From NCBI GenBank assembly GCA_018667995.1, contig JABIQT010000051.1, positions 1 to 50,983 on the forward strand: DNA of 50,983 bases, written 5' to 3'. A program made the translations under genes and the position numbers. A model generated the notes under the pieces. That model made no database searches and was not told the DNA's origin. It saw only the letters and a program-made list of their open reading frames with translations. Source of the DNA: Candidatus Latescibacterota bacterium (GTDB lineage: Bacteria > JAAXHH01 > JABIQT01). This document shows, in pieces, positions 1 to 50,983 of this stretch (its first letter is position 1; each line of letters starts with the position of its first letter).

Positions 1-1
1 C

Positions 2-100
2 CGCATAGTCACAAACTTCAACGCGGATGCGGATAATATATCGACCCAAGAAATCATCGGCAGGCTGGTAGATGAGCTGGCAGCGGCAGAAGGCCCATAG
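2..100 (+). CDS. C-terminal end of a MoxR-type AAA+ ATPase (partial)
   Basis: The first 33 codons form an open frame ending in TAG at 98-100. The encoded tail contains RIVTNFNADADNIS and ends in DELAAAEGP. This resembles the C-terminal segment of MoxR AAA+ ATPases, where a conserved NF-A-A element follows the lid domain. The Walker motifs lie outside the window, so the call rests on the short tail and on gene order: the next gene, 6 bp downstream, is a DUF58 protein, and MoxR-DUF58 pairs are a standard arrangement. MoxR ATPases act as chaperone-like factors for VWA-domain partners. The gene is cut by the window edge. Confidence 0.55.
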   Translation, partial: RIVTNFNADADNISTQEIIGRLVDELAAAEGP

Positions 101-106
101 ACCTCC

Positions 107-1009
107 ATGTCAAACCCCGAGTACAGGAAGTTCCTCGACCCGAACACCATTTCCAAACTCTCACGCCTGGACCTGAAGGCGCGTCTCGTAGTAGAAGGCT
201 TTATCGCTGGTCTTCATCGCAGCCCCTATCATGGGTTCAGCGTTGAGTATGCCGAGCACCGGCAGTATATGCCCGGCGACCCGATCAAGCATATCGACTG
301 GAAGGTGTTTGCGAAGTCCGATCGGTTCTATATAAAGGAATACGAGGAAGAGACTAACCTGAAGTCCTACATTTTCCTCGACGTCAGCGCATCCATGGGA
401 TACGCATCAGACGGCATCAGCAAACTGGAGTACGGAAAATACCTCGCGGCGTCACTCTCCTATCTCATGTTGTCTCAGCAGGACTCCGTTGGCTTGGTGC
501 TCTACGATGAAAAAGTACGACAGTACATCCCTCCTCGGGCAGTGGGCAGCCAACTTCACACGATACTACAGCAGCTTCATAGAGCGGGCGCTGAAGCCGG
601 AACAAGCAGTCGCACAACTTTTCACACGCTAGCCGAACGCATCAAGCGCAGAGGATTGATTATCATCATCTCAGATCTTCTCGAGGAGGATCCCGATGAT
701 GTGATTTCAGGAATTCGGCATTTCAGGCACCGAAAGCATGAAGTCATCGTCTTCCGATTGCTGGACAAGGCGGAGAAGGACTTCTCGTTCAGCCGTCCCC
801 TTCGCTTCCGCGATCTGGAAACCGGTGAAGAGGTCTTTACCGATCCAAACCAGATTCGAGATCAATATATAGAACAACTGAAACTACAAAATGAGCGCTA
901 CGAAAAGGTCTGCCGTGAGAGCTATGCCGACTACCTGACACTCGACACGACCACCTCCTTCGATTATGCCCTCATGGCCTTTCTCGGTAAGCGCTCGCGG
1001 TTGGGCTGA
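107..1009 (+). CDS. DUF58 (VWA-like) domain protein
   Basis: A 300-residue soluble protein. The N-terminal part has the DUF58 hallmark around residues 40-70 (GxHRSPYHGFSVEYAEHRQY, then MPGD...IDWKVFAKSD). A von Willebrand A-like fold starts near residue 88 with LDVSASM, a MIDAS-type DxSxS metal site. There is no signal peptide or membrane segment. DUF58 proteins are usually encoded directly after a MoxR ATPase, as here with a 6-bp gap, and the pair is thought to assemble or activate a complex, often with membrane VWA proteins from the same operon. No such VWA or BatA/BatB gene follows: the next gene is lptD on the opposite strand, so the locus looks minimal. The family is clear; the substrate is unknown. 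Confidence 0.85.
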   Translation: MSNPEYRKFLDPNTISKLSRLDLKARLVVEGFIAGLHRSPYHGFSVEYAEHRQYMPGDPIKHIDWKVFAKSDRFYIKEYEEETNLKSYIFLDVSASMGYASDGISKLEYGKYLAASLSYLMLSQQDSVGLVLYDEKVRQYIPPRAVGSQLHTILQQLHRAGAEAGTSSRTTFHTLAERIKRRGLIIIISDLLEEDPDDVISGIRHFRHRKHEVIVFRLLDKAEKDFSFSRPLRFRDLETGEEVFTDPNQIRDQYIEQLKLQNERYEKVCRESYADYLTLDTTTSFDYALMAFLGKRSRLG

Positions 1010-1016
1010 CCAGTCA

Positions 1017-3485
1017 TCAACGCAATCTCTGCTGCTCCAGTTTTATCTCGGGGTGCGCAGCAATGTTCAGACGCACATATACCCCCCGGTTAAATCCGCT
1101 GGGTGTCCACCGGACAAACAGTTCCCAGCAATGCAGATTCCTGTGAAAATTGAAACTCTGAGATACTATTTCTCGACGGCGAACGTCGTAATTTATGGAG
1201 TGTTCCACCCTCCATTTCTTGGTAAAACGATTGGAAATACCTACCGCATCTGTGACCCTGTCCAGACTGAACCGATTTGATGCGCTCACAATGTGACTGG
1301 ATGTGAGGAACGACGAACCAGGGCTCGATCGGCTGACGGTATACCGGTGGGTCATCGCTACGGACCAAGGGCCCTTTATCCGATCGAAGTCCTCGTCATA
1401 TCGGTCTCCGTAGCCGGATGAGCTAAACCTGTCAGAAGTGTCTTCCCCGACATACCCAGCACTGCCCGTACCCGCCAGAGAGCCCCCCGATCCCGGCATC
1501 CGGCCCTCGCCACCTTGCCCCCGTAAGTTGATCGTCGTATTGACGCTGGCTCGCTCCAACCACGGAAATCGAAGAACACTGGTCACCGGTTCATAAAAAT
1601 CATGGGTCAACTGTGCATCGAAGTTGATCATGCGAGAGGGAATCCTGAACGATGATGACAGATCTCGCAAAGGCCTGGTTGCGGCCTTGAAATTGTACCC
1701 AGTGCTCAAATTCGAAAACAGAAAATCCGTTTTGCGCTCCTTCTCACCGTTCACTGTCTTAGCTTGAAAGACGTTACGCAGGCTGAATGACAGGGAGCGC
1801 GATACACTTCGCGGGCCTGCCTGCGAAAATGAAATCGACGGCCGCATCACATGGCGCACCGACTGCAACGCGCCGATGTTCGGGTTGAACAGGCCATACA
1901 CCGTCGTATTCGCCTGGAGGCCGACAGTGTAGGCGTTTGAGCGGTCGAAGTCGCTGAACTTTGTCGTCGTATCTGTGCTGGCACCGCCCGTTGACAGGAA
2001 GCTGGTGTCCGCAGCCGCATATCCCCATGTCTCGGAATAGCTCGCCTGGGGCTGGATTTTCAACCAACCACCCAGGTTCTGTTGTGAGGACATGTTGAAT
2101 TGATGAAATAGTGTCTGACGGTCGGTCGCGAGCGTCCTCGATGAATCGTAAGCGGCTAGATTCTGGTCGAGCAATGAAAATGAAGAGGAGGTATTCTGCC
2201 TCTGATCCTGCAAGCGTCCGGAGTAACCGAAGAGTACGGACTGCAGCCAAGAGGGAGCCGCAGGCACAGGTGCGCGACTCATGTCGGGCGCGCCTCCGGA
2301 TGTGCGCCTGCGCTGCGTACGGGCCGCCAGAGGCCTTGTCGGCAACCGAAAACTCAAGGTCGTATTCTGAGACGAAATCGTCTCGCGATCCGTTCGCTGA
2401 AAGGCCAGATCCAGACTTTTCTGGCCCCAGCGCTTTGTTACGGAAAGCTGGGATCTCAATGCCCTCTGCAATCGACCCGGATCTATTCCGCGAGTAGTAG
2501 CATTCACGAATGACAGGCTCTTGGCGATCTCTGTCTGCCCTGATACCTGCAGATCCGGCTGTAGCTGCTGAAAATGATTTGCCCGCAGATCCCAGCCGGT
2601 AGACTTTAGACCGTAGCTGGATCGATAAGAACCACTAACATCCCCCCGCAGACGACGCCCATCGGCATACCGTAGACGTGGTCGTAGCAGCACACCCTCT
2701 GAGCCGGAAAAATCTGCAGTGCCCTTGAAATCCCAGTATTCGCTTGCGGCCCAATAGTACCCCATATTTCTGACGTATGCCCCCTGCGTGGGGCCGCTAC
2801 CATAGGTGGGAACCGTAAATCCCGAATGGCGACCACGCTTGAGGGGCAGCACATAAAATGGGAGGTAGAACACCGGCATCCCATAGACGTAGGCTACCAC
2901 ATTCTTCACCAGTGCCTTGTCGTTAGGTATGATCTTCGTCTTAGCGCTCTTAAGGACATAGTGTTTGTGAAATGGATTGTCGCAGGTGGAATAGGATCCC
3001 AGGTCAATTCGTAGGGTACTTTCACCATCTACACGGATGCTCTCTCCCTCGAAGAATCCCTGATCATATGCTGTGCGTCCTCTGAATATGCGGCCGAGAC
3101 GGGACTGGATGTTGTACTGCATACTTTCCCCCACGAGCGTGCCCTGGGGATCTTCCAGAGTGGGAACCTGGGTCTCATCGGAGTTGGAGTCTGGCAGATC
3201 CTGCGCAAAAAGCATGTCGGTGCTGGTATTGAAAAGTATGCGGCCAGCCTTAAGTGTAACCTCCCCGTAATTGACCACTGCGTTGCCGGACAAGGTTAAT
3301 ACGCTATCCGCTGTATTGTAGAAGACAGAATCGGCAGAATAGCCAATCTGTACGGAATCCGTCTGTGTCGCAAGGGAGGTCGCAGTAGGTCTCACACTCG
3401 TGCTGTCCGTCTGCGCTACGACTACCGTACACAGGACGCCGACCAGTGTGAATGCGGAAAACAGGAGAATGAGTGGTCGAACCAT
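1017..3485 (-). CDS. lptD: LptD/OstA-like LPS assembly outer-membrane protein
   Basis: About 822 residues from the ATG at 3485. That start is preferred because it puts a signal peptide (MVRPLILLFSAFTLVGVL, then VVAQ) at the very N-terminus; an in-frame start at 3539 would add 18 residues. Residues of about 45-110 match the OstA/LptA-like jellyroll (ADSVFYNTADSVLTLSGNA, LKAGRILFNT). The middle contains the LptD hallmark of a membrane-proximal strand, MPVFYLPFYVLPLKRGRHSG followed by VPTYG. The remainder is rich in alternating beta-strand segments ending in an aromatic-rich C-terminus, as expected for a large outer-membrane barrel. LptD places LPS in the outer leaflet with the plug lipoprotein LptE, which is not visible here. 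The gene is convergent with the DUF58 gene and lies downstream of the ABC ATPase on the same strand. Confidence 0.85.
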   Translation of the reverse strand: MVRPLILLFSAFTLVGVLCTVVVAQTDSTSVRPTATSLATQTDSVQIGYSADSVFYNTADSVLTLSGNAVVNYGEVTLKAGRILFNTSTDMLFAQDLPDSNSDETQVPTLEDPQGTLVGESMQYNIQSRLGRIFRGRTAYDQGFFEGESIRVDGESTLRIDLGSYSTCDNPFHKHYVLKSAKTKIIPNDKALVKNVVAYVYGMPVFYLPFYVLPLKRGRHSGFTVPTYGSGPTQGAYVRNMGYYWAASEYWDFKGTADFSGSEGVLLRPRLRYADGRRLRGDVSGSYRSSYGLKSTGWDLRANHFQQLQPDLQVSGQTEIAKSLSFVNATTRGIDPGRLQRALRSQLSVTKRWGQKSLDLAFQRTDRETISSQNTTLSFRLPTRPLAARTQRRRTSGGAPDMSRAPVPAAPSWLQSVLFGYSGRLQDQRQNTSSSFSLLDQNLAAYDSSRTLATDRQTLFHQFNMSSQQNLGGWLKIQPQASYSETWGYAAADTSFLSTGGASTDTTTKFSDFDRSNAYTVGLQANTTVYGLFNPNIGALQSVRHVMRPSISFSQAGPRSVSRSLSFSLRNVFQAKTVNGEKERKTDFLFSNLSTGYNFKAATRPLRDLSSSFRIPSRMINFDAQLTHDFYEPVTSVLRFPWLERASVNTTINLRGQGGEGRMPGSGGSLAGTGSAGYVGEDTSDRFSSSGYGDRYDEDFDRIKGPWSVAMTHRYTVSRSSPGSSFLTSSHIVSASNRFSLDRVTDAVGISNRFTKKWRVEHSINYDVRRREIVSQSFNFHRNLHCWELFVRWTPSGFNRGVYVRLNIAAHPEIKLEQQRLR

Positions 3486-3586
3486 ATAGAAACGCGGCAG
3501 GAAGGGAGACAAAACGTTGCAAAGGGGAAAGGCTGACACCGGAGGCTCCCACTGCTGAGGCGAAGCCGCCGAATTTTCTTTATGCT

Positions 3587-4690
3587 TCAGATGATGGCTT
3601 CTTCCGTGTCTTTGGCGAAGAAATGAACCTTGTCCACATTCACGACGAGCGGCATTTCTTCACCCAGGGTCGGCTCTACGTGCGCGTCAACCTTGGCGAT
3701 GAAAGTATGGGTTCCAGTGGTAAGATACAGAAAGGTCTCACTGCCCATGGGTTCTATCACTTCGACGCGCGCCATAATATCGCGGGGGTTCTCCCAGGAT
3801 TTACCGGAATTTATGGACACGATGTCTTCCGGACGAATACCGCAGACGACCTCTTTGTCCTTGTACGGGCTCATAGCTTCGGTCATCTGATCAGGTAGTG
3901 AAATACGGACATGGCCTTCGTCGAAAACCAGAGTATCCTCATCTGACACTATTCTTCCTTCAAGAAAATTCATTCCGGGGCTACCGATAAACCCAGCCAC
4001 AAATCTGTTCGCAGGATTCTCGTACAGATGAATCGGATCGGCTACCTGCTGAATTCTGCCATCCTTCATTACCGCAATTCGGTCGCCCATCGTCATCGCT
4101 TCAACCTGATCATGGGTCACGTAGATCATGGTAGCATCTAGCTTGTTATGGAGCTTACTGATCTCCGTTCTCATTTGAACCCGCAACTTGGCATCCAGAT
4201 TGGACAGCGGCTCATCAAAGAGAAAGACTTTCGGTTTGCGGACGATGGCACGGCCGACGGCCACCCGTTGACGTTCACCGCCGGACAGAGCTTTTGGTTT
4301 ACGGCTAAGCAGATGGCTGATACCCAGGATGTGACCAGCTTCCTGAACACGTTCCTCAATCTCGCTTTTGGGGTACTTGCGCAACTTCAGACCGAAAGCC
4401 ATGTTCTCATAGACTGTCATGTGAGGATAGAGTGCGTAATTCTGGAACACCATGGCTATGTCTCTATCCTTTGGCGGCACGTCATTTACAAGACGGCCAT
4501 CGATGTGGATCTCTCCGCTCGTTACTTCTTCGAGCCCCGCTACCATTCGCAGCGTAGTCGATTTGCCACACCCTGACGGGCCAACAAGCACCACAAATTC
4601 CTGATCCTTGATTTCGAGATTAACGTTCCGCACAGCAGGCACGTTTTTATCGAACACCTTTTCCAGATCTTTAAGGACAACGTCTGCCAT
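3587..4690 (-). CDS. Carbohydrate-type ABC transporter ATPase (UgpC/MsmK/MalK family)
   Basis: 367 residues, the normal length for this family. Visible motifs are Walker A GPSGCGKST near residue 37, Q-loop FQNYALYPHMTV, signature LSGGERQRVAVGRA, Walker B VFLFDEPLSNLDAK and switch His YVTHDQVEAMTMGDRI. A C-terminal TOBE/MalK-like regulatory region of about 130 residues includes CGIRPEDI. Family members energise importers of sugars, polyols or glycerol-3-phosphate at the inner membrane. No binding protein or permease gene is adjacent; the neighbours are lptD and a nuclease/phospholipase-like gene. This may therefore be a shared ATPase that serves several dispersed importers, as MsmK does in other bacteria. 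The substrate cannot be deduced. Confidence 0.9.
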   Translation of the reverse strand: MADVVLKDLEKVFDKNVPAVRNVNLEIKDQEFVVLVGPSGCGKSTTLRMVAGLEEVTSGEIHIDGRLVNDVPPKDRDIAMVFQNYALYPHMTVYENMAFGLKLRKYPKSEIEERVQEAGHILGISHLLSRKPKALSGGERQRVAVGRAIVRKPKVFLFDEPLSNLDAKLRVQMRTEISKLHNKLDATMIYVTHDQVEAMTMGDRIAVMKDGRIQQVADPIHLYENPANRFVAGFIGSPGMNFLEGRIVSDEDTLVFDEGHVRISLPDQMTEAMSPYKDKEVVCGIRPEDIVSINSGKSWENPRDIMARVEVIEPMGSETFLYLTTGTHTFIAKVDAHVEPTLGEEMPLVVNVDKVHFFAKDTEEAII

Positions 4691-4772
4691 ATTTCAGTTC
4701 CTTCAAGTTCATCGAGTTGAGCCGACCCGACGAGCGGGACTCGGCCTTGTTGCGAGTCTGGTTGGATCAGGC

Positions 4773-5648
4773 TTAACGATCGGGAAGGTCTAAATCCTTA
4801 GAACCTACCCAGGCGGTGTACCACAGACTTGCCAGGAAAGAACTTCCATGAGCCAGTCGGCGACGGCCAAATTCGAGGGTTTGCGAATCAGGATTCTTCA
4901 GTTGGCCCGCGGCCTCCAAGTTATAAACCCTGTCAATTTCAGCAAACGAAGTCGTAAATGCCTGACGGATAGCGTGGCGAAGATCTTCGTACCGTTCCGG
5001 GGCCGGCACAAAGGGAGCGCTGTCCTGTTGCTCAATGTGATCCCGTACGAATTCACCTTCGAACAAGGAATGAATGCCTTTGGCGGATTTTACAGATCCT
5101 TTCGAGTCCACACGACCGTCATAGTGAATGGTCAGATGGAGCGGCTGGGCTGTGTCCCCCGCATAGTGACCCATTGTGCCTGCGTAAAAGAGCACCTCTT
5201 GCTGTATCGATGTATTCGAAGGGTCTTTGCGATGCTGAGCAAAAGCTCCTCGCAGCTTCTGAAAATCTTCAAGAATTCTATAGGGCAGCATGCCAACGCG
5301 CGCCGGGTCCATAGTCTTATTGATCTTGCGCATCGCTACATACCTGTCTCTTTGAAACTCAAACTCGGACGGCGAGGGTGCCAGGTATTCAACATCCAGA
5401 TAATGGTCAGGACTTTCGGATCTTCGCAGCTCTGTTCCAAATTCCTTCCACATGTCCGGTTGGACGCTCAGTCTTACCAGTGTCGCGGCGTTTCCACGGA
5501 AGAATTCGGGCATTTCCTGCGGCAAGACAGCGGCAGCATTGGCCGCGATAATGCGGTGGCCCTTTTCCCACCACGCATTTGCCACGGTGAATTGGGTCAG
5601 GACCATGAATGCCGTGACCAACCATATGCTCAAGTAGATACGTCTCAT
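4773..5648 (-). CDS. Exported S1/P1 nuclease / zinc phospholipase C-like hydrolase
   Basis: 291 residues with a Sec signal peptide of about 25 residues that ends in VANA. The predicted mature protein therefore begins with WWEKGHRII; the N-terminal Trp and following His are zinc ligands in this family. Other trinuclear zinc-site elements are visible: DHYLDVEYL, GHYAGDTAQPLH (His, Asp and His ligands) and GIHSLFEGEFV. In the last motif the acidic ligand after His is Glu, as in zinc phospholipases C, rather than the Asp typical of fungal S1/P1 nucleases. The substrate could thus be nucleic acid 3'-phosphodiesters or phospholipids. It probably acts in the periplasm or outside the cell in phosphate scavenging. 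It lies 82 bp upstream of the ABC ATPase on the same strand. Confidence 0.85.
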   Translation of the reverse strand: MRRIYLSIWLVTAFMVLTQFTVANAWWEKGHRIIAANAAAVLPQEMPEFFRGNAATLVRLSVQPDMWKEFGTELRRSESPDHYLDVEYLAPSPSEFEFQRDRYVAMRKINKTMDPARVGMLPYRILEDFQKLRGAFAQHRKDPSNTSIQQEVLFYAGTMGHYAGDTAQPLHLTIHYDGRVDSKGSVKSAKGIHSLFEGEFVRDHIEQQDSAPFVPAPERYEDLRHAIRQAFTTSFAEIDRVYNLEAAGQLKNPDSQTLEFGRRRLAHGSSFLASLWYTAWVGSKDLDLPDR

Positions 5649-5783
5649 TTTATCCTTCAGATGGGCTGTCTCGGAAGATCAACTATTGTGTGGATCCAAC
5701 TCGGGTTTGTCAATACAAACGTGCTGTATGGGGTCCCGTTCCCGTTTCGGCCAAACCGAGATATGCCCCCATGGTAACGAAAC

Positions 5784-6908
5784 CTATTCTGCACTGTACC
5801 ACAGATGCCCGTCGCGCACCGTATGTCTGCATACCAGCCGTTGGGGATATCGCCGCACATCGCCGTGACTGTCGCAAAACTCGAATGAGCCTGATTGCCT
5901 CTCAAACACGGCCACGTCAGCGACGGAACCCGGCCGCAACGTGCCGAGATCGTCACGTCCTATCACGCGAGCTGGGATAGAAGTGGTGCTGGCGATGACA
6001 TCCGAAATTGGCATTCCCAAGTTGAGCATTTTAGACATAGTGGTTGGAAGATCAAAGACAGGACCATCCACATTGGAGGTGTAAATGTCCGTACTGATCA
6101 CATCGGGAAAGAACCCATGCTCAAACGCTGCTTGGGCCACATCAAACTTAAAGCTACCGGCGCCATGACCGACGTCCATGATAACGCCACGCTTGTGCCC
6201 TTCTATGACATCCGTCCATACGGCGCTGTGGTCATCCAGAATACCATGCGCATAACCGTGGTAGGCATGGGTTATTATGTCACCCGGCCTGAGTAAATCG
6301 AGCACATCAGAAAGCGGACCTGGCGTATTGCCCACATGCACCATTACAGGCACAGCCAATTGCTCGGCAGCCTCCACGGCCAACCTAGTCGGATCCAGCC
6401 CATTGCTTCCGACAAGATGATTCCCCTGCCGCACCTTGATCCCCACCATGAGGTCGCCGTTCTCTGCTACCGAGACTACCGTGCGGTCTATATTAACAAA
6501 TTTCAGGCTTTCCAGCTCTGGCGTACCTGCCGTTGGGATCCCCAGGGAGGATATATTCGAGAATCCCAACACCCGTACATTTGACGGACCTGCTATCTGA
6601 CTGCGAAACGATCCCATGCTGGGCCAACTGGAACTCCCGGCATCGACGATAGTCGTAATGCCGCTTTGGGGACAGATCTCGTCCGGTACGAGGCCGATGT
6701 CTGTGAATCCCCAGCAAATATGTGTATGCATGTCAATCAACCCTGGCGTAACAAGGTGTCCGGTCACGTCGATGACCTCGGCTCCGAGCTCCGATATTCC
6801 AGGTCCGATTGATGCAATTCTGTTTTCACGGATAAGAACATCCGCCACTGCATTGAGGCCCACCGCGGGATCCATCACGTTCCCGCCCTTCAGAATTAAA
6901 GCACCCAC
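5784..6908 (-). CDS. Amidohydrolase/deacetylase-family metallohydrolase
   Basis: About 374 residues from a GTG at 6908, chosen because GGGAG lies 7 nt upstream and the protein then begins directly with the canonical first strand (ALILKGGNVMDP). A TTG at 6935 would add nine residues. The TIM-barrel amidohydrolase metal ligands can be followed: HTHICWG (HxH), a candidate carboxylated Lys in VGIKVRQG, VMVHVGNTPG, DIITHAYHGY and a late Asp in the segment VISTDIYTS. N- and C-terminal beta-sandwich pieces (RENRIASIGPG; LRPGSVADVAVFE) are present. This resembles the dihydroorotase-like amidohydrolase/deacetylase group. The substrate is probably an N-acyl or cyclic amide compound but cannot be specified. 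There is no signal peptide. Confidence 0.85.
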   Translation of the reverse strand: MGALILKGGNVMDPAVGLNAVADVLIRENRIASIGPGISELGAEVIDVTGHLVTPGLIDMHTHICWGFTDIGLVPDEICPQSGITTIVDAGSSSWPSMGSFRSQIAGPSNVRVLGFSNISSLGIPTAGTPELESLKFVNIDRTVVSVAENGDLMVGIKVRQGNHLVGSNGLDPTRLAVEAAEQLAVPVMVHVGNTPGPLSDVLDLLRPGDIITHAYHGYAHGILDDHSAVWTDVIEGHKRGVIMDVGHGAGSFKFDVAQAAFEHGFFPDVISTDIYTSNVDGPVFDLPTTMSKMLNLGMPISDVIASTTSIPARVIGRDDLGTLRPGSVADVAVFERQSGSFEFCDSHGDVRRYPQRLVCRHTVRDGHLWYSAE

Positions 6909-6988
6909 AAACTCACTCCCGAACGAGGCACACAAGCATGAGAAGTCGCCTCGAGACGCTCTGTAGCGCGGGCCACCTTGCGCCGAGT

Positions 6989-7840
6989 CTAGTTGCCCTG
7001 GGAAGCGTCTTTGGCTTCTCTTCTCTTAATAGCCGGTAGCCGGCTTTTGATTCTTTGGAAACGCTTGGAATCTTTCTTCAGACTGTCTTTTACTTCTAGA
7101 CGGGAAATTAATCGTCGCGCATTATCAACGCGTTCCTGGGGATTAGGGTGTGTGGAGAACAACGCCTGAAACCCGCTGGGCGGTGCACCGTGTAATGCCA
7201 CCAATTTCTCGAAAAAAGTGGCCATGCCCACGGGATCGATTCCTGCATCGTACATCTCTTGCACGGCAAATGTGTCGGCCTCGCGTTCTGCCTCACGGCC
7301 ATATTTAAGTAGTCCGAGAGTGCCACCAATGCCTGCAAACTGGGCCGCGATCTGCCGCGTCATACCAGGATCGCCTCCGCCTAGCAGCATAGCAGTAATA
7401 AACTGGAGTCCGTACTGTTTGCTGATCTGTTTGGAGCCATGCCGCCCCACGATGTGCCCCACTTCATGTCCCATGACACCCGCGAGCTCTGATTCGTTCT
7501 CAGCATGAGAGATTAACCCCCTGTTGACATAGAGATACCCTCCCGGCACTGCGAATGCGTTCACATCGTCAGTATCCACTACTTTGATCTGATAGGTGAG
7601 ATTCGGTCGCTTGGAGACGGCCGCCAATCGCTGTCCAAGATCGTCGATGTATCGAACCACTTCCGGATCATCATAGAGCTTCAGTTCCTGTTCTATCTCC
7701 TTTGAGAACTGCTGGCCCATTGCCTGTTCCTGACCATCCGAAACAAGATTGAAATTCTGAAGCGTCTTTCCACAGCCACCTTGCGATACCATGACCGCTA
7801 CCAAAAGTATCAGACTACCTTTTCTTCCACTAGCTAACAT
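6989..7840 (-). CDS. M48-family zinc metallopeptidase, exported
   Basis: About 283 residues from the ATG at 7840, chosen because GGAGG stands 6 nt upstream; a GTG at 7858 would add six residues. The N-terminus has a signal sequence (SLILLVAVMVSQ) followed by GGCGK. The Cys could be lipidated, but the -3 residue is Gln, so the lipobox is poor. The catalytic motif GHEVGHIVGRHG (HExxH) sits mid-protein, with the third zinc ligand Glu in AEREADTFAVQEM, diagnostic of M48 peptidases such as BepA/LoiP. These act in the periplasm on misfolded outer-membrane proteins, consistent with the nearby lptD. The C-terminal 40 residues are very basic. The gene is divergent from the kinase-like gene at 8019. 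Confidence 0.87.
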   Translation of the reverse strand: MLASGRKGSLILLVAVMVSQGGCGKTLQNFNLVSDGQEQAMGQQFSKEIEQELKLYDDPEVVRYIDDLGQRLAAVSKRPNLTYQIKVVDTDDVNAFAVPGGYLYVNRGLISHAENESELAGVMGHEVGHIVGRHGSKQISKQYGLQFITAMLLGGGDPGMTRQIAAQFAGIGGTLGLLKYGREAEREADTFAVQEMYDAGIDPVGMATFFEKLVALHGAPPSGFQALFSTHPNPQERVDNARRLISRLEVKDSLKKDSKRFQRIKSRLPAIKRREAKDASQGN

Positions 7841-8018
7841 CATCAGCCTCCATTGCACGACTCGACGAACCAGAGACGGTGTATTTTCGTCATCTTCCGT
7901 TTGACCTATGAGCTCTTTTCCTGTTCCAACCGCAAATATACAGCACCCAGCCGACCAGACAAAACAGAATATGCCAGTGATCGTCAGTTGGTGCTCGCGG
8001 ACTTGAAAGACTCTCCTG

Positions 8019-8918
8019 ATGGCCGAACAAGCGCTTTTATACGCCCGTCACTTGGCGACCACTATGCCTTTCGTGCCAGGGAGTGATGGCACGCTACCGA
8101 TATCTGTACTCGGGCACGGATATAGCAACCTGCTTTACACCGTCTGCAACGACGTTGTCGATTTGGTATTTAGAGTCTACCCTCTGGCGCACCAGGACCG
8201 GGTGCTACGGGAGCAAGCTGCACTGTCGCTGTTAGCCTCAGTTGACGCCGTCCCAGAACTCGCGTGGGGAGAACCCAATGCCCGGTTTATTGAGCGGTCC
8301 GTTCTGATTTGCTACAAGGTACCCGACTTCTCCTTTGATGCTGACGAGATACTCCCTGCACACCTGGACTGCCTCGCAGATTTCTCGGCCACCATACACG
8401 GACCAGAAGTCCCTGGCTCCGGACCGATAGCTGAACCAGTGGGTCCAAGCGCTCCCAGAATGTGTCTCGAGTTAATAGACCGCGAACTTTTGAGCCCGAA
8501 AGGATCGCTCGAACGACTGAGCCCTCTCGTTCGCGAAACACTGACCTACCTTCAGGAGTTTCCAAGGTGTCTCAATCTGCTCGATCTAAAACCACATCTC
8601 TGGAAAGAATCGCCGGGACGACTTTACCAGGCGGATGGCCAACTGGCAAATGTGGTCAAGGGATCTCGTGGAATGCGCTACCTGGTCGACTGGGAACATG
8701 CCGGACCGATGGATCCCGCATATGAAATCGCCAGCTTCTTTCAACGCCCTTATTCTCTACAACTGTCACGGAAACAGCGAGATAACTGCATATCAAAAAA
8801 TGCAGATCGACGAGACATATCTGCCGACCGAGACAGAAAAGCCAAGTATCTGACAGTATTACCGGTCCAGTGGATTACCCGGCTAACATCGCTGCTCGCC
8901 GAGGATCTGCGCCGGTAG
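8019..8918 (+). CDS. Aminoglycoside-phosphotransferase-fold protein with altered catalytic loop
   Basis: 299 residues. The N-lobe has HGYSNLLYTV, the nucleotide-loop analogue of the APH family's GGxxN, and VDLVFRVYP. The C-lobe carries the metal-binding segment YLVDWEHAGPMDPAYEIA, typical of APH/choline-kinase-like proteins. The Brenner motif, normally HGDxxxxN, reads QADGQLAN here: the catalytic Asp and the Asn remain, but His is Gln and Gly is Ala. The tail LTVLPVQWITRLTSLLAEDL matches the usual helical end of the fold, so the frame appears intact to the stop. It could be an active kinase with relaxed motifs or a decayed enzyme. The substrate is unknown. It is a solitary gene between divergent and convergent neighbours. 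Confidence 0.7.
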   Translation: MAEQALLYARHLATTMPFVPGSDGTLPISVLGHGYSNLLYTVCNDVVDLVFRVYPLAHQDRVLREQAALSLLASVDAVPELAWGEPNARFIERSVLICYKVPDFSFDADEILPAHLDCLADFSATIHGPEVPGSGPIAEPVGPSAPRMCLELIDRELLSPKGSLERLSPLVRETLTYLQEFPRCLNLLDLKPHLWKESPGRLYQADGQLANVVKGSRGMRYLVDWEHAGPMDPAYEIASFFQRPYSLQLSRKQRDNCISKNADRRDISADRDRKAKYLTVLPVQWITRLTSLLAEDLRR

Positions 8919-9088
8919 CTGGCTCTCGCACGGGATGCACTGGATCGTAGATAGATTGCTCAACTGATGCCGACCAAGGTACTGATGCCGAGGAAGCACT
9001 GACTTATCTGGCAACTACCGGCAGAGCCGACGGCATATCGCAATAGGGTATGAGAACGGCCGTTCGTGGAGGAACTTCTACAGCGTCT

Positions 9089-10483
9089 CTATAGCTCAGA
9101 ATCGCCGTTCTTGAAAGTCCCGGGGTCGAGACGATGTCTTCGCAGGAGGGCATAGAGGTTGGTGCGGTTTACACCGGCTGTATTCGCCGCATCGGGAACG
9201 CTACCTTCATGAGCTCGAAGCAAGGTGGTGAGGTACTGCCGTTCAAAGGAACGGACTACTTCTTCCTTAGCCTTGCGGAGGGGCTTCAGGTCCACTTCGT
9301 CGAACTCGGTAAACAGATCACCAACTTCAATCTGTGGGCCCTGTGCGATAGCCACGGCGTATTTTATTTTATTGGTCAATTCGCGAACATTCCCCGGCCA
9401 GTGATATGAGATAAGCTGCTGCATCGCTTCGTGGGAAAAGCCAGTAATGGCTCTCTTATCAGCTTCGGCAAAGGTCCCGAGAAAATGCCGCGCGACAACG
9501 GCTATATCATCGGGCCGTTCACGCAAGGGTGGAAGTACGAGAGTAGCCGCACTGATCCGGTAGTATAGATCTTCACGAAACTCGTTGTTTCGAACCGCAT
9601 CGTTCAGATTCTTATTCGTGGCTACGATAAAACGAACATCAACGGAGACACTCTTGGTGCTACCAACAGGCCTGAACGAGCGCTCCTGTAAGACCCGTAG
9701 CAACTTGGCCTGGGTGGTTATCGGCATGTCCCCAATTTCATCAAGAAAGACACTGCCGTGATTGGCCGACGATAGGAGCCCGGTGGAGCTTCCATAGGCG
9801 CCCGTGTAAGCGCCCTTTGCGTGCCCGAACAGCTCGTTCTCTAATAGCGTCTCGGTCAGCGTGGCACAGTCTATAGGCACCATTGGCGCCTCTGCCCGGG
9901 GGCTGCTATAGTGTACTGCCTGCGCGAGCAGCTCTTTACCCGTGCCACTTTCGCCCTGGATGAGGATGGTTACGTCACTGGCAGCTAGCTGGGCAGCATG
10001 TTGGCACAATCGGTCCATGGGACCACTGGCTCGTATGATGCTCTCAAATCGATGCGTGTCTTTGAGGGCGTCCTGAAGGTGCCGCACCTGTCCCTGGAGG
10101 TCAGCAAACTCCAGGGCTTTGGTAATCCGAAACATCAGATCCTGAATTGACATCGGCTTGGTCAGGTAATCAAATGCGCCCTGGCGCATAGCATCCACAG
10201 CGTTCTCAATGGTGCCGTAGGCCGTCATGATGATGATAGGTACACTGGCCTGAACGGTGTGGATCTGCTGCATGAGTTCCACCCCGTCCACATCTGGCAG
10301 TCGAAGATCCGAGAGCACGAGATCGCAGTAATTCGCTTTGACGTGATCCAAAGCCTCCTGGCCGTTTGATGCCCTGAGAACGTCAAAACCCGCGTTCACG
10401 AGATGAATCTCTATGAAGTTCAGAATTTCCGGTTCGTCATCAATAACAAGAATGCGTCGGTTCTCGATTGGAATTACCCCCAC
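9089..10483 (-). CDS. Sigma-54-dependent response regulator (NtrC/AtoC type)
   Basis: 464 residues starting at a GTG. Three domains are visible. The receiver domain (about 9-122) has acidic pocket DDEPE, phospho-acceptor Asp in LVLSDLRLPDVDG and Lys in YLTKPMS. The AAA+ domain (about 145-380) has Walker A GESGTGKELL, sigma-54-contacting GAYTGA (the common GAFTGA with Tyr), Walker B GSVFLDEIGDMP and arginine-finger region FREDLYYRI. A Fis-type helix-turn-helix lies near the C-terminus (AANTAGVNRTNLYALLRRH). It should activate sigma-54 promoters after phosphorylation by a sensor kinase. No kinase gene is adjacent. It lies only 9 bp after era on the same strand and is probably co-transcribed with it. 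Confidence 0.93.
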   Translation of the reverse strand: MGVIPIENRRILVIDDEPEILNFIEIHLVNAGFDVLRASNGQEALDHVKANYCDLVLSDLRLPDVDGVELMQQIHTVQASVPIIIMTAYGTIENAVDAMRQGAFDYLTKPMSIQDLMFRITKALEFADLQGQVRHLQDALKDTHRFESIIRASGPMDRLCQHAAQLAASDVTILIQGESGTGKELLAQAVHYSSPRAEAPMVPIDCATLTETLLENELFGHAKGAYTGAYGSSTGLLSSANHGSVFLDEIGDMPITTQAKLLRVLQERSFRPVGSTKSVSVDVRFIVATNKNLNDAVRNNEFREDLYYRISAATLVLPPLRERPDDIAVVARHFLGTFAEADKRAITGFSHEAMQQLISYHWPGNVRELTNKIKYAVAIAQGPQIEVGDLFTEFDEVDLKPLRKAKEEVVRSFERQYLTTLLRAHEGSVPDAANTAGVNRTNLYALLRRHRLDPGTFKNGDSEL

Positions 10484-10492
10484 AAGCAGTAT

Positions 10493-11434
10493 TTACTGAT
10501 AACCGAGCCTTTTCAGATCGTTCTCACGTTTGCGCCAGGTGGGCAAAACTTTTACCCACAGATCCAGATAGACTGGTCGCCCAAGGAAAGTCTCTATACT
10601 GACTTTGGCACCAGTCCCGATTCTCTTGAGGGTGTGCCCCTTACTACCGATAATAATCCCCTTCTGCGAAGTCTTTTCCACCACTATTGTCGCGTGGATA
10701 TAGGTCTTTCCGTTCTCTCTATCTTTGAAATCATCTACAGTCACAGCACAGGCATAGGGAAGTTCATCGTGTAGTGTCGTGAATATGTGCTCGCGAACGA
10801 TCTCACCTACAAAGAACCGTTCCGGCTGATCAGTAAGCGTATCTGGCGGATACATCGGATGTGCGATTGGGAGACGTTCCGTCACGGCTTTAAGGAGTTC
10901 GTCAAGACCATCGTTGTTCAATGCAGAAATCGGAATGAGCTCTGCAAACTGAAAGCGTTGACAGGCCTTCTCTATAAGGGGCAGCACCCGTTCCTTATTG
11001 ATCCTGTCTATCTTGTTGATAGCCAGAATGACGGGACCGGAACTGCCCTTTATGTGGCCGATAATGTCTCGATCAAGGTCACGAAGCGCTCGTGAGGCAT
11101 CGACCATTGCTATCGTTACATCCGACTCATGAATAGTCCGTACTGCAGACCGCTGCATGAATTCCTGAAGCTTGTACTCCGGCTCCAACAGCCCAGGGGT
11201 ATCCATGAATACGATCTGCAAACCCGGTTCAGAGAGAATGCCCAGGATCCGTTGACGTGTCGTCTGAGGTTTTGCCGTGACGATGGATAATTGCTCACCG
11301 AGGAGCGCATTCATCAACGTTGATTTGCCGACATTCGGCCGCCCGACTATCGACACATATCCCGTTCGCCAATCATCGGATACCGCCGGCAGAATTGGTG
11401 CTGTCTCAGTGTCATCGCTACACATATTTACCAC
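10493..11434 (-). CDS. era: GTPase Era (16S rRNA maturation factor)
   Basis: 313 residues. The G domain shows G1 GRPNVGKSTLMNALLG, G2 region PQTTRQRILGI, G3 DTPGL and G4 NKID. The C-terminal KH domain contains GSKGHTLKRIG and ends with the Era signature VYLDLWVKVLPTWR and RLGY. Era binds the 3' end of 16S rRNA and supports 30S assembly. The frame starts at a GTG (11434); an ATG three codons later (11425) is an equally good start, and both are preceded by only weak ribosome-binding sequence. A promoter candidate lies about 50 bp upstream. The sigma-54 regulator gene follows after 9 bp. Confidence 0.95.
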   Translation of the reverse strand: MVNMCSDDTETAPILPAVSDDWRTGYVSIVGRPNVGKSTLMNALLGEQLSIVTAKPQTTRQRILGILSEPGLQIVFMDTPGLLEPEYKLQEFMQRSAVRTIHESDVTIAMVDASRALRDLDRDIIGHIKGSSGPVILAINKIDRINKERVLPLIEKACQRFQFAELIPISALNNDGLDELLKAVTERLPIAHPMYPPDTLTDQPERFFVGEIVREHIFTTLHDELPYACAVTVDDFKDRENGKTYIHATIVVEKTSQKGIIIGSKGHTLKRIGTGAKVSIETFLGRPVYLDLWVKVLPTWRKRENDLKRLGYQ

Positions 11435-11482
11435 TCTGAATTAACCGGTATTTTTCGGTTGTTAGTGCCTGAAATTCATTTA

Positions 11483-11511
11483 CATATAGCACAATAGGTT
11501 AGGGCGGTCAA
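11483..11511 (-). promoter_or_regulatory. Candidate sigma-70 promoter for era and the downstream regulator gene
   Basis: On the minus strand TTGACC (11511-11506) is followed after 17 nt by TATATG (11488-11483), leaving a leader of about 40 nt before the era start. Both hexamers match the housekeeping consensus at four or five of six positions with ideal spacing. This is a pattern reading only. Confidence 0.45.
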
Positions 11512-11552
11512 GTCATTTATACATCGTAGATTACGCTGAATATAGATCATAG

Positions 11553-11581
11553 TTGACACCATTTGGCGGGGGTGTTACACT
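11553..11581 (+). promoter_or_regulatory. Candidate sigma-70 promoter giving a leaderless transcript
   Basis: TTGACA (11553-11558) is followed after exactly 17 nt by TACACT (11576-11581). The ATG of the next gene starts at 11588, about where transcription would begin. There is no Shine-Dalgarno sequence before that ATG, so the message may be leaderless. Confidence 0.5.
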
Positions 11582-11587
11582 GTAGCC

Positions 11588-12199
11588 ATGTTTATGATTT
11601 CATTTCGGGAACGGGTGGTACTTCGAGGCTATCACTGGTGGCGACGATGGCGGCGACGGGAAATGGTCGGATTTCCGGAAGCTCTTCAGGAAACAGACCG
11701 CCTGTTCATCTGTCTGCCGGCTGATCATGATCAAGCCAAGAATGCTGCTCTGATAATTCCTCAGCTGATAGACTGTCTGAAAGCCCGGTCCATTACAATA
11801 GCATGCACGACGGATTCAATGGATTTCTGCTCAGAATTCGGCTCTACTGTCCGCGTGGTGGACATCCGTGCCGATAACCGACGATGGAGTGGTCTGGCTA
11901 ATTCAGCACTGGTGGAAAAGATCAGAAGCGAGGGACCGAACGTTGCTATCGACCTAAACCCCCGTTTAGACGTAATGTGCGCAGTACTTTGTCTACAAAG
12001 TGGAGCCGAACTTCGTCTCAGCTTTCAAGGCAACGAACGTGCCACCTTCTTCAATGTGCAGATAGCGGTGCCACCAGAATCGCAGGATCTATCTTCTGAG
12101 CCCATAGCGGCAAAACTGACCCCCTATGAGCGATTCCTGAATACGGTGCGAGGAATGATGGGGCAATCAAGCGATACAGACCCCACGAAATTGAAGTGA
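11588..12199 (+). CDS. Hypothetical protein resembling part of a GT9-type glycosyltransferase
   Basis: 203 residues with no signal peptide. The N-terminus is strongly basic and aromatic (GYHWWRRWRRRE). The rest alternates strand and helix patterns: RLFICLPADHDQA, SITIACTTDS, VRVVDIRAD, NVAIDLNPRLDVMCAVLCLQ and ELRLSFQG. The element with VAIDLNPRLD, a helix and then a LR-SF strand recalls the N-terminal Rossmann domain of ADP-heptose-type (GT9) glycosyltransferases, where a similar VxDL stretch is conserved. The C-terminal nucleotide-sugar-binding domain is absent, so this would be a half-length relative. A role in envelope glycan synthesis is only a guess. It is transcribed toward the GWxTD operon 199 bp downstream. 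Confidence 0.45.
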   Translation: MFMISFRERVVLRGYHWWRRWRRREMVGFPEALQETDRLFICLPADHDQAKNAALIIPQLIDCLKARSITIACTTDSMDFCSEFGSTVRVVDIRADNRRWSGLANSALVEKIRSEGPNVAIDLNPRLDVMCAVLCLQSGAELRLSFQGNERATFFNVQIAVPPESQDLSSEPIAAKLTPYERFLNTVRGMMGQSSDTDPTKLK

Positions 12200-12241
12200 T
12201 TCTCGATTGATTGTACCGGCGCTACCGGTGGGATAATCCGC

Positions 12242-12270
12242 TTGACAGCCCCAATATTCCCCTCGATATT
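12242..12270 (+). promoter_or_regulatory. Candidate sigma-70 promoter of the six-gene GWxTD operon
   Basis: TTGACA (12242-12247), a 17-nt spacer and GATATT (12265-12270) lie in the 199-bp gap before the first GWxTD gene. The leader would be about 120 nt. No comparable gap exists between the following genes, so this is the main candidate promoter for the 14-kb unit. Confidence 0.4.
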
Positions 12271-12398
12271 GCCTTGAGAGTACCTGAACCGCCGACTCCG
12301 TTATTCCCACATACGGGTGGTGTACTCTTTACGAACCATATCCCGATTTAAATAACTCCTTTAATATCTATAGCCGTTGTGTAGAGCGGAGGTTGCCT

Positions 12399-14936
12399 AT
12401 GTATGCCAGAACTCACACCTTTCATCGGGAACGCTGCCCTTGCATCTTGCCAATACTGTTCTTGATACTGGTGATCATTCCGGCTAATCAGGTATTGGGG
12501 CAAACCACCGATCCATTCCAGGTTTTGATTGATCGTGGCCAGCGTCTCTTAGCGCAAGATGACTCCGATGGGGCAAAAACTGTACTGATTGAAGCCGTTT
12601 CCCTCAAGCCGAAATCAGCTTCGGCCAATTATTGGCTCGCCATGGCCTATTACGCCCAGGGAGATAACGGTAAGGCCGAGAAGTACTTCAAGGAGACCAT
12701 CCGAAGAGATCGAACTTTGGCTGATGCATACGTGGGTTTGGGACGGACCTATATGCGGATGAAGAATCGCATGATAGATGCCAGACAGACCATGAAAGAG
12801 GCCCTCAAGCACAATCCCGACAACGCGCAGGTTTATTACTACCTCGGCCTATCATACCTTGAACAGAGTCGCCGTGACCCAGCGGCGCCACTCTATGTGA
12901 TGCAGGGGCGCCATGCGTTTCAGCAGGCCGCGGCACGTGACACGCAGCATCCAGACGCCTATTACCAACTGGCACTTTCGTTCGAATACCCGTCGCGGGA
13001 CTATAACCGTGCCATGTCTATTTTCTACAAACAACTGTCGGTGAACCCAGGCCACCGGGATGCCCTCTCGCATCTTGGAAAATGCAGTTTTCTTACTAAG
13101 CAGTACCGAGTAGGACTCGACCTGCTCAACCAACTGAAGGACATACACGGTGACGCGCTGCCTACCTACTCTAATGTCCTTATAGCGCAACTTGAGGCAT
13201 CTCTTCTACAGGACGAGAGGGAATACGAAAAGGCGGCCAAACTCTATGAATCTTTCATCTACGGCCTGGATGCCCGGGAAAGGCCACTCTACACAGACCT
13301 GAGATATGTGGCCACGCCACAGGAGATAGCGGATTATGTGAGCGCGGATGATGCAACTCAGAAAGAGGTAGTCAGGAAATTCTGGGCATCGCGGGATCCC
13401 GATCCAGCCACGGTAGTTAACGAACGGCTGGTCGAGCACTACCGACGTGTTACGCATGCACGGGAGTACTTCTCCAGGGGGCAACAACCTTGGGACCGAC
13501 GTGGCGATATCTACATCAGATATGGAGAACCCGATGACTTGCAGCACTTTCTCCTTCGTGCAGGCGAGTCAGTCCAGGCGGTTTTTCGACCCACTGGCAA
13601 CGCGTCAATCGACGCTATTCGCGAGCGCAACCATTTGATGCGATACCGCCTCAAGGTTGACAACGGAGGATCTCCATGGGGGAACCTGGTCAACCGAAAA
13701 ATGGTCGATCCGGATGGTGATGCCCGGTCCGATGCTCAATCGGCCGTACCGGATATGGCGCAATTCTTCAGTCGTGCGGGCAACGAAACCCAGGGACTCG
13801 TCTTTGTTTCCGAAAGCTGGGTCTACGTAGCACACGATCTTGAGCTGTTCTTTGTGGATCAACTGGGAAAGGGCAAATTCGACTATCCTCTTGGGATACA
13901 TGAAACTGAGATCGAAGAGTCCAGTATACAGAGCCGATTCCATCCGCAGAAGATGGCCGAGAGGCTGATTCGCACGAACCCCGAGTCCTATCAATTTGAT
14001 TATGGCGGGCAACCGCTGGATTATCTCTACGACCTGGTCACCTACCGCGGAATTGAAGGTGAAACCGTTCTCGAGTTCGCTTATTCCGTACCCGCCTGGC
14101 AGTTGGGGTCCGTCTCCGATGGCCAGGGCTTGAAGACCTGGTTTGACAGTCATCTGGTTCTCAGCGATCATGACTTTAATAGAGCCGCAAACAGATCAAC
14201 CAGGATCGGACCTCTTGAGCGACCACTCACCGCAGGAAAAACGAAAGCACTTGGCGTAGATCTGCATACGGCCATTGTCTCACTCAAAGTGCCGCCCGGC
14301 GACTACAATTCAGCAGTAGAAGTCAGGGATGAAGCTACGCGACGAATTGGTATTTTTCAGCAATCCCTGCATGTGCCAGATTACTCCGCGACCGAACTCG
14401 CTCTGAGTGATATCCGACTCGCAAGTAGCATTGTGCCCGCGGACAATGTAGGACCGTTTGTCAGAAATGGACTGCACATTGAACCCAATCCGGCCCGGAT
14501 ATTTCAGAATTCAGAGCCAGTCAGCTTCTATTACGAGATATATAATCTGAAGAAAGATGTCACGGGACAGTCAAGATACCGGACGGAACTTGAAGTGTCC
14601 ACTCGTGAACAAAGCGGTAATATCGTCTGGCGATTTCTTTCCGAGCTGGGAAACCTGATCAGAAGATCGGACGACCGCGAGTCGGTCTCAATGCTCTTTG
14701 AGGACGAAGGCGAGTCCTCCAGCGAGTTTAAATACACATCCATCGATACGGGCGATACCAGCTCTGGACGGTACGTGTTGACCTTGACAGTTACCGATTT
14801 GAGCACCGACCGTTCTACATCGAAATCCAGGGAATTTGTGGTAACTAACGACCGCCAAAAGTGGTATGAGGAACAGCCCGGCAAGGCATTGGATATCCGT
14901 GTTATCAAGGACAAGGAGCCTGAGGGCTCTCCTTAA
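12399..14936 (+). CDS. TPR-GWxTD domain exported protein, paralog 1 of 6
   Basis: About 845 residues from the ATG at 12399, chosen because GGAGG is 6 nt upstream; a TTG at 12393 is also in frame. A signal peptide spans about residues 14-36 (ILPILFLILVIIPA, ending VLGQ). Residues of about 45-280 form TPR-type helical repeats (for example ANYWLAMAYYAQGDNGKAEK). Near residue 327 begins the GWxTD-type block: FWASRDPDP, NERLVEHYRRV and PWDRRGDIYIRYGEPDD. A conserved ESWVYV motif follows near 470, and the C-terminal third is predicted beta-rich, with YYEIYNL near 710 and SGRYVLTLTVTD near the end. GWxTD proteins are exported proteins of unknown function. This is the first and longest of the six paralogs. 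Confidence 0.8.
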   Translation: MYARTHTFHRERCPCILPILFLILVIIPANQVLGQTTDPFQVLIDRGQRLLAQDDSDGAKTVLIEAVSLKPKSASANYWLAMAYYAQGDNGKAEKYFKETIRRDRTLADAYVGLGRTYMRMKNRMIDARQTMKEALKHNPDNAQVYYYLGLSYLEQSRRDPAAPLYVMQGRHAFQQAAARDTQHPDAYYQLALSFEYPSRDYNRAMSIFYKQLSVNPGHRDALSHLGKCSFLTKQYRVGLDLLNQLKDIHGDALPTYSNVLIAQLEASLLQDEREYEKAAKLYESFIYGLDARERPLYTDLRYVATPQEIADYVSADDATQKEVVRKFWASRDPDPATVVNERLVEHYRRVTHAREYFSRGQQPWDRRGDIYIRYGEPDDLQHFLLRAGESVQAVFRPTGNASIDAIRERNHLMRYRLKVDNGGSPWGNLVNRKMVDPDGDARSDAQSAVPDMAQFFSRAGNETQGLVFVSESWVYVAHDLELFFVDQLGKGKFDYPLGIHETEIEESSIQSRFHPQKMAERLIRTNPESYQFDYGGQPLDYLYDLVTYRGIEGETVLEFAYSVPAWQLGSVSDGQGLKTWFDSHLVLSDHDFNRAANRSTRIGPLERPLTAGKTKALGVDLHTAIVSLKVPPGDYNSAVEVRDEATRRIGIFQQSLHVPDYSATELALSDIRLASSIVPADNVGPFVRNGLHIEPNPARIFQNSEPVSFYYEIYNLKKDVTGQSRYRTELEVSTREQSGNIVWRFLSELGNLIRRSDDRESVSMLFEDEGESSSEFKYTSIDTGDTSSGRYVLTLTVTDLSTDRSTSKSREFVVTNDRQKWYEEQPGKALDIRVIKDKEPEGSP

Positions 14937-14952
14937 ACGAAATCAGACTAAG

Positions 14953-17346
14953 ATGATACAATCCTACTCCATACGTGCGTTCGTGGTTGCACTGGTCTAC
15001 CTGGCCAGTATTCTGTCGATAGCCGCCCAACAGCCAGAAGTGTCGATCAAACGGGGCAAGACCCTCTTTGAGGACGGCCAATTCGAAGATGCATCGGCTG
15101 TCTTCCGAATGATCATTGAACAGGATTCAAAACGAATAACACCCCATTACTGGCTTGGGTTGTCTCTTCACGCCCAAGGTGAAAGTAAAGAAGCGGTCAA
15201 AAGTCTTAAAAAGGCCGTGAAACTGGACCGGGACTTCGTAGACGCCCATGTGGTGCTAGCGCAAATCTATCTCGGGATGGACAAGAAGAAAGATGCGCGA
15301 AAGTCGGCTGAAAAGGCCATAAAAGCCAATCCTGAAACAGCGAACGCGCATTACTACCTGGCGCTCGCACGCGACGAGAACGTCAAGTTGGCCGAGCTTC
15401 GGCGAGGGAAAGTAAAGAAAGTATTCGAGAATCAGTATTGGCCTCTCAAGAAGGCCATATCGCTTGACCCACAGCATACCGATGCCCACTACCGAATCGG
15501 CCGTCTGTACATTAAGCTCATGAAAGATCCTGATAGTGCCATCCCCTTCTTCGTGGAACAGGCCTCCATTAACCCCGAGCATACGGAAGCTCTGCTCGCT
15601 CTTGCTGACGCAAGCATAGCAACGGAACGATTTCAAGAGGGCGTCGAACATTTCCAGAAGCTGGCGGAACTGCACGGTGGTAAGACACACCCACTCGTGG
15701 TAGGCCTATCGGCTCAGCTGGACTCCTATGTCTATCTTGGACTTCGGCGCGAGCCAGAGGCACTGAAGGCGCTGGAGGCGTACCTGATTGTCATAAAGGA
15801 CCATGATCCCGAAGCATTTAGACGATACCGAGATATCTCTCTCGTGGCTGAACCGGATATCGTGAAAAAATACGGTCAGCTCACGGATGATGAGAAAGAG
15901 GCAACATGGCGTCAATTTTGGGCCGTTCGGGATCCGGATCCTACGACGGCTGTAAACGAGCGTCTTTCGGAGCATTACCGACGGGTCATGTTCGCGTTAC
16001 GGAATTTCTCCGATGGCAAAGAGCCATGGGATACCCGTGGAGAGATCTATATTCGATATGGCGAACCTGATGATCGTCAGTCGTTCGTTTTCCGCACTGG
16101 ATCCAACGTTATGGAAAACTATATGCCCTCGGGCGACTCTCAGGTTGATGCCGTTCGTGAAACCAACCGTTACCAGTATCAGTTGCAGGTTTCGAATGGG
16201 GCTTCTCCCTGGTCCGAGGATTCCGGTGGCTTTGATAGCTTTCTTGCCCGATCAAGCAATGAGACACGGGCAAACGCTTTTGCCACAGAGAGCTGGGTTT
16301 ATGTACCTTACAATCTTGAGCTGTTCTTCACGGATCAGATGAACGATGGTTCGTATGATTACCCACTCCTTCCTACCCAATTACCCTCGGTACCGGGGAG
16401 CTCCGGATTCGCCAGGAGTCCTGGTTTCCGATTCATGTCCACGCCCAAACAACGGGTAGCCTCCCTGATTAAGCAAAAACCTGAGGCCTACGATTTTGAC
16501 TACGGTGGCGACCCCCTCAATTTCGTATACGATCTCGCTGCATTCAGGGGCAATGACGATCAGACCGAGGTCGAGGTCGCTTTCAGCGTACCTACAGATC
16601 AAATGGGTATTGCCTCCGATGGCAGTGGGATGGAAACATGGTTCGCTTCCCGGGTAGCCCTTCAAGACGCAGGTCGAAATTATGTGGCAGGTTCACAAGC
16701 CCTGGCCGGTCCGGTCGCCCGTCCCATGAGCAGACCTGGTAAGGACCGAGTAGAACTCAGGACTGCGGGATTCTCGTTTACGGCGCCAGCGGGGACATAC
16801 AGGTCCGCCCTTGCAGTAAAGGACTCCACGACAAAGCGCATTGGGATTTTTCTGCGGCCGTTTACCGTGAAGGACTTTAGTGGAGCGAACCTCCACGTTA
16901 GCGATATAAAGCTCGCCGCAGCTATTTCAGAATCCGCCGATCCGGGGCCTTTCTCGCGAAACGGACTCCGGATCATTCCCCATCCAGTGCATATCTTCGC
17001 GGTAGCCCAACCCATCTATATTTACTTTGAGCTCTACAATCTGACTCAGAACGGCAGTGGTCAAACTGAATTCGATACCGGCTTGACCATTGCCGCTAAA
17101 GAAGAACAGCGCAATTTTGCCTGGCAGCTTCTGACGGATATCGGCCGTCTCGTCACACGATCTTCAAACGACCAGGCCGTCGATCTTGCCTATGAGGATG
17201 GAGGCCTGCTTACTGATGATTTCAGGCATACATCAATCGACACCTCGGATCTTCCGCCCGGACCGTACACGCTGACGCTGACGGTTACTGACAGGCAGAC
17301 TGGCGAAGCGGACATTAGCGAGACGGACTTCGTTATCGCAAAATAA
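14953..17346 (+). CDS. TPR-GWxTD domain exported protein, paralog 2 of 6
   Basis: 797 residues from the ATG at 14953, 16 bp after the previous stop. This start gives a clean signal peptide (FVVALVYLASILSIAAQQ); the same frame is open further upstream but overlaps paralog 1 and would bury the signal. TPRs cover about residues 30-260. The GWxTD-type block begins near residue 320 (FWAVRDPDP, NERLSEHYRRV, PWDTRGEIYIRYGEPDD). ESWVYVPYNLELFF follows, then a beta-rich C-terminus with IYFELYNL and PPGPYTLTLTVTD. This copy has an Asp/Glu/Lys-rich TPR region and a Ser-Gly-rich insertion (PGSSGFARSPGF) not seen in its siblings. It is co-directional with and clearly homologous over its full length to paralog 1. 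Function is unknown. Confidence 0.8.
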   Translation: MIQSYSIRAFVVALVYLASILSIAAQQPEVSIKRGKTLFEDGQFEDASAVFRMIIEQDSKRITPHYWLGLSLHAQGESKEAVKSLKKAVKLDRDFVDAHVVLAQIYLGMDKKKDARKSAEKAIKANPETANAHYYLALARDENVKLAELRRGKVKKVFENQYWPLKKAISLDPQHTDAHYRIGRLYIKLMKDPDSAIPFFVEQASINPEHTEALLALADASIATERFQEGVEHFQKLAELHGGKTHPLVVGLSAQLDSYVYLGLRREPEALKALEAYLIVIKDHDPEAFRRYRDISLVAEPDIVKKYGQLTDDEKEATWRQFWAVRDPDPTTAVNERLSEHYRRVMFALRNFSDGKEPWDTRGEIYIRYGEPDDRQSFVFRTGSNVMENYMPSGDSQVDAVRETNRYQYQLQVSNGASPWSEDSGGFDSFLARSSNETRANAFATESWVYVPYNLELFFTDQMNDGSYDYPLLPTQLPSVPGSSGFARSPGFRFMSTPKQRVASLIKQKPEAYDFDYGGDPLNFVYDLAAFRGNDDQTEVEVAFSVPTDQMGIASDGSGMETWFASRVALQDAGRNYVAGSQALAGPVARPMSRPGKDRVELRTAGFSFTAPAGTYRSALAVKDSTTKRIGIFLRPFTVKDFSGANLHVSDIKLAAAISESADPGPFSRNGLRIIPHPVHIFAVAQPIYIYFELYNLTQNGSGQTEFDTGLTIAAKEEQRNFAWQLLTDIGRLVTRSSNDQAVDLAYEDGGLLTDDFRHTSIDTSDLPPGPYTLTLTVTDRQTGEADISETDFVIAK

Positions 17347-17377
17347 ATGTTATCCGAGTTTCATTCTGGATCGTATC

Positions 17378-19684
17378 ATGAATTCCGTTATGCCACATCT
17401 GCTACTGGCCAGCATTTGCGCCACGCTCGTCTTCCCCGCTTTTGCATCCGCCGTTTGGCGTCCTCAAAGCACCGATCCTCTAGCTTCAATCGAAACTGGC
17501 CAATCACATTACACTGAGCGCCGTTATAAGGAAGCTCAGGCTGCTTTCCAGGATGCTGTGAAATCGGCTCCGCAGTCGGCCAGAGCCCACTATTTACTTG
17601 GCATGGCCATGTATCAGCAGGACAAGAATGAGGACGCGCTTGGGCAATTTCAGCGAAGCATAAAGCTGGATCGAAAAATGGCCGGAGGACACGCCGGTGT
17701 TGGTCTGGTATTGCTTCGGAAGAAAAATAGGCGCCTTGACGCGCGTGTGGAGCTACGGCGGGCTGTAAAACTCGATCCAGACAATGCACAATTCCAGTAT
17801 TATCTGGGCCTATCTTATATCGGGCAGAATTCACTGGCAAAATCCCGCGGATACGGTGCCTACAAGGATGGGCAGCGATACTTCAAGCGGGCGATCGATC
17901 TCGATCCGCAACACCCCGACGCCTACTATCAGCTCGCCCGATCCTATGAATTTCCATCTCGCGAATATGAAAAGGCCATTCCCCTTTATTTTCGTCAGAT
18001 AGTGGTCAATCCAGATCATCCAGATGCACTCTCATTGCTGGGTTCGTGCTCGTTGGAAGCGGGTCTGTTTGACGAAGGATTGACTATGGTGGAGCAGCTG
18101 TCAGCCAGATTCGGCGAGGAAGGAATACCGGGCTTGGGGAAGGTACGAAACAAGCTCTCGGCTGCCGGGCTACTACAGTCGGACGATTTCGAAAAGTCCT
18201 TTGAGTCCTTCGAAGCCTATCTGGCCCGCCTCGAACCGAAAGAGCGGCACCTCTACCAAAATCTGGCGTTTCTAGACAACGATAGCCAGCGGTTAGATCT
18301 GGCGGTGTTTTCGGAGTCGGATAAAGAAGAACGGTGGCGCATATATTGGGCCTCCCGTGATCCGGACCCTTCGACGCAGGTGAACGAGAGACTTGTGGAA
18401 CACTACCGGCGGGTACTCTATTCCCGTACGCACTTTTCCAGGGGGCAACATCCATGGGATCGGCGTGGTGAGATCTATATCCGGTATGGAGAACCAGACG
18501 ATAGACGAAGAGTGTTCTTTGCAGATGGGAGCGTGCCTCCATTTCCTTCAGGCAACAATCGGGTTGACGTCGTTCGGTCGACCAATCCCTACCGGCTCAA
18601 CGTTGGTACTGGCGGCCTCTCAAGCGGCGTAGGAATCGCCTTCAAGACCGAGAGCTGGGTTTACGTGCCTTACGGCCTCGAACTGTTGTTTGTGGACCAG
18701 ATGGGCCGTGAAACGTATGAATTTCCGCTTCCTATGAATGAGTTTGGTAATCTAGCGTCGTACGGACCGAGGCAGTCCGCAAACAGGCTGGTAGACCGCG
18801 TTCCGGAAGACTATCGATTCGATTTCGGCGAAGGCCCTATTGATCTCGCAATCGATGTTGTCACCTTCAAGGACACGGACTCGCGCACCATGCTGGACAT
18901 AGCCTTTAGCGTTCCCAATGCCCAGCTAGGGCACGCCGGTGACGGGCATGGAATGACCTCCTGGCTAGATGGAAATGTCGTAGTGCGTGATCCGAATTAC
19001 CGACACGTGCTAAAGCTTGGCAAAGTTATAGGTCCTATTGAGCGTCCGCTCTCCGCCAGATCGTTCGATATCGCGTCCGAAACGTACCAGACTTCGCGAA
19101 TTGCTGCTTCCGTCGTTCCCGGCTCCTATCATTCGGCCCTCACAGTACGCGACAGGGCGACGGACCGCGTCGGTATCTACAAACTGCCGGTGGACGCTGT
19201 CAACTATACAAAGGATTCTCTCCAGCTCAGTGATATCAGACTCGCATCCTCCATTAAGCCAACGGCGGAATCGAGTACTTTTGTGCGCCATGGTCTGCAG
19301 ATAGTACCACACCCAGCTCGGACGTTCAGACGTGACAGACCTGTCTTTTTCTACTATGAGATCTATAATCTCATGCAGGGGGAATCGGGTGAAGCACATT
19401 ACCGTACCCAGCTGACTATCGCCGCCAACGACAAGACGAAAGGGTTTATAGGAAACATCCTCTCGACTATCGGCAGAGCTATTTCACGCAACGACGACAC
19501 CCAATCTGTCGTTGTTGTTGCGGAGGATGAAGCCTCGGGCCCTGATGCCTACCAGTACCAGTCTATAGAACTTGGAGATTCTCCCAGCGGAGTGTATACG
19601 CTGACGCTTGAAATCACCGATCTCGGCGGAATGGCCACGGCATCCAAATCGATAGACTTCACTGTGGCCCCGAGCGAGGATTAA
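17378..19684 (+). CDS. TPR-GWxTD domain exported protein, paralog 3 of 6
   Basis: 768 residues, 31 bp after paralog 2. The N-terminus MNSVMPHLLLASICATLVFPAFASAVW is a Sec signal peptide. TPR units run from about residue 35 to 260, including ARAHYLLGMAMYQQDKNEDA. The GWxTD-type block starts near residue 320 (IYWASRDPDP, NERLVEHYRRV, PWDRRGEIYIRYGEPDD) and is followed by ESWVYVPYGLELLFVDQ. The C-terminal beta-rich region has VRHGLQIVPHPARTF, FFYYEIYNL and SGVYTLTLEITDL. The linker between PEPDD-type motif and ESWVYV is shorter than in paralogs 1 and 2. No catalytic motif of a known enzyme is visible, so a structural or binding role outside the cytoplasm is the most that can be suggested. Confidence 0.8.
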   Translation: MNSVMPHLLLASICATLVFPAFASAVWRPQSTDPLASIETGQSHYTERRYKEAQAAFQDAVKSAPQSARAHYLLGMAMYQQDKNEDALGQFQRSIKLDRKMAGGHAGVGLVLLRKKNRRLDARVELRRAVKLDPDNAQFQYYLGLSYIGQNSLAKSRGYGAYKDGQRYFKRAIDLDPQHPDAYYQLARSYEFPSREYEKAIPLYFRQIVVNPDHPDALSLLGSCSLEAGLFDEGLTMVEQLSARFGEEGIPGLGKVRNKLSAAGLLQSDDFEKSFESFEAYLARLEPKERHLYQNLAFLDNDSQRLDLAVFSESDKEERWRIYWASRDPDPSTQVNERLVEHYRRVLYSRTHFSRGQHPWDRRGEIYIRYGEPDDRRRVFFADGSVPPFPSGNNRVDVVRSTNPYRLNVGTGGLSSGVGIAFKTESWVYVPYGLELLFVDQMGRETYEFPLPMNEFGNLASYGPRQSANRLVDRVPEDYRFDFGEGPIDLAIDVVTFKDTDSRTMLDIAFSVPNAQLGHAGDGHGMTSWLDGNVVVRDPNYRHVLKLGKVIGPIERPLSARSFDIASETYQTSRIAASVVPGSYHSALTVRDRATDRVGIYKLPVDAVNYTKDSLQLSDIRLASSIKPTAESSTFVRHGLQIVPHPARTFRRDRPVFFYYEIYNLMQGESGEAHYRTQLTIAANDKTKGFIGNILSTIGRAISRNDDTQSVVVVAEDEASGPDAYQYQSIELGDSPSGVYTLTLEITDLGGMATASKSIDFTVAPSED

Positions 19685-19693
19685 TAGGCGACT

Positions 19694-22003
19694 ATGAATA
19701 GATTCAGGTGTTGCACACATCTCATGGGTGCCTTCGTTTTGCTGGGTATTACAGTCAATGTTCTGGCACAGTCCTTGTCTTCGTCCGGATTCTCGGAACA
19801 AATGGCTGTTGGACAGGAACTGCATGATCAGGAACTCTACGTTGAGGCATGTGAGGCCTATGAAAGAGCCATAGCCCTGCATCCCAAATCCTCCCCTGCC
19901 CATGTATTTCTGGGTAGGGCTCAATACGAGCTGGACCTCAATCGCGAGGCTCTTAAATCGTTTGAGAAGGCCGTAAAGCTAGACAGTAGATCGGTTGATG
20001 CTCACATTGGCGTAGGTCGTGCGAACCTGAGACTTGAGCGGCAACGGCTGGACGCGCGGGAGGCATTTCGGCGAGCCGGGAGGATCGACCCAGAAAATGC
20101 GGACATCGAGGACTATCTGGGAATGACGTACGTTAGCACGTTTGGAAGACGGCGCGAGCACGGCATCGACGGCAGACCCCATTTCCGAAAGGCCATTGAA
20201 ATCGATCCGCAACATGGCCAGGCATACTTTCATCTCGGTTTGACCTACGAAGTATCGCCATCCAAGAACTACCGAGAGGCTATCCCGTATTTTTTCAACC
20301 AACTTCTGGTCTCGCCCGATCACGTCGAGGCACTCGAACATCTGGCGGGTTGCCTGATGCGCACAAGAAGATTCGATGAGGGGGCCGCCATGATGGATCA
20401 AATAGCGATGCTGCCCGGCTCCGAAGACAATGCAGGGCTTCAGTCCGTGCGTGCACAGATGTATGCGCTAGCTCTAAGCAACGTAAAGGACTTTGCTGAA
20501 GCCCATATAATGTATGAGGAGTTCGTTGATGGTCTTGGATCCGAGGAACAACCCCTCTACAAGGATCTGACTTTCGTAGCCTCTGTAGAAACCGCGCTAC
20601 TGTTTGAGGAGGCAGGAGAATTCGACAAATCGGAAATGTGGCGAAAATTCTGGGCTGCACGCGATCCGGATCCCTCGACGTTGGTCAACGAGCGCCTGGT
20701 AGAGCACTATCGTCGCGTTCTCTATGCACGAACCAACTTCGCGTCGGCTCAGTTTCCCTGGGATCAACGTGGAGCCATCTATGTTCGATTCGGAGAACCG
20801 GATAACCGTCAGAATGTGGCGCAGCCGTTTCCCACCAAAGATGCGAAAGTTGAGTCTATCCGCGAAGTCAATCGTCAATTGAGGTACACACCCGACGAGC
20901 GAGGTTTCACGGAGAGCTGGGTGTATGTGCCCTATGGTATCGAGCTATTTTTCTCCGATCGTTTCGGAAACGGTAAGTTTGAATTCCCACCACTCACGAC
21001 GGATCCGAGGGTAAATCGTTTCCACCCGAAAACAATTGCAACTGAGTTGATCACACAACAGCCGGAGGGATACTTTTACGACTATGGCGGAGCTCCACTC
21101 GAGTTCATATTTGACGCAGTGACTTATCGCGGTGAGAACGGCGATACAGAGGTCGAACTGGCCTACACCGTCCCCGCTCGTCAACTCGGCCACGTGTCGG
21201 ATGGTCAAGGGGAGCGCACCTGGTTCAAGAGTTTTGTGGTATTGAGAGATCAGGAACTTCGAAGGGTCACGGAGACAATGAGGAACATTGGGCCCGTGGA
21301 GCGTCCACCCACCGAAGTGCCCAAGAGAAGCGCCAAAACCGTCGTAAGGACGGCGTCACTCTCTTTGCCAGCGCCTCCGGGATCCTACCGTACCTCAGTC
21401 GGTATCCGAGATTCTATATCTCAGCGCATCGGCATTTACGAAACACCCCTAACCGTTTGGGATTACAGTAGTAATGACCTCAATCTAAGCGACATCAAAC
21501 TGGCATTGGGGGTCACGCCTCGGAGTGACGACGGAGCCTTTGTGCGTCACGGCCACAAGATCATACCCAATCCGTCACGGTTATTCCAGCGCTCCCAACC
21601 GGTTTTCTTTTACTATGAGATCTACAACCTCCCCATGGATTCCGATGGCCGCACCCGCTATCGTACCGATCTTGAAATCTCCATGAAAGAACAGAAGATG
21701 AACATAGTCTGGCGTATTCTCTCCGGATTCGGGCGTCTTGTTCGGAAGGAAGATGAAGATAGCAGGACCGTTTTGATATCATACGACGGAGAGGGTACTA
21801 AATCAGATGAATACCTCTACACGTCTGTAGATACTGGAGATTCCCCATCAGGCAAGTACACGGTACAGCTCACAATCACTGACCTTCTCACCGGACAGAC
21901 CATATCAAGAAGTAGAGATTTCATTATTGTCGACGACGGGAGAAGACCGGTGATCGAAGAGGAATCACAGGTTGAGATGAAAGCATTGAACAAAAGCAAG
22001 TGA
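19694..22003 (+). CDS. TPR-GWxTD domain exported protein, paralog 4 of 6
   Basis: 769 residues, 9 bp after paralog 3. The signal peptide is CTHLMGAFVLLGITVNVLAQ. TPR repeats extend to about residue 260. The GWxTD-type block begins near residue 317 (FWAARDPDP, NERLVEHYRRV, PWDQRGAIYVRFGEPDN). The segment between this block and ESWVYVPYGIELFF is the shortest of the six, so the conserved core is nearly minimal here. The C-terminal region contains VRHGHKIIPNPSRLF, FFYYEIYNL and SGKYTVQLTITDL and ends in a short charged tail (IEEESQVEMKALNKSK). The TPR part is acidic and contains Cys residues near the N-terminus of the mature protein. Function unknown. Confidence 0.8.
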   Translation: MNRFRCCTHLMGAFVLLGITVNVLAQSLSSSGFSEQMAVGQELHDQELYVEACEAYERAIALHPKSSPAHVFLGRAQYELDLNREALKSFEKAVKLDSRSVDAHIGVGRANLRLERQRLDAREAFRRAGRIDPENADIEDYLGMTYVSTFGRRREHGIDGRPHFRKAIEIDPQHGQAYFHLGLTYEVSPSKNYREAIPYFFNQLLVSPDHVEALEHLAGCLMRTRRFDEGAAMMDQIAMLPGSEDNAGLQSVRAQMYALALSNVKDFAEAHIMYEEFVDGLGSEEQPLYKDLTFVASVETALLFEEAGEFDKSEMWRKFWAARDPDPSTLVNERLVEHYRRVLYARTNFASAQFPWDQRGAIYVRFGEPDNRQNVAQPFPTKDAKVESIREVNRQLRYTPDERGFTESWVYVPYGIELFFSDRFGNGKFEFPPLTTDPRVNRFHPKTIATELITQQPEGYFYDYGGAPLEFIFDAVTYRGENGDTEVELAYTVPARQLGHVSDGQGERTWFKSFVVLRDQELRRVTETMRNIGPVERPPTEVPKRSAKTVVRTASLSLPAPPGSYRTSVGIRDSISQRIGIYETPLTVWDYSSNDLNLSDIKLALGVTPRSDDGAFVRHGHKIIPNPSRLFQRSQPVFFYYEIYNLPMDSDGRTRYRTDLEISMKEQKMNIVWRILSGFGRLVRKEDEDSRTVLISYDGEGTKSDEYLYTSVDTGDSPSGKYTVQLTITDLLTGQTISRSRDFIIVDDGRRPVIEEESQVEMKALNKSK

Positions 22004-22046
22004 GCACTACCTGAATGTCCGTCCACCAGCTACAGGTACGGCCAAT

Positions 22047-24287
22047 ATGCACAAAACATCCTGCTTCCTGTTTGCCCTTCTACTGCTCCAACCGCCGGCA
22101 TCCCCTGCACAGGAGAGCGCCAGCTCTCTTTACGACATGGGTACACGTCAATATGCCGAGGGAGACTATGAATCGGCCCTTAGTTCGTTCAAATCGGCCA
22201 TTCGCGTAGACAAGTCCCTGCAGGATGCCCACTATTGGCTTGGTATGAGCCTATATCAGATGAGTGACTACCCCGCGGCCAGGAAGGAATTCATAGATCT
22301 GGGGGGGCTTAGGTCAGCTGAGAGCCGTGTTTTAAGGGCTTTGGGAGCAGTCTACCTGAAAGAACGAAATCGGGCATTTGAGGCGCTTGATGTGCTGCAC
22401 CGGGCCACACAGATTAGCCCCCTTGATGCGGAAGCACACTATCTCACAGGTCTGGCGTATCTCACCCTCATGAGCCGCGGTCCCGTAGCAGAACATCCCT
22501 ACGTGGACAAAGCCAGGAACGCATTCAATCGGGCGCTCGAACTCTCTCCCCGGCACTTTGATGCCTCCTATCGACTCGGTAAACTATACGAGGGTGAATC
22601 GATTCAAAACCGCTACATCCCAAACAAGACAGATTCCTTTTACACTATGAGCTTGCCCTTCGAGGGTAAGGCGCTCAACGTGATGAGTGCCATGGCCGCC
22701 TTTGATAGACAGTTGAAAAGCAATCCCGCGCATGTGGAAGCGAGGCATGCCCTGGCCACACTGAACAGTCGATTGGGCAACCACGCTACTGCAATCAGGT
22801 CTCTAGAGGGGTTGGCCCGGGCTGAGCCGGATAACGTGGTGCGGCTCCTGGATCTTGGAATCGCCTATTGGCGCGCAAAGGAGTGGGTTCTGGCCGAAGA
22901 GATCTTTGAACGAGTGGTCCCCAAACTTCCTGAGAATGAGCAGGAAATCTATAGGGACTTTGGCACATTCGTGAACCGGAAGTCTGCTGCCGAATACGAC
23001 AAGGCCAATGAGAGTGATCAGGCCGTTCAATGGCGGGATTTCTTTGCGTTGAGGGACCCGGTACCGGTTACCGAGGTGAATGAGCGATTGATCGAACACT
23101 ACGGTCGTGTGGCGTACGCCCGCCAGTCCTTCACAAGCAAGGGCGTGTTTCCCTGGGATCGCCGTGGCGATATTGTAGTCAGATACGGCTTGCCTGACCA
23201 CGTGGAATTCGGTAGCGGAATCACCGAGAATATGGAGACGGGCTCCACGCCGCTCTCCATGCGAAACTGGGGTGAATCATGGGTATATGTCCACGTGCCA
23301 ATGACCTTGTATTTCGAGAATCGGCAATTTTCACGCCGCTACGACTTTCCGCCCATTTTTGCGGGCGACGGTATCAACTATGACCATCCCTATTTTGTGG
23401 CCAGACAGACCATCGAGAGGACGCCATCTCTGCACATACCCCGTGAACTTGGCGCGCCACTTGAAATCCACGTGGACCCTGTAGCGTTCAGGGATGCGAA
23501 CGGCGATGCAGTACTTGAGCTGGCCTATGGTGTTTCGCGGGAAGAAACAGGAATAACAGAGGCTGGAATGGTAGACCGAGCACTTGACCTCGGTGCGGTG
23601 CTTTATGGCCCCGAATGGGACCGCACCGTCGTAGATTCTACTTGGTCTCCTCTCTTCGTGGCCGGTAACGATAGAGGCACTATCTCAGCTATCGCCGTAC
23701 AGGAGCTTCGTGCCGATCCTGGTGCGTACTGGATGGCTGCGCAGGCACATGATAGACAATACGGGCTGTACGGCGTGTTGCGCGACTCGGTTGTAGTGCC
23801 TGATTTCTCCCGTGCCGGTGTCAAAATGAGTGGCATTCGTCTGGCTATTGAAATGGCTCGGGAGGTCGAGGATCGTGCCATTGATATGAAATTACCTGAC
23901 CGATTGGCCCCTAATCCTACCCGGTTATTTTACCGTGCAACTCCCTTGCATTTCTACTTTGAACTCTACGATCTATCCTTAGGCGAGGACAGCCTGGCGC
24001 GATTTCAGGTTCAAGTGAGTTTACACCCCAGTGAAGAATCCATGACAAGCCGCAATATAATCTGGCGGATGCTCTCCAGGGCCGAGACCATATTCAGACG
24101 TGCTCGCCAAAAACAGGTGGTAACATTCATGTTCGAGGAACGCAGTGAGTCACCCATGACCTCTTGGGTGTCAGCGATTGACACATCCGATCTGACCCTG
24201 GGCAACTACCGGCTCGAGGTCTTTGTGACAGATCTGACTAGTGGCGCGACCGTGTCACAGGGTCAGATGTTTCGGGTGGCGAAATGA
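22047..24287 (+). CDS. TPR-GWxTD domain exported protein, paralog 5 of 6 (most divergent)
   Basis: 746 residues, 43 bp after paralog 4. The signal peptide is CFLFALLLLQPPASPAQ. TPRs are recognisable (DAHYWLGMSLYQMSDYPAA) but the third quarter of the TPR region has an extra stretch with YIPNKTDSFYTMSLPFEG. The GWxTD-type block near residue 330 departs from its siblings: FFALRDPVP replaces FWAxRDPDP, and PWDRRGDIVVRYGLPDH lacks the acidic GEPDD. ESWVYVHVPMTLYFE and a beta-rich end with FYFELYDL and LGNYRLEVFVTDL follow. This copy has diverged most, so it may be specialised. Its stop codon overlaps the start of paralog 6 in an ATGA, a sign of translational coupling. Confidence 0.78.
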   Translation: MHKTSCFLFALLLLQPPASPAQESASSLYDMGTRQYAEGDYESALSSFKSAIRVDKSLQDAHYWLGMSLYQMSDYPAARKEFIDLGGLRSAESRVLRALGAVYLKERNRAFEALDVLHRATQISPLDAEAHYLTGLAYLTLMSRGPVAEHPYVDKARNAFNRALELSPRHFDASYRLGKLYEGESIQNRYIPNKTDSFYTMSLPFEGKALNVMSAMAAFDRQLKSNPAHVEARHALATLNSRLGNHATAIRSLEGLARAEPDNVVRLLDLGIAYWRAKEWVLAEEIFERVVPKLPENEQEIYRDFGTFVNRKSAAEYDKANESDQAVQWRDFFALRDPVPVTEVNERLIEHYGRVAYARQSFTSKGVFPWDRRGDIVVRYGLPDHVEFGSGITENMETGSTPLSMRNWGESWVYVHVPMTLYFENRQFSRRYDFPPIFAGDGINYDHPYFVARQTIERTPSLHIPRELGAPLEIHVDPVAFRDANGDAVLELAYGVSREETGITEAGMVDRALDLGAVLYGPEWDRTVVDSTWSPLFVAGNDRGTISAIAVQELRADPGAYWMAAQAHDRQYGLYGVLRDSVVVPDFSRAGVKMSGIRLAIEMAREVEDRAIDMKLPDRLAPNPTRLFYRATPLHFYFELYDLSLGEDSLARFQVQVSLHPSEESMTSRNIIWRMLSRAETIFRRARQKQVVTFMFEERSESPMTSWVSAIDTSDLTLGNYRLEVFVTDLTSGATVSQGQMFRVAK

Positions 24288-26665
24288 CCCGGGCTGCCCA
24301 CTTGCTCATAGACATATGCCTACCAGTTGTCGGTAGTGCCGTCCTACTATTCACGGGTACTATCGTAATGGCCCAGGAACCACTGAGTGCCAGCATTGAC
24401 AATTATTTAGAGGCTGGCCGGGCCATGTATCTCTCAGAACGTTATTCTGAAGCCGAGATTCTCTTTCGCCAGGCGGTGAGCGAGGACGATGATTCAGCCG
24501 TAGGCAGATACTGGCTCGGTATGTCGCTTTACAAGCAAGACATGGACGACCAGGCTCTCAAACAGTTCCAACGAGCCACACGCATCGAAAGCGACTGGGC
24601 GCAGGGGTACCTCGGTGTGGGCCTGGTCTACTTGCGCAAGCCAAACCGAAAAATGGATGCCCGGGAAATGCTGCGAAGTGCTGCCAAACGGGCTCCCGAC
24701 GATGCACAGATTCAGTACTACCTCGGGATGACATTTGTCAGCGCCAACGGTCAGGGGCGGATTATCGGCGCTGACATGGATGGTCGGGACTACTTTCAAA
24801 AAGCGGTAGCCCTGAATGCTCAACACCCTGACGCGTACTACCAGTTGGGACTGTCTTCGGAATACCCGCTTCGGGAGTACGACCGAGCCCTCTTCTTCTA
24901 CTTCAAGCAGCTGACTGTGGCGCCGGCGCATGGTGAAGCGCTGACACGGCTGGGACACGTGACCTATATTCTGGGACGTCACAGGGAGGGGCTGGAGATG
25001 ATAGATCAGCTCATCGCTCTCCACGGATCTGATGCTGCAGATCGCTTCCATACCGTCAGAGCACAGATGGCGGCATCACATCTTCATAGTCAACAAGATT
25101 ACGCGGGCGCAGATATCCAATATCGAAACTATATCGGCGCTATCGGTGCGGGGGAACGTGCGTACTACGCGGATATCCAATTTGCGTCTCCCCCGGAAGT
25201 ATATCAGAGAATTCTAAATGCGGAGAGGGAGGAACGGGAGATACTCAATCGTAATTACTGGGCCTCACGGGATCCGAATCCAGCAACGGTAGTCAATGAG
25301 CGTTTACTAGAGCATTATAGACGCGTCATGTTCTCTCGAATTCACTTTTCCGCAGGCAAAGCCCCCTGGGATCGGCGAGGGGAGATGTATATCCGGTATG
25401 GGGATGCTGATGATAGACAGCGATTTCTGGGTGGATCAAATGAAGCAGATGCATTTATGTCGGGTGGCGGCGTCAATCTCAATTCAGTTCGAGAGCTAGG
25501 AGCTGGACCGAATGTGCCAGTCTCCGAGCATGATTTTATCATGCCGACCGGAAAGGCAGACGTGGACGCTGTGCGTGACCTGAACCGCGAGTTCCGATAT
25601 CGGCTGCGGGCACGCGGCGCTCATGCCACGGAAAGCTGGGTATATGTACGGCATGGCCTGGAGTTCTTCTTCGTAGACCAGCGTGGAAACGGCGAGTTCG
25701 ACTATCCTGATATTATGATGGATCCCACGGCTCTTGTCAGTTTGACGGGTGGTGCCCGCCAGGAACGTTTCCATCCTGAAACGGTAGCGGAGCTACTTAT
25801 CGCGAAAACCCCTGAGGATTACCGCCATGATTTTGGAGGTGACTTGCTTCAGTTCGTATTCGACACCGTAACGTTCCGAGGAGTAGGTGGAAAGACTGAC
25901 GTGGAGTTGACCTACAGTATTCCAAGCTGGCAATTTGGTTCCGTACAGGATGGAATGGGTCTGCGGACGTGGCTTCAAAATAGCGTAACGCTACGTGACG
26001 ATGACCTGACTCCGATAATTGCTCACGCCGAGCGTTTCGGTCCCATTGAACGGCCTACGAGGCCACAGGTGCGGCGAAATAACAACGTGGCACTCCATAG
26101 TGTCGCGGTCTCCTTTGAAGCGCCACCTGGCATTTTTGAAACAGGTGTCGAGCTACAGGACGAGGCCACACGACTTGTGGGCGTGTTCAAGAAGAGCACC
26201 GAGGTGTCCGACTACAGCGGCGACAGCCTGTTAGTGAGCGATCTAAAGCTCTCAAGCTTTATTGAGAAAGACGATGGCGCAGGACAGTTTGTACGTGGTG
26301 GATTCCAAATTGCCCCGAATCCGGGCCACCTATTCCAGCGCAATCAGCCTGTATATGTTTACTATGAGATATACAACCTGACGGTTGACGAGGTCGGTGA
26401 TACCCGATTTGAGACTATTTACGAGATTACACCCAAGGGGCGTATTATGAGAGACCGAGAGCAGCCATCAGAAATTGAAGACGATCCTATTCTTCTCATG
26501 TTTGAAGACGGGGGATCAACGCCGGTAGAAAAGCGGTATGCCGCCCTCGACACGAGCGATCTCCCCGAGGGCGAGTATGCCATGACTATGACGATGAGGG
26601 ATCTCGCCACGGGTCAGACTGTCTCCAAAGCTACAAGCTTTGTCATAATTGGAAACAGGGAGTAA
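24284..26665 (+). CDS. TPR-GWxTD domain exported protein, paralog 6 of 6
   Basis: 793 residues, overlapping paralog 5 by 4 bp (ATGA). The signal peptide is LPVVGSAVLLFTGTIVMAQ. TPRs cover about residues 38-265. The GWxTD-type block begins near residue 323 (YWASRDPNP, NERLLEHYRRV, PWDRRGEMYIRYGDADD). A Gly-rich insertion (FMSGGGVNLNSVREL and after) separates it from ESWVYVRHGLEFFFVDQRG. The C-terminus has VYYEIYNLTVDEVGD, FEDGG and EGEYAMTMTMRDL. This is the last gene of the unit. It ends 20 bp before the stop of the oppositely oriented RiPP exporter gene, and I see no convincing terminator in that short gap. Confidence 0.8.
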   Translation: MTRAAHLLIDICLPVVGSAVLLFTGTIVMAQEPLSASIDNYLEAGRAMYLSERYSEAEILFRQAVSEDDDSAVGRYWLGMSLYKQDMDDQALKQFQRATRIESDWAQGYLGVGLVYLRKPNRKMDAREMLRSAAKRAPDDAQIQYYLGMTFVSANGQGRIIGADMDGRDYFQKAVALNAQHPDAYYQLGLSSEYPLREYDRALFFYFKQLTVAPAHGEALTRLGHVTYILGRHREGLEMIDQLIALHGSDAADRFHTVRAQMAASHLHSQQDYAGADIQYRNYIGAIGAGERAYYADIQFASPPEVYQRILNAEREEREILNRNYWASRDPNPATVVNERLLEHYRRVMFSRIHFSAGKAPWDRRGEMYIRYGDADDRQRFLGGSNEADAFMSGGGVNLNSVRELGAGPNVPVSEHDFIMPTGKADVDAVRDLNREFRYRLRARGAHATESWVYVRHGLEFFFVDQRGNGEFDYPDIMMDPTALVSLTGGARQERFHPETVAELLIAKTPEDYRHDFGGDLLQFVFDTVTFRGVGGKTDVELTYSIPSWQFGSVQDGMGLRTWLQNSVTLRDDDLTPIIAHAERFGPIERPTRPQVRRNNNVALHSVAVSFEAPPGIFETGVELQDEATRLVGVFKKSTEVSDYSGDSLLVSDLKLSSFIEKDDGAGQFVRGGFQIAPNPGHLFQRNQPVYVYYEIYNLTVDEVGDTRFETIYEITPKGRIMRDREQPSEIEDDPILLMFEDGGSTPVEKRYAALDTSDLPEGEYAMTMTMRDLATGQTVSKATSFVIIGNRE

Positions 26666-26685
26666 TTTGAACCCCTTCTACTGTC

Positions 26686-28500
26686 TCAACGATAGTAGTG
26701 AGCCTGAGTCTCAAACAGCTGTTTGTACAGCCCTCCCTGGGCCATAAGCTCCTCGTGCGATCCGGACTCGCAGATGCTTCCCTGATCCATAACGTAAACG
26801 CGATCCACCATACGGACCGTAGACAACCGATGACTGACCAGCACTGCCGTACGGCCTTTGGTCAATTCGTGGAATTTCTCAAACACGCGAAACTCGGCTC
26901 GTGGATCAAGCGCACTGGTAGGCTCATCCAACACGATGATCTGTGATTCACGCAGAAACGCCCTGGCTAACGCGATCTTCTGCCACTGCCCAATGCTGAG
27001 CTGCTCGCCTTCTTCGAAGAGATACCCGAGGACCGTGTCGTACCCGGACGGGAGCTGGGAGATTATCTCATCAGCGTCCGCCTGCCGGGAGGCCCGTTCG
27101 ATTCGATCCTGATCTGGTTCCTGAGCGACATTACCGAACCAGATATTTTCCTTTGCCGTCATGTCATATTGTGCGTAATCCTGAAAGACCACGCTCATTT
27201 CTTTCCGCCAGTCCACGGAGTTGATGGCCCTGAGGTCTACACCATCGATTGCCACCGATCCGTCCGTGGGATCGTAGAGTCGGCACAGCAACTTAACCAG
27301 GGTCGTCTTGCCTGAACCATTTTCGCCGACCAGTGCTACGTGCTCACCCGGTTTAATCACCATGGAAATATCGCTCAGGGCCTGGCGGGTGCTGCTCGGA
27401 TAGCTGAAGCCAACGTGGTCAAGGACAATACCATCCAGATACGGCCGGGGTACCGATTCTGGTCGTTCCGGTTCCATGACCTTCTTTTCTAGGTCCAGAA
27501 ACTGATAGAGGTTGGTCAGAAATAGGTTGTCTTCATACAAACCGGCGACACCGGATAGCATCTCACGAAGCGCGCCCTGTCCCTGGCGCATTGCCTGAAA
27601 GAGCATCACGAGATCCCCTACCGAAATGACGCCTTGAACGGTACGATACGCAATGAAGGCATAGGACCCAAAAACTGCTACCGTGGCGCTTCCTTGAGCC
27701 ACGAACTCAAAGAGCGATCGCCGGGCGTTTATAGTCAGCTTTTCGCGCCGCAGATTCCGACGAAGATCCCTAAAGCGTCCTATGAATACAGAGCCAAGAT
27801 CAAATAGGCGCACTTCCTTGGCAAATTCGGCGCCCGTGAGTAGGAAATCATAGTAATCGGCGCGGCGCTCCGTGGAGGTACGCTTGTTCTGCCACTCAAA
27901 CATGCGCCCAGCAAAAACCATCCGTACGATAATGCCTGGAACAACAGCCACAACGAGCACACCCATGATCGCCCAGTGAAACGTGAACAGCAGACCGGCC
28001 ATAGCGAACATCGTAATGCCGCTCTGGCCAATCGCCATCAGCCCCTCAACGATCTGATATGGTCTGGAAATGGCCTCCGCCTGGGCCCTTTGAAGGGTAT
28101 CGTGATACTCTGAATTTTCATAGTATTCAAGATCGGCCTCTACAGATTTCGCATGAATAATGCTCTGTACATGGTCTACTACTCGCTCGCTTTGTTCTTG
28201 CCGCACAACATCGGCCACAGAGCTCAATCCTGCACCAATCAGCGATACCAATCCTGCCAGGATAATATACCACAGAACCTGCCTATAGGCCACCTCGGTG
28301 TCTGCCTCCAGGCCGATAGAGACCGTATCTACTATGAGCTTCATAAGGTACAGTGACGCCAATGGAAGCACGCCCTGGAGAACGACCAGTACCGCACCCA
28401 CCATGGTCCAGGTTCGCCCACTATCCCATACGAGTCGGACGGCGCGCTCCACACGCACAGTATAAAACAGTTTTCCCCTCAGGGATTCGTGATCTTCCAT
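26686..28500 (-). CDS. RiPP-cluster ABC exporter D2 (fused permease-ATPase)
   Basis: 604 residues from the ATG at 28500. This start is supported by colinear alignment of its N-terminus (FYTVRVERAVRLVWDSG) with the paralog D1, and it lies 5 bp after the nucleotidyltransferase stop; an upstream ATG at 28566 would overlap that gene. The N-terminal half is a six-helix exporter domain (VLVVLQGVLPLASLYLMKLI). The ATPase half has Walker A GENGSGKTTLVKL, signature LSIGQWQKIALARAF, Walker B IIVLDEPTSALDP and switch HRLS. Such homodimeric exporters (LasD/McjD-like) pump mature lasso peptide out and confer self-immunity. It lacks the C39 peptidase domain of bacteriocin exporters, consistent with separate leader removal by B2. 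Its last codons (QAHYYR) nearly match those of D1. Confidence 0.85.
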   Translation of the reverse strand: MEDHESLRGKLFYTVRVERAVRLVWDSGRTWTMVGAVLVVLQGVLPLASLYLMKLIVDTVSIGLEADTEVAYRQVLWYIILAGLVSLIGAGLSSVADVVRQEQSERVVDHVQSIIHAKSVEADLEYYENSEYHDTLQRAQAEAISRPYQIVEGLMAIGQSGITMFAMAGLLFTFHWAIMGVLVVAVVPGIIVRMVFAGRMFEWQNKRTSTERRADYYDFLLTGAEFAKEVRLFDLGSVFIGRFRDLRRNLRREKLTINARRSLFEFVAQGSATVAVFGSYAFIAYRTVQGVISVGDLVMLFQAMRQGQGALREMLSGVAGLYEDNLFLTNLYQFLDLEKKVMEPERPESVPRPYLDGIVLDHVGFSYPSSTRQALSDISMVIKPGEHVALVGENGSGKTTLVKLLCRLYDPTDGSVAIDGVDLRAINSVDWRKEMSVVFQDYAQYDMTAKENIWFGNVAQEPDQDRIERASRQADADEIISQLPSGYDTVLGYLFEEGEQLSIGQWQKIALARAFLRESQIIVLDEPTSALDPRAEFRVFEKFHELTKGRTAVLVSHRLSTVRMVDRVYVMDQGSICESGSHEELMAQGGLYKQLFETQAHYYR

Positions 28501-28505
28501 AGGTT

Positions 28506-29600
28506 TCAGGTTGGGGTGCGGCGGGAGCCGAGGTCTGTTCCGAGATTGTGAATACCATCGTACCATCCGGCCTTCGCGAGCTTGCGGCTACGCCAGATAA
28601 ACAGCATCTTTTGAAGGATCTGGTCCCACCTATACACAGCGCCAGGTAGTAAGGCAGAGGCGCTTGTTGTCCGGCCCATAATCCGTCTCCCACTGTGCAT
28701 TTCTGCAAGATTTGAGAAGGACTGACGCCCCACCAGATATGCAATCGCCGCGGACCGCACGGAATTTACCCGCAGATCCGAAAGCAGCGACTCGGGAATC
28801 TGGCAGTCCATATACTTTCCGGCTACATAAAGTGCCGTATACACGATATTCTCGCACTTGCACGATCGTGCCAATGGAACGATTCGGGAGTAGTCCAGAT
28901 CCTGATCGTTCAAGTAGGTAACTGTTTCGGTCACATCACAGAGGTTCTTCAGTGAAAAGAATCTCTTCCGAAAACTGTTTATACATACCGACAGGAGCAT
29001 GTCTTCAGGCGAAGGCACAAACACCAGGGAATCCCCGTGCGCAAACTGCTGCGCCCGATCCCAGATCTGGTTGAAGTCGATGGGCAAGAGCCCGTTAAGA
29101 TTCAGGTCATGGTGCTCGAAGTAGTCATGTTCAATGAGTGGCCGGAACAGGTCGACGATTTCCTGGTCACTGGTATCTGTAAGATCCTGCTTCCGTACGT
29201 TGAGGATGATGTCTATATCTTCAGAGAGGGTATACCATGGTTCGTCATAAACGAGGAGGTCGAGCGCGGCGCCCTTAATCAGCATTACACCAATATCACG
29301 GGCATCGAAATATGCCAGGGCCTCGCTCAGAATCTCATCCCTGGCTTTTGTTATGTCCATGCTCTGCTGGCGGGACATCATCCAGCGTGCCAGCATTTCG
29401 TGCGGGAGAGTCAGTCCGTCACTCAGACAACTCAACAGATTGTGTGCGACCAGCGGTGCCACGCCATGCACAAATGCGGTCTCATAGACATAGTCCCATT
29501 GGATCCGATGATCCTTGCAGATTGACACGGCCCTGGCACGGCGGACATCCGTAAATCTCTGGCCTGTTAAGGTAAAGAGAAGCCGATCTTCTGGTAACAT
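28506..29600 (-). CDS. Uncharacterised nucleotidyltransferase-family protein (PF14907-like) of the RiPP cluster
   Basis: 364 residues. The motif LIKGAALDLLVYDEP (about 107-121) followed by SEDIDIIL (about 126-133) corresponds to the KG...(S/R)xDIDLL pattern of the NTP_transf_5 family, a member of the polymerase-beta-type nucleotidyltransferase superfamily with a DxD metal site. A further LPIDFN may supply the third acid. Relatives are found in several lasso-peptide clusters, including Bacillota clusters of the paeninodin type, but I know of no firmly assigned reaction; nucleotidyl or other group transfer onto the peptide is an inference. The gene sits between the two exporter genes, 37 bp after D1 and 5 bp before D2, so all three are likely co-transcribed. 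Confidence 0.75.
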   Translation of the reverse strand: MLPEDRLLFTLTGQRFTDVRRARAVSICKDHRIQWDYVYETAFVHGVAPLVAHNLLSCLSDGLTLPHEMLARWMMSRQQSMDITKARDEILSEALAYFDARDIGVMLIKGAALDLLVYDEPWYTLSEDIDIILNVRKQDLTDTSDQEIVDLFRPLIEHDYFEHHDLNLNGLLPIDFNQIWDRAQQFAHGDSLVFVPSPEDMLLSVCINSFRKRFFSLKNLCDVTETVTYLNDQDLDYSRIVPLARSCKCENIVYTALYVAGKYMDCQIPESLLSDLRVNSVRSAAIAYLVGRQSFSNLAEMHSGRRIMGRTTSASALLPGAVYRWDQILQKMLFIWRSRKLAKAGWYDGIHNLGTDLGSRRTPT

Positions 29601-29637
29601 GACCTAACTCCAGACGCACTGATTCCCGACTCCGTGT

Positions 29638-31449
29638 TCAACGATAGTATTGAGCTTGAGTCTCAAAGAGATGTGCGTATGTGCCGTTCCCTTCCATCAG
29701 CTCATCATGAGAACCACTCTCTACAACACGGCCATTCTCCATTACAAAAACCCGGTCCGCCATGCGTACAGTAGAGAGCCGATGGCTGATCAGAATAGCG
29801 GTCCGGCCCGATGTCAGCTGATGAAATTTCTCGAATACCTTATACTCAGCTTTAGGGTCCAACGCACTGGTCGGCTCATCAAGGACTATGATCTGTGCCT
29901 CGCGCATGAATGCTCTTGCCAGTGCGATTTTCTGCCACTCGCCGATACTGAGATCCTCACCCTCTTCAAACATCTTACCCAGATTTGTATCATATCCATC
30001 CGGCAGTCCAGCAATGATACCATCAGCGTCAGCCTGGCGTGCGGCCTCTTCTATTCGTGAGTGATCTTGCGGCGCGGACACATCACCAAACCAGATATTC
30101 TCCCTGACTGAAAGTGGGTAGCGGGCATAGTCCTGGAAGACGACACTGATATCCTTGCGCAAATCTTCAATAGAGAATGATCCCAGATCCAGGCCGTCCA
30201 CGGTGATCTTTCCAGCTGATGGATCGTAGAGCCTGCATATCAGCTTGATGAGGGTCGTTTTGCCGGATCCGTTTTCACCTACGAATGCCACGTGCTCCCC
30301 AGGGGCTATCTCTAGAGACACATCGTCCAGAGCCTTCCGTGTTCCGTTCGGATACGAAAAACTCACTGCATCCAATGCAATTCCGCTCTGCATGGGATGG
30401 GGTACCGCAATCGGTCTTGCTGGATCGGCTACTTTTCGGTCGAGATCTAGGAATTCATACAAATTTGACAGAAACAGGTTGTTTTCATAGAGACCCGCAA
30501 TTCCCATCAGCATGTCGCGGAGTGCACTCTGACCTTGCCGGAGGGCTTGGAAAAGCATGACCAGATCACCAATGGTCGCCGCCCCCTGAACAGTTCGGTA
30601 TGCTATGAACCCGTAAGAACCATAGATAGCGATGGTTGCGCTGAACTGGGTGACCAACTCGGCGAGAGTGCGGCGAGTTGCTATCGCCATTCGTTCCCGG
30701 CGGAGTTGGCGCCGCAACTCCCTGAACCGATCGATAAATAGATGCCCGAGTCCAAAGAGTCGGACTTCTTTTGCATAAAGGCTTCCGGTAAGCATCCAGT
30801 CGTAAAAAGTGGCCTGCCGCTCTTTGGACGTCCGGCGTCGCTTCCATTCATACATCTGATCCGCATACAGAATGCGTACAAAGATACCCGGCACCACCGC
30901 CAGGAATAGAACGACTGTGATAGCCCAGTGGAAAGTGAAGAGCAATCCAGCGATGACAACCATCGTAACAGATTGCTGAGCAATTTCCAGCAGTCCATTT
31001 ACGATCTGCAGAGGTCGGACCGGCGCCTCAGCCTGAGCCCGACGGAGGGCGTCGTAGTAGGCTGCATCCTCGTAGTATGCAAGATCAACTTCAATCGACT
31101 TCGCATGCAAAATGCTTTGGATATGATCCACTACACGTTGGCCCTGCTCATCACTTACGCGACTAGCACCCGCGTTGACGGCCGCGCTCAGAAGTGCTAC
31201 CCCTCCGGCCAACGCCACATACAGCATCACCTTACTGAGGGCATCGTTCGTATCCTGATCGACCATTCCAGCCGAAACTGCGTCAATTACCAGCTTGATC
31301 AAATAGAGGGAGGCAAGCGGCAGTACGCCCTGGATAAGGACAAGAATTCCGGATGCGACCGTCCATTTTGGACCACTGTCCCAGACCAGTTTTACTGCTC
31401 GCTCCACCCGCACGATATAACGTAATCTCTCCCGTAAGTCAATACCCAT
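29638..31449 (-). CDS. RiPP-cluster ABC exporter D1 (fused permease-ATPase)
   Basis: 603 residues with six predicted transmembrane helices followed by an ABC ATPase: Walker A GENGSGKTTLIKL, signature LSIGEWQKIALARAF, Walker B IIVLDEPTSALDP and switch HRLS. It is a full-length paralog of D2, colinear throughout and sharing segments such as GVLPLASLYLIKL and LVMLFQALRQGQ, so the two arose by duplication. Having two exporters could mean one per peptide type, or a heterodimer. There is no peptidase domain. It lies 182 bp downstream of precursor gene A1, from which it is separated by an intrinsic terminator, so its expression is probably lower than that of the precursor. Confidence 0.85.
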   Translation of the reverse strand: MGIDLRERLRYIVRVERAVKLVWDSGPKWTVASGILVLIQGVLPLASLYLIKLVIDAVSAGMVDQDTNDALSKVMLYVALAGGVALLSAAVNAGASRVSDEQGQRVVDHIQSILHAKSIEVDLAYYEDAAYYDALRRAQAEAPVRPLQIVNGLLEIAQQSVTMVVIAGLLFTFHWAITVVLFLAVVPGIFVRILYADQMYEWKRRRTSKERQATFYDWMLTGSLYAKEVRLFGLGHLFIDRFRELRRQLRRERMAIATRRTLAELVTQFSATIAIYGSYGFIAYRTVQGAATIGDLVMLFQALRQGQSALRDMLMGIAGLYENNLFLSNLYEFLDLDRKVADPARPIAVPHPMQSGIALDAVSFSYPNGTRKALDDVSLEIAPGEHVAFVGENGSGKTTLIKLICRLYDPSAGKITVDGLDLGSFSIEDLRKDISVVFQDYARYPLSVRENIWFGDVSAPQDHSRIEEAARQADADGIIAGLPDGYDTNLGKMFEEGEDLSIGEWQKIALARAFMREAQIIVLDEPTSALDPKAEYKVFEKFHQLTSGRTAILISHRLSTVRMADRVFVMENGRVVESGSHDELMEGNGTYAHLFETQAQYYR

Positions 31450-31480
31450 GTCTGCAGGCTTTCCCAGGCTATCTGCCTAT

Positions 31481-31524
31481 AAAAACGAAGTCGCACCACC
31501 ATTTTCGGCGATACGACTTCGTTT
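31481..31524 (-). terminator. Intrinsic terminator/attenuator after precursor gene A1
   Basis: An 11-bp perfect inverted repeat (31483-31493 with 31514-31524, core ACGAAGTCG/CGACTTCGT) encloses a 20-nt loop. Read on the minus strand the stem is followed by a T run (31485-31481). It lies about 110 bp after the A1 stop and 30 bp before the D1 start, so it would partly separate the abundant precursor message from the exporter genes. Confidence 0.7.
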
Positions 31525-31631
31525 GCTGTACGCGACACTCGTATTCGGGGCCTCCCGCTAGACGGTTGGCCGGTTTTCTGCATCGCAGACCCTTTCGGGC
31601 CCAAGCCGTTAAATGACTCGCATTTCTCCCT

Positions 31632-31826
31632 CTAGTTCCAACCGACGGTTGTATCTCCTACGCCATCCCCATCGGTATCTACGGGACCAATCACGCGTCC
31701 CATGTAATCTAGAGACTGAAGGGTTTTGACTCTTCTCTGAGGCGCATAACTGCTCTGAAGCGTTACATTTTCGATACGTCCGTACCGACGCAAACCCTTC
31801 ATTTCGTACACTTCATGTTCACTCAT
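31632..31826 (-). CDS. Lasso-type RiPP precursor A1 with calcium-loop-like C-terminus
   Basis: 64 residues from the ATG at 31826, chosen because AAAGGA lies 7-8 nt upstream; an in-frame ATG at 31859 lacks this. The leader has the lasso recognition pattern YxxPxLxxxGxxxxxT with exact spacing: Y7, L12, G16 and T22, with Lys in place of Pro at 10. Segments GRIENVTL and SSY are shared with A2 and A3. By analogy with known lasso precursors cleavage would follow residue 23, but the next nine residues contain no Asp or Glu. The C-terminus GPVDTDGDGVGDTTVGWN holds a DxDGDGxGD motif like calcium loops of thrombospondin type 3 repeats. G43 to D50 would be a possible eight-residue ring if cleavage occurs later. 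It lies between cyclase C1 and the exporter genes. Confidence 0.75.
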   Translation of the reverse strand: MSEHEVYEMKGLRRYGRIENVTLQSSYAPQRRVKTLQSLDYMGRVIGPVDTDGDGVGDTTVGWN

Positions 31827-31919
31827 GATGTTGTCCTTTCGTGATTCATCTACAGCCATGGTGCCGGCATTGGTGCCGACCGGAAAACCCCGAATACGAT
31901 TGCGCGCGACAACTCCTTT

Positions 31920-33908
31920 CTAAGCGGATAGGGAGAGCGGCTGCTGACCACTACCCGATGATTTGCTTTCAACTATTCGTGTATTTGATGTCGATGTGTC
32001 CGATATGAGGCGTCTAAGGCTGCCCCCATTTTCGACGGCTCGCAACCATCCTTCCAGGCTTAAGAAACCTGATATATATCCCGCAAGCTGTTCACTGTCT
32101 TCAACCGCTACCATGAACTTCTCAGGATTCACGTATCCGCGATCGAAAATGTGGACAGTACTCGAATCCTGTAACCACTTCCGGGCTGCAGCCGGGGGGA
32201 GACTATTCCTGAGTACCGGAGTGAACTCTACCCCCTGATAACCAACCCGCAGTTTCTCGGGAATGATTCCCGCCATGGCCTGCCTGTGATGCCGGCGAAC
32301 AGCCATCCGAATCCGAGGCTCCTCGGCATCCCACTTCATCTGGTGAGGCATCCCGAGGACCATCTCGATGAGCCTTCTGTCAAAGTAAGGATATCGCGGC
32401 TCTACCGGTTGGGCATACTGGTGTGTGTATCCAGTTTTGGGCGGAAATATACTCTCTATCGTACTCTGAACCACGGGACAGCGGAATCGATTCCTGTCTG
32501 CCCAGCCTACTCGAAGCTCCTCATCCTTTTCAACGATTTGCTGACGAACCGAATTAGTCATAAATTCCGGCACATCCCAGATCGTTCCAGATCGCCTCTC
32601 ACGGGCCTTAAGTACGGCGTTCATTATTGGAAAAGGTGTAACCATGGGAAAGATGCCATAGGCTAGAAATGCCCGCAATGCGTACCACCCATATCGACTG
32701 CGATCGATCTTAAACCGTTTCAGTATTTCGCCGAACTGCTTTCTTCGCAGAAGATCGTAGTATACGAAATAACCGCCGCTATTTAATTCGTTACCGTTCT
32801 TTCCGTTCAGCGATACTCTGCATCCCGATTCGGCTACCATGTTATACAATTTGTGATTGGCCAACGGTACCCAGAAATCGAACGGACCCATGATACTTTC
32901 CGGTTTCCAATCGGGATACATACATCTTGGGCCAAATAAAGTGTCGGCAATAAGGTAGTGAGGCTTCAAGTCCCCATGCTGGTTTAGCACTTCCTGGATG
33001 TATGGTCGCTCATCGGACTCGATGACACTGTCGAATGCTATCGAGAATGTATGGATAGGATTGCTTTGAGGACCACTCATTCGAGCGGCGAGACAGGCGA
33101 CGGCAGAGGAGTCCAAACCGCCGCTCAGTTCCATAGCAACAGGGCCGCGACTTCGAAGTCGGTGCCGCACGGCCTCATCGAGTCGATGTGCGTACTCCTC
33201 CAGCACTTCACCTGGGGACCGTTGATCTGGAGCTGATTCCTGCCAGGTCCAATATGGAGTGACATCAATCTTGCCGTTCTTAGCTACCAGCTTCGATCCT
33301 GCAGGAACGGCATGCACGTTCTTGAAGAATCCCTTATCCCAACCCGTAATGCTCTGGTGAATGGGGGTCAAGTACTCAATGAGGTGCTCTTCGTTAACTT
33401 CGAAGGGGATATTTAAGTCTTGGAAGATCTGCGTGCGATCTGATGCCAGGAAGAAGGTGCTCCCATCGTCATGATAATAGAGCTGCCGTGCGCCAGATAT
33501 GTCTCGTGCCGCAAACAGCGATCTGGTGTGCTCATTCCAGATGGCAAATGCGAAGTCTCCTATGAGACGGTCTGCACAGTCCTCACCCCAAGCCTGAAAG
33601 GCAGCAAGTACCAACGCAGTATCAGACTGTGAGACCGGGCGCACACCGGGCGGTAGTGCAGCTACCACCTCGCTGCGATTGTCCAGGCGACAACTGGCAG
33701 CAATGTGCAACGGTCCGGCTACGATCTTTACTCCGGGTTCGTCCTCAGGCAACGTGGATAGATCGGCCTGCGCCATACCAACAGCACCATCTACCCAGAC
33801 CCATGCGCCGTCCGGGCACCTGTGTTGCACACAACTGTTCGCGCCCTTAAGGATGCGCGCATCCACGGGCCGACCATCCCAGTTTATTATACAGGAAATG
33901 GCACTCAT
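31920..33908 (-). CDS. Lasso-type macrolactam synthetase C1 (asparagine-synthetase-like)
   Basis: 662 residues. The N-terminal half is a glutaminase-like domain (SCIINWDGRPVD, RDISGARQLYYH), but residue 2 is Ser, so the catalytic Cys2 needed to release ammonia from glutamine is missing. The C-terminal half is an ATP-pyrophosphatase domain with SGGLDSS at 262-268 and later YPYFDRRLIEMVL. This combination is typical of lasso cyclases (McjC/LasC), which adenylate an Asp or Glu side chain and close it onto the freed N-terminus. It follows the RRE gene B1 by 48 bp and precedes precursor A1. It is a colinear paralog of C2, without gaps over the first 270 residues. Confidence 0.87.
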   Translation of the reverse strand: MSAISCIINWDGRPVDARILKGANSCVQHRCPDGAWVWVDGAVGMAQADLSTLPEDEPGVKIVAGPLHIAASCRLDNRSEVVAALPPGVRPVSQSDTALVLAAFQAWGEDCADRLIGDFAFAIWNEHTRSLFAARDISGARQLYYHDDGSTFFLASDRTQIFQDLNIPFEVNEEHLIEYLTPIHQSITGWDKGFFKNVHAVPAGSKLVAKNGKIDVTPYWTWQESAPDQRSPGEVLEEYAHRLDEAVRHRLRSRGPVAMELSGGLDSSAVACLAARMSGPQSNPIHTFSIAFDSVIESDERPYIQEVLNQHGDLKPHYLIADTLFGPRCMYPDWKPESIMGPFDFWVPLANHKLYNMVAESGCRVSLNGKNGNELNSGGYFVYYDLLRRKQFGEILKRFKIDRSRYGWYALRAFLAYGIFPMVTPFPIMNAVLKARERRSGTIWDVPEFMTNSVRQQIVEKDEELRVGWADRNRFRCPVVQSTIESIFPPKTGYTHQYAQPVEPRYPYFDRRLIEMVLGMPHQMKWDAEEPRIRMAVRRHHRQAMAGIIPEKLRVGYQGVEFTPVLRNSLPPAAARKWLQDSSTVHIFDRGYVNPEKFMVAVEDSEQLAGYISGFLSLEGWLRAVENGGSLRRLISDTSTSNTRIVESKSSGSGQQPLSLSA

Positions 33909-33956
33909 TCTATGCCCCGAATTAGGCTATCGAGCCATTCACCCTTAAGAATCGTC

Positions 33957-34277
33957 TTATTCATGAACATCTATCAATCCTTCATCGGAGAGCTCTTGTA
34001 GAAAGGCAAGGACGTCTTCTTTGCATCGGGCTGGTTCAACTTTGTAGGTTTCCACCAATGAGTCTTTTATATCCTTCACAGAAATGGGAGCCTGGAGCAT
34101 GTCCCAGATACGTGCCTCCACGGCGGTTACACCGTAGTATTGCCCAGTTTTTACATTAAGAATAACGGTTTCACCATCTAAATCGTTTGACACCTGATCA
34201 GGCGCGGCCACGACAGCGATCTCCTGTAAAACGGGACACTCCAACTCTGAGAAAATCATACGGGACATTCCAAACAT
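33957..34277 (-). CDS. PqqD-like RiPP recognition element B1
   Basis: 106 residues. The pattern LDGETVILNVKTGQYYGVTAVEARIWDML, here summarised as a beta-strand pair with TGQYYG and a helix with ARIWDML, then an acidic helical C-terminus (DVLAFLQELSDEGLI), is the PqqD/RRE fold. Stand-alone RREs of lasso clusters (LasB1) bind the precursor leader and deliver it to the B2 peptidase. The only B1 gene in the cluster must therefore serve all three precursors. A second ATG at residue 4 is an alternative start. It has its own promoter with the shared inverted repeat (34336-34379). Confidence 0.88.
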   Translation of the reverse strand: MFGMSRMIFSELECPVLQEIAVVAAPDQVSNDLDGETVILNVKTGQYYGVTAVEARIWDMLQAPISVKDIKDSLVETYKVEPARCKEDVLAFLQELSDEGLIDVHE

Positions 34278-34632
34278 TGGTGAATGGACGTTCGATAACT
34301 TTACATGGGATATTACAAACTGGACTATACAGGGAAGAATACAGATTTACGAGAGTTCAAACAATCGGGAAAACCCCGAGAATCAAAAAGAATCTCCTTA
34401 GTTTTGCAGAAGATGCTCTCTCGAGTCATTACAGCGACCATCGTGGATCTCTAGCGGGGGACTAAGAGATACTTATCGAGGCCGCGGTCGAGCACAAGAC
34501 TCAATGCCTTTGACAATATGCTTGATTTACAATCCAATACACATCACCCGGGATACCCGCATGTTCACTGATCGACATTATCCGGAAACCCAGGTATTTC
34601 GACTGCTCAGGCGAATTTCTGGAAACTCGAGA
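34278..34632 (-). other. 355-bp gap between precursor A2 and B1
   Basis: No credible coding sequence is visible in this gap. It holds the promoter and inverted repeat upstream of B1 (34336-34379) and a weaker match to the repeat's GGGTTTCC core at 34575-34593. An AAGGAG stretch near 34400 is not followed by a usable start codon. No intrinsic terminator follows A2. Confidence 0.6.
34336..34379 (-). promoter_or_regulatory. Promoter with inverted-repeat operator candidate upstream of B1-C1-A1
   Basis: On the minus strand an inverted repeat (TCGGG/CCCGA arms, 5-nt centre, 34379-34365) abuts TTGTTT (34364-34359), which is followed after 17 nt by TATTCT (34341-34336). The leader to the B1 ATG would be about 52 nt. 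The same arrangement stands upstream of precursors A2 and A3. Confidence 0.55.
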
Positions 34633-34794
34633 CTACCTGGTTGTCCGTCTACGACGCTTATCCCATCCACGTACCGATCGTTTTCGGGTTGTTCTAGGTG
34701 GCGTAGTGGTCGTCCCAGGATCATACGAGGACGTCAGCGTCACATTTTCGAGACGACCGTAACGTATCAGCTTGGGTGGTTGATAAGTAGGCAT
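34633..34794 (-). CDS. Lasso-type RiPP precursor A2 with highly basic tail
   Basis: 53 residues, ATG at 34794 preceded by AGGA at 4-5 nt. The leader is a perfect YxxPxLxxxGxxxxxT match: Y4, P7, L9, G13 and T19, within YQPPKLIRYGRLENVTL. Expected cleavage after L20 would leave a 33-residue follower starting TSSYDPGTTTT. It has Asp at position 5 but no Asp or Glu at 7-9. The end reads RKRSVRGWDKRRRRTTR, with about ten basic residues in the last nineteen and a single acid, D45. The same GWDKRRRR block with identical distance from the leader Thr occurs in A3, so the reading frame is conserved and real. It lies between B2 and B1. The mature product is unknown. Confidence 0.8.
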   Translation of the reverse strand: MPTYQPPKLIRYGRLENVTLTSSYDPGTTTTPPRTTRKRSVRGWDKRRRRTTR

Positions 34795-34888
34795 GAAATC
34801 CTGTTCCTAATCAGATGGGGATTGGCTTGTCATCCTTCTATCAATGAACCGATGACTGCCTGACTTCTAATCTGGAGAATTGTCATCA

Positions 34889-34932
34889 ATAATACCATTC
34901 ACTGCCCGAAACCACAATAAGGGAAACCCTTA
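34889..34932 (-). promoter_or_regulatory. Promoter with inverted-repeat operator candidate upstream of precursor A2
   Basis: On the minus strand the inverted repeat TAAGGG-TTT-CCCTTA (34932-34918, six-base arms) directly abuts TTGTGG (34917-34912). TATTAT follows after 17 nt (34894-34889). The leader to the A2 ATG would be about 88 nt. This lies in the 196-bp gap between B2 and A2. Confidence 0.6.
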
Positions 34933-34990
34933 GTTTTCCGCCAAAGTTCCCTGAGTACTGCAAAAAAGCTCGATGTGGTGATTCAGGATA

Positions 34991-35434
34991 TTACATGCCG
35001 ATTTTGCCGAGAGATGGAAACTCTGTGAATCTTGCCAGATCTTCCACTGCACCCAGTACTATCTCACCTTGGTATTCTATCCAGGCATGGGCCTCCAAAC
35101 GACCACCTTCCTCCTTCGCCACGCCTATACGTAAATCGTTGCTTACGCCGCGTCTATCCAGAAGGACTTTTGTAACCAATGCTTGGACGAGGCATGTCGC
35201 GGAAGGAATGAATCGACTGGACGTCTCTACAGACCATGCTATTGTCTCTATTATCCTACGGTTCGTCTGATAGGGAACCGCGGAAGCGTCGGACCATTCA
35301 AATATCATTGTTCTTACTACTCTAAAGGGAAGAATCCAGAGTGCGATGCGAATGGCGGCACCGAGAATGAGAGCCACCATAAGCAAGTGTTGCTCTGAAT
35401 CTGGCAGTCGGTAGAATCTAAGAATCCTATTCAT
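34991..35434 (-). CDS. Lasso-type leader peptidase B2 (transglutaminase-like, McjB C-terminal family)
   Basis: 147 residues. The N-terminus has the family pattern R...L...E..LL..A followed by a hydrophobic helix (LMVALILGAAIRIALWILPF). The catalytic Cys is in SATCLVQALVTKVLLDRRGV (C81) and the His in EAHAWIEYQGEIVLG (H116), the typical Cys/His pair of the transglutaminase-like cysteine protease that cuts lasso leaders. I did not assign the third catalytic acid with certainty. It is a split, stand-alone B2, pairing with the separate RRE B1. It follows cyclase C2 by 24 bp. As the only peptidase, it must process all three precursors. Confidence 0.88.
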   Translation of the reverse strand: MNRILRFYRLPDSEQHLLMVALILGAAIRIALWILPFRVVRTMIFEWSDASAVPYQTNRRIIETIAWSVETSSRFIPSATCLVQALVTKVLLDRRGVSNDLRIGVAKEEGGRLEAHAWIEYQGEIVLGAVEDLARFTEFPSLGKIGM

Positions 35435-35458
35435 AGTTGCGACCGTCCTCTCGATGAA

Positions 35459-37399
35459 CTACGCGGCAGTCCTGTGTACCTGTGAATAAGCAAGGCGTGC
35501 CATTTTTCCGCCAGGCTCCATTGCCCGCAGCCAGCCTTCAACAGATATCATAGATGCAAGGTATCCGCCCGGGTTGTCGCATTCCGCCACCGCATCTAAG
35601 AATGCGGCAGGTTCGGCATATCCTCTTTCGAAAATGTGCACCATCGAATGGCTCAATAGCCATTTCCGGACTAATTCGGGCGTAAAGTTGTGCTGTAGCG
35701 ACGGACTGAATTCAACTCCCACATTTCTTACACGAACCGACTCAGGGATGATGCCCTTCATTGCTAATCGATGATGATGCCGGCTGGCCAGCAGGAGATC
35801 ACTTTCTTCGTGCTCCCACTTCATGTCTTGCGGCATGGAGAGTACAAATTCTATGAGACGCCTATCCATATATGGATGAACAGTCTGGATTGGTTGCGGA
35901 TATTGGATACTTAGCGCAATGCTTGGCGGCTGTAAGTCCTCCAGGGTCTCGCGGGCCGTTGGACACTTGACCTGGGTTCGGCGGGCCCGTTCAATTCGGA
36001 GCGACTCGTCCATGGCTCTTACCTTCGCCGCCAGGGACGATGGAATGTATTCCGGTAATTCCCACCCTTCTCCGGGGCCCATTCGCCGAGTCCTTGCTTC
36101 CAGTATTCTCCTGAGAATAGGTAGGGGAGTCAACAGGGGCAGTACCCCATCTGTAATGAACATTCGCGCTGTATACCGTCGATATCGAGCCCAGTCCAAT
36201 CGCAGCCTCCGAGCAGTCTCAGCTATTCGCCTGCGGCGGATTAGATCATAGTAGACCCTGTCGTCACCGTCATTCAAGACGTCACCAGATTCACCAGTGA
36301 CGACGATCCTGCATCCTCTTTCGACTGCCATTTGATAGAGACCGAAATTGGCGGACGGCATCAGAATTTCGCACGGTCCCATGATGCTCCTGGGTTCCCA
36401 ATCATCCTTGAGACACTGTGGACCATACATTTCATCAGCAACCTGATAGGCACGGTGTAGATGGGGATACATAGCCAGAACGGCCTCGATACCGGGCCGC
36501 TCGTCTACCTCAGTGGCCACATCAAATACATCAGACAGAGTATGTATCTCGGACATTGAGTTATCCCACATCTGTGCCGAGAGACATGCAAGCGCTGAGG
36601 AGTCTAGTCCCCCACTCAACTCTATTCCGATTGCCGCTCTACTGCGGGACCTGCAGCTAATGGCCTCCTTAAGTTGGACGAGATAGCGCTCTGTGACTTC
36701 TTGCCTGTTGATCCTCTCCGGAGACTGCTCCATCCATTGCCAGTAGGACCGCACGTCGATCTTACCGTCCTTCGCCCGGAGGTAGGACCCAGCAGGAACT
36801 GAGTGGAACGCCTTGAACAGCCCTTGATCCCAGCCGGTGGACATCTGATAGGTTGGTGTCAGGTATTCAATCACCTGTTCATCATCAATCTCTACAGGTA
36901 GCGATGAATCCTGGACAATTTGAGTTCGGTCGGAGGCCAAGAATAGACGGGCGGCATCACTGTAATAGAACAAGGTGCGCACACCCGATATATCCCGGGC
37001 GGCATAAACCGATTTGTCCGTTTCGTTCCATATTATAAATGCAAAATCCCCTATCAAACGTTCTGAGCACTTATCTCCCCATGCCTGATAGGCGGATAGG
37101 ATGAAGGCCGTATCCGTACTGTTCACTGGCCTGCAGTCGACCGGCAAAGTCGCCCGCAGTTCTTCGCGATTATCAATTCGGCACGATGCCGCAATTCGCA
37201 GCGGTCCGCATTGGACCTGTACACCGGGTTCATCTTCGGGAAGCACTGCCAGATCAGCCTGGGCCATACCAACGGCACCCTCAGTCCAGACCCAGCTACC
37301 ATCGGGGCAGCGGTGTCTGACGCAGGCGTTGGCTCGATCCAATACGGTTCGATCAACGGGTCGATGATTCCAGTTTACAATAGCGGATATAGCACTCAT
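35459..37399 (-). CDS. Lasso-type macrolactam synthetase C2 (asparagine-synthetase-like)
   Basis: 646 residues, a paralog of C1. Residue 2 is again Ser instead of the catalytic Cys, so it cannot be an ordinary glutamine-dependent asparagine synthetase. SGGLDSS lies at 262-268, exactly as in C1, and HPYMDRRLIEFVL near the C-terminus matches the C1 motif. The two proteins are colinear and share long segments such as GAVGMAQADL and RLIGDFAF, but they differ more in the synthetase half, where substrate is bound, which would fit different precursor specificity. It lies 165 bp after precursor A3 and is followed at once by B2, so A3 may be its partner substrate. Confidence 0.87.
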   Translation of the reverse strand: MSAISAIVNWNHRPVDRTVLDRANACVRHRCPDGSWVWTEGAVGMAQADLAVLPEDEPGVQVQCGPLRIAASCRIDNREELRATLPVDCRPVNSTDTAFILSAYQAWGDKCSERLIGDFAFIIWNETDKSVYAARDISGVRTLFYYSDAARLFLASDRTQIVQDSSLPVEIDDEQVIEYLTPTYQMSTGWDQGLFKAFHSVPAGSYLRAKDGKIDVRSYWQWMEQSPERINRQEVTERYLVQLKEAISCRSRSRAAIGIELSGGLDSSALACLSAQMWDNSMSEIHTLSDVFDVATEVDERPGIEAVLAMYPHLHRAYQVADEMYGPQCLKDDWEPRSIMGPCEILMPSANFGLYQMAVERGCRIVVTGESGDVLNDGDDRVYYDLIRRRRIAETARRLRLDWARYRRYTARMFITDGVLPLLTPLPILRRILEARTRRMGPGEGWELPEYIPSSLAAKVRAMDESLRIERARRTQVKCPTARETLEDLQPPSIALSIQYPQPIQTVHPYMDRRLIEFVLSMPQDMKWEHEESDLLLASRHHHRLAMKGIIPESVRVRNVGVEFSPSLQHNFTPELVRKWLLSHSMVHIFERGYAEPAAFLDAVAECDNPGGYLASMISVEGWLRAMEPGGKMARLAYSQVHRTAA

Positions 37400-37564
37400 G
37401 TCAGACCTGATGCTCCTGGGACCCTAACACACGAACTGGCTAACCTATGAATGATGACATTCAGATTCTATTCATTTGACGAATGCAGGCGGAGGCATTT
37501 CGACCTCGACCCCAATAATGCGGTAGATGCATCAATGAATTCTTTGGTGCCTGAGTACAACCGG

Positions 37565-37723
37565 CTACCAGCGCCTGGCTCTTCTACGACGCTTGTCCCA
37601 CCCACGCGGATACCGCTTACGGCTTCTAATGGGCTCAGGGGTCGGACCTATCGTGCTGTACGAGGACGTGAGCGTTACGTTTGCAATGCGACCGTAACGG
37701 TATAGCCTGGGCGCTTCATACAT
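37565..37723 (-). CDS. Lasso-type RiPP precursor A3 with highly basic tail
   Basis: 52 residues, ATG at 37723 with a strong AGGAGG about 9 nt upstream. The leader begins at once: Y2, P5, L7, G11 and T17 give a perfect YxxPxLxxxGxxxxxT. Expected cleavage after L18 would leave a 34-residue follower starting TSSYSTIGPTPEP. Its acids are at positions 12 (E30) and 25 (D43), not at 7-9. The end reads RKRYPRGWDKRRRRARRW, with about eleven basic residues. Distance from leader Thr to GWD is 24 residues, identical to A2, while the spacer between them has diverged. This is the first gene of the cluster, and its promoter (37773-37814) probably drives C2 and B2 as well. Confidence 0.8.
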   Translation of the reverse strand: MYEAPRLYRYGRIANVTLTSSYSTIGPTPEPIRSRKRYPRGWDKRRRRARRW

Positions 37724-37772
37724 GGCGGTGTCCCTCCTACTGCATAACGGGGAAAGCGACTTTCTGTATCGA

Positions 37773-37814
37773 AAGATACCTGAATCAACCCCACAAACAA
37801 TAAGGGGAACCCCT
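37773..37814 (-). promoter_or_regulatory. Promoter with inverted-repeat operator candidate at the head of the RiPP cluster
   Basis: On the minus strand the inverted repeat AGGGG-TT-CCCCT (37814-37803) lies 2 nt upstream of TTGTTT (37800-37795). TATCTT follows after 16 nt (37778-37773). The leader to the A3 ATG would be about 43 nt. The 215-bp gap between the sulfatase and A3 holds no other feature I can support. Confidence 0.55.
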
Positions 37815-37938
37815 AAATGCTCAATATATTGGCTGAGTTTACCTCTGAATAGAACTCAGAGAAGACGCCTCGATTCTGCAGTCACTGTCAGGACGGTATC
37901 GTCTAGTGTTTCCCAGGACTGAATACCTCCTACCGGTG

Positions 37939-39411
37939 CTAAAAGACCGGTTTTTCTGGTGCCGGATCGGAAGGTCCCTGCAGGTTGAAGTTGCCGTTCC
38001 CGGGCCAGCGCATGGTGTAATCTTTGCTGCCATCGCGCCGATAACCGGCATTCCAGTATGTGCTCGCCGCCATCCATTCGAGGAGCGTCACTAACATTTG
38101 TGATTTGGTTTCCGAAGCGGCAGGCTCAGACCAGATATTCCAGAGTTCATCCGGATCTGTTTTCAGATCATATAACTCACCAGATTCCTGGCCGATATAG
38201 TATACGAGCTTGTGATCGGTTCCCCGCATCATGATCTGATAGTTATCCTCACAGAAAACATACTCCCGCGGAGAGGGAGCATTGGCCTGACTGGTGTCGG
38301 CGTATGACAGCAGCGACCGGCCTTCGAGGTAAGTAGGTACCGGAATTCCGACAGCTTCGAGTATCGTCGGTCCTACGTCCATAAGTGATACGAGGTCGTG
38401 TACTTGAGTCGTTCGATTACTGCAGTCAGGGTATCGGATCATCAGTGGGATGTGCGTGATCTGATCATACATGAGCCACTTATACGCCAATGAATGATCT
38501 CCCAGCATTTCACCGTGATCAGAACAGAAAATGACCATACTGTTTTCGAGATAACCTTTCTCGTCAAGTGCTGTCATGATCTCGCCTATCTTTTCGTCCA
38601 CCGTGGTGATCTTTGCGTAATAGTGCCTGCGCATACTCTCCACACGTTCATCGTTCGCGATGTACATGTCGATTCCCGACTCATGGCCGGCATCGGCGAA
38701 GACCTTCTTAAGAGCCTCGTGCTGTGGGGGTTTTTCCTTCAACTCGTTGGGACGGGTCGAAGGCATCGGTATATCTGCATCTTCATAGAGGTCAAGATGT
38801 CTGGGCAGGGGATCCCACGGTTCATGAGGCCCCGTAAAACCAATCTGAAGAAAAACGGGACGATCACCTTTGTGATTCCGAATCCAGTTGAGTGTCGAGT
38901 CACCTATGAAAACATCACTATGAAACCGCTCTTCGTGATGCCATGCGGAACCTTGTAGCTTTCCAGCCCAATCTGGATCGGTCTTGTTTCGATCGTTAGG
39001 TCGCTCGACGCCGTGGAACGACATATATCGTCCCCAGTCGTCATCAGAGCCGCCCGACGCCAGGTTCATATTCGTGGGATTCTCAACGATAATCCGCTCG
39101 TGGAATCCACCAGGTATATCGCGCGGTGTGAAGTGCATCTTACCCATATTGACGCACCAGTATCCATGGTCAGCTAGATCCTGAACCCATGTACGATGCC
39201 CATCCCAGTTATTGAAGCTGTAAACACCCGTAGTGTGCGGGTACATACCCGTGTATATTGCCGCGCGAGAGGCTACACACGTCGCCCCCGGGCAATACGC
39301 TTGACGAAAAGAAACACTTTCACCAACCAGTCTATCCAGCCCAGGGGTGACCATATGCGAATGCCCCCAGGCGCCGATGGTATCGAATCGCTGCTGATCG
39401 GTCATGATCAT
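37939..39411 (-). CDS. Sulfatase-family hydrolase
   Basis: 490 residues from the first ATG. The Cys to be converted to formylglycine is in CPGATCVASRAAIYTGMYPH (CxASR form of the sulfatase signature). Metal-binding elements MTDQQR near the N-terminus and FCSDHGEMLGDH in the second half are present. There is no signal peptide, so an anaerobic or cytoplasmic formylglycine system would be needed for activation. Sulfate esters of polysaccharides or other organic sulfates are likely substrates. The ATG at 39411 lacks a ribosome-binding site and cuts into the first beta strand: the frame stays open upstream and encodes QQPHIIMIMTDQQR, which matches usual sulfatase N-termini. The true start may be an ATT at 39438 behind GGAGG. 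It lies just upstream of the RiPP cluster on the same strand. Confidence 0.85.
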   Translation of the reverse strand: MIMTDQQRFDTIGAWGHSHMVTPGLDRLVGESVSFRQAYCPGATCVASRAAIYTGMYPHTTGVYSFNNWDGHRTWVQDLADHGYWCVNMGKMHFTPRDIPGGFHERIIVENPTNMNLASGGSDDDWGRYMSFHGVERPNDRNKTDPDWAGKLQGSAWHHEERFHSDVFIGDSTLNWIRNHKGDRPVFLQIGFTGPHEPWDPLPRHLDLYEDADIPMPSTRPNELKEKPPQHEALKKVFADAGHESGIDMYIANDERVESMRRHYYAKITTVDEKIGEIMTALDEKGYLENSMVIFCSDHGEMLGDHSLAYKWLMYDQITHIPLMIRYPDCSNRTTQVHDLVSLMDVGPTILEAVGIPVPTYLEGRSLLSYADTSQANAPSPREYVFCEDNYQIMMRGTDHKLVYYIGQESGELYDLKTDPDELWNIWSEPAASETKSQMLVTLLEWMAASTYWNAGYRRDGSKDYTMRWPGNGNFNLQGPSDPAPEKPVF

Positions 39412-39544
39412 TATAATATGAGGCTGTTGAGAGCGAATAATTTCCTCCAGGCTCGGGGTGAAATAGGCTTGATGTTCGTAGGAATTTGGTTAATATAGGG
39501 CAACTTCTCGAATCGTCAAACTGAGGAACCTATACAGGAATACC

Positions 39545-41128
39545 ATGACCAGCACGTTCGATTTACAGAAATATGAGATATCTGTGCCGCACCTGGTACG
39601 CAATGCGGCTCCGGCTCGACTATACGAAGAAGCGCTTCGCTATGAGTCCGGTTCCGCCATTTCAGATATGGGAGCGTTGGTGGTGTCCTCAGGTCCAAAG
39701 ACCGGTAGAAGTCCCGCCGACCGGCGCATAGTGGGCCATGAGGAATCAGAAGCGAATATCTGGTGGGGTGACGTAAACCTGAAACTCACAGAACGGACGT
39801 TCATGGTGAACCGTGAACGGGCCATTGATTACCTGAACACATGCGAACGGCTCTACGTGGTCGATGGATACGCAGGATGGGATCCGGCACATCGGCTGAA
39901 GGTGCGAGTGGTCTGCTCACGTGCCTACCATGCTCTCTTTATGAACAACATGTTGATCAGGCCCAGATCGGCCGAGTTGGATAGCTTCGATGATCCTGAT
40001 TATGTAATCTTCAATAGTGGCCGATTTCCTGCAAATAGATACACATCAGAAATGACATCTGCTACCAGCATAAATCTGAGCTTCGAACGTGGCGAAATTG
40101 TCATTCTTGGTACGGAATATGCCGGTGAAATGAAGAAGGGCGTTTTTTCAGTAATGAATTACCTGATGCCCCTTCGCGACGTCCTGCCCATGCACTGCTC
40201 TGCGAATCAGGGCGAGCGGAGTTCCCTCTTCTTCGGACTGTCAGGGACCGGAAAAACGACATTGTCGGCGGATCCCTCCCGACAGTTGATTGGCGATGAC
40301 GAACATTGCTGGAGTGAAGAGGGGATTTTTAACATCGAAGGTGGATGTTACGCCAAGTGTATAAACCTTTCGCCCGACAAGGAACCGGAGATTTTCAGAG
40401 CGATAGGTTTTGGCACTGTTCTGGAAAATGTAGTATACGACCACGAGACGCAGAAAGTTGACTTCGATGATAGCTCAATCACCGAAAATACAAGAGCGGC
40501 GTATTCAATAGACGGAGTGTCCAATGCTGCCGTCCCCTGTATCGGTGGGCATCCCGAGCACATCATCTTTCTTACCTGCGACGCATTCGGTGTTTTGCCC
40601 CCGGTAAGTAGACTTTCGCCAGCACAGGCCATGTATCATTTTATCAGTGGATACACAGCCAAGGTTGCCGGAACTGAAATGGGCGTCACCGAGCCGGAGG
40701 CAACGTTCTCTGCGTGCTTTGGAGGTGCCTTTATGGTATGGCATCCTGCCAAGTATGCTGAAATGCTTGCGGATAGAATCGAACGTCACGAATCTAAAGT
40801 GTGGCTTGTCAATACAGGCTGGTCGGGGGGAGGATATGGTTCGGGAGAACGGATGCCCTTGATCTACACTCGGGCCATTGTCGACGCCATTCATGACAAT
40901 CTACTTCAGGACGTGGAGTGTATCGAAGATCCGCATTTCGGCCTTAGCATCCCAACATGCTGTCCAGGCGTGCCTGAAAAGGTGATGTTTCCGCGTAATA
41001 CATGGTCTGATCCCACCGAATACGATCAAGCGGCAGCGCATCTTACCCAGTTATTCAGGGAGAACTTTCGCCAGTTTGAATCGGGTGTGGCCCCAGAAAT
41101 CATTGAAGCCGGCCCAATTGATGGATAG
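39545..41128 (+). CDS. pckA: Phosphoenolpyruvate carboxykinase (ATP)
   Basis: 527 residues, the normal length. The ATG is preceded by AGGA at 5-6 nt. Motifs are substrate site FNSGRFPANRYTSEMTS, PEPCK signature and P-loop FFGLSGTGKTTLSADP, metal site LIGDDEHCW, GIFNIEGGCYAKCI and an adenine-binding region near RMPLIYTRAIV. This is the ATP-dependent type found in most bacteria. It decarboxylates oxaloacetate to phosphoenolpyruvate as the first committed step of gluconeogenesis, in the cytoplasm. It is divergent from the sulfatase gene and followed 58 bp later by the DUF3187 gene on the same strand. Confidence 0.96.
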   Translation: MTSTFDLQKYEISVPHLVRNAAPARLYEEALRYESGSAISDMGALVVSSGPKTGRSPADRRIVGHEESEANIWWGDVNLKLTERTFMVNRERAIDYLNTCERLYVVDGYAGWDPAHRLKVRVVCSRAYHALFMNNMLIRPRSAELDSFDDPDYVIFNSGRFPANRYTSEMTSATSINLSFERGEIVILGTEYAGEMKKGVFSVMNYLMPLRDVLPMHCSANQGERSSLFFGLSGTGKTTLSADPSRQLIGDDEHCWSEEGIFNIEGGCYAKCINLSPDKEPEIFRAIGFGTVLENVVYDHETQKVDFDDSSITENTRAAYSIDGVSNAAVPCIGGHPEHIIFLTCDAFGVLPPVSRLSPAQAMYHFISGYTAKVAGTEMGVTEPEATFSACFGGAFMVWHPAKYAEMLADRIERHESKVWLVNTGWSGGGYGSGERMPLIYTRAIVDAIHDNLLQDVECIEDPHFGLSIPTCCPGVPEKVMFPRNTWSDPTEYDQAAAHLTQLFRENFRQFESGVAPEIIEAGPIDG

Positions 41129-41186
41129 GCGAAGATTGCTTTCCAAACGCGGTGACGGCGCGTTCCATGCGTGAATAGGAGCGTAA

Positions 41187-42263
41187 GTGTCTATACGCAT
41201 GCCATATCGCGTCCCCAGGAAACTGCTGTACCTTGCCATCCTGCTCCCTATTCTTGTTCCACTTTCCGTGTCAGCACAACGTGAACCCTTTGGTCCCTTC
41301 GCGGTTCGCGACCAGTTTCCTGTTAAGTTACTGTTTCTGAGCCTACGACCTGATGCAGCGCCTCTGTTGCCAGACGGAAGTCTGCGGCTCTCGACCCAAT
41401 TCGCCTACTCTAATACCTACGCCGTCACTAGTCCCGTTGGCGACCCCACGCGGGCGGCCACCTACTATCAGGCGGCACCGCTCACGGAATATCGTCTCTC
41501 TGTCGATACAGAGACTTTGCGAATAACGTTCGATCTTGGATGGCGGATTGACGATCGATGGCAAATAGGCCTAGAATTCCCACTGATGGTCCAAATGGGC
41601 GGATTCTTGGATTCCACCATAGAAGGATTCCACGGGCTTTTCAATCTCAGTAACGGAGGACGCGAAAACACTCCCCGAAACGACTACGGTGTTTATGTAG
41701 CGCGAAATGCCCGATTCTGGATCTCTGAGCAACAACCGCCACCGGTCAGAATTGGCGATACGGTGGTCAGACTTAAGAGTCCAATCGTAGAAGCCGGAGG
41801 ACGCTTCCCCTCTGTATCTGTACTAACCGCCGTGAAACTGCCAACGGGTAGCTTCGACCACCTGTCTGGCAGTGGCAGCCTGGATCTACAATTGGCCTTG
41901 TTGGTTTCGCAGCGCATCGGGGCTTCTGTTGTATTGCACTACAATCTTGCGAGAACGAAGCTCGGAACTCCAGATCAACACGTGGGTTTCCCCGTCAAAT
42001 CTGCCATTATCTCGCAAATGTTTGCATTTGAGTACATTGCCTCCGACCGACTTTCGGTAATCGGGCAAATTCTCGGCAACACGAGTCCCTTCCCCAAGGG
42101 CATGCTCGGGCCGCTCGATCGAACAGCTTACGAGATCAACGCCGGTATCAAGTACGTCATGAAGGAGGATTTACGACTGGAGGTGGGGTTGATCGAGAAT
42201 GTAAGCCAATTTCAGAATACACCCGATGTGGGAGTACATGCACGTCTCGAACTGACCCTCTAA
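41187..42263 (+). CDS. DUF3187 family outer-membrane protein
   Basis: 358 residues starting at a GTG with AGGAG 5 nt upstream. The N-terminal signal peptide is LLYLAILLPILVPLSVSAQ. FAVRDQFPVKLLFLSL just after it is the DUF3187 opening motif. The rest alternates short amphipathic strands ending mostly in aromatic or hydrophobic residues (RITFDLGWRIDDRWQIGLEF, LEVGLIENVSQF) and terminates in LELTL, as outer-membrane barrels do. Function unknown; relatives are annotated only by family. It is convergent with the LytTR regulator, 16 bp away. Confidence 0.75.
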   Translation: MSIRMPYRVPRKLLYLAILLPILVPLSVSAQREPFGPFAVRDQFPVKLLFLSLRPDAAPLLPDGSLRLSTQFAYSNTYAVTSPVGDPTRAATYYQAAPLTEYRLSVDTETLRITFDLGWRIDDRWQIGLEFPLMVQMGGFLDSTIEGFHGLFNLSNGGRENTPRNDYGVYVARNARFWISEQQPPPVRIGDTVVRLKSPIVEAGGRFPSVSVLTAVKLPTGSFDHLSGSGSLDLQLALLVSQRIGASVVLHYNLARTKLGTPDQHVGFPVKSAIISQMFAFEYIASDRLSVIGQILGNTSPFPKGMLGPLDRTAYEINAGIKYVMKEDLRLEVGLIENVSQFQNTPDVGVHARLELTL

Positions 42264-42279
42264 TAACAATACTGCACGT

Positions 42280-43056
42280 CTACCACTTGAGCACCTGTCG
42301 GAGCCTCTTTGCCTGTGCCCGACTCAAAGGTACCTCGTGTTTAGCTTCGTCATCCATCACTAGACGGTATGTTCCACTAAACCACGGTACTACCTCACTG
42401 ACGCGGTCTATATTGGCGATGTAGCCTCTGTGGACGCGCCAGAATGTCTGAGGATCCAGGTCTTTTTCAAGATCCTCAAGGGTCCGATAGCTGGTCATCC
42501 CCTCAGATGTATCGGTGACCACGGATACCACGCCTTCCTCGATATAGGCGTATACGACATCCGCCACATCTGTCAGTATAATACGCGAATCCCTCTTGAT
42601 TGATATCCGATTGGATTTCGGAGGATCACGAGAAAGATCAACCGTCCGAAGTAGCGCCTCCAGCTGATCTCGAACATCATCAACTCCGGGATGCTCATTG
42701 CGGACACGCTGCACGGCACGCTCCAACAATTGCTCATCGACGGGCTTGAGGAGGTAATCTACGGCATTCACTTCGAATGCCTTCAGTGCATATTGATCGT
42801 AGGCCGTGATGAAAACGATTTTGGGCACATCTCCGCCTGCCTCTGTAACTTTGCGGACAACCTGAAACCCATCAAGTCCTGGCATCTGAATATCGAGCAT
42901 GACGAGATCCGGCTTGAGCCGCTCTATCAGCTCCACCGCCTGCAACCCATTGCTGCCCTTTCCGATTACTGTAACATCTTCGACAGACGCGAGCTGGAAT
43001 GCCAGTTCCTCAAGCGCCAGCGGCTCATCATCAACGATCACCGTACGAATGGACAT
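42280..43056 (-). CDS. LytTR-family response regulator
   Basis: 258 residues from the ATG at 43056, which begins the receiver directly (MSIRTVIVDDEPLALEEL); the frame continues nine codons upstream. Receiver motifs are VDDEPLA, phospho-acceptor Asp in LVMLDIQMPGLDG and Lys in DYLLKPVDE. The C-terminal LytTR DNA-binding domain has RISIKRDSRIILTDVADVVY, FWRVHRGYIANID and the ending VPLSRAQAKRLRQVL. It overlaps the end of the sensor kinase gene by 26 bp, so the pair is translationally coupled. LytS/LytTR systems often respond to membrane or metabolite signals; the target genes are not evident here. Confidence 0.92.
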   Translation of the reverse strand: MSIRTVIVDDEPLALEELAFQLASVEDVTVIGKGSNGLQAVELIERLKPDLVMLDIQMPGLDGFQVVRKVTEAGGDVPKIVFITAYDQYALKAFEVNAVDYLLKPVDEQLLERAVQRVRNEHPGVDDVRDQLEALLRTVDLSRDPPKSNRISIKRDSRIILTDVADVVYAYIEEGVVSVVTDTSEGMTSYRTLEDLEKDLDPQTFWRVHRGYIANIDRVSEVVPWFSGTYRLVMDDEAKHEVPLSRAQAKRLRQVLKW

Positions 43057-44404
43057 CCTGCTCTTCTCTCTCTTCCTTAGCAACCAGATCCAGGGGAGCT
43101 CTGTCCGGGATCTTGATTGTTACCCGAGTCCCAGCATCCGGCTGACTGTGAAAGTCCAGGTCGAATTGGCTACCAAAAATAACCATAAGCCTTTCATTCA
43201 CGTTACTGAGCCCGATGCCCGCCGTCATGACTGAATTCAATTTGACCGCTGGTACACCGACACCGTCATCGGCCACCTCAATGACTACGGCATTTTCAAC
43301 TAGACGACTTGAAATCGCAATAGAACCGCCGTCAACCTTCGATGATAGTCCGTGTTTTATCGCATTTTCAACGATAGGCTGTAGCACCATATTCGGGATC
43401 AGCACGTCCAGAGTGTCCGGATCGATATGCCGATTAATCCTTAATTTATCCTTACCGAATCTAACCAATTCTATATCGAGATAGCTGTCAATGAATGCCA
43501 ACTCATCGCGAAGTGTTACCAGATCTTCTTCCGTACTCAGAAGACGACGCAGGATAGTGGATAGTTTCTGCACGATCTGTCGAGCTTTACGGGGATCTGT
43601 CCGCACCGTTGCAGCAATGGAGTTCAGCGTGTTGAACAGGAAGTGAGGATTGATCTGGCTCTGTAAAGCGTCGAATCTCGCTCTGGTTACTAGCGCCGCC
43701 TGCTTTTCAAGCATGGCCTCTATGCGTGTGCTATTCCAGATCTTTAAGGGAATGCCGAGACAGGCCACGGTGCTGACAAATACACCAAAATATACAAGAG
43801 GTCCTTCTGGCGTGAGGCTGAACAGCCAGCCCTCCGAAGCGAAACGTTGACTAACGGTAACTCTGAGGATCTCCATAACGACACACGCGAAGACAAGAGC
43901 CACCTGCCACCTGGGCCGGGAGGTCACAATGCTCGATTTCAGAAATCGGTACACATTCATTAAGGTAATAGGTGAGAAGTTCCAGACAGCATCGCGGGTA
44001 GGACAGGTGATGCTGACCAATCCACCAGCCAGGCCAAACAGGGCACCCATAGGCACTGCCAGCACCTCACCGCTTAAAGCGGGTATAATTCCCAATGCCG
44101 ATCCGGTTACAAATCCTATTAGAGGCCCCGTCAGCAACCCTATCAATAGCGTTCCTGCGAGTGTAATATCAGCACCGGCATACCCTAATAGTAGACGACA
44201 CACCACGCCAATGGCGACCAGTGACCCGAAGAGTGACGCGAATTGCCAGTCCTCTCTGCGGCCCCGTTCCTCCGCCAACAATATGCGTCGAAAGAACGTA
44301 TATCTCACGAGGATCGTCGCCAGGCTGGTCATGACCCCGATCTTCACAAGTAGAGTGACAAGAATAAACTGGTCAGCGCTGAGCAGAATACCAGAGGATA
44401 TCAT
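43031..44404 (-). CDS. LytS-like sensor histidine kinase (5TM-LYT)
   Basis: 457 residues. The N-terminal half has about six hydrophobic segments, including AGTLLIGLLTGPLIGFVTG and GALFGLAGGLVSI, typical of the 5TM receptor of the LytS/YehU group. The phospho-acceptor His is in QSQINPHFLFNTLNSIAATV, followed by a GHKL ATPase with N box LQPIVENAIKHGL and G boxes VADDGVGVP and GIGLSNVNERL. It signals from the inner membrane to the overlapping LytTR regulator gene. It is divergent from the riboflavin operon across a 220-bp gap. Confidence 0.92.
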   Translation of the reverse strand: MISSGILLSADQFILVTLLVKIGVMTSLATILVRYTFFRRILLAEERGRREDWQFASLFGSLVAIGVVCRLLLGYAGADITLAGTLLIGLLTGPLIGFVTGSALGIIPALSGEVLAVPMGALFGLAGGLVSITCPTRDAVWNFSPITLMNVYRFLKSSIVTSRPRWQVALVFACVVMEILRVTVSQRFASEGWLFSLTPEGPLVYFGVFVSTVACLGIPLKIWNSTRIEAMLEKQAALVTRARFDALQSQINPHFLFNTLNSIAATVRTDPRKARQIVQKLSTILRRLLSTEEDLVTLRDELAFIDSYLDIELVRFGKDKLRINRHIDPDTLDVLIPNMVLQPIVENAIKHGLSSKVDGGSIAISSRLVENAVVIEVADDGVGVPAVKLNSVMTAGIGLSNVNERLMVIFGSQFDLDFHSQPDAGTRVTIKIPDRAPLDLVAKEEREEQDVHSYGDR

Positions 44405-44520
44405 AGAGTAGATCCATCCGCGCAGGCCTGGAAGACCTTCGTCCGGCCATATAACAACCCACTTGAAAACATGGAATCAAGCTAGGATTTAATCCAGGAT
44501 ACTGTCAAGTAAAATCGGGT

Positions 44521-44549
44521 TTGACAATATGTTATGACTGGGATATATA
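44521..44549 (+). promoter_or_regulatory. Candidate sigma-70 promoter of the riboflavin operon
   Basis: TTGACA (44521-44526), a 17-nt spacer and TATATA (44544-44549) precede ribD by 75 bp. The -35 is perfect and the -10 matches four of six positions. The 75-nt leader is too short for an FMN riboswitch and has none of its conserved boxes. Confidence 0.55.
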
Positions 44550-44624
44550 GTGGTGTTTCATGCCCCGAGACGGAGTCAATGGCATCTACGTCAGGCGGAA
44601 ATACATAGGAAATAAGGAAAGCTC

Positions 44625-45731
44625 ATGGCATCATCAAATAGTGACGAGAAGTGGATGGCCCGTGCCCTCGAACTGGCCGCTCTTGGACGCGGAAAGACCA
44701 GTCCCAATCCCCTTGTGGGCGCAGTCGTTGTTGCCAATCAATGCCTGATCGGTGAGGGCTACCATCCGGCCGTTGGGCAGGCCCATGCCGAGGTATTCGC
44801 TCTCAATGCGGCAGCCGGAAATACGAAAGGAAGCACGGTGTATGTGACACTGGAGCCATGCAGCTTTCATGGTCGTACTCCTCCCTGCGCCCAAGCCCTG
44901 ATCCAAGCGGGCGTGACTCGTGTCGTGGTAGCAATGGAAGATCCCGATTCACGAGTTTCCGGTAAGGGAATACATTACCTACGCCAGGCCGGTGTGGACG
45001 TCAACGTGGGAGTCCTTGAGCCCGAGGCGCGACAGCTAAATGCCGCTTACATACACCACAGGACATCAGGAAAACCACTTGTTCTCCTCAAGATTGCGCA
45101 GACGCTGGACGGTCAAATTGCCACACAATCCGGTCAGTCCCAGTGGATCACAGGGCAGGAAGCCAGATCTCGCGTCCACCTGATGCGCAGCGAGTCCGAT
45201 GCGGTACTCGTCGGTGTGGGAACAGTGTTGGCGGATGATCCTCTTCTCTCTGTCCGCCACATTGCCGGTCCGCAGCCACGGCGTGTAGTACTCGACACCA
45301 CCGGAAGAACACCATCCCATGCGCGAATTCTTGTGCCGATCGATGACACTACTACTTTGGTATACGTGACCGAGAGGGCCGATCTACGCGAGAGGCGTCG
45401 CATCGAGGCATCGGGGGCTCTCTGTCTCCCAATGCCTCGGTCGGAGGATGGTAAGATAGACATCGGCCACGTATTGTTAGACCTCGGTGAACGAGACATT
45501 ATGGACCTTATGATAGAGGGTGGCCAAGGTATCGCTACTTCATTTCTGAAGGCGAGGGCGGCTCAACGTATGGCATGTTTCGTAGCTCCGAGGTTGTTGG
45601 GCACGGGTATCCCTGCTATCGGAGATCTGGGCATCACTCACATGAATGGAACCGTATGCGTCTCTGACGTCTTGATTGAGCAACTTGGCGACGACCTCTT
45701 GATCTCAGGAACACTTGAATACAACAACTGA
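44625..45731 (+). CDS. ribD: RibD bifunctional diaminohydroxyphosphoribosylaminopyrimidine deaminase / uracil reductase
   Basis: 368 residues; ATG with AAGGAA 6 nt upstream. The deaminase domain has SPNPLVGAVVV, the zinc motif HAEVFAL and EPCSFHGRTPPCAQAL. The reductase domain begins after about residue 145 (KPLVLLKIAQTLDGQIA) and has AVLVGVGTVLADDPLLSVR. It performs the second and third steps of riboflavin synthesis in the cytoplasm. It is the first gene of the rib operon, with ribE 13 bp downstream. Confidence 0.96.
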   Translation: MASSNSDEKWMARALELAALGRGKTSPNPLVGAVVVANQCLIGEGYHPAVGQAHAEVFALNAAAGNTKGSTVYVTLEPCSFHGRTPPCAQALIQAGVTRVVVAMEDPDSRVSGKGIHYLRQAGVDVNVGVLEPEARQLNAAYIHHRTSGKPLVLLKIAQTLDGQIATQSGQSQWITGQEARSRVHLMRSESDAVLVGVGTVLADDPLLSVRHIAGPQPRRVVLDTTGRTPSHARILVPIDDTTTLVYVTERADLRERRRIEASGALCLPMPRSEDGKIDIGHVLLDLGERDIMDLMIEGGQGIATSFLKARAAQRMACFVAPRLLGTGIPAIGDLGITHMNGTVCVSDVLIEQLGDDLLISGTLEYNN

Positions 45732-45744
45732 AAGCAGGCCTTGA

Positions 45745-46362
45745 ATGTTTACAGGAATCATTGAGACCCAGGGAACGATCGAGACGATAGATCGCACTGA
45801 GACTGACATGACTGTTAGTATCGAGGCGCCGGAAATCACGGGAGATACTAATATTGGTGCCAGCATAGCGGTCAATGGGACCTGTCTGACCGTTGTCACA
45901 ATGGGCGCCAGTCAATTCACCGTTCAACTGGTACAAGAAACAATAGAGCGAACCAACCTGGGCCTTCTCGCCATTGGGGATGCCGTCAATCTTGAAAGAA
46001 CGATGAAATTATCTGACCGGATAGATGGTCATATCGTTCAGGGGCATGTGGATGGAGTCGGACGAATCTCAGGTCGTGAGAACCGCGGAAACAGCATCTG
46101 GTATACCATTGAAATTCCGGTCCATTTATCGCCGTATCTCATTGAGAAAGGGTCAATTGCTATCGATGGAATTAGCTTGACAATAGCCGATCTCGCCGAT
46201 AATATGTGTGCCGTGGCAATCATCCCACACACCGCAGAAATCACTACGTTCGGCACAAGAAAAACCGGCGACTCTGTGAACATTGAAGTGGATATGATCA
46301 GCAAGTATGTGGAGTCTCTCCTGCGTGCTGGTCGGATACCCTCCGACCATGCGGTTGGATAG
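45745..46362 (+). CDS. ribE: Riboflavin synthase alpha chain
   Basis: 205 residues with two internally repeated lumazine-binding modules. The first starts MFTGIIETQGTIETID and contains IAVNGTCLTVV; the second starts near residue 97 with GHIVQGHVDGVGRI and contains IAIDGISLTIADL. The enzyme dismutates two molecules of 6,7-dimethyl-8-ribityllumazine to riboflavin as a trimer. The ribosome-binding site is weak (CAGG), and translation may be coupled to ribD 13 bp upstream. Confidence 0.95.
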   Translation: MFTGIIETQGTIETIDRTETDMTVSIEAPEITGDTNIGASIAVNGTCLTVVTMGASQFTVQLVQETIERTNLGLLAIGDAVNLERTMKLSDRIDGHIVQGHVDGVGRISGRENRGNSIWYTIEIPVHLSPYLIEKGSIAIDGISLTIADLADNMCAVAIIPHTAEITTFGTRKTGDSVNIEVDMISKYVESLLRAGRIPSDHAVG

Positions 46363-46405
46363 TTATCTCCAATACAAAAAATAATGCGATGTAAGGATCG
46401 AATAG

Positions 46406-47656
46406 ATGTCGGTTTTCTGCAGTATCGCCGAGGCAATTGAGGAGATCAAAGCGGGGCGCATCCTCGTCGTCTGCGATGATGAGGACCGCGAAAATGAGGG
46501 CGATTTCATAATGGCGGCCGATCGGGTCACCCCTGAGACGATTAACTTCATGGCTGTCTATGGTCGCGGTCTGATCTGTCTCCCAACGACCCGTCAACGG
46601 CTTGAAGAGCTAAAGATTCCCGCCATGGTCGATGACGATCAGAATACAGCCATATTAGGCACACGGTTCACGATCTCCGTGGATGCCGTGAATGGCACCA
46701 CGACCGGAATATCTGCCCATGACCGATCCGAAACTATCCGCGTCTTCGTTCGTGAGGAAAGCCGACCAGAGGATTTGGCACGTCCAGGACACATCTTCCC
46801 GCTTCAGGCATTCGATGGCGGAGTCCTGAGACGCTCGGGGCATACCGAGGCCACGGTCGACTTGGCTCGTATGGCCGGACTCTATCCGGCGGGTGTGCTC
46901 TGCGAGATCATGGATGACGATGGTTCCATGGCAAGAATGCCAAAGTTGATGGAAATCGCAGAGGCCCACGACCTAAAGATCATCACCATAAAAGACTTGA
47001 TCGCGTATCGCAAGAAAACTGAGCGCCTGATCAAGCGAATCGTTACAACGCCAATGCCCAGCAGGTATGGTGAGTTTACCTCCCATCTGTACGAGGACAC
47101 ACTCACGGGTGAACACCACGTGGCCCTGGTAAAAGGGGATGTGGCGGATGCGAAAGATGTCCTGGTTCGCGTCCATTCTCAATGTCTGACAGGTGATGTT
47201 TTCGGGTCCCTCCGGTGTGACTGTGGTGAGCAGCTACAGAAAGCGCTCCAACAGATCAATGATGCCGGGCGGGGAGTCCTGCTCTATATGCGTCAAGAAG
47301 GACGGGGAATTGGTCTGGCGAATAAACTGCGTGCCTATGCCCTTCAGGATCAAGGGCACGACACAGTTGAAGCCAACCTCCAACTCGGACTTCCCGTCGA
47401 TGCCAGAGACTACGGCATTGGAGCTCAGATTCTGTCGGATATCGGACTCACATCCATCCGGATTATGACCAATAATCCCGACAAACGGATTGGTATTGAG
47501 GGTTACGGACTTACGGTAGTTGATCGGATAGCCCTAGAGACCTCCCCCAATGAATACAATGCCCGGTATCTCGCCACGAAACGAGGTAAACTAGGTCACC
47601 TACTCAGCGAATTCGATGAGGATATGATCCAGGAGAAAACCAAGGTCGACAGTTAG
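46406..47656 (+). CDS. ribBA: RibBA: DHBP synthase / GTP cyclohydrolase II fusion
   Basis: 416 residues. The RibB domain (about 1-205) has DDEDRENEGDFIMAAD, GLICLPTT and RSGHTEATVDLARMAG. The RibA domain (about 206-405) has the zinc motif SQCLTGDVFGSLRCDCGEQL with three Cys, and RQEGRGIGLANKL; it ends near MTNNPDKR. It supplies both precursors of the lumazine: 3,4-dihydroxy-2-butanone 4-phosphate from ribulose 5-phosphate, and the pyrimidine from GTP. AAGGAT lies about 9 nt before the ATG. It lies between ribE and ribH. Confidence 0.96.
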   Translation: MSVFCSIAEAIEEIKAGRILVVCDDEDRENEGDFIMAADRVTPETINFMAVYGRGLICLPTTRQRLEELKIPAMVDDDQNTAILGTRFTISVDAVNGTTTGISAHDRSETIRVFVREESRPEDLARPGHIFPLQAFDGGVLRRSGHTEATVDLARMAGLYPAGVLCEIMDDDGSMARMPKLMEIAEAHDLKIITIKDLIAYRKKTERLIKRIVTTPMPSRYGEFTSHLYEDTLTGEHHVALVKGDVADAKDVLVRVHSQCLTGDVFGSLRCDCGEQLQKALQQINDAGRGVLLYMRQEGRGIGLANKLRAYALQDQGHDTVEANLQLGLPVDARDYGIGAQILSDIGLTSIRIMTNNPDKRIGIEGYGLTVVDRIALETSPNEYNARYLATKRGKLGHLLSEFDEDMIQEKTKVDS

Positions 47657-47680
47657 ATTCAGTAGGTGAAGGAGAGATCA

Positions 47681-48160
47681 GTGGCAAACGTATATGAAGG
47701 CGGCTTGACCAATGCCGGAAGCGGCAGGTTTGGGATTGTAGTGAGCCGTTTTAACGAATTCATCAATGTACGATTACTGGATGGTGCCCTCGATTGCCTT
47801 CGCAGACATGGTGTGGAGGATGGTAATATCGATGTGGCTTGGGTGCCTGGTGCGTTCGAGATTCCAGTCGTCGCCCGCAAGCTAGCCACATCAGGCAAGT
47901 ACAGCGCCGTAATATGTCTCGGAACTGTAATACGTGGCGCCACCGCCCATTTCGACCATGTGGCCAACGGTGCCACGAGCGGTATTGCAGCCGCGTCCAT
48001 GGATTCTGATGTTCCGGTCATGTTCGGTGTTTTGACCACGGATACCATTGAGCAGGCTATTGAGCGTGCAGGTACCAAAGCAGGAAACAAGGGCTGGGAG
48101 GTGGCTCTCGGTGCCATCGAAATGGCAGACCTGATGACTAGGTTGAGCCCCTCCAAATGA
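47681..48160 (+). CDS. ribH: 6,7-dimethyl-8-ribityllumazine synthase
   Basis: 159 residues from a GTG at 47681, chosen because AAGGAG lies 6-7 nt upstream and the product then begins MANVYEGGL; another GTG at 47666 is in frame. Motifs are [40 protein letters not shown] with the catalytic His, and [20 protein letters not shown]. It condenses the RibB and RibD products to the lumazine and normally forms icosahedral or pentameric shells. Its stop overlaps the nusB start in ATGA. Confidence 0.96.
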
Positions 48161-48591
48161 GACGTGACAGAGCACAGGAAAGACGCCGCGGCCGCGAACT
48201 AGCCTTACAGGCGTTATATGCCTCTACGCAGACGGAAACACCTGTATCCATTGCAATTGAACGGTTACCAGGTTGGTCTCTCGCATCGGACTCCGCCAGG
48301 CAATTTGCCAAGATGCTGATTGATCGACTTCGCTTACACGACGCTGATATTGAGAAGGCACTGGGGCAAGTCCTTCATCATTGGGATCCCGAGCGTATTG
48401 CCCGCGTTGACGATTGCATTATCAGGCTGGCCACATGTGAATTGATGTTCTGTCCGGATATCCCCTCCGCCGTATCTATCAATGAGGGTATTGAAATGGC
48501 CAAAAAGTACAGTACGGAACAGTCTGGCCGATTTGTAAACGGTATTCTCGATGCCATTTCATCTCAGACCCTGGCTGCACAGGTCCCTTGA
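48157..48591 (+). CDS. nusB: Transcription antitermination factor NusB
   Basis: 144 residues of all-helical pattern. It starts with [15 protein letters not shown] and has the conserved [18 protein letters not shown] and [28 protein letters not shown]. NusB binds boxA RNA with S10 for rRNA antitermination. Its place directly after ribH, with a 4-bp overlap, is a common arrangement in bacteria and ties it to the rib operon. Confidence 0.95.
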
Positions 48592-48635
48592 ACTTGGTGC
48601 TTTCCGAGGTGTAATACTCAAAGGAAGGAATCGGG

Positions 48636-49367
48636 GTGCGCTACGGTCTTTTTTCAGACATTCACGGTAACTTGGAAGCCCTGCAGGCCGTGACGGCTGC
48701 TCTGAATGAAGAGAACGTCGACATATTCTGGTGCCTGGGCGACATTGTGGGTTACGGGGCCAATCCCAACGAATGCCTTGAGCAGGTTTGGGACACGACC
48801 TCAGACGTTATAGCCGGAAACCACGATTTCGCAGCCGTCGGCAAGGTCGACTTGACCTACTTCAACCGAAATGCTGCTGAAGCGGCCCTATGGACCATGC
48901 AGAATCTGTCGCGGGCTGGAAGCAGTTATCTGAGCAATCTGCCCTTCGTGCTTCGAAATGGCGAGGTTATGGCAGTACATGCAACTCCTTCCGAACCGGG
49001 AAAATGGGGTTACATCCTTTCGCTGTCCATCGCGGAAATGGAGTTCGGTGCTTTACCAGCAGACGTCACCGTGTGTTTTGTAGGACATACACATGACCCG
49101 GTTATTTTTTACTCTGACGACGAAGACTACGGAGTAGTGCCGGGAATGCAGTGTAATTTGATACCCGGTTTACGATACATCATAAATGTGGGAAGCGTGG
49201 GCCAACCCAGAGACGGAGATCCTCGGGCCGCCTACTGCGTTTATGACTCCGACACTTCCTTGGTGGAGATAAAGAGAGTCGTCTACGACGTGGACGAAGC
49301 TCAGAAGAAGATCCGAAAAGCAGGACTGCCGGAGTTCCTCGCGACCCGCCTTGCCTTTGGCCAGTGA
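48636..49367 (+). CDS. Metallophosphoesterase (YfcE/MJ0936-like)
   Basis: 243 residues from a GTG preceded by AAGGAAGG. All calcineurin-like motifs are visible: DIHGNLEALQAV, GDIVGYGANPNECLEQV, GNHDF, VHATPS and GHTHDP, followed by NVGSVGQPRDGDP. It is a cytoplasmic two-metal phosphodiesterase or phosphatase of unknown natural substrate. It lies 44 bp after nusB, so it may be the last gene of the rib transcript. Confidence 0.9.
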   Translation: MRYGLFSDIHGNLEALQAVTAALNEENVDIFWCLGDIVGYGANPNECLEQVWDTTSDVIAGNHDFAAVGKVDLTYFNRNAAEAALWTMQNLSRAGSSYLSNLPFVLRNGEVMAVHATPSEPGKWGYILSLSIAEMEFGALPADVTVCFVGHTHDPVIFYSDDEDYGVVPGMQCNLIPGLRYIINVGSVGQPRDGDPRAAYCVYDSDTSLVEIKRVVYDVDEAQKKIRKAGLPEFLATRLAFGQ

Positions 49368-49449
49368 CTAGCTTGGTCTTTCCAGTCACGGTGCCCGTCG
49401 ATAGTCGGTACTGGCTGCCCGCAACTAACAATTCTTAAGGTACTACCCA

Positions 49450-50983
49450 ATGAACCAGTCACGAATGCTCTACTTTGTTTTTGCCGGAATAGCTTTTATT
49501 GCCTCTTTCGTCGCTTACCTGATTACGGTGGCACCGACGGTGCCATTCTGGGACGGCGGCGAATTTATTGCAGCCTCGTACATCCTGGGCATACCACATC
49601 CACCCGGATCGCCACTGTACATTCTTCTGGGTCGCCTCTTTTCCGAACTTCCCTTTGGAGAGGTGGCCTGGCGAGTTAACATGTCGTCCGGCCTGTTCAG
49701 TGCGCTGACGGTGGTGATGGTCTATCTCATTGTAGTAAAAGCTGTGAAGATATGGCGGGGCACGCTCGATACCCTCGCAGATCAACTGGCGGCCCATTGT
49801 GGCGGTCTGGTGGGCGCATTAATGTTGGCCTTCTCCGATACATTCTGGTTCAATGCCGTTGAGGCGGAGGTCTATGCTCTAGCCATGCTTATCATGACCG
49901 CTTGCACCTGGTTGACCTTTCATTGGGTAGAACGATTTGACAAACCTGGTAGCGAACGCTATCTCCTCCTCATAGGCTATCTCGCCTTCCTCGGCATAGC
50001 CGTTCACATGTTTACGCTGCTAATTGCCCCTGCCGTGTTCCTCTGTGCGATTGTAACAGACCGCAGGGAGATTGGTACACCATTGACGGCTGGCCTGTTT
50101 GCCGTTATGGGCCTACTCATGGGTAGCGTGGTAGCATCCATAGATCCATTTTTCACAGCCATACCATTGACGCTGATAGGCCTTGTCGCCCTCAAGGGTC
50201 GCGTCCCTTGGGCATGGTTCCTCGTTGGCATTATTGCATCGCTTCTTTTGCTGGCTATAGGATCGGCCGGAGCCGGTGGCTTTAACGAACGTCCAATTGC
50301 ATTTGGTGACTTCGTGATCACGTGGGGCAGCCTGTTATTCACTTTTATGCTCGTCTCCCTCGCACTGCTACTCGTATCAGCTACCTCAAATACTCCTACG
50401 CGCTACGGCTGGAATTTCTGGGCATCCATGCTCGTCCTCGTTACGATCGGTTACAGTGTTAATTTCTACGTTCCCATCAGATCGAGTCAGCAGCCAGCAA
50501 TAAACGAGAATAATCCATCAAACTGGAAAAACTTTGAGGGTTTTCTTGAACGTAAACAGTACGGCCAAGAAAGTATGCTGGTCTCGATGTTCAATAGGAA
50601 GGGCAGTCTCTCTTCCCAGTTCGGGGATGGCGAAAATATCGGATTCTGGCGCTTTTTTTCACGCCAATACGGTAGTCCCGATTTCCCCTCGTGGATGTTT
50701 CCATTGTTGCTCGGACTATTTGGTCTTATGGCGCTGTGGCGTTACGATAAACGTCTCGCGATATTCATGTCAGCCATCATACTTATCTGCAGTGTGGGAC
50801 TGATCCTGTACATGAATTTCTCGGATGGATCTCGCGGTATTCAGAGGGAGGTTCGCGAACGGGATTACTTCTTTACCCCTGCTTTCGTGTACTTTTCTAT
50901 CCTCATGGGACTTGGAGTTGTCCAGGTATTGGCCCAGATAAAAGGATGGGTGAGCGACCTCAAGCTCCCTGCCGTTCCGATCA
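49450..50983 (+). CDS. DUF2723 (protein O-mannosyltransferase-like) membrane protein, 3' truncated
   Basis: At least 511 residues; the frame is open from the ATG at 49450 to the window end. The N-terminus holds a membrane helix, then the DUF2723 core VPFWDGGEFIAASYILGIPH, PPGSPLYILLGR and LPFGEVAWRVNMSSGLFSAL. These parallel the DE-containing first loop of GT-C glycosyltransferases, and the acidic pair in DGGEF is the probable catalytic site. About ten further hydrophobic segments follow, and RERDYFFTPAFVYF near the end is another family hallmark. It is likely an inner-membrane lipid-sugar-dependent glycosyltransferase. The C-terminal soluble part lies outside the window. Confidence 0.88.
   Translation, partial: MNQSRMLYFVFAGIAFIASFVAYLITVAPTVPFWDGGEFIAASYILGIPHPPGSPLYILLGRLFSELPFGEVAWRVNMSSGLFSALTVVMVYLIVVKAVKIWRGTLDTLADQLAAHCGGLVGALMLAFSDTFWFNAVEAEVYALAMLIMTACTWLTFHWVERFDKPGSERYLLLIGYLAFLGIAVHMFTLLIAPAVFLCAIVTDRREIGTPLTAGLFAVMGLLMGSVVASIDPFFTAIPLTLIGLVALKGRVPWAWFLVGIIASLLLLAIGSAGAGGFNERPIAFGDFVITWGSLLFTFMLVSLALLLVSATSNTPTRYGWNFWASMLVLVTIGYSVNFYVPIRSSQQPAINENNPSNWKNFEGFLERKQYGQESMLVSMFNRKGSLSSQFGDGENIGFWRFFSRQYGSPDFPSWMFPLLLGLFGLMALWRYDKRLAIFMSAIILICSVGLILYMNFSDGSRGIQREVRERDYFFTPAFVYFSILMGLGVVQVLAQIKGWVSDLKLPAVPI

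Follow-up and report, generated by a model that had tools for sequence, protein, structure and literature searches.

Genome mining calls lasso clusters from B1, B2 and C alone, and the locus described here raises the question of whether such enzymes necessarily signify a lasso peptide. Our analysis favors, with a probability of roughly 55%, a lineage-specific lasso-type RiPP cluster that was expanded piecemeal and in which the product of the precursors A1-A3 is something other than the canonical ring of 7-9 residues. The lasso-type nature of the enzymes is well supported, and what the locus makes is unlikely to be an ordinary lasso peptide.

Organization of the locus

The window (the whole stretch of DNA that was analysed, 50,983 nucleotides) constitutes an entire contig (C855) of a 6.06 Mb source genome, which is divided over 1165 contigs, is 85% complete and belongs to a barely sampled phylum (16 genomes). 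Ten genes, all intact and all on the minus strand, make up the locus in the order A3-C2-B2-A2-B1-C1-A1-D1-NT-D2, the same one-strand order that had been read in the first-pass annotation. A ribosome-binding-site-like AGGA/GGAGG sequence lies immediately upstream of A1, A2 and A3. A second in-frame ATG of A1 is found at 31859, and the start of D2 overlaps NT by 61 bases. The features are as follows, with a slash marking the predicted end of each leader.

37801..37815, minus strand: dyad element TAGGGGTTCCCCTTA-TTGTTTG, upstream of A3
37565..37723, minus strand: A3, precursor (52 aa), MYEAPRLYRYGRIANVTL/TSSYSTIGPTPEPIRSRKRYPRGWDKRRRRARRW; leader motif YxxPxLxxxGxxxxxT; GGAGG upstream
35459..37399, minus strand: C2, asparagine-synthetase-like lasso cyclase homologue (646 aa), by Pfam, NCBIfam and tree
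34991..35434, minus strand: B2, transglutaminase-like leader peptidase (147 aa); lasso_biosyn_B2; Cys81/His116
34918..34932, minus strand: dyad element TAAGGGTTTCCCTTA-TTGTGG, upstream of A2
34633..34794, minus strand: A2, precursor (53 aa), MPTYQPPKLIRYGRLENVTL/TSSYDPGTTTTPPRTTRKRSVRGWDKRRRRTTR; lasso_leader_L3 over cut-off
34365..34379, minus strand: dyad element TCGGGGTTTTCCCGA-TTGTTTG, upstream of B1
33957..34277, minus strand: B1, PqqD-fold RiPP recognition element (106 aa); lasso_PqqD_Bac over cut-off
31920..33908, minus strand: C1, asparagine-synthetase-like lasso cyclase homologue (662 aa), by Pfam, NCBIfam and tree
31632..31826, minus strand: A1, precursor (64 aa from the ATG with AAAGGA upstream), MSEHEVYEMKGLRRYGRIENVTL/QSSYAPQRRVKTLQSLDYMGRVIGPVDTDGDGVGDTTVGWN
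29638..31449, minus strand: D1, ABC exporter (603 aa); Walker A, Walker B and H-loop intact
28506..29600, minus strand: NT, nucleotidyltransferase (364 aa); NTP_transf_5 (PF14907)
26686..28566, minus strand: D2, ABC exporter (626 aa); 64% identical to D1

Lasso-type machinery in the window and elsewhere in the genome

Pfam matches in the cluster comprised Asn_synthase with GATase, PqqD, Transglut_core3, NTP_transf_5 and ABC_tran, and together with the NCBIfam profiles they bear out the earlier description of lasso-type machinery in which C and D are duplicated beside one B1/B2 pair. B1 scored 85.4 bits against lasso_PqqD_Bac (NCBIfam cut-off 80) and B2 scored 95.6 bits against lasso_biosyn_B2 (NCBIfam cut-off 33); both proteins, each encoded once in the cluster and assigned before as a PqqD fold and a Cys81/His116 enzyme, thus exceed the lasso cut-offs. 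The catalytic Cys81 and His116 of B2 are present, the third residue of the triad is variable among the B2 proteins compared, and the closest relatives of B2 display 29-42% identity over part of the length only. D1 and D2 are MsbA-like ABC exporters and mutual nearest relatives, any other exporter of the genome being at most 47% identical to D1. We considered a D1-D2 heterodimer with one degenerate ATP site and rejected it, as the Walker A, DEPTS and SHR motifs are intact in both proteins, which may nevertheless form a heterodimer. The NTP_transf_5 nucleotidyltransferase family accompanies lasso clusters (PMC8498205), and NT is a possible tailoring enzyme.

Lasso genes were also found on other contigs of the same genome. 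Contig C127 carries the order B1-C-A4, and its precursor A4 (...YETPELRRYGRIAHKTL/QSSYGPTDPPDPSLKVV...) has Q1 as its first core residue and an acid at D8. No B2 was seen on the available C127 sequence; this locus is cut by the contig end, so B2 may lie beyond. Contig C1103 carries B1, B2, an HPr-kinase-like gene, a partial cyclase, a partial nucleotidyltransferase and a precursor (...RRLGRVEDVTL/NTQQPTGPDAQIYADDPYGPV) with a core of the form N1..D9, and contig C1043 carries an HPr-kinase-like gene together with PqqD and a nucleotidyltransferase.

Characteristics of the cyclases

The best NCBIfam family for C1 and C2 is lass_lactam_cya, at 329 and 295 bits respectively. Both scores fall under the strict lasso-cyclase cut-off of 525, which counts against our favored reading, and the comparator cyclases encoded beside lasso B2 genes likewise score under it. 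C1, C2 and the C127 cyclase all have Ser as residue 2; therefore C1 and C2 lack Cys2, as had been noted before, and Cys2 is likewise missing from the lasso cyclases compared. Maximum-likelihood analysis placed C1, C2 and the C127 cyclase in one clade (support 100/100, branching order inside it unresolved) that stands apart from other lasso cyclases and from the asparagine synthetases of its own and related genomes. A grouping with true asparagine synthetases, the outcome against which the first-pass annotation had proposed to check C1 and C2, was thus not obtained. An insertion of about 6 residues with R-x-H-H-R was found only in C1, C2 and the C127 cyclase among the cyclases compared, and the closest named cyclases on plasmids share 25-29% identity.

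The Mg-binding Asp of the AsnB GxGGD motif is replaced by Asn in C1 (GKNGN) and the C127 cyclase and retained as Asp in C2 (GESGD). A degenerate cyclase active site was considered and rejected: the annotated Priestia cyclase, which adjoins a paeninodin-family precursor, also has Asn (GDRGN) and, in addition, Arg at the position of the catalytic Lys. The Asn at the Mg site of C1 and the C127 cyclase therefore carries no weight. An AlphaFold model of C1, for which the alignment consisted of C1 and C2 only, reached a pLDDT of 31 and is unusable.

Origin of the duplicated genes

The first-pass annotation had proposed that two clusters sharing one B1/B2 pair merged or were duplicated, each cyclase and exporter serving a different precursor type. 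As assessed here, this reading involves two complete lasso clusters with ordinary lasso products. The adjoining of A3-C2-B2-A2 to B1-C1-A1-D1-NT-D2 and the recurrence of B1-C-A as a unit on C127 speak for it. Comparison of the paralogs argues otherwise: C1, C2 and the C127 cyclase are roughly equidistant (49-52% identity pairwise, and 49-51% for the C127 cyclase against the other two), and the identity of D1 to D2 (64%) far exceeds that of C1 to C2 (52%), so that C and D do not stem from one duplication date unless their rates differ. In addition, a related cluster in the order-mate genome G006 displays a different partial duplication, and an acid at core position 7-9 is missing from every precursor of the locus. 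We consequently consider a merger rather unlikely; on this sequence comparison the duplicates appear better explained by piecemeal paralogy inside this lineage.

The pairing of substrates fared somewhat better. A1 and A4 (Q-S-S-Y-x-P) each stand in the order B1-C-A, while A2 and A3 (T-S-S-Y with a basic tail) flank C2. This gene association suggests that C1 is paired with A1 and C2 with A2/A3, and it lends weak support to the earlier division of A1 versus A2/A3 into different substrate types.

Precursor peptides without the ring-forming acid

A lasso leader is present in A1, A2 and A3. The complete motif YxxPxLxxxGxxxxxT, with Thr at -2, occurs in A2 and A3, and the A1 leader is the same but lacks the usual Pro. 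A2 matches lasso_leader_L3 at 19.7 bits (cut-off 19), and A3 fits the lasso leader motif while scoring 16 bits, under the cut-off. Core position 1 was taken as the residue after Thr-Leu, inferred from the Thr-2 rule, and on this numbering all three cores, which are 33-41 residues long, begin with x-S-S-Y. The DNA pattern that combines leader and SSY was counted 3 times in the window, as against 0.00 in shuffled sequence (100 shuffles).

In lasso peptides, residue 1 is joined to an Asp or Glu at position 7-9, giving a ring of 7-9 residues (PMC8498205), and the acidic ring-forming residue is the one position reported as intolerant of substitution (PMC13352647). Neither Asp nor Glu is found at core position 7, 8 or 9 of A1, A2 or A3. 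The core acids of A1 are D17, D27, D29, D31 and D35, the first being D17; A2 has only D5 and D25, and A3 only E12 and D25. With no acid at 7-9, none of A1-A3 is predicted to form a canonical lasso ring. This absence is the main oddity of the locus and had not been considered in the first-pass annotation. The first core residues of A1-A3 (Gln, Thr) are also unusual; since these have precedents in Sulfitobacter (T1) and A4 (Q1), the missing acid and not the first residue is the point.

Of 14 comparison precursors encoded beside lasso machinery, 12 carry Asp or Glu within positions 7-9 (C1103, D9; A4, D8; G006, E8 twice; G113, D9 and D8; G165, E7/D9 and E8; Paracoccus, D9; Sulfitobacter, D9; Antarctobacter, E9; Priestia, D9). 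The two that break this pattern, likewise encoded beside lasso machinery, come from Halopiger (D10, which becomes D9 when the cut is moved by one) and G091. They count against a non-canonical ring, as does the consideration that three given positions can lack an acid by chance, which is no rare event in arbitrary sequence. The phyla to which G091 and G113 belong were searched for additional comparison precursors and yielded almost none.

A2 and A3 share 13 of 17 residues in the C-terminal basic block RKRxxRGWDKRRRRxxR (pS 0.85, pN 0.17), and their core positions 5-16 are nearly unrelated (2/12 identical). The pN/pS ratio is 0.32 for the leader with TSSY and 0.20 for the basic C-terminal block; both segments are conserved under purifying selection. 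A varying middle with a kept C-terminal block is the opposite of the pattern in which the ring is conserved and the tail is free to vary. Decay of the cluster, in which the acids for ring closure would have vanished from A1-A3 and nothing would be produced, could account for the absence of an acid at 7-9 in 3/3 precursors, but is hard to reconcile with ten intact genes with ribosome-binding sites, intact exporter ATP sites and A2/A3 substitutions that are strongly synonymous in the leader and the C-terminal block; we give this reading little credence.

The basic block also bears on where the core begins. A canonical lasso could be formed from a core further downstream, in which RKRxxRGWD of A2/A3 would provide a 7-9 ring on D25 and the tail KRRRRxxR would be threaded. 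D25 is found in both A2 and A3 at an identical position, inside the one segment beyond TSSY that is strongly conserved. Such a core would, however, place the leader cut 16 residues past the Thr-2 site of lasso B2 proteins, has no equivalent in A1 (where N follows the GW) and leaves SSY unexplained, and we regard it as unlikely. Even so, if the cut were shifted, A2/A3 could regain a ring of 7-9 residues (R17-R19 to D25), which counts against the non-canonical ring.

The enzymes could, alternatively, mainly mature precursors encoded at other loci of the genome, for instance A4, with A1-A3 serving as minor or regulatory peptides. The canonical acid of A4 and the C127 locus, on whose available sequence a B2 is missing, are in keeping with this proposal; the possibility of a B2 beyond the contig end detracts from it, and A1-A3 lie inside the cluster, each adjoining machinery genes. 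We consider it quite improbable. The sister precursor A4 also counts against a non-canonical ring: as it has D8, the clade of C1, C2 and the C127 cyclase may still close canonical rings.

Proposed pathway and its significance

Returning to a lineage-specific cluster with a product other than the canonical ring, we infer the linkage site, the substrate pairing, the export roles and the tailoring role of the following scheme. The single RRE protein B1 would bind the leader common to A1, A2 and A3, and B2 would cleave after Thr-Leu to give cores starting with x-S-S-Y. The ATP-dependent synthetases, C1 for A1 and C2 for A2/A3, would then activate a carboxylate in their own core and close an amide. 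Products may be decorated by NT and would be exported by D1 and D2.

A bolder and more doubtful version, which we hold only tentatively, is that the lasso-type RRE, peptidase and AsnB-like synthetases, the last of these duplicated, have been re-used to make another amide linkage, which could sit, for instance, on the conserved D25 of the basic block or on a C-terminus, in x-S-S-Y peptides that are longer and cationic. Such peptides would constitute a RiPP class derived from lasso peptides and seen so far in this lineage only.

Since the locus passes on its enzymes and fails on its substrate, it offers a natural test of AsnB-like RiPP synthetases beyond the 7-9-residue ring. With two paralogous cyclases beside one recognition protein and one protease, and a third cyclase beside a D8 precursor, cyclase substrate choice becomes directly testable. 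If A1-A3 yield ordinary lassos, it is the core-prediction rules that need to change.

Comparison with known systems

Exact short-pattern scans, which can miss relatives, found no relative of the cyclases in GTDB r220 and none of the cyclases or the leader-SSY motif in IMG/VR. One leader-SSY match in GTDB r220, from a Sphingobacteriales MAG, had no lasso genes nearby and was judged to be chance. The literature covered (titles and abstracts, with subscription papers mostly outside) contained no described lasso cluster with two cyclases or acid-less cores.

By profile, C1 and C2 have the same two domains as AsnB (PDB 1ct9) and beta-lactam synthetase (1jgt), with the ATP motif SGGLDSS kept. Unlike glutamine-hydrolysing AsnB, they lack Cys2 and fall in a clade separate from the AsnB proteins of their own genome. 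Metanodin, an Asn1 lasso peptide whose predicted ring is backed by MS data (PMC12670498), shows that a core may begin with a residue other than Gly; it is matched by the C1103 precursor (N1..D9), whereas such a ring would find no acid in A1-A3.

The paeninodin/pseudomycoidin type (non-proteobacterial, with split B1/B2) combines A, B1, B2, C and D with a kinase or nucleotidyltransferase. Shared with the present locus are the PqqD RRE, the Transglut_core3 B2, the AsnB-like C, the MsbA-like D, PF14907 and the leader YxxPxL...G.....T. The present locus differs in having two C and two D genes per B1/B2 pair, no HPr kinase, and long cores (33-41 residues) devoid of an acid at 7-9.

The cluster of the order-mate G006 (contig C83, L047), with the order C-B2-A-B2-A-B1-D-D, resembles ours in belonging to the same small phylum and in its partly duplicated lasso machinery with two exporters. 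Its exporters are only 30-34% identical to D1/D2, and in that cluster it is B2 and A, not C, that are doubled, beside cores of the canonical G1..E8 form.

A dyad element upstream of three RiPP genes

Inspection of the RiPP genes revealed a dyad element with a consensus of about AAAACTAAGGG-ATT-CCCTGATTGTTT, whose stem letters differ between copies while complementarity is retained. Copies were located at the following positions in the window and on two other contigs of the source genome (C127 and C167):

Window 37801-37815 (-), upstream of precursor gene A3
Window 34918-34932 (-), upstream of precursor gene A2
Window 34365-34379 (-), upstream of B1
C127:2654-2698, upstream of B1 on that contig
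C167:2336-2512, two elements in tandem beside a PilM/prepilin-like operon

The pattern AAAACTAAGGN{2,32}CCCN{1,2}ATTG gave only 5 matches in the 6 Mb genome (two in the window cluster, one on C127 and two on C167), and its reversed control gave none. One regulator may act on both the RiPP genes and the type IV pilus-like operon.

Elsewhere in the window lie genes of another kind:

Window 12393-26665 (+), an uninterrupted row of six genes whose products are TPR proteins of 750-850 aa that resemble one another

The stretch VNERLxEHYRRVxxxRxxF...PWDRRGxIYIRYGEPDD is common to all six, and a GWxTD domain was recognised in two.

Related lasso loci

Two further loci were delimited, one in the source genome and one in an order-mate:

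C127 1-2571, B1-C-A4 locus of the same family as the window cluster, cut by the contig end
Order-mate contig C83 3505-11202, lasso cluster

The A4 precursor carries an acid in its core (D8), so its sequence could permit a canonical lasso ring. A B2 gene was not found on the available C127 sequence, where the contig end interrupts the locus. The order-mate cores are canonical (G1..E8), and the A-B2 pair looks recently duplicated because the two B2 copies are identical over their aligned catalytic parts.

A cluster from another phylum (G091, contig C17) encodes a nucleotidyltransferase, an ABC protein, and AsnB-like, HPr-kinase-like and Transglut_core3 proteins. Its precursor (YEKPQVADFGLIQDHTF|TRCGGSGPPPKDWDCSCPRD...) lacks an acid at core positions 7-9, as do A1-A3, and the cluster is possibly another non-canonical group. 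On Paracoccus and Antarctobacter plasmids, glycosyltransferase and polysaccharide genes surround lasso-type clusters, with a nucleotidyltransferase gene close by in both.

The source genome also holds, on contig C1103, a separate lasso locus of ordinary appearance with an HPr-kinase-like gene. Its predicted core, NTQQPTGPDAQIYADDPYGPV, begins with Asn, as does the core of metanodin.
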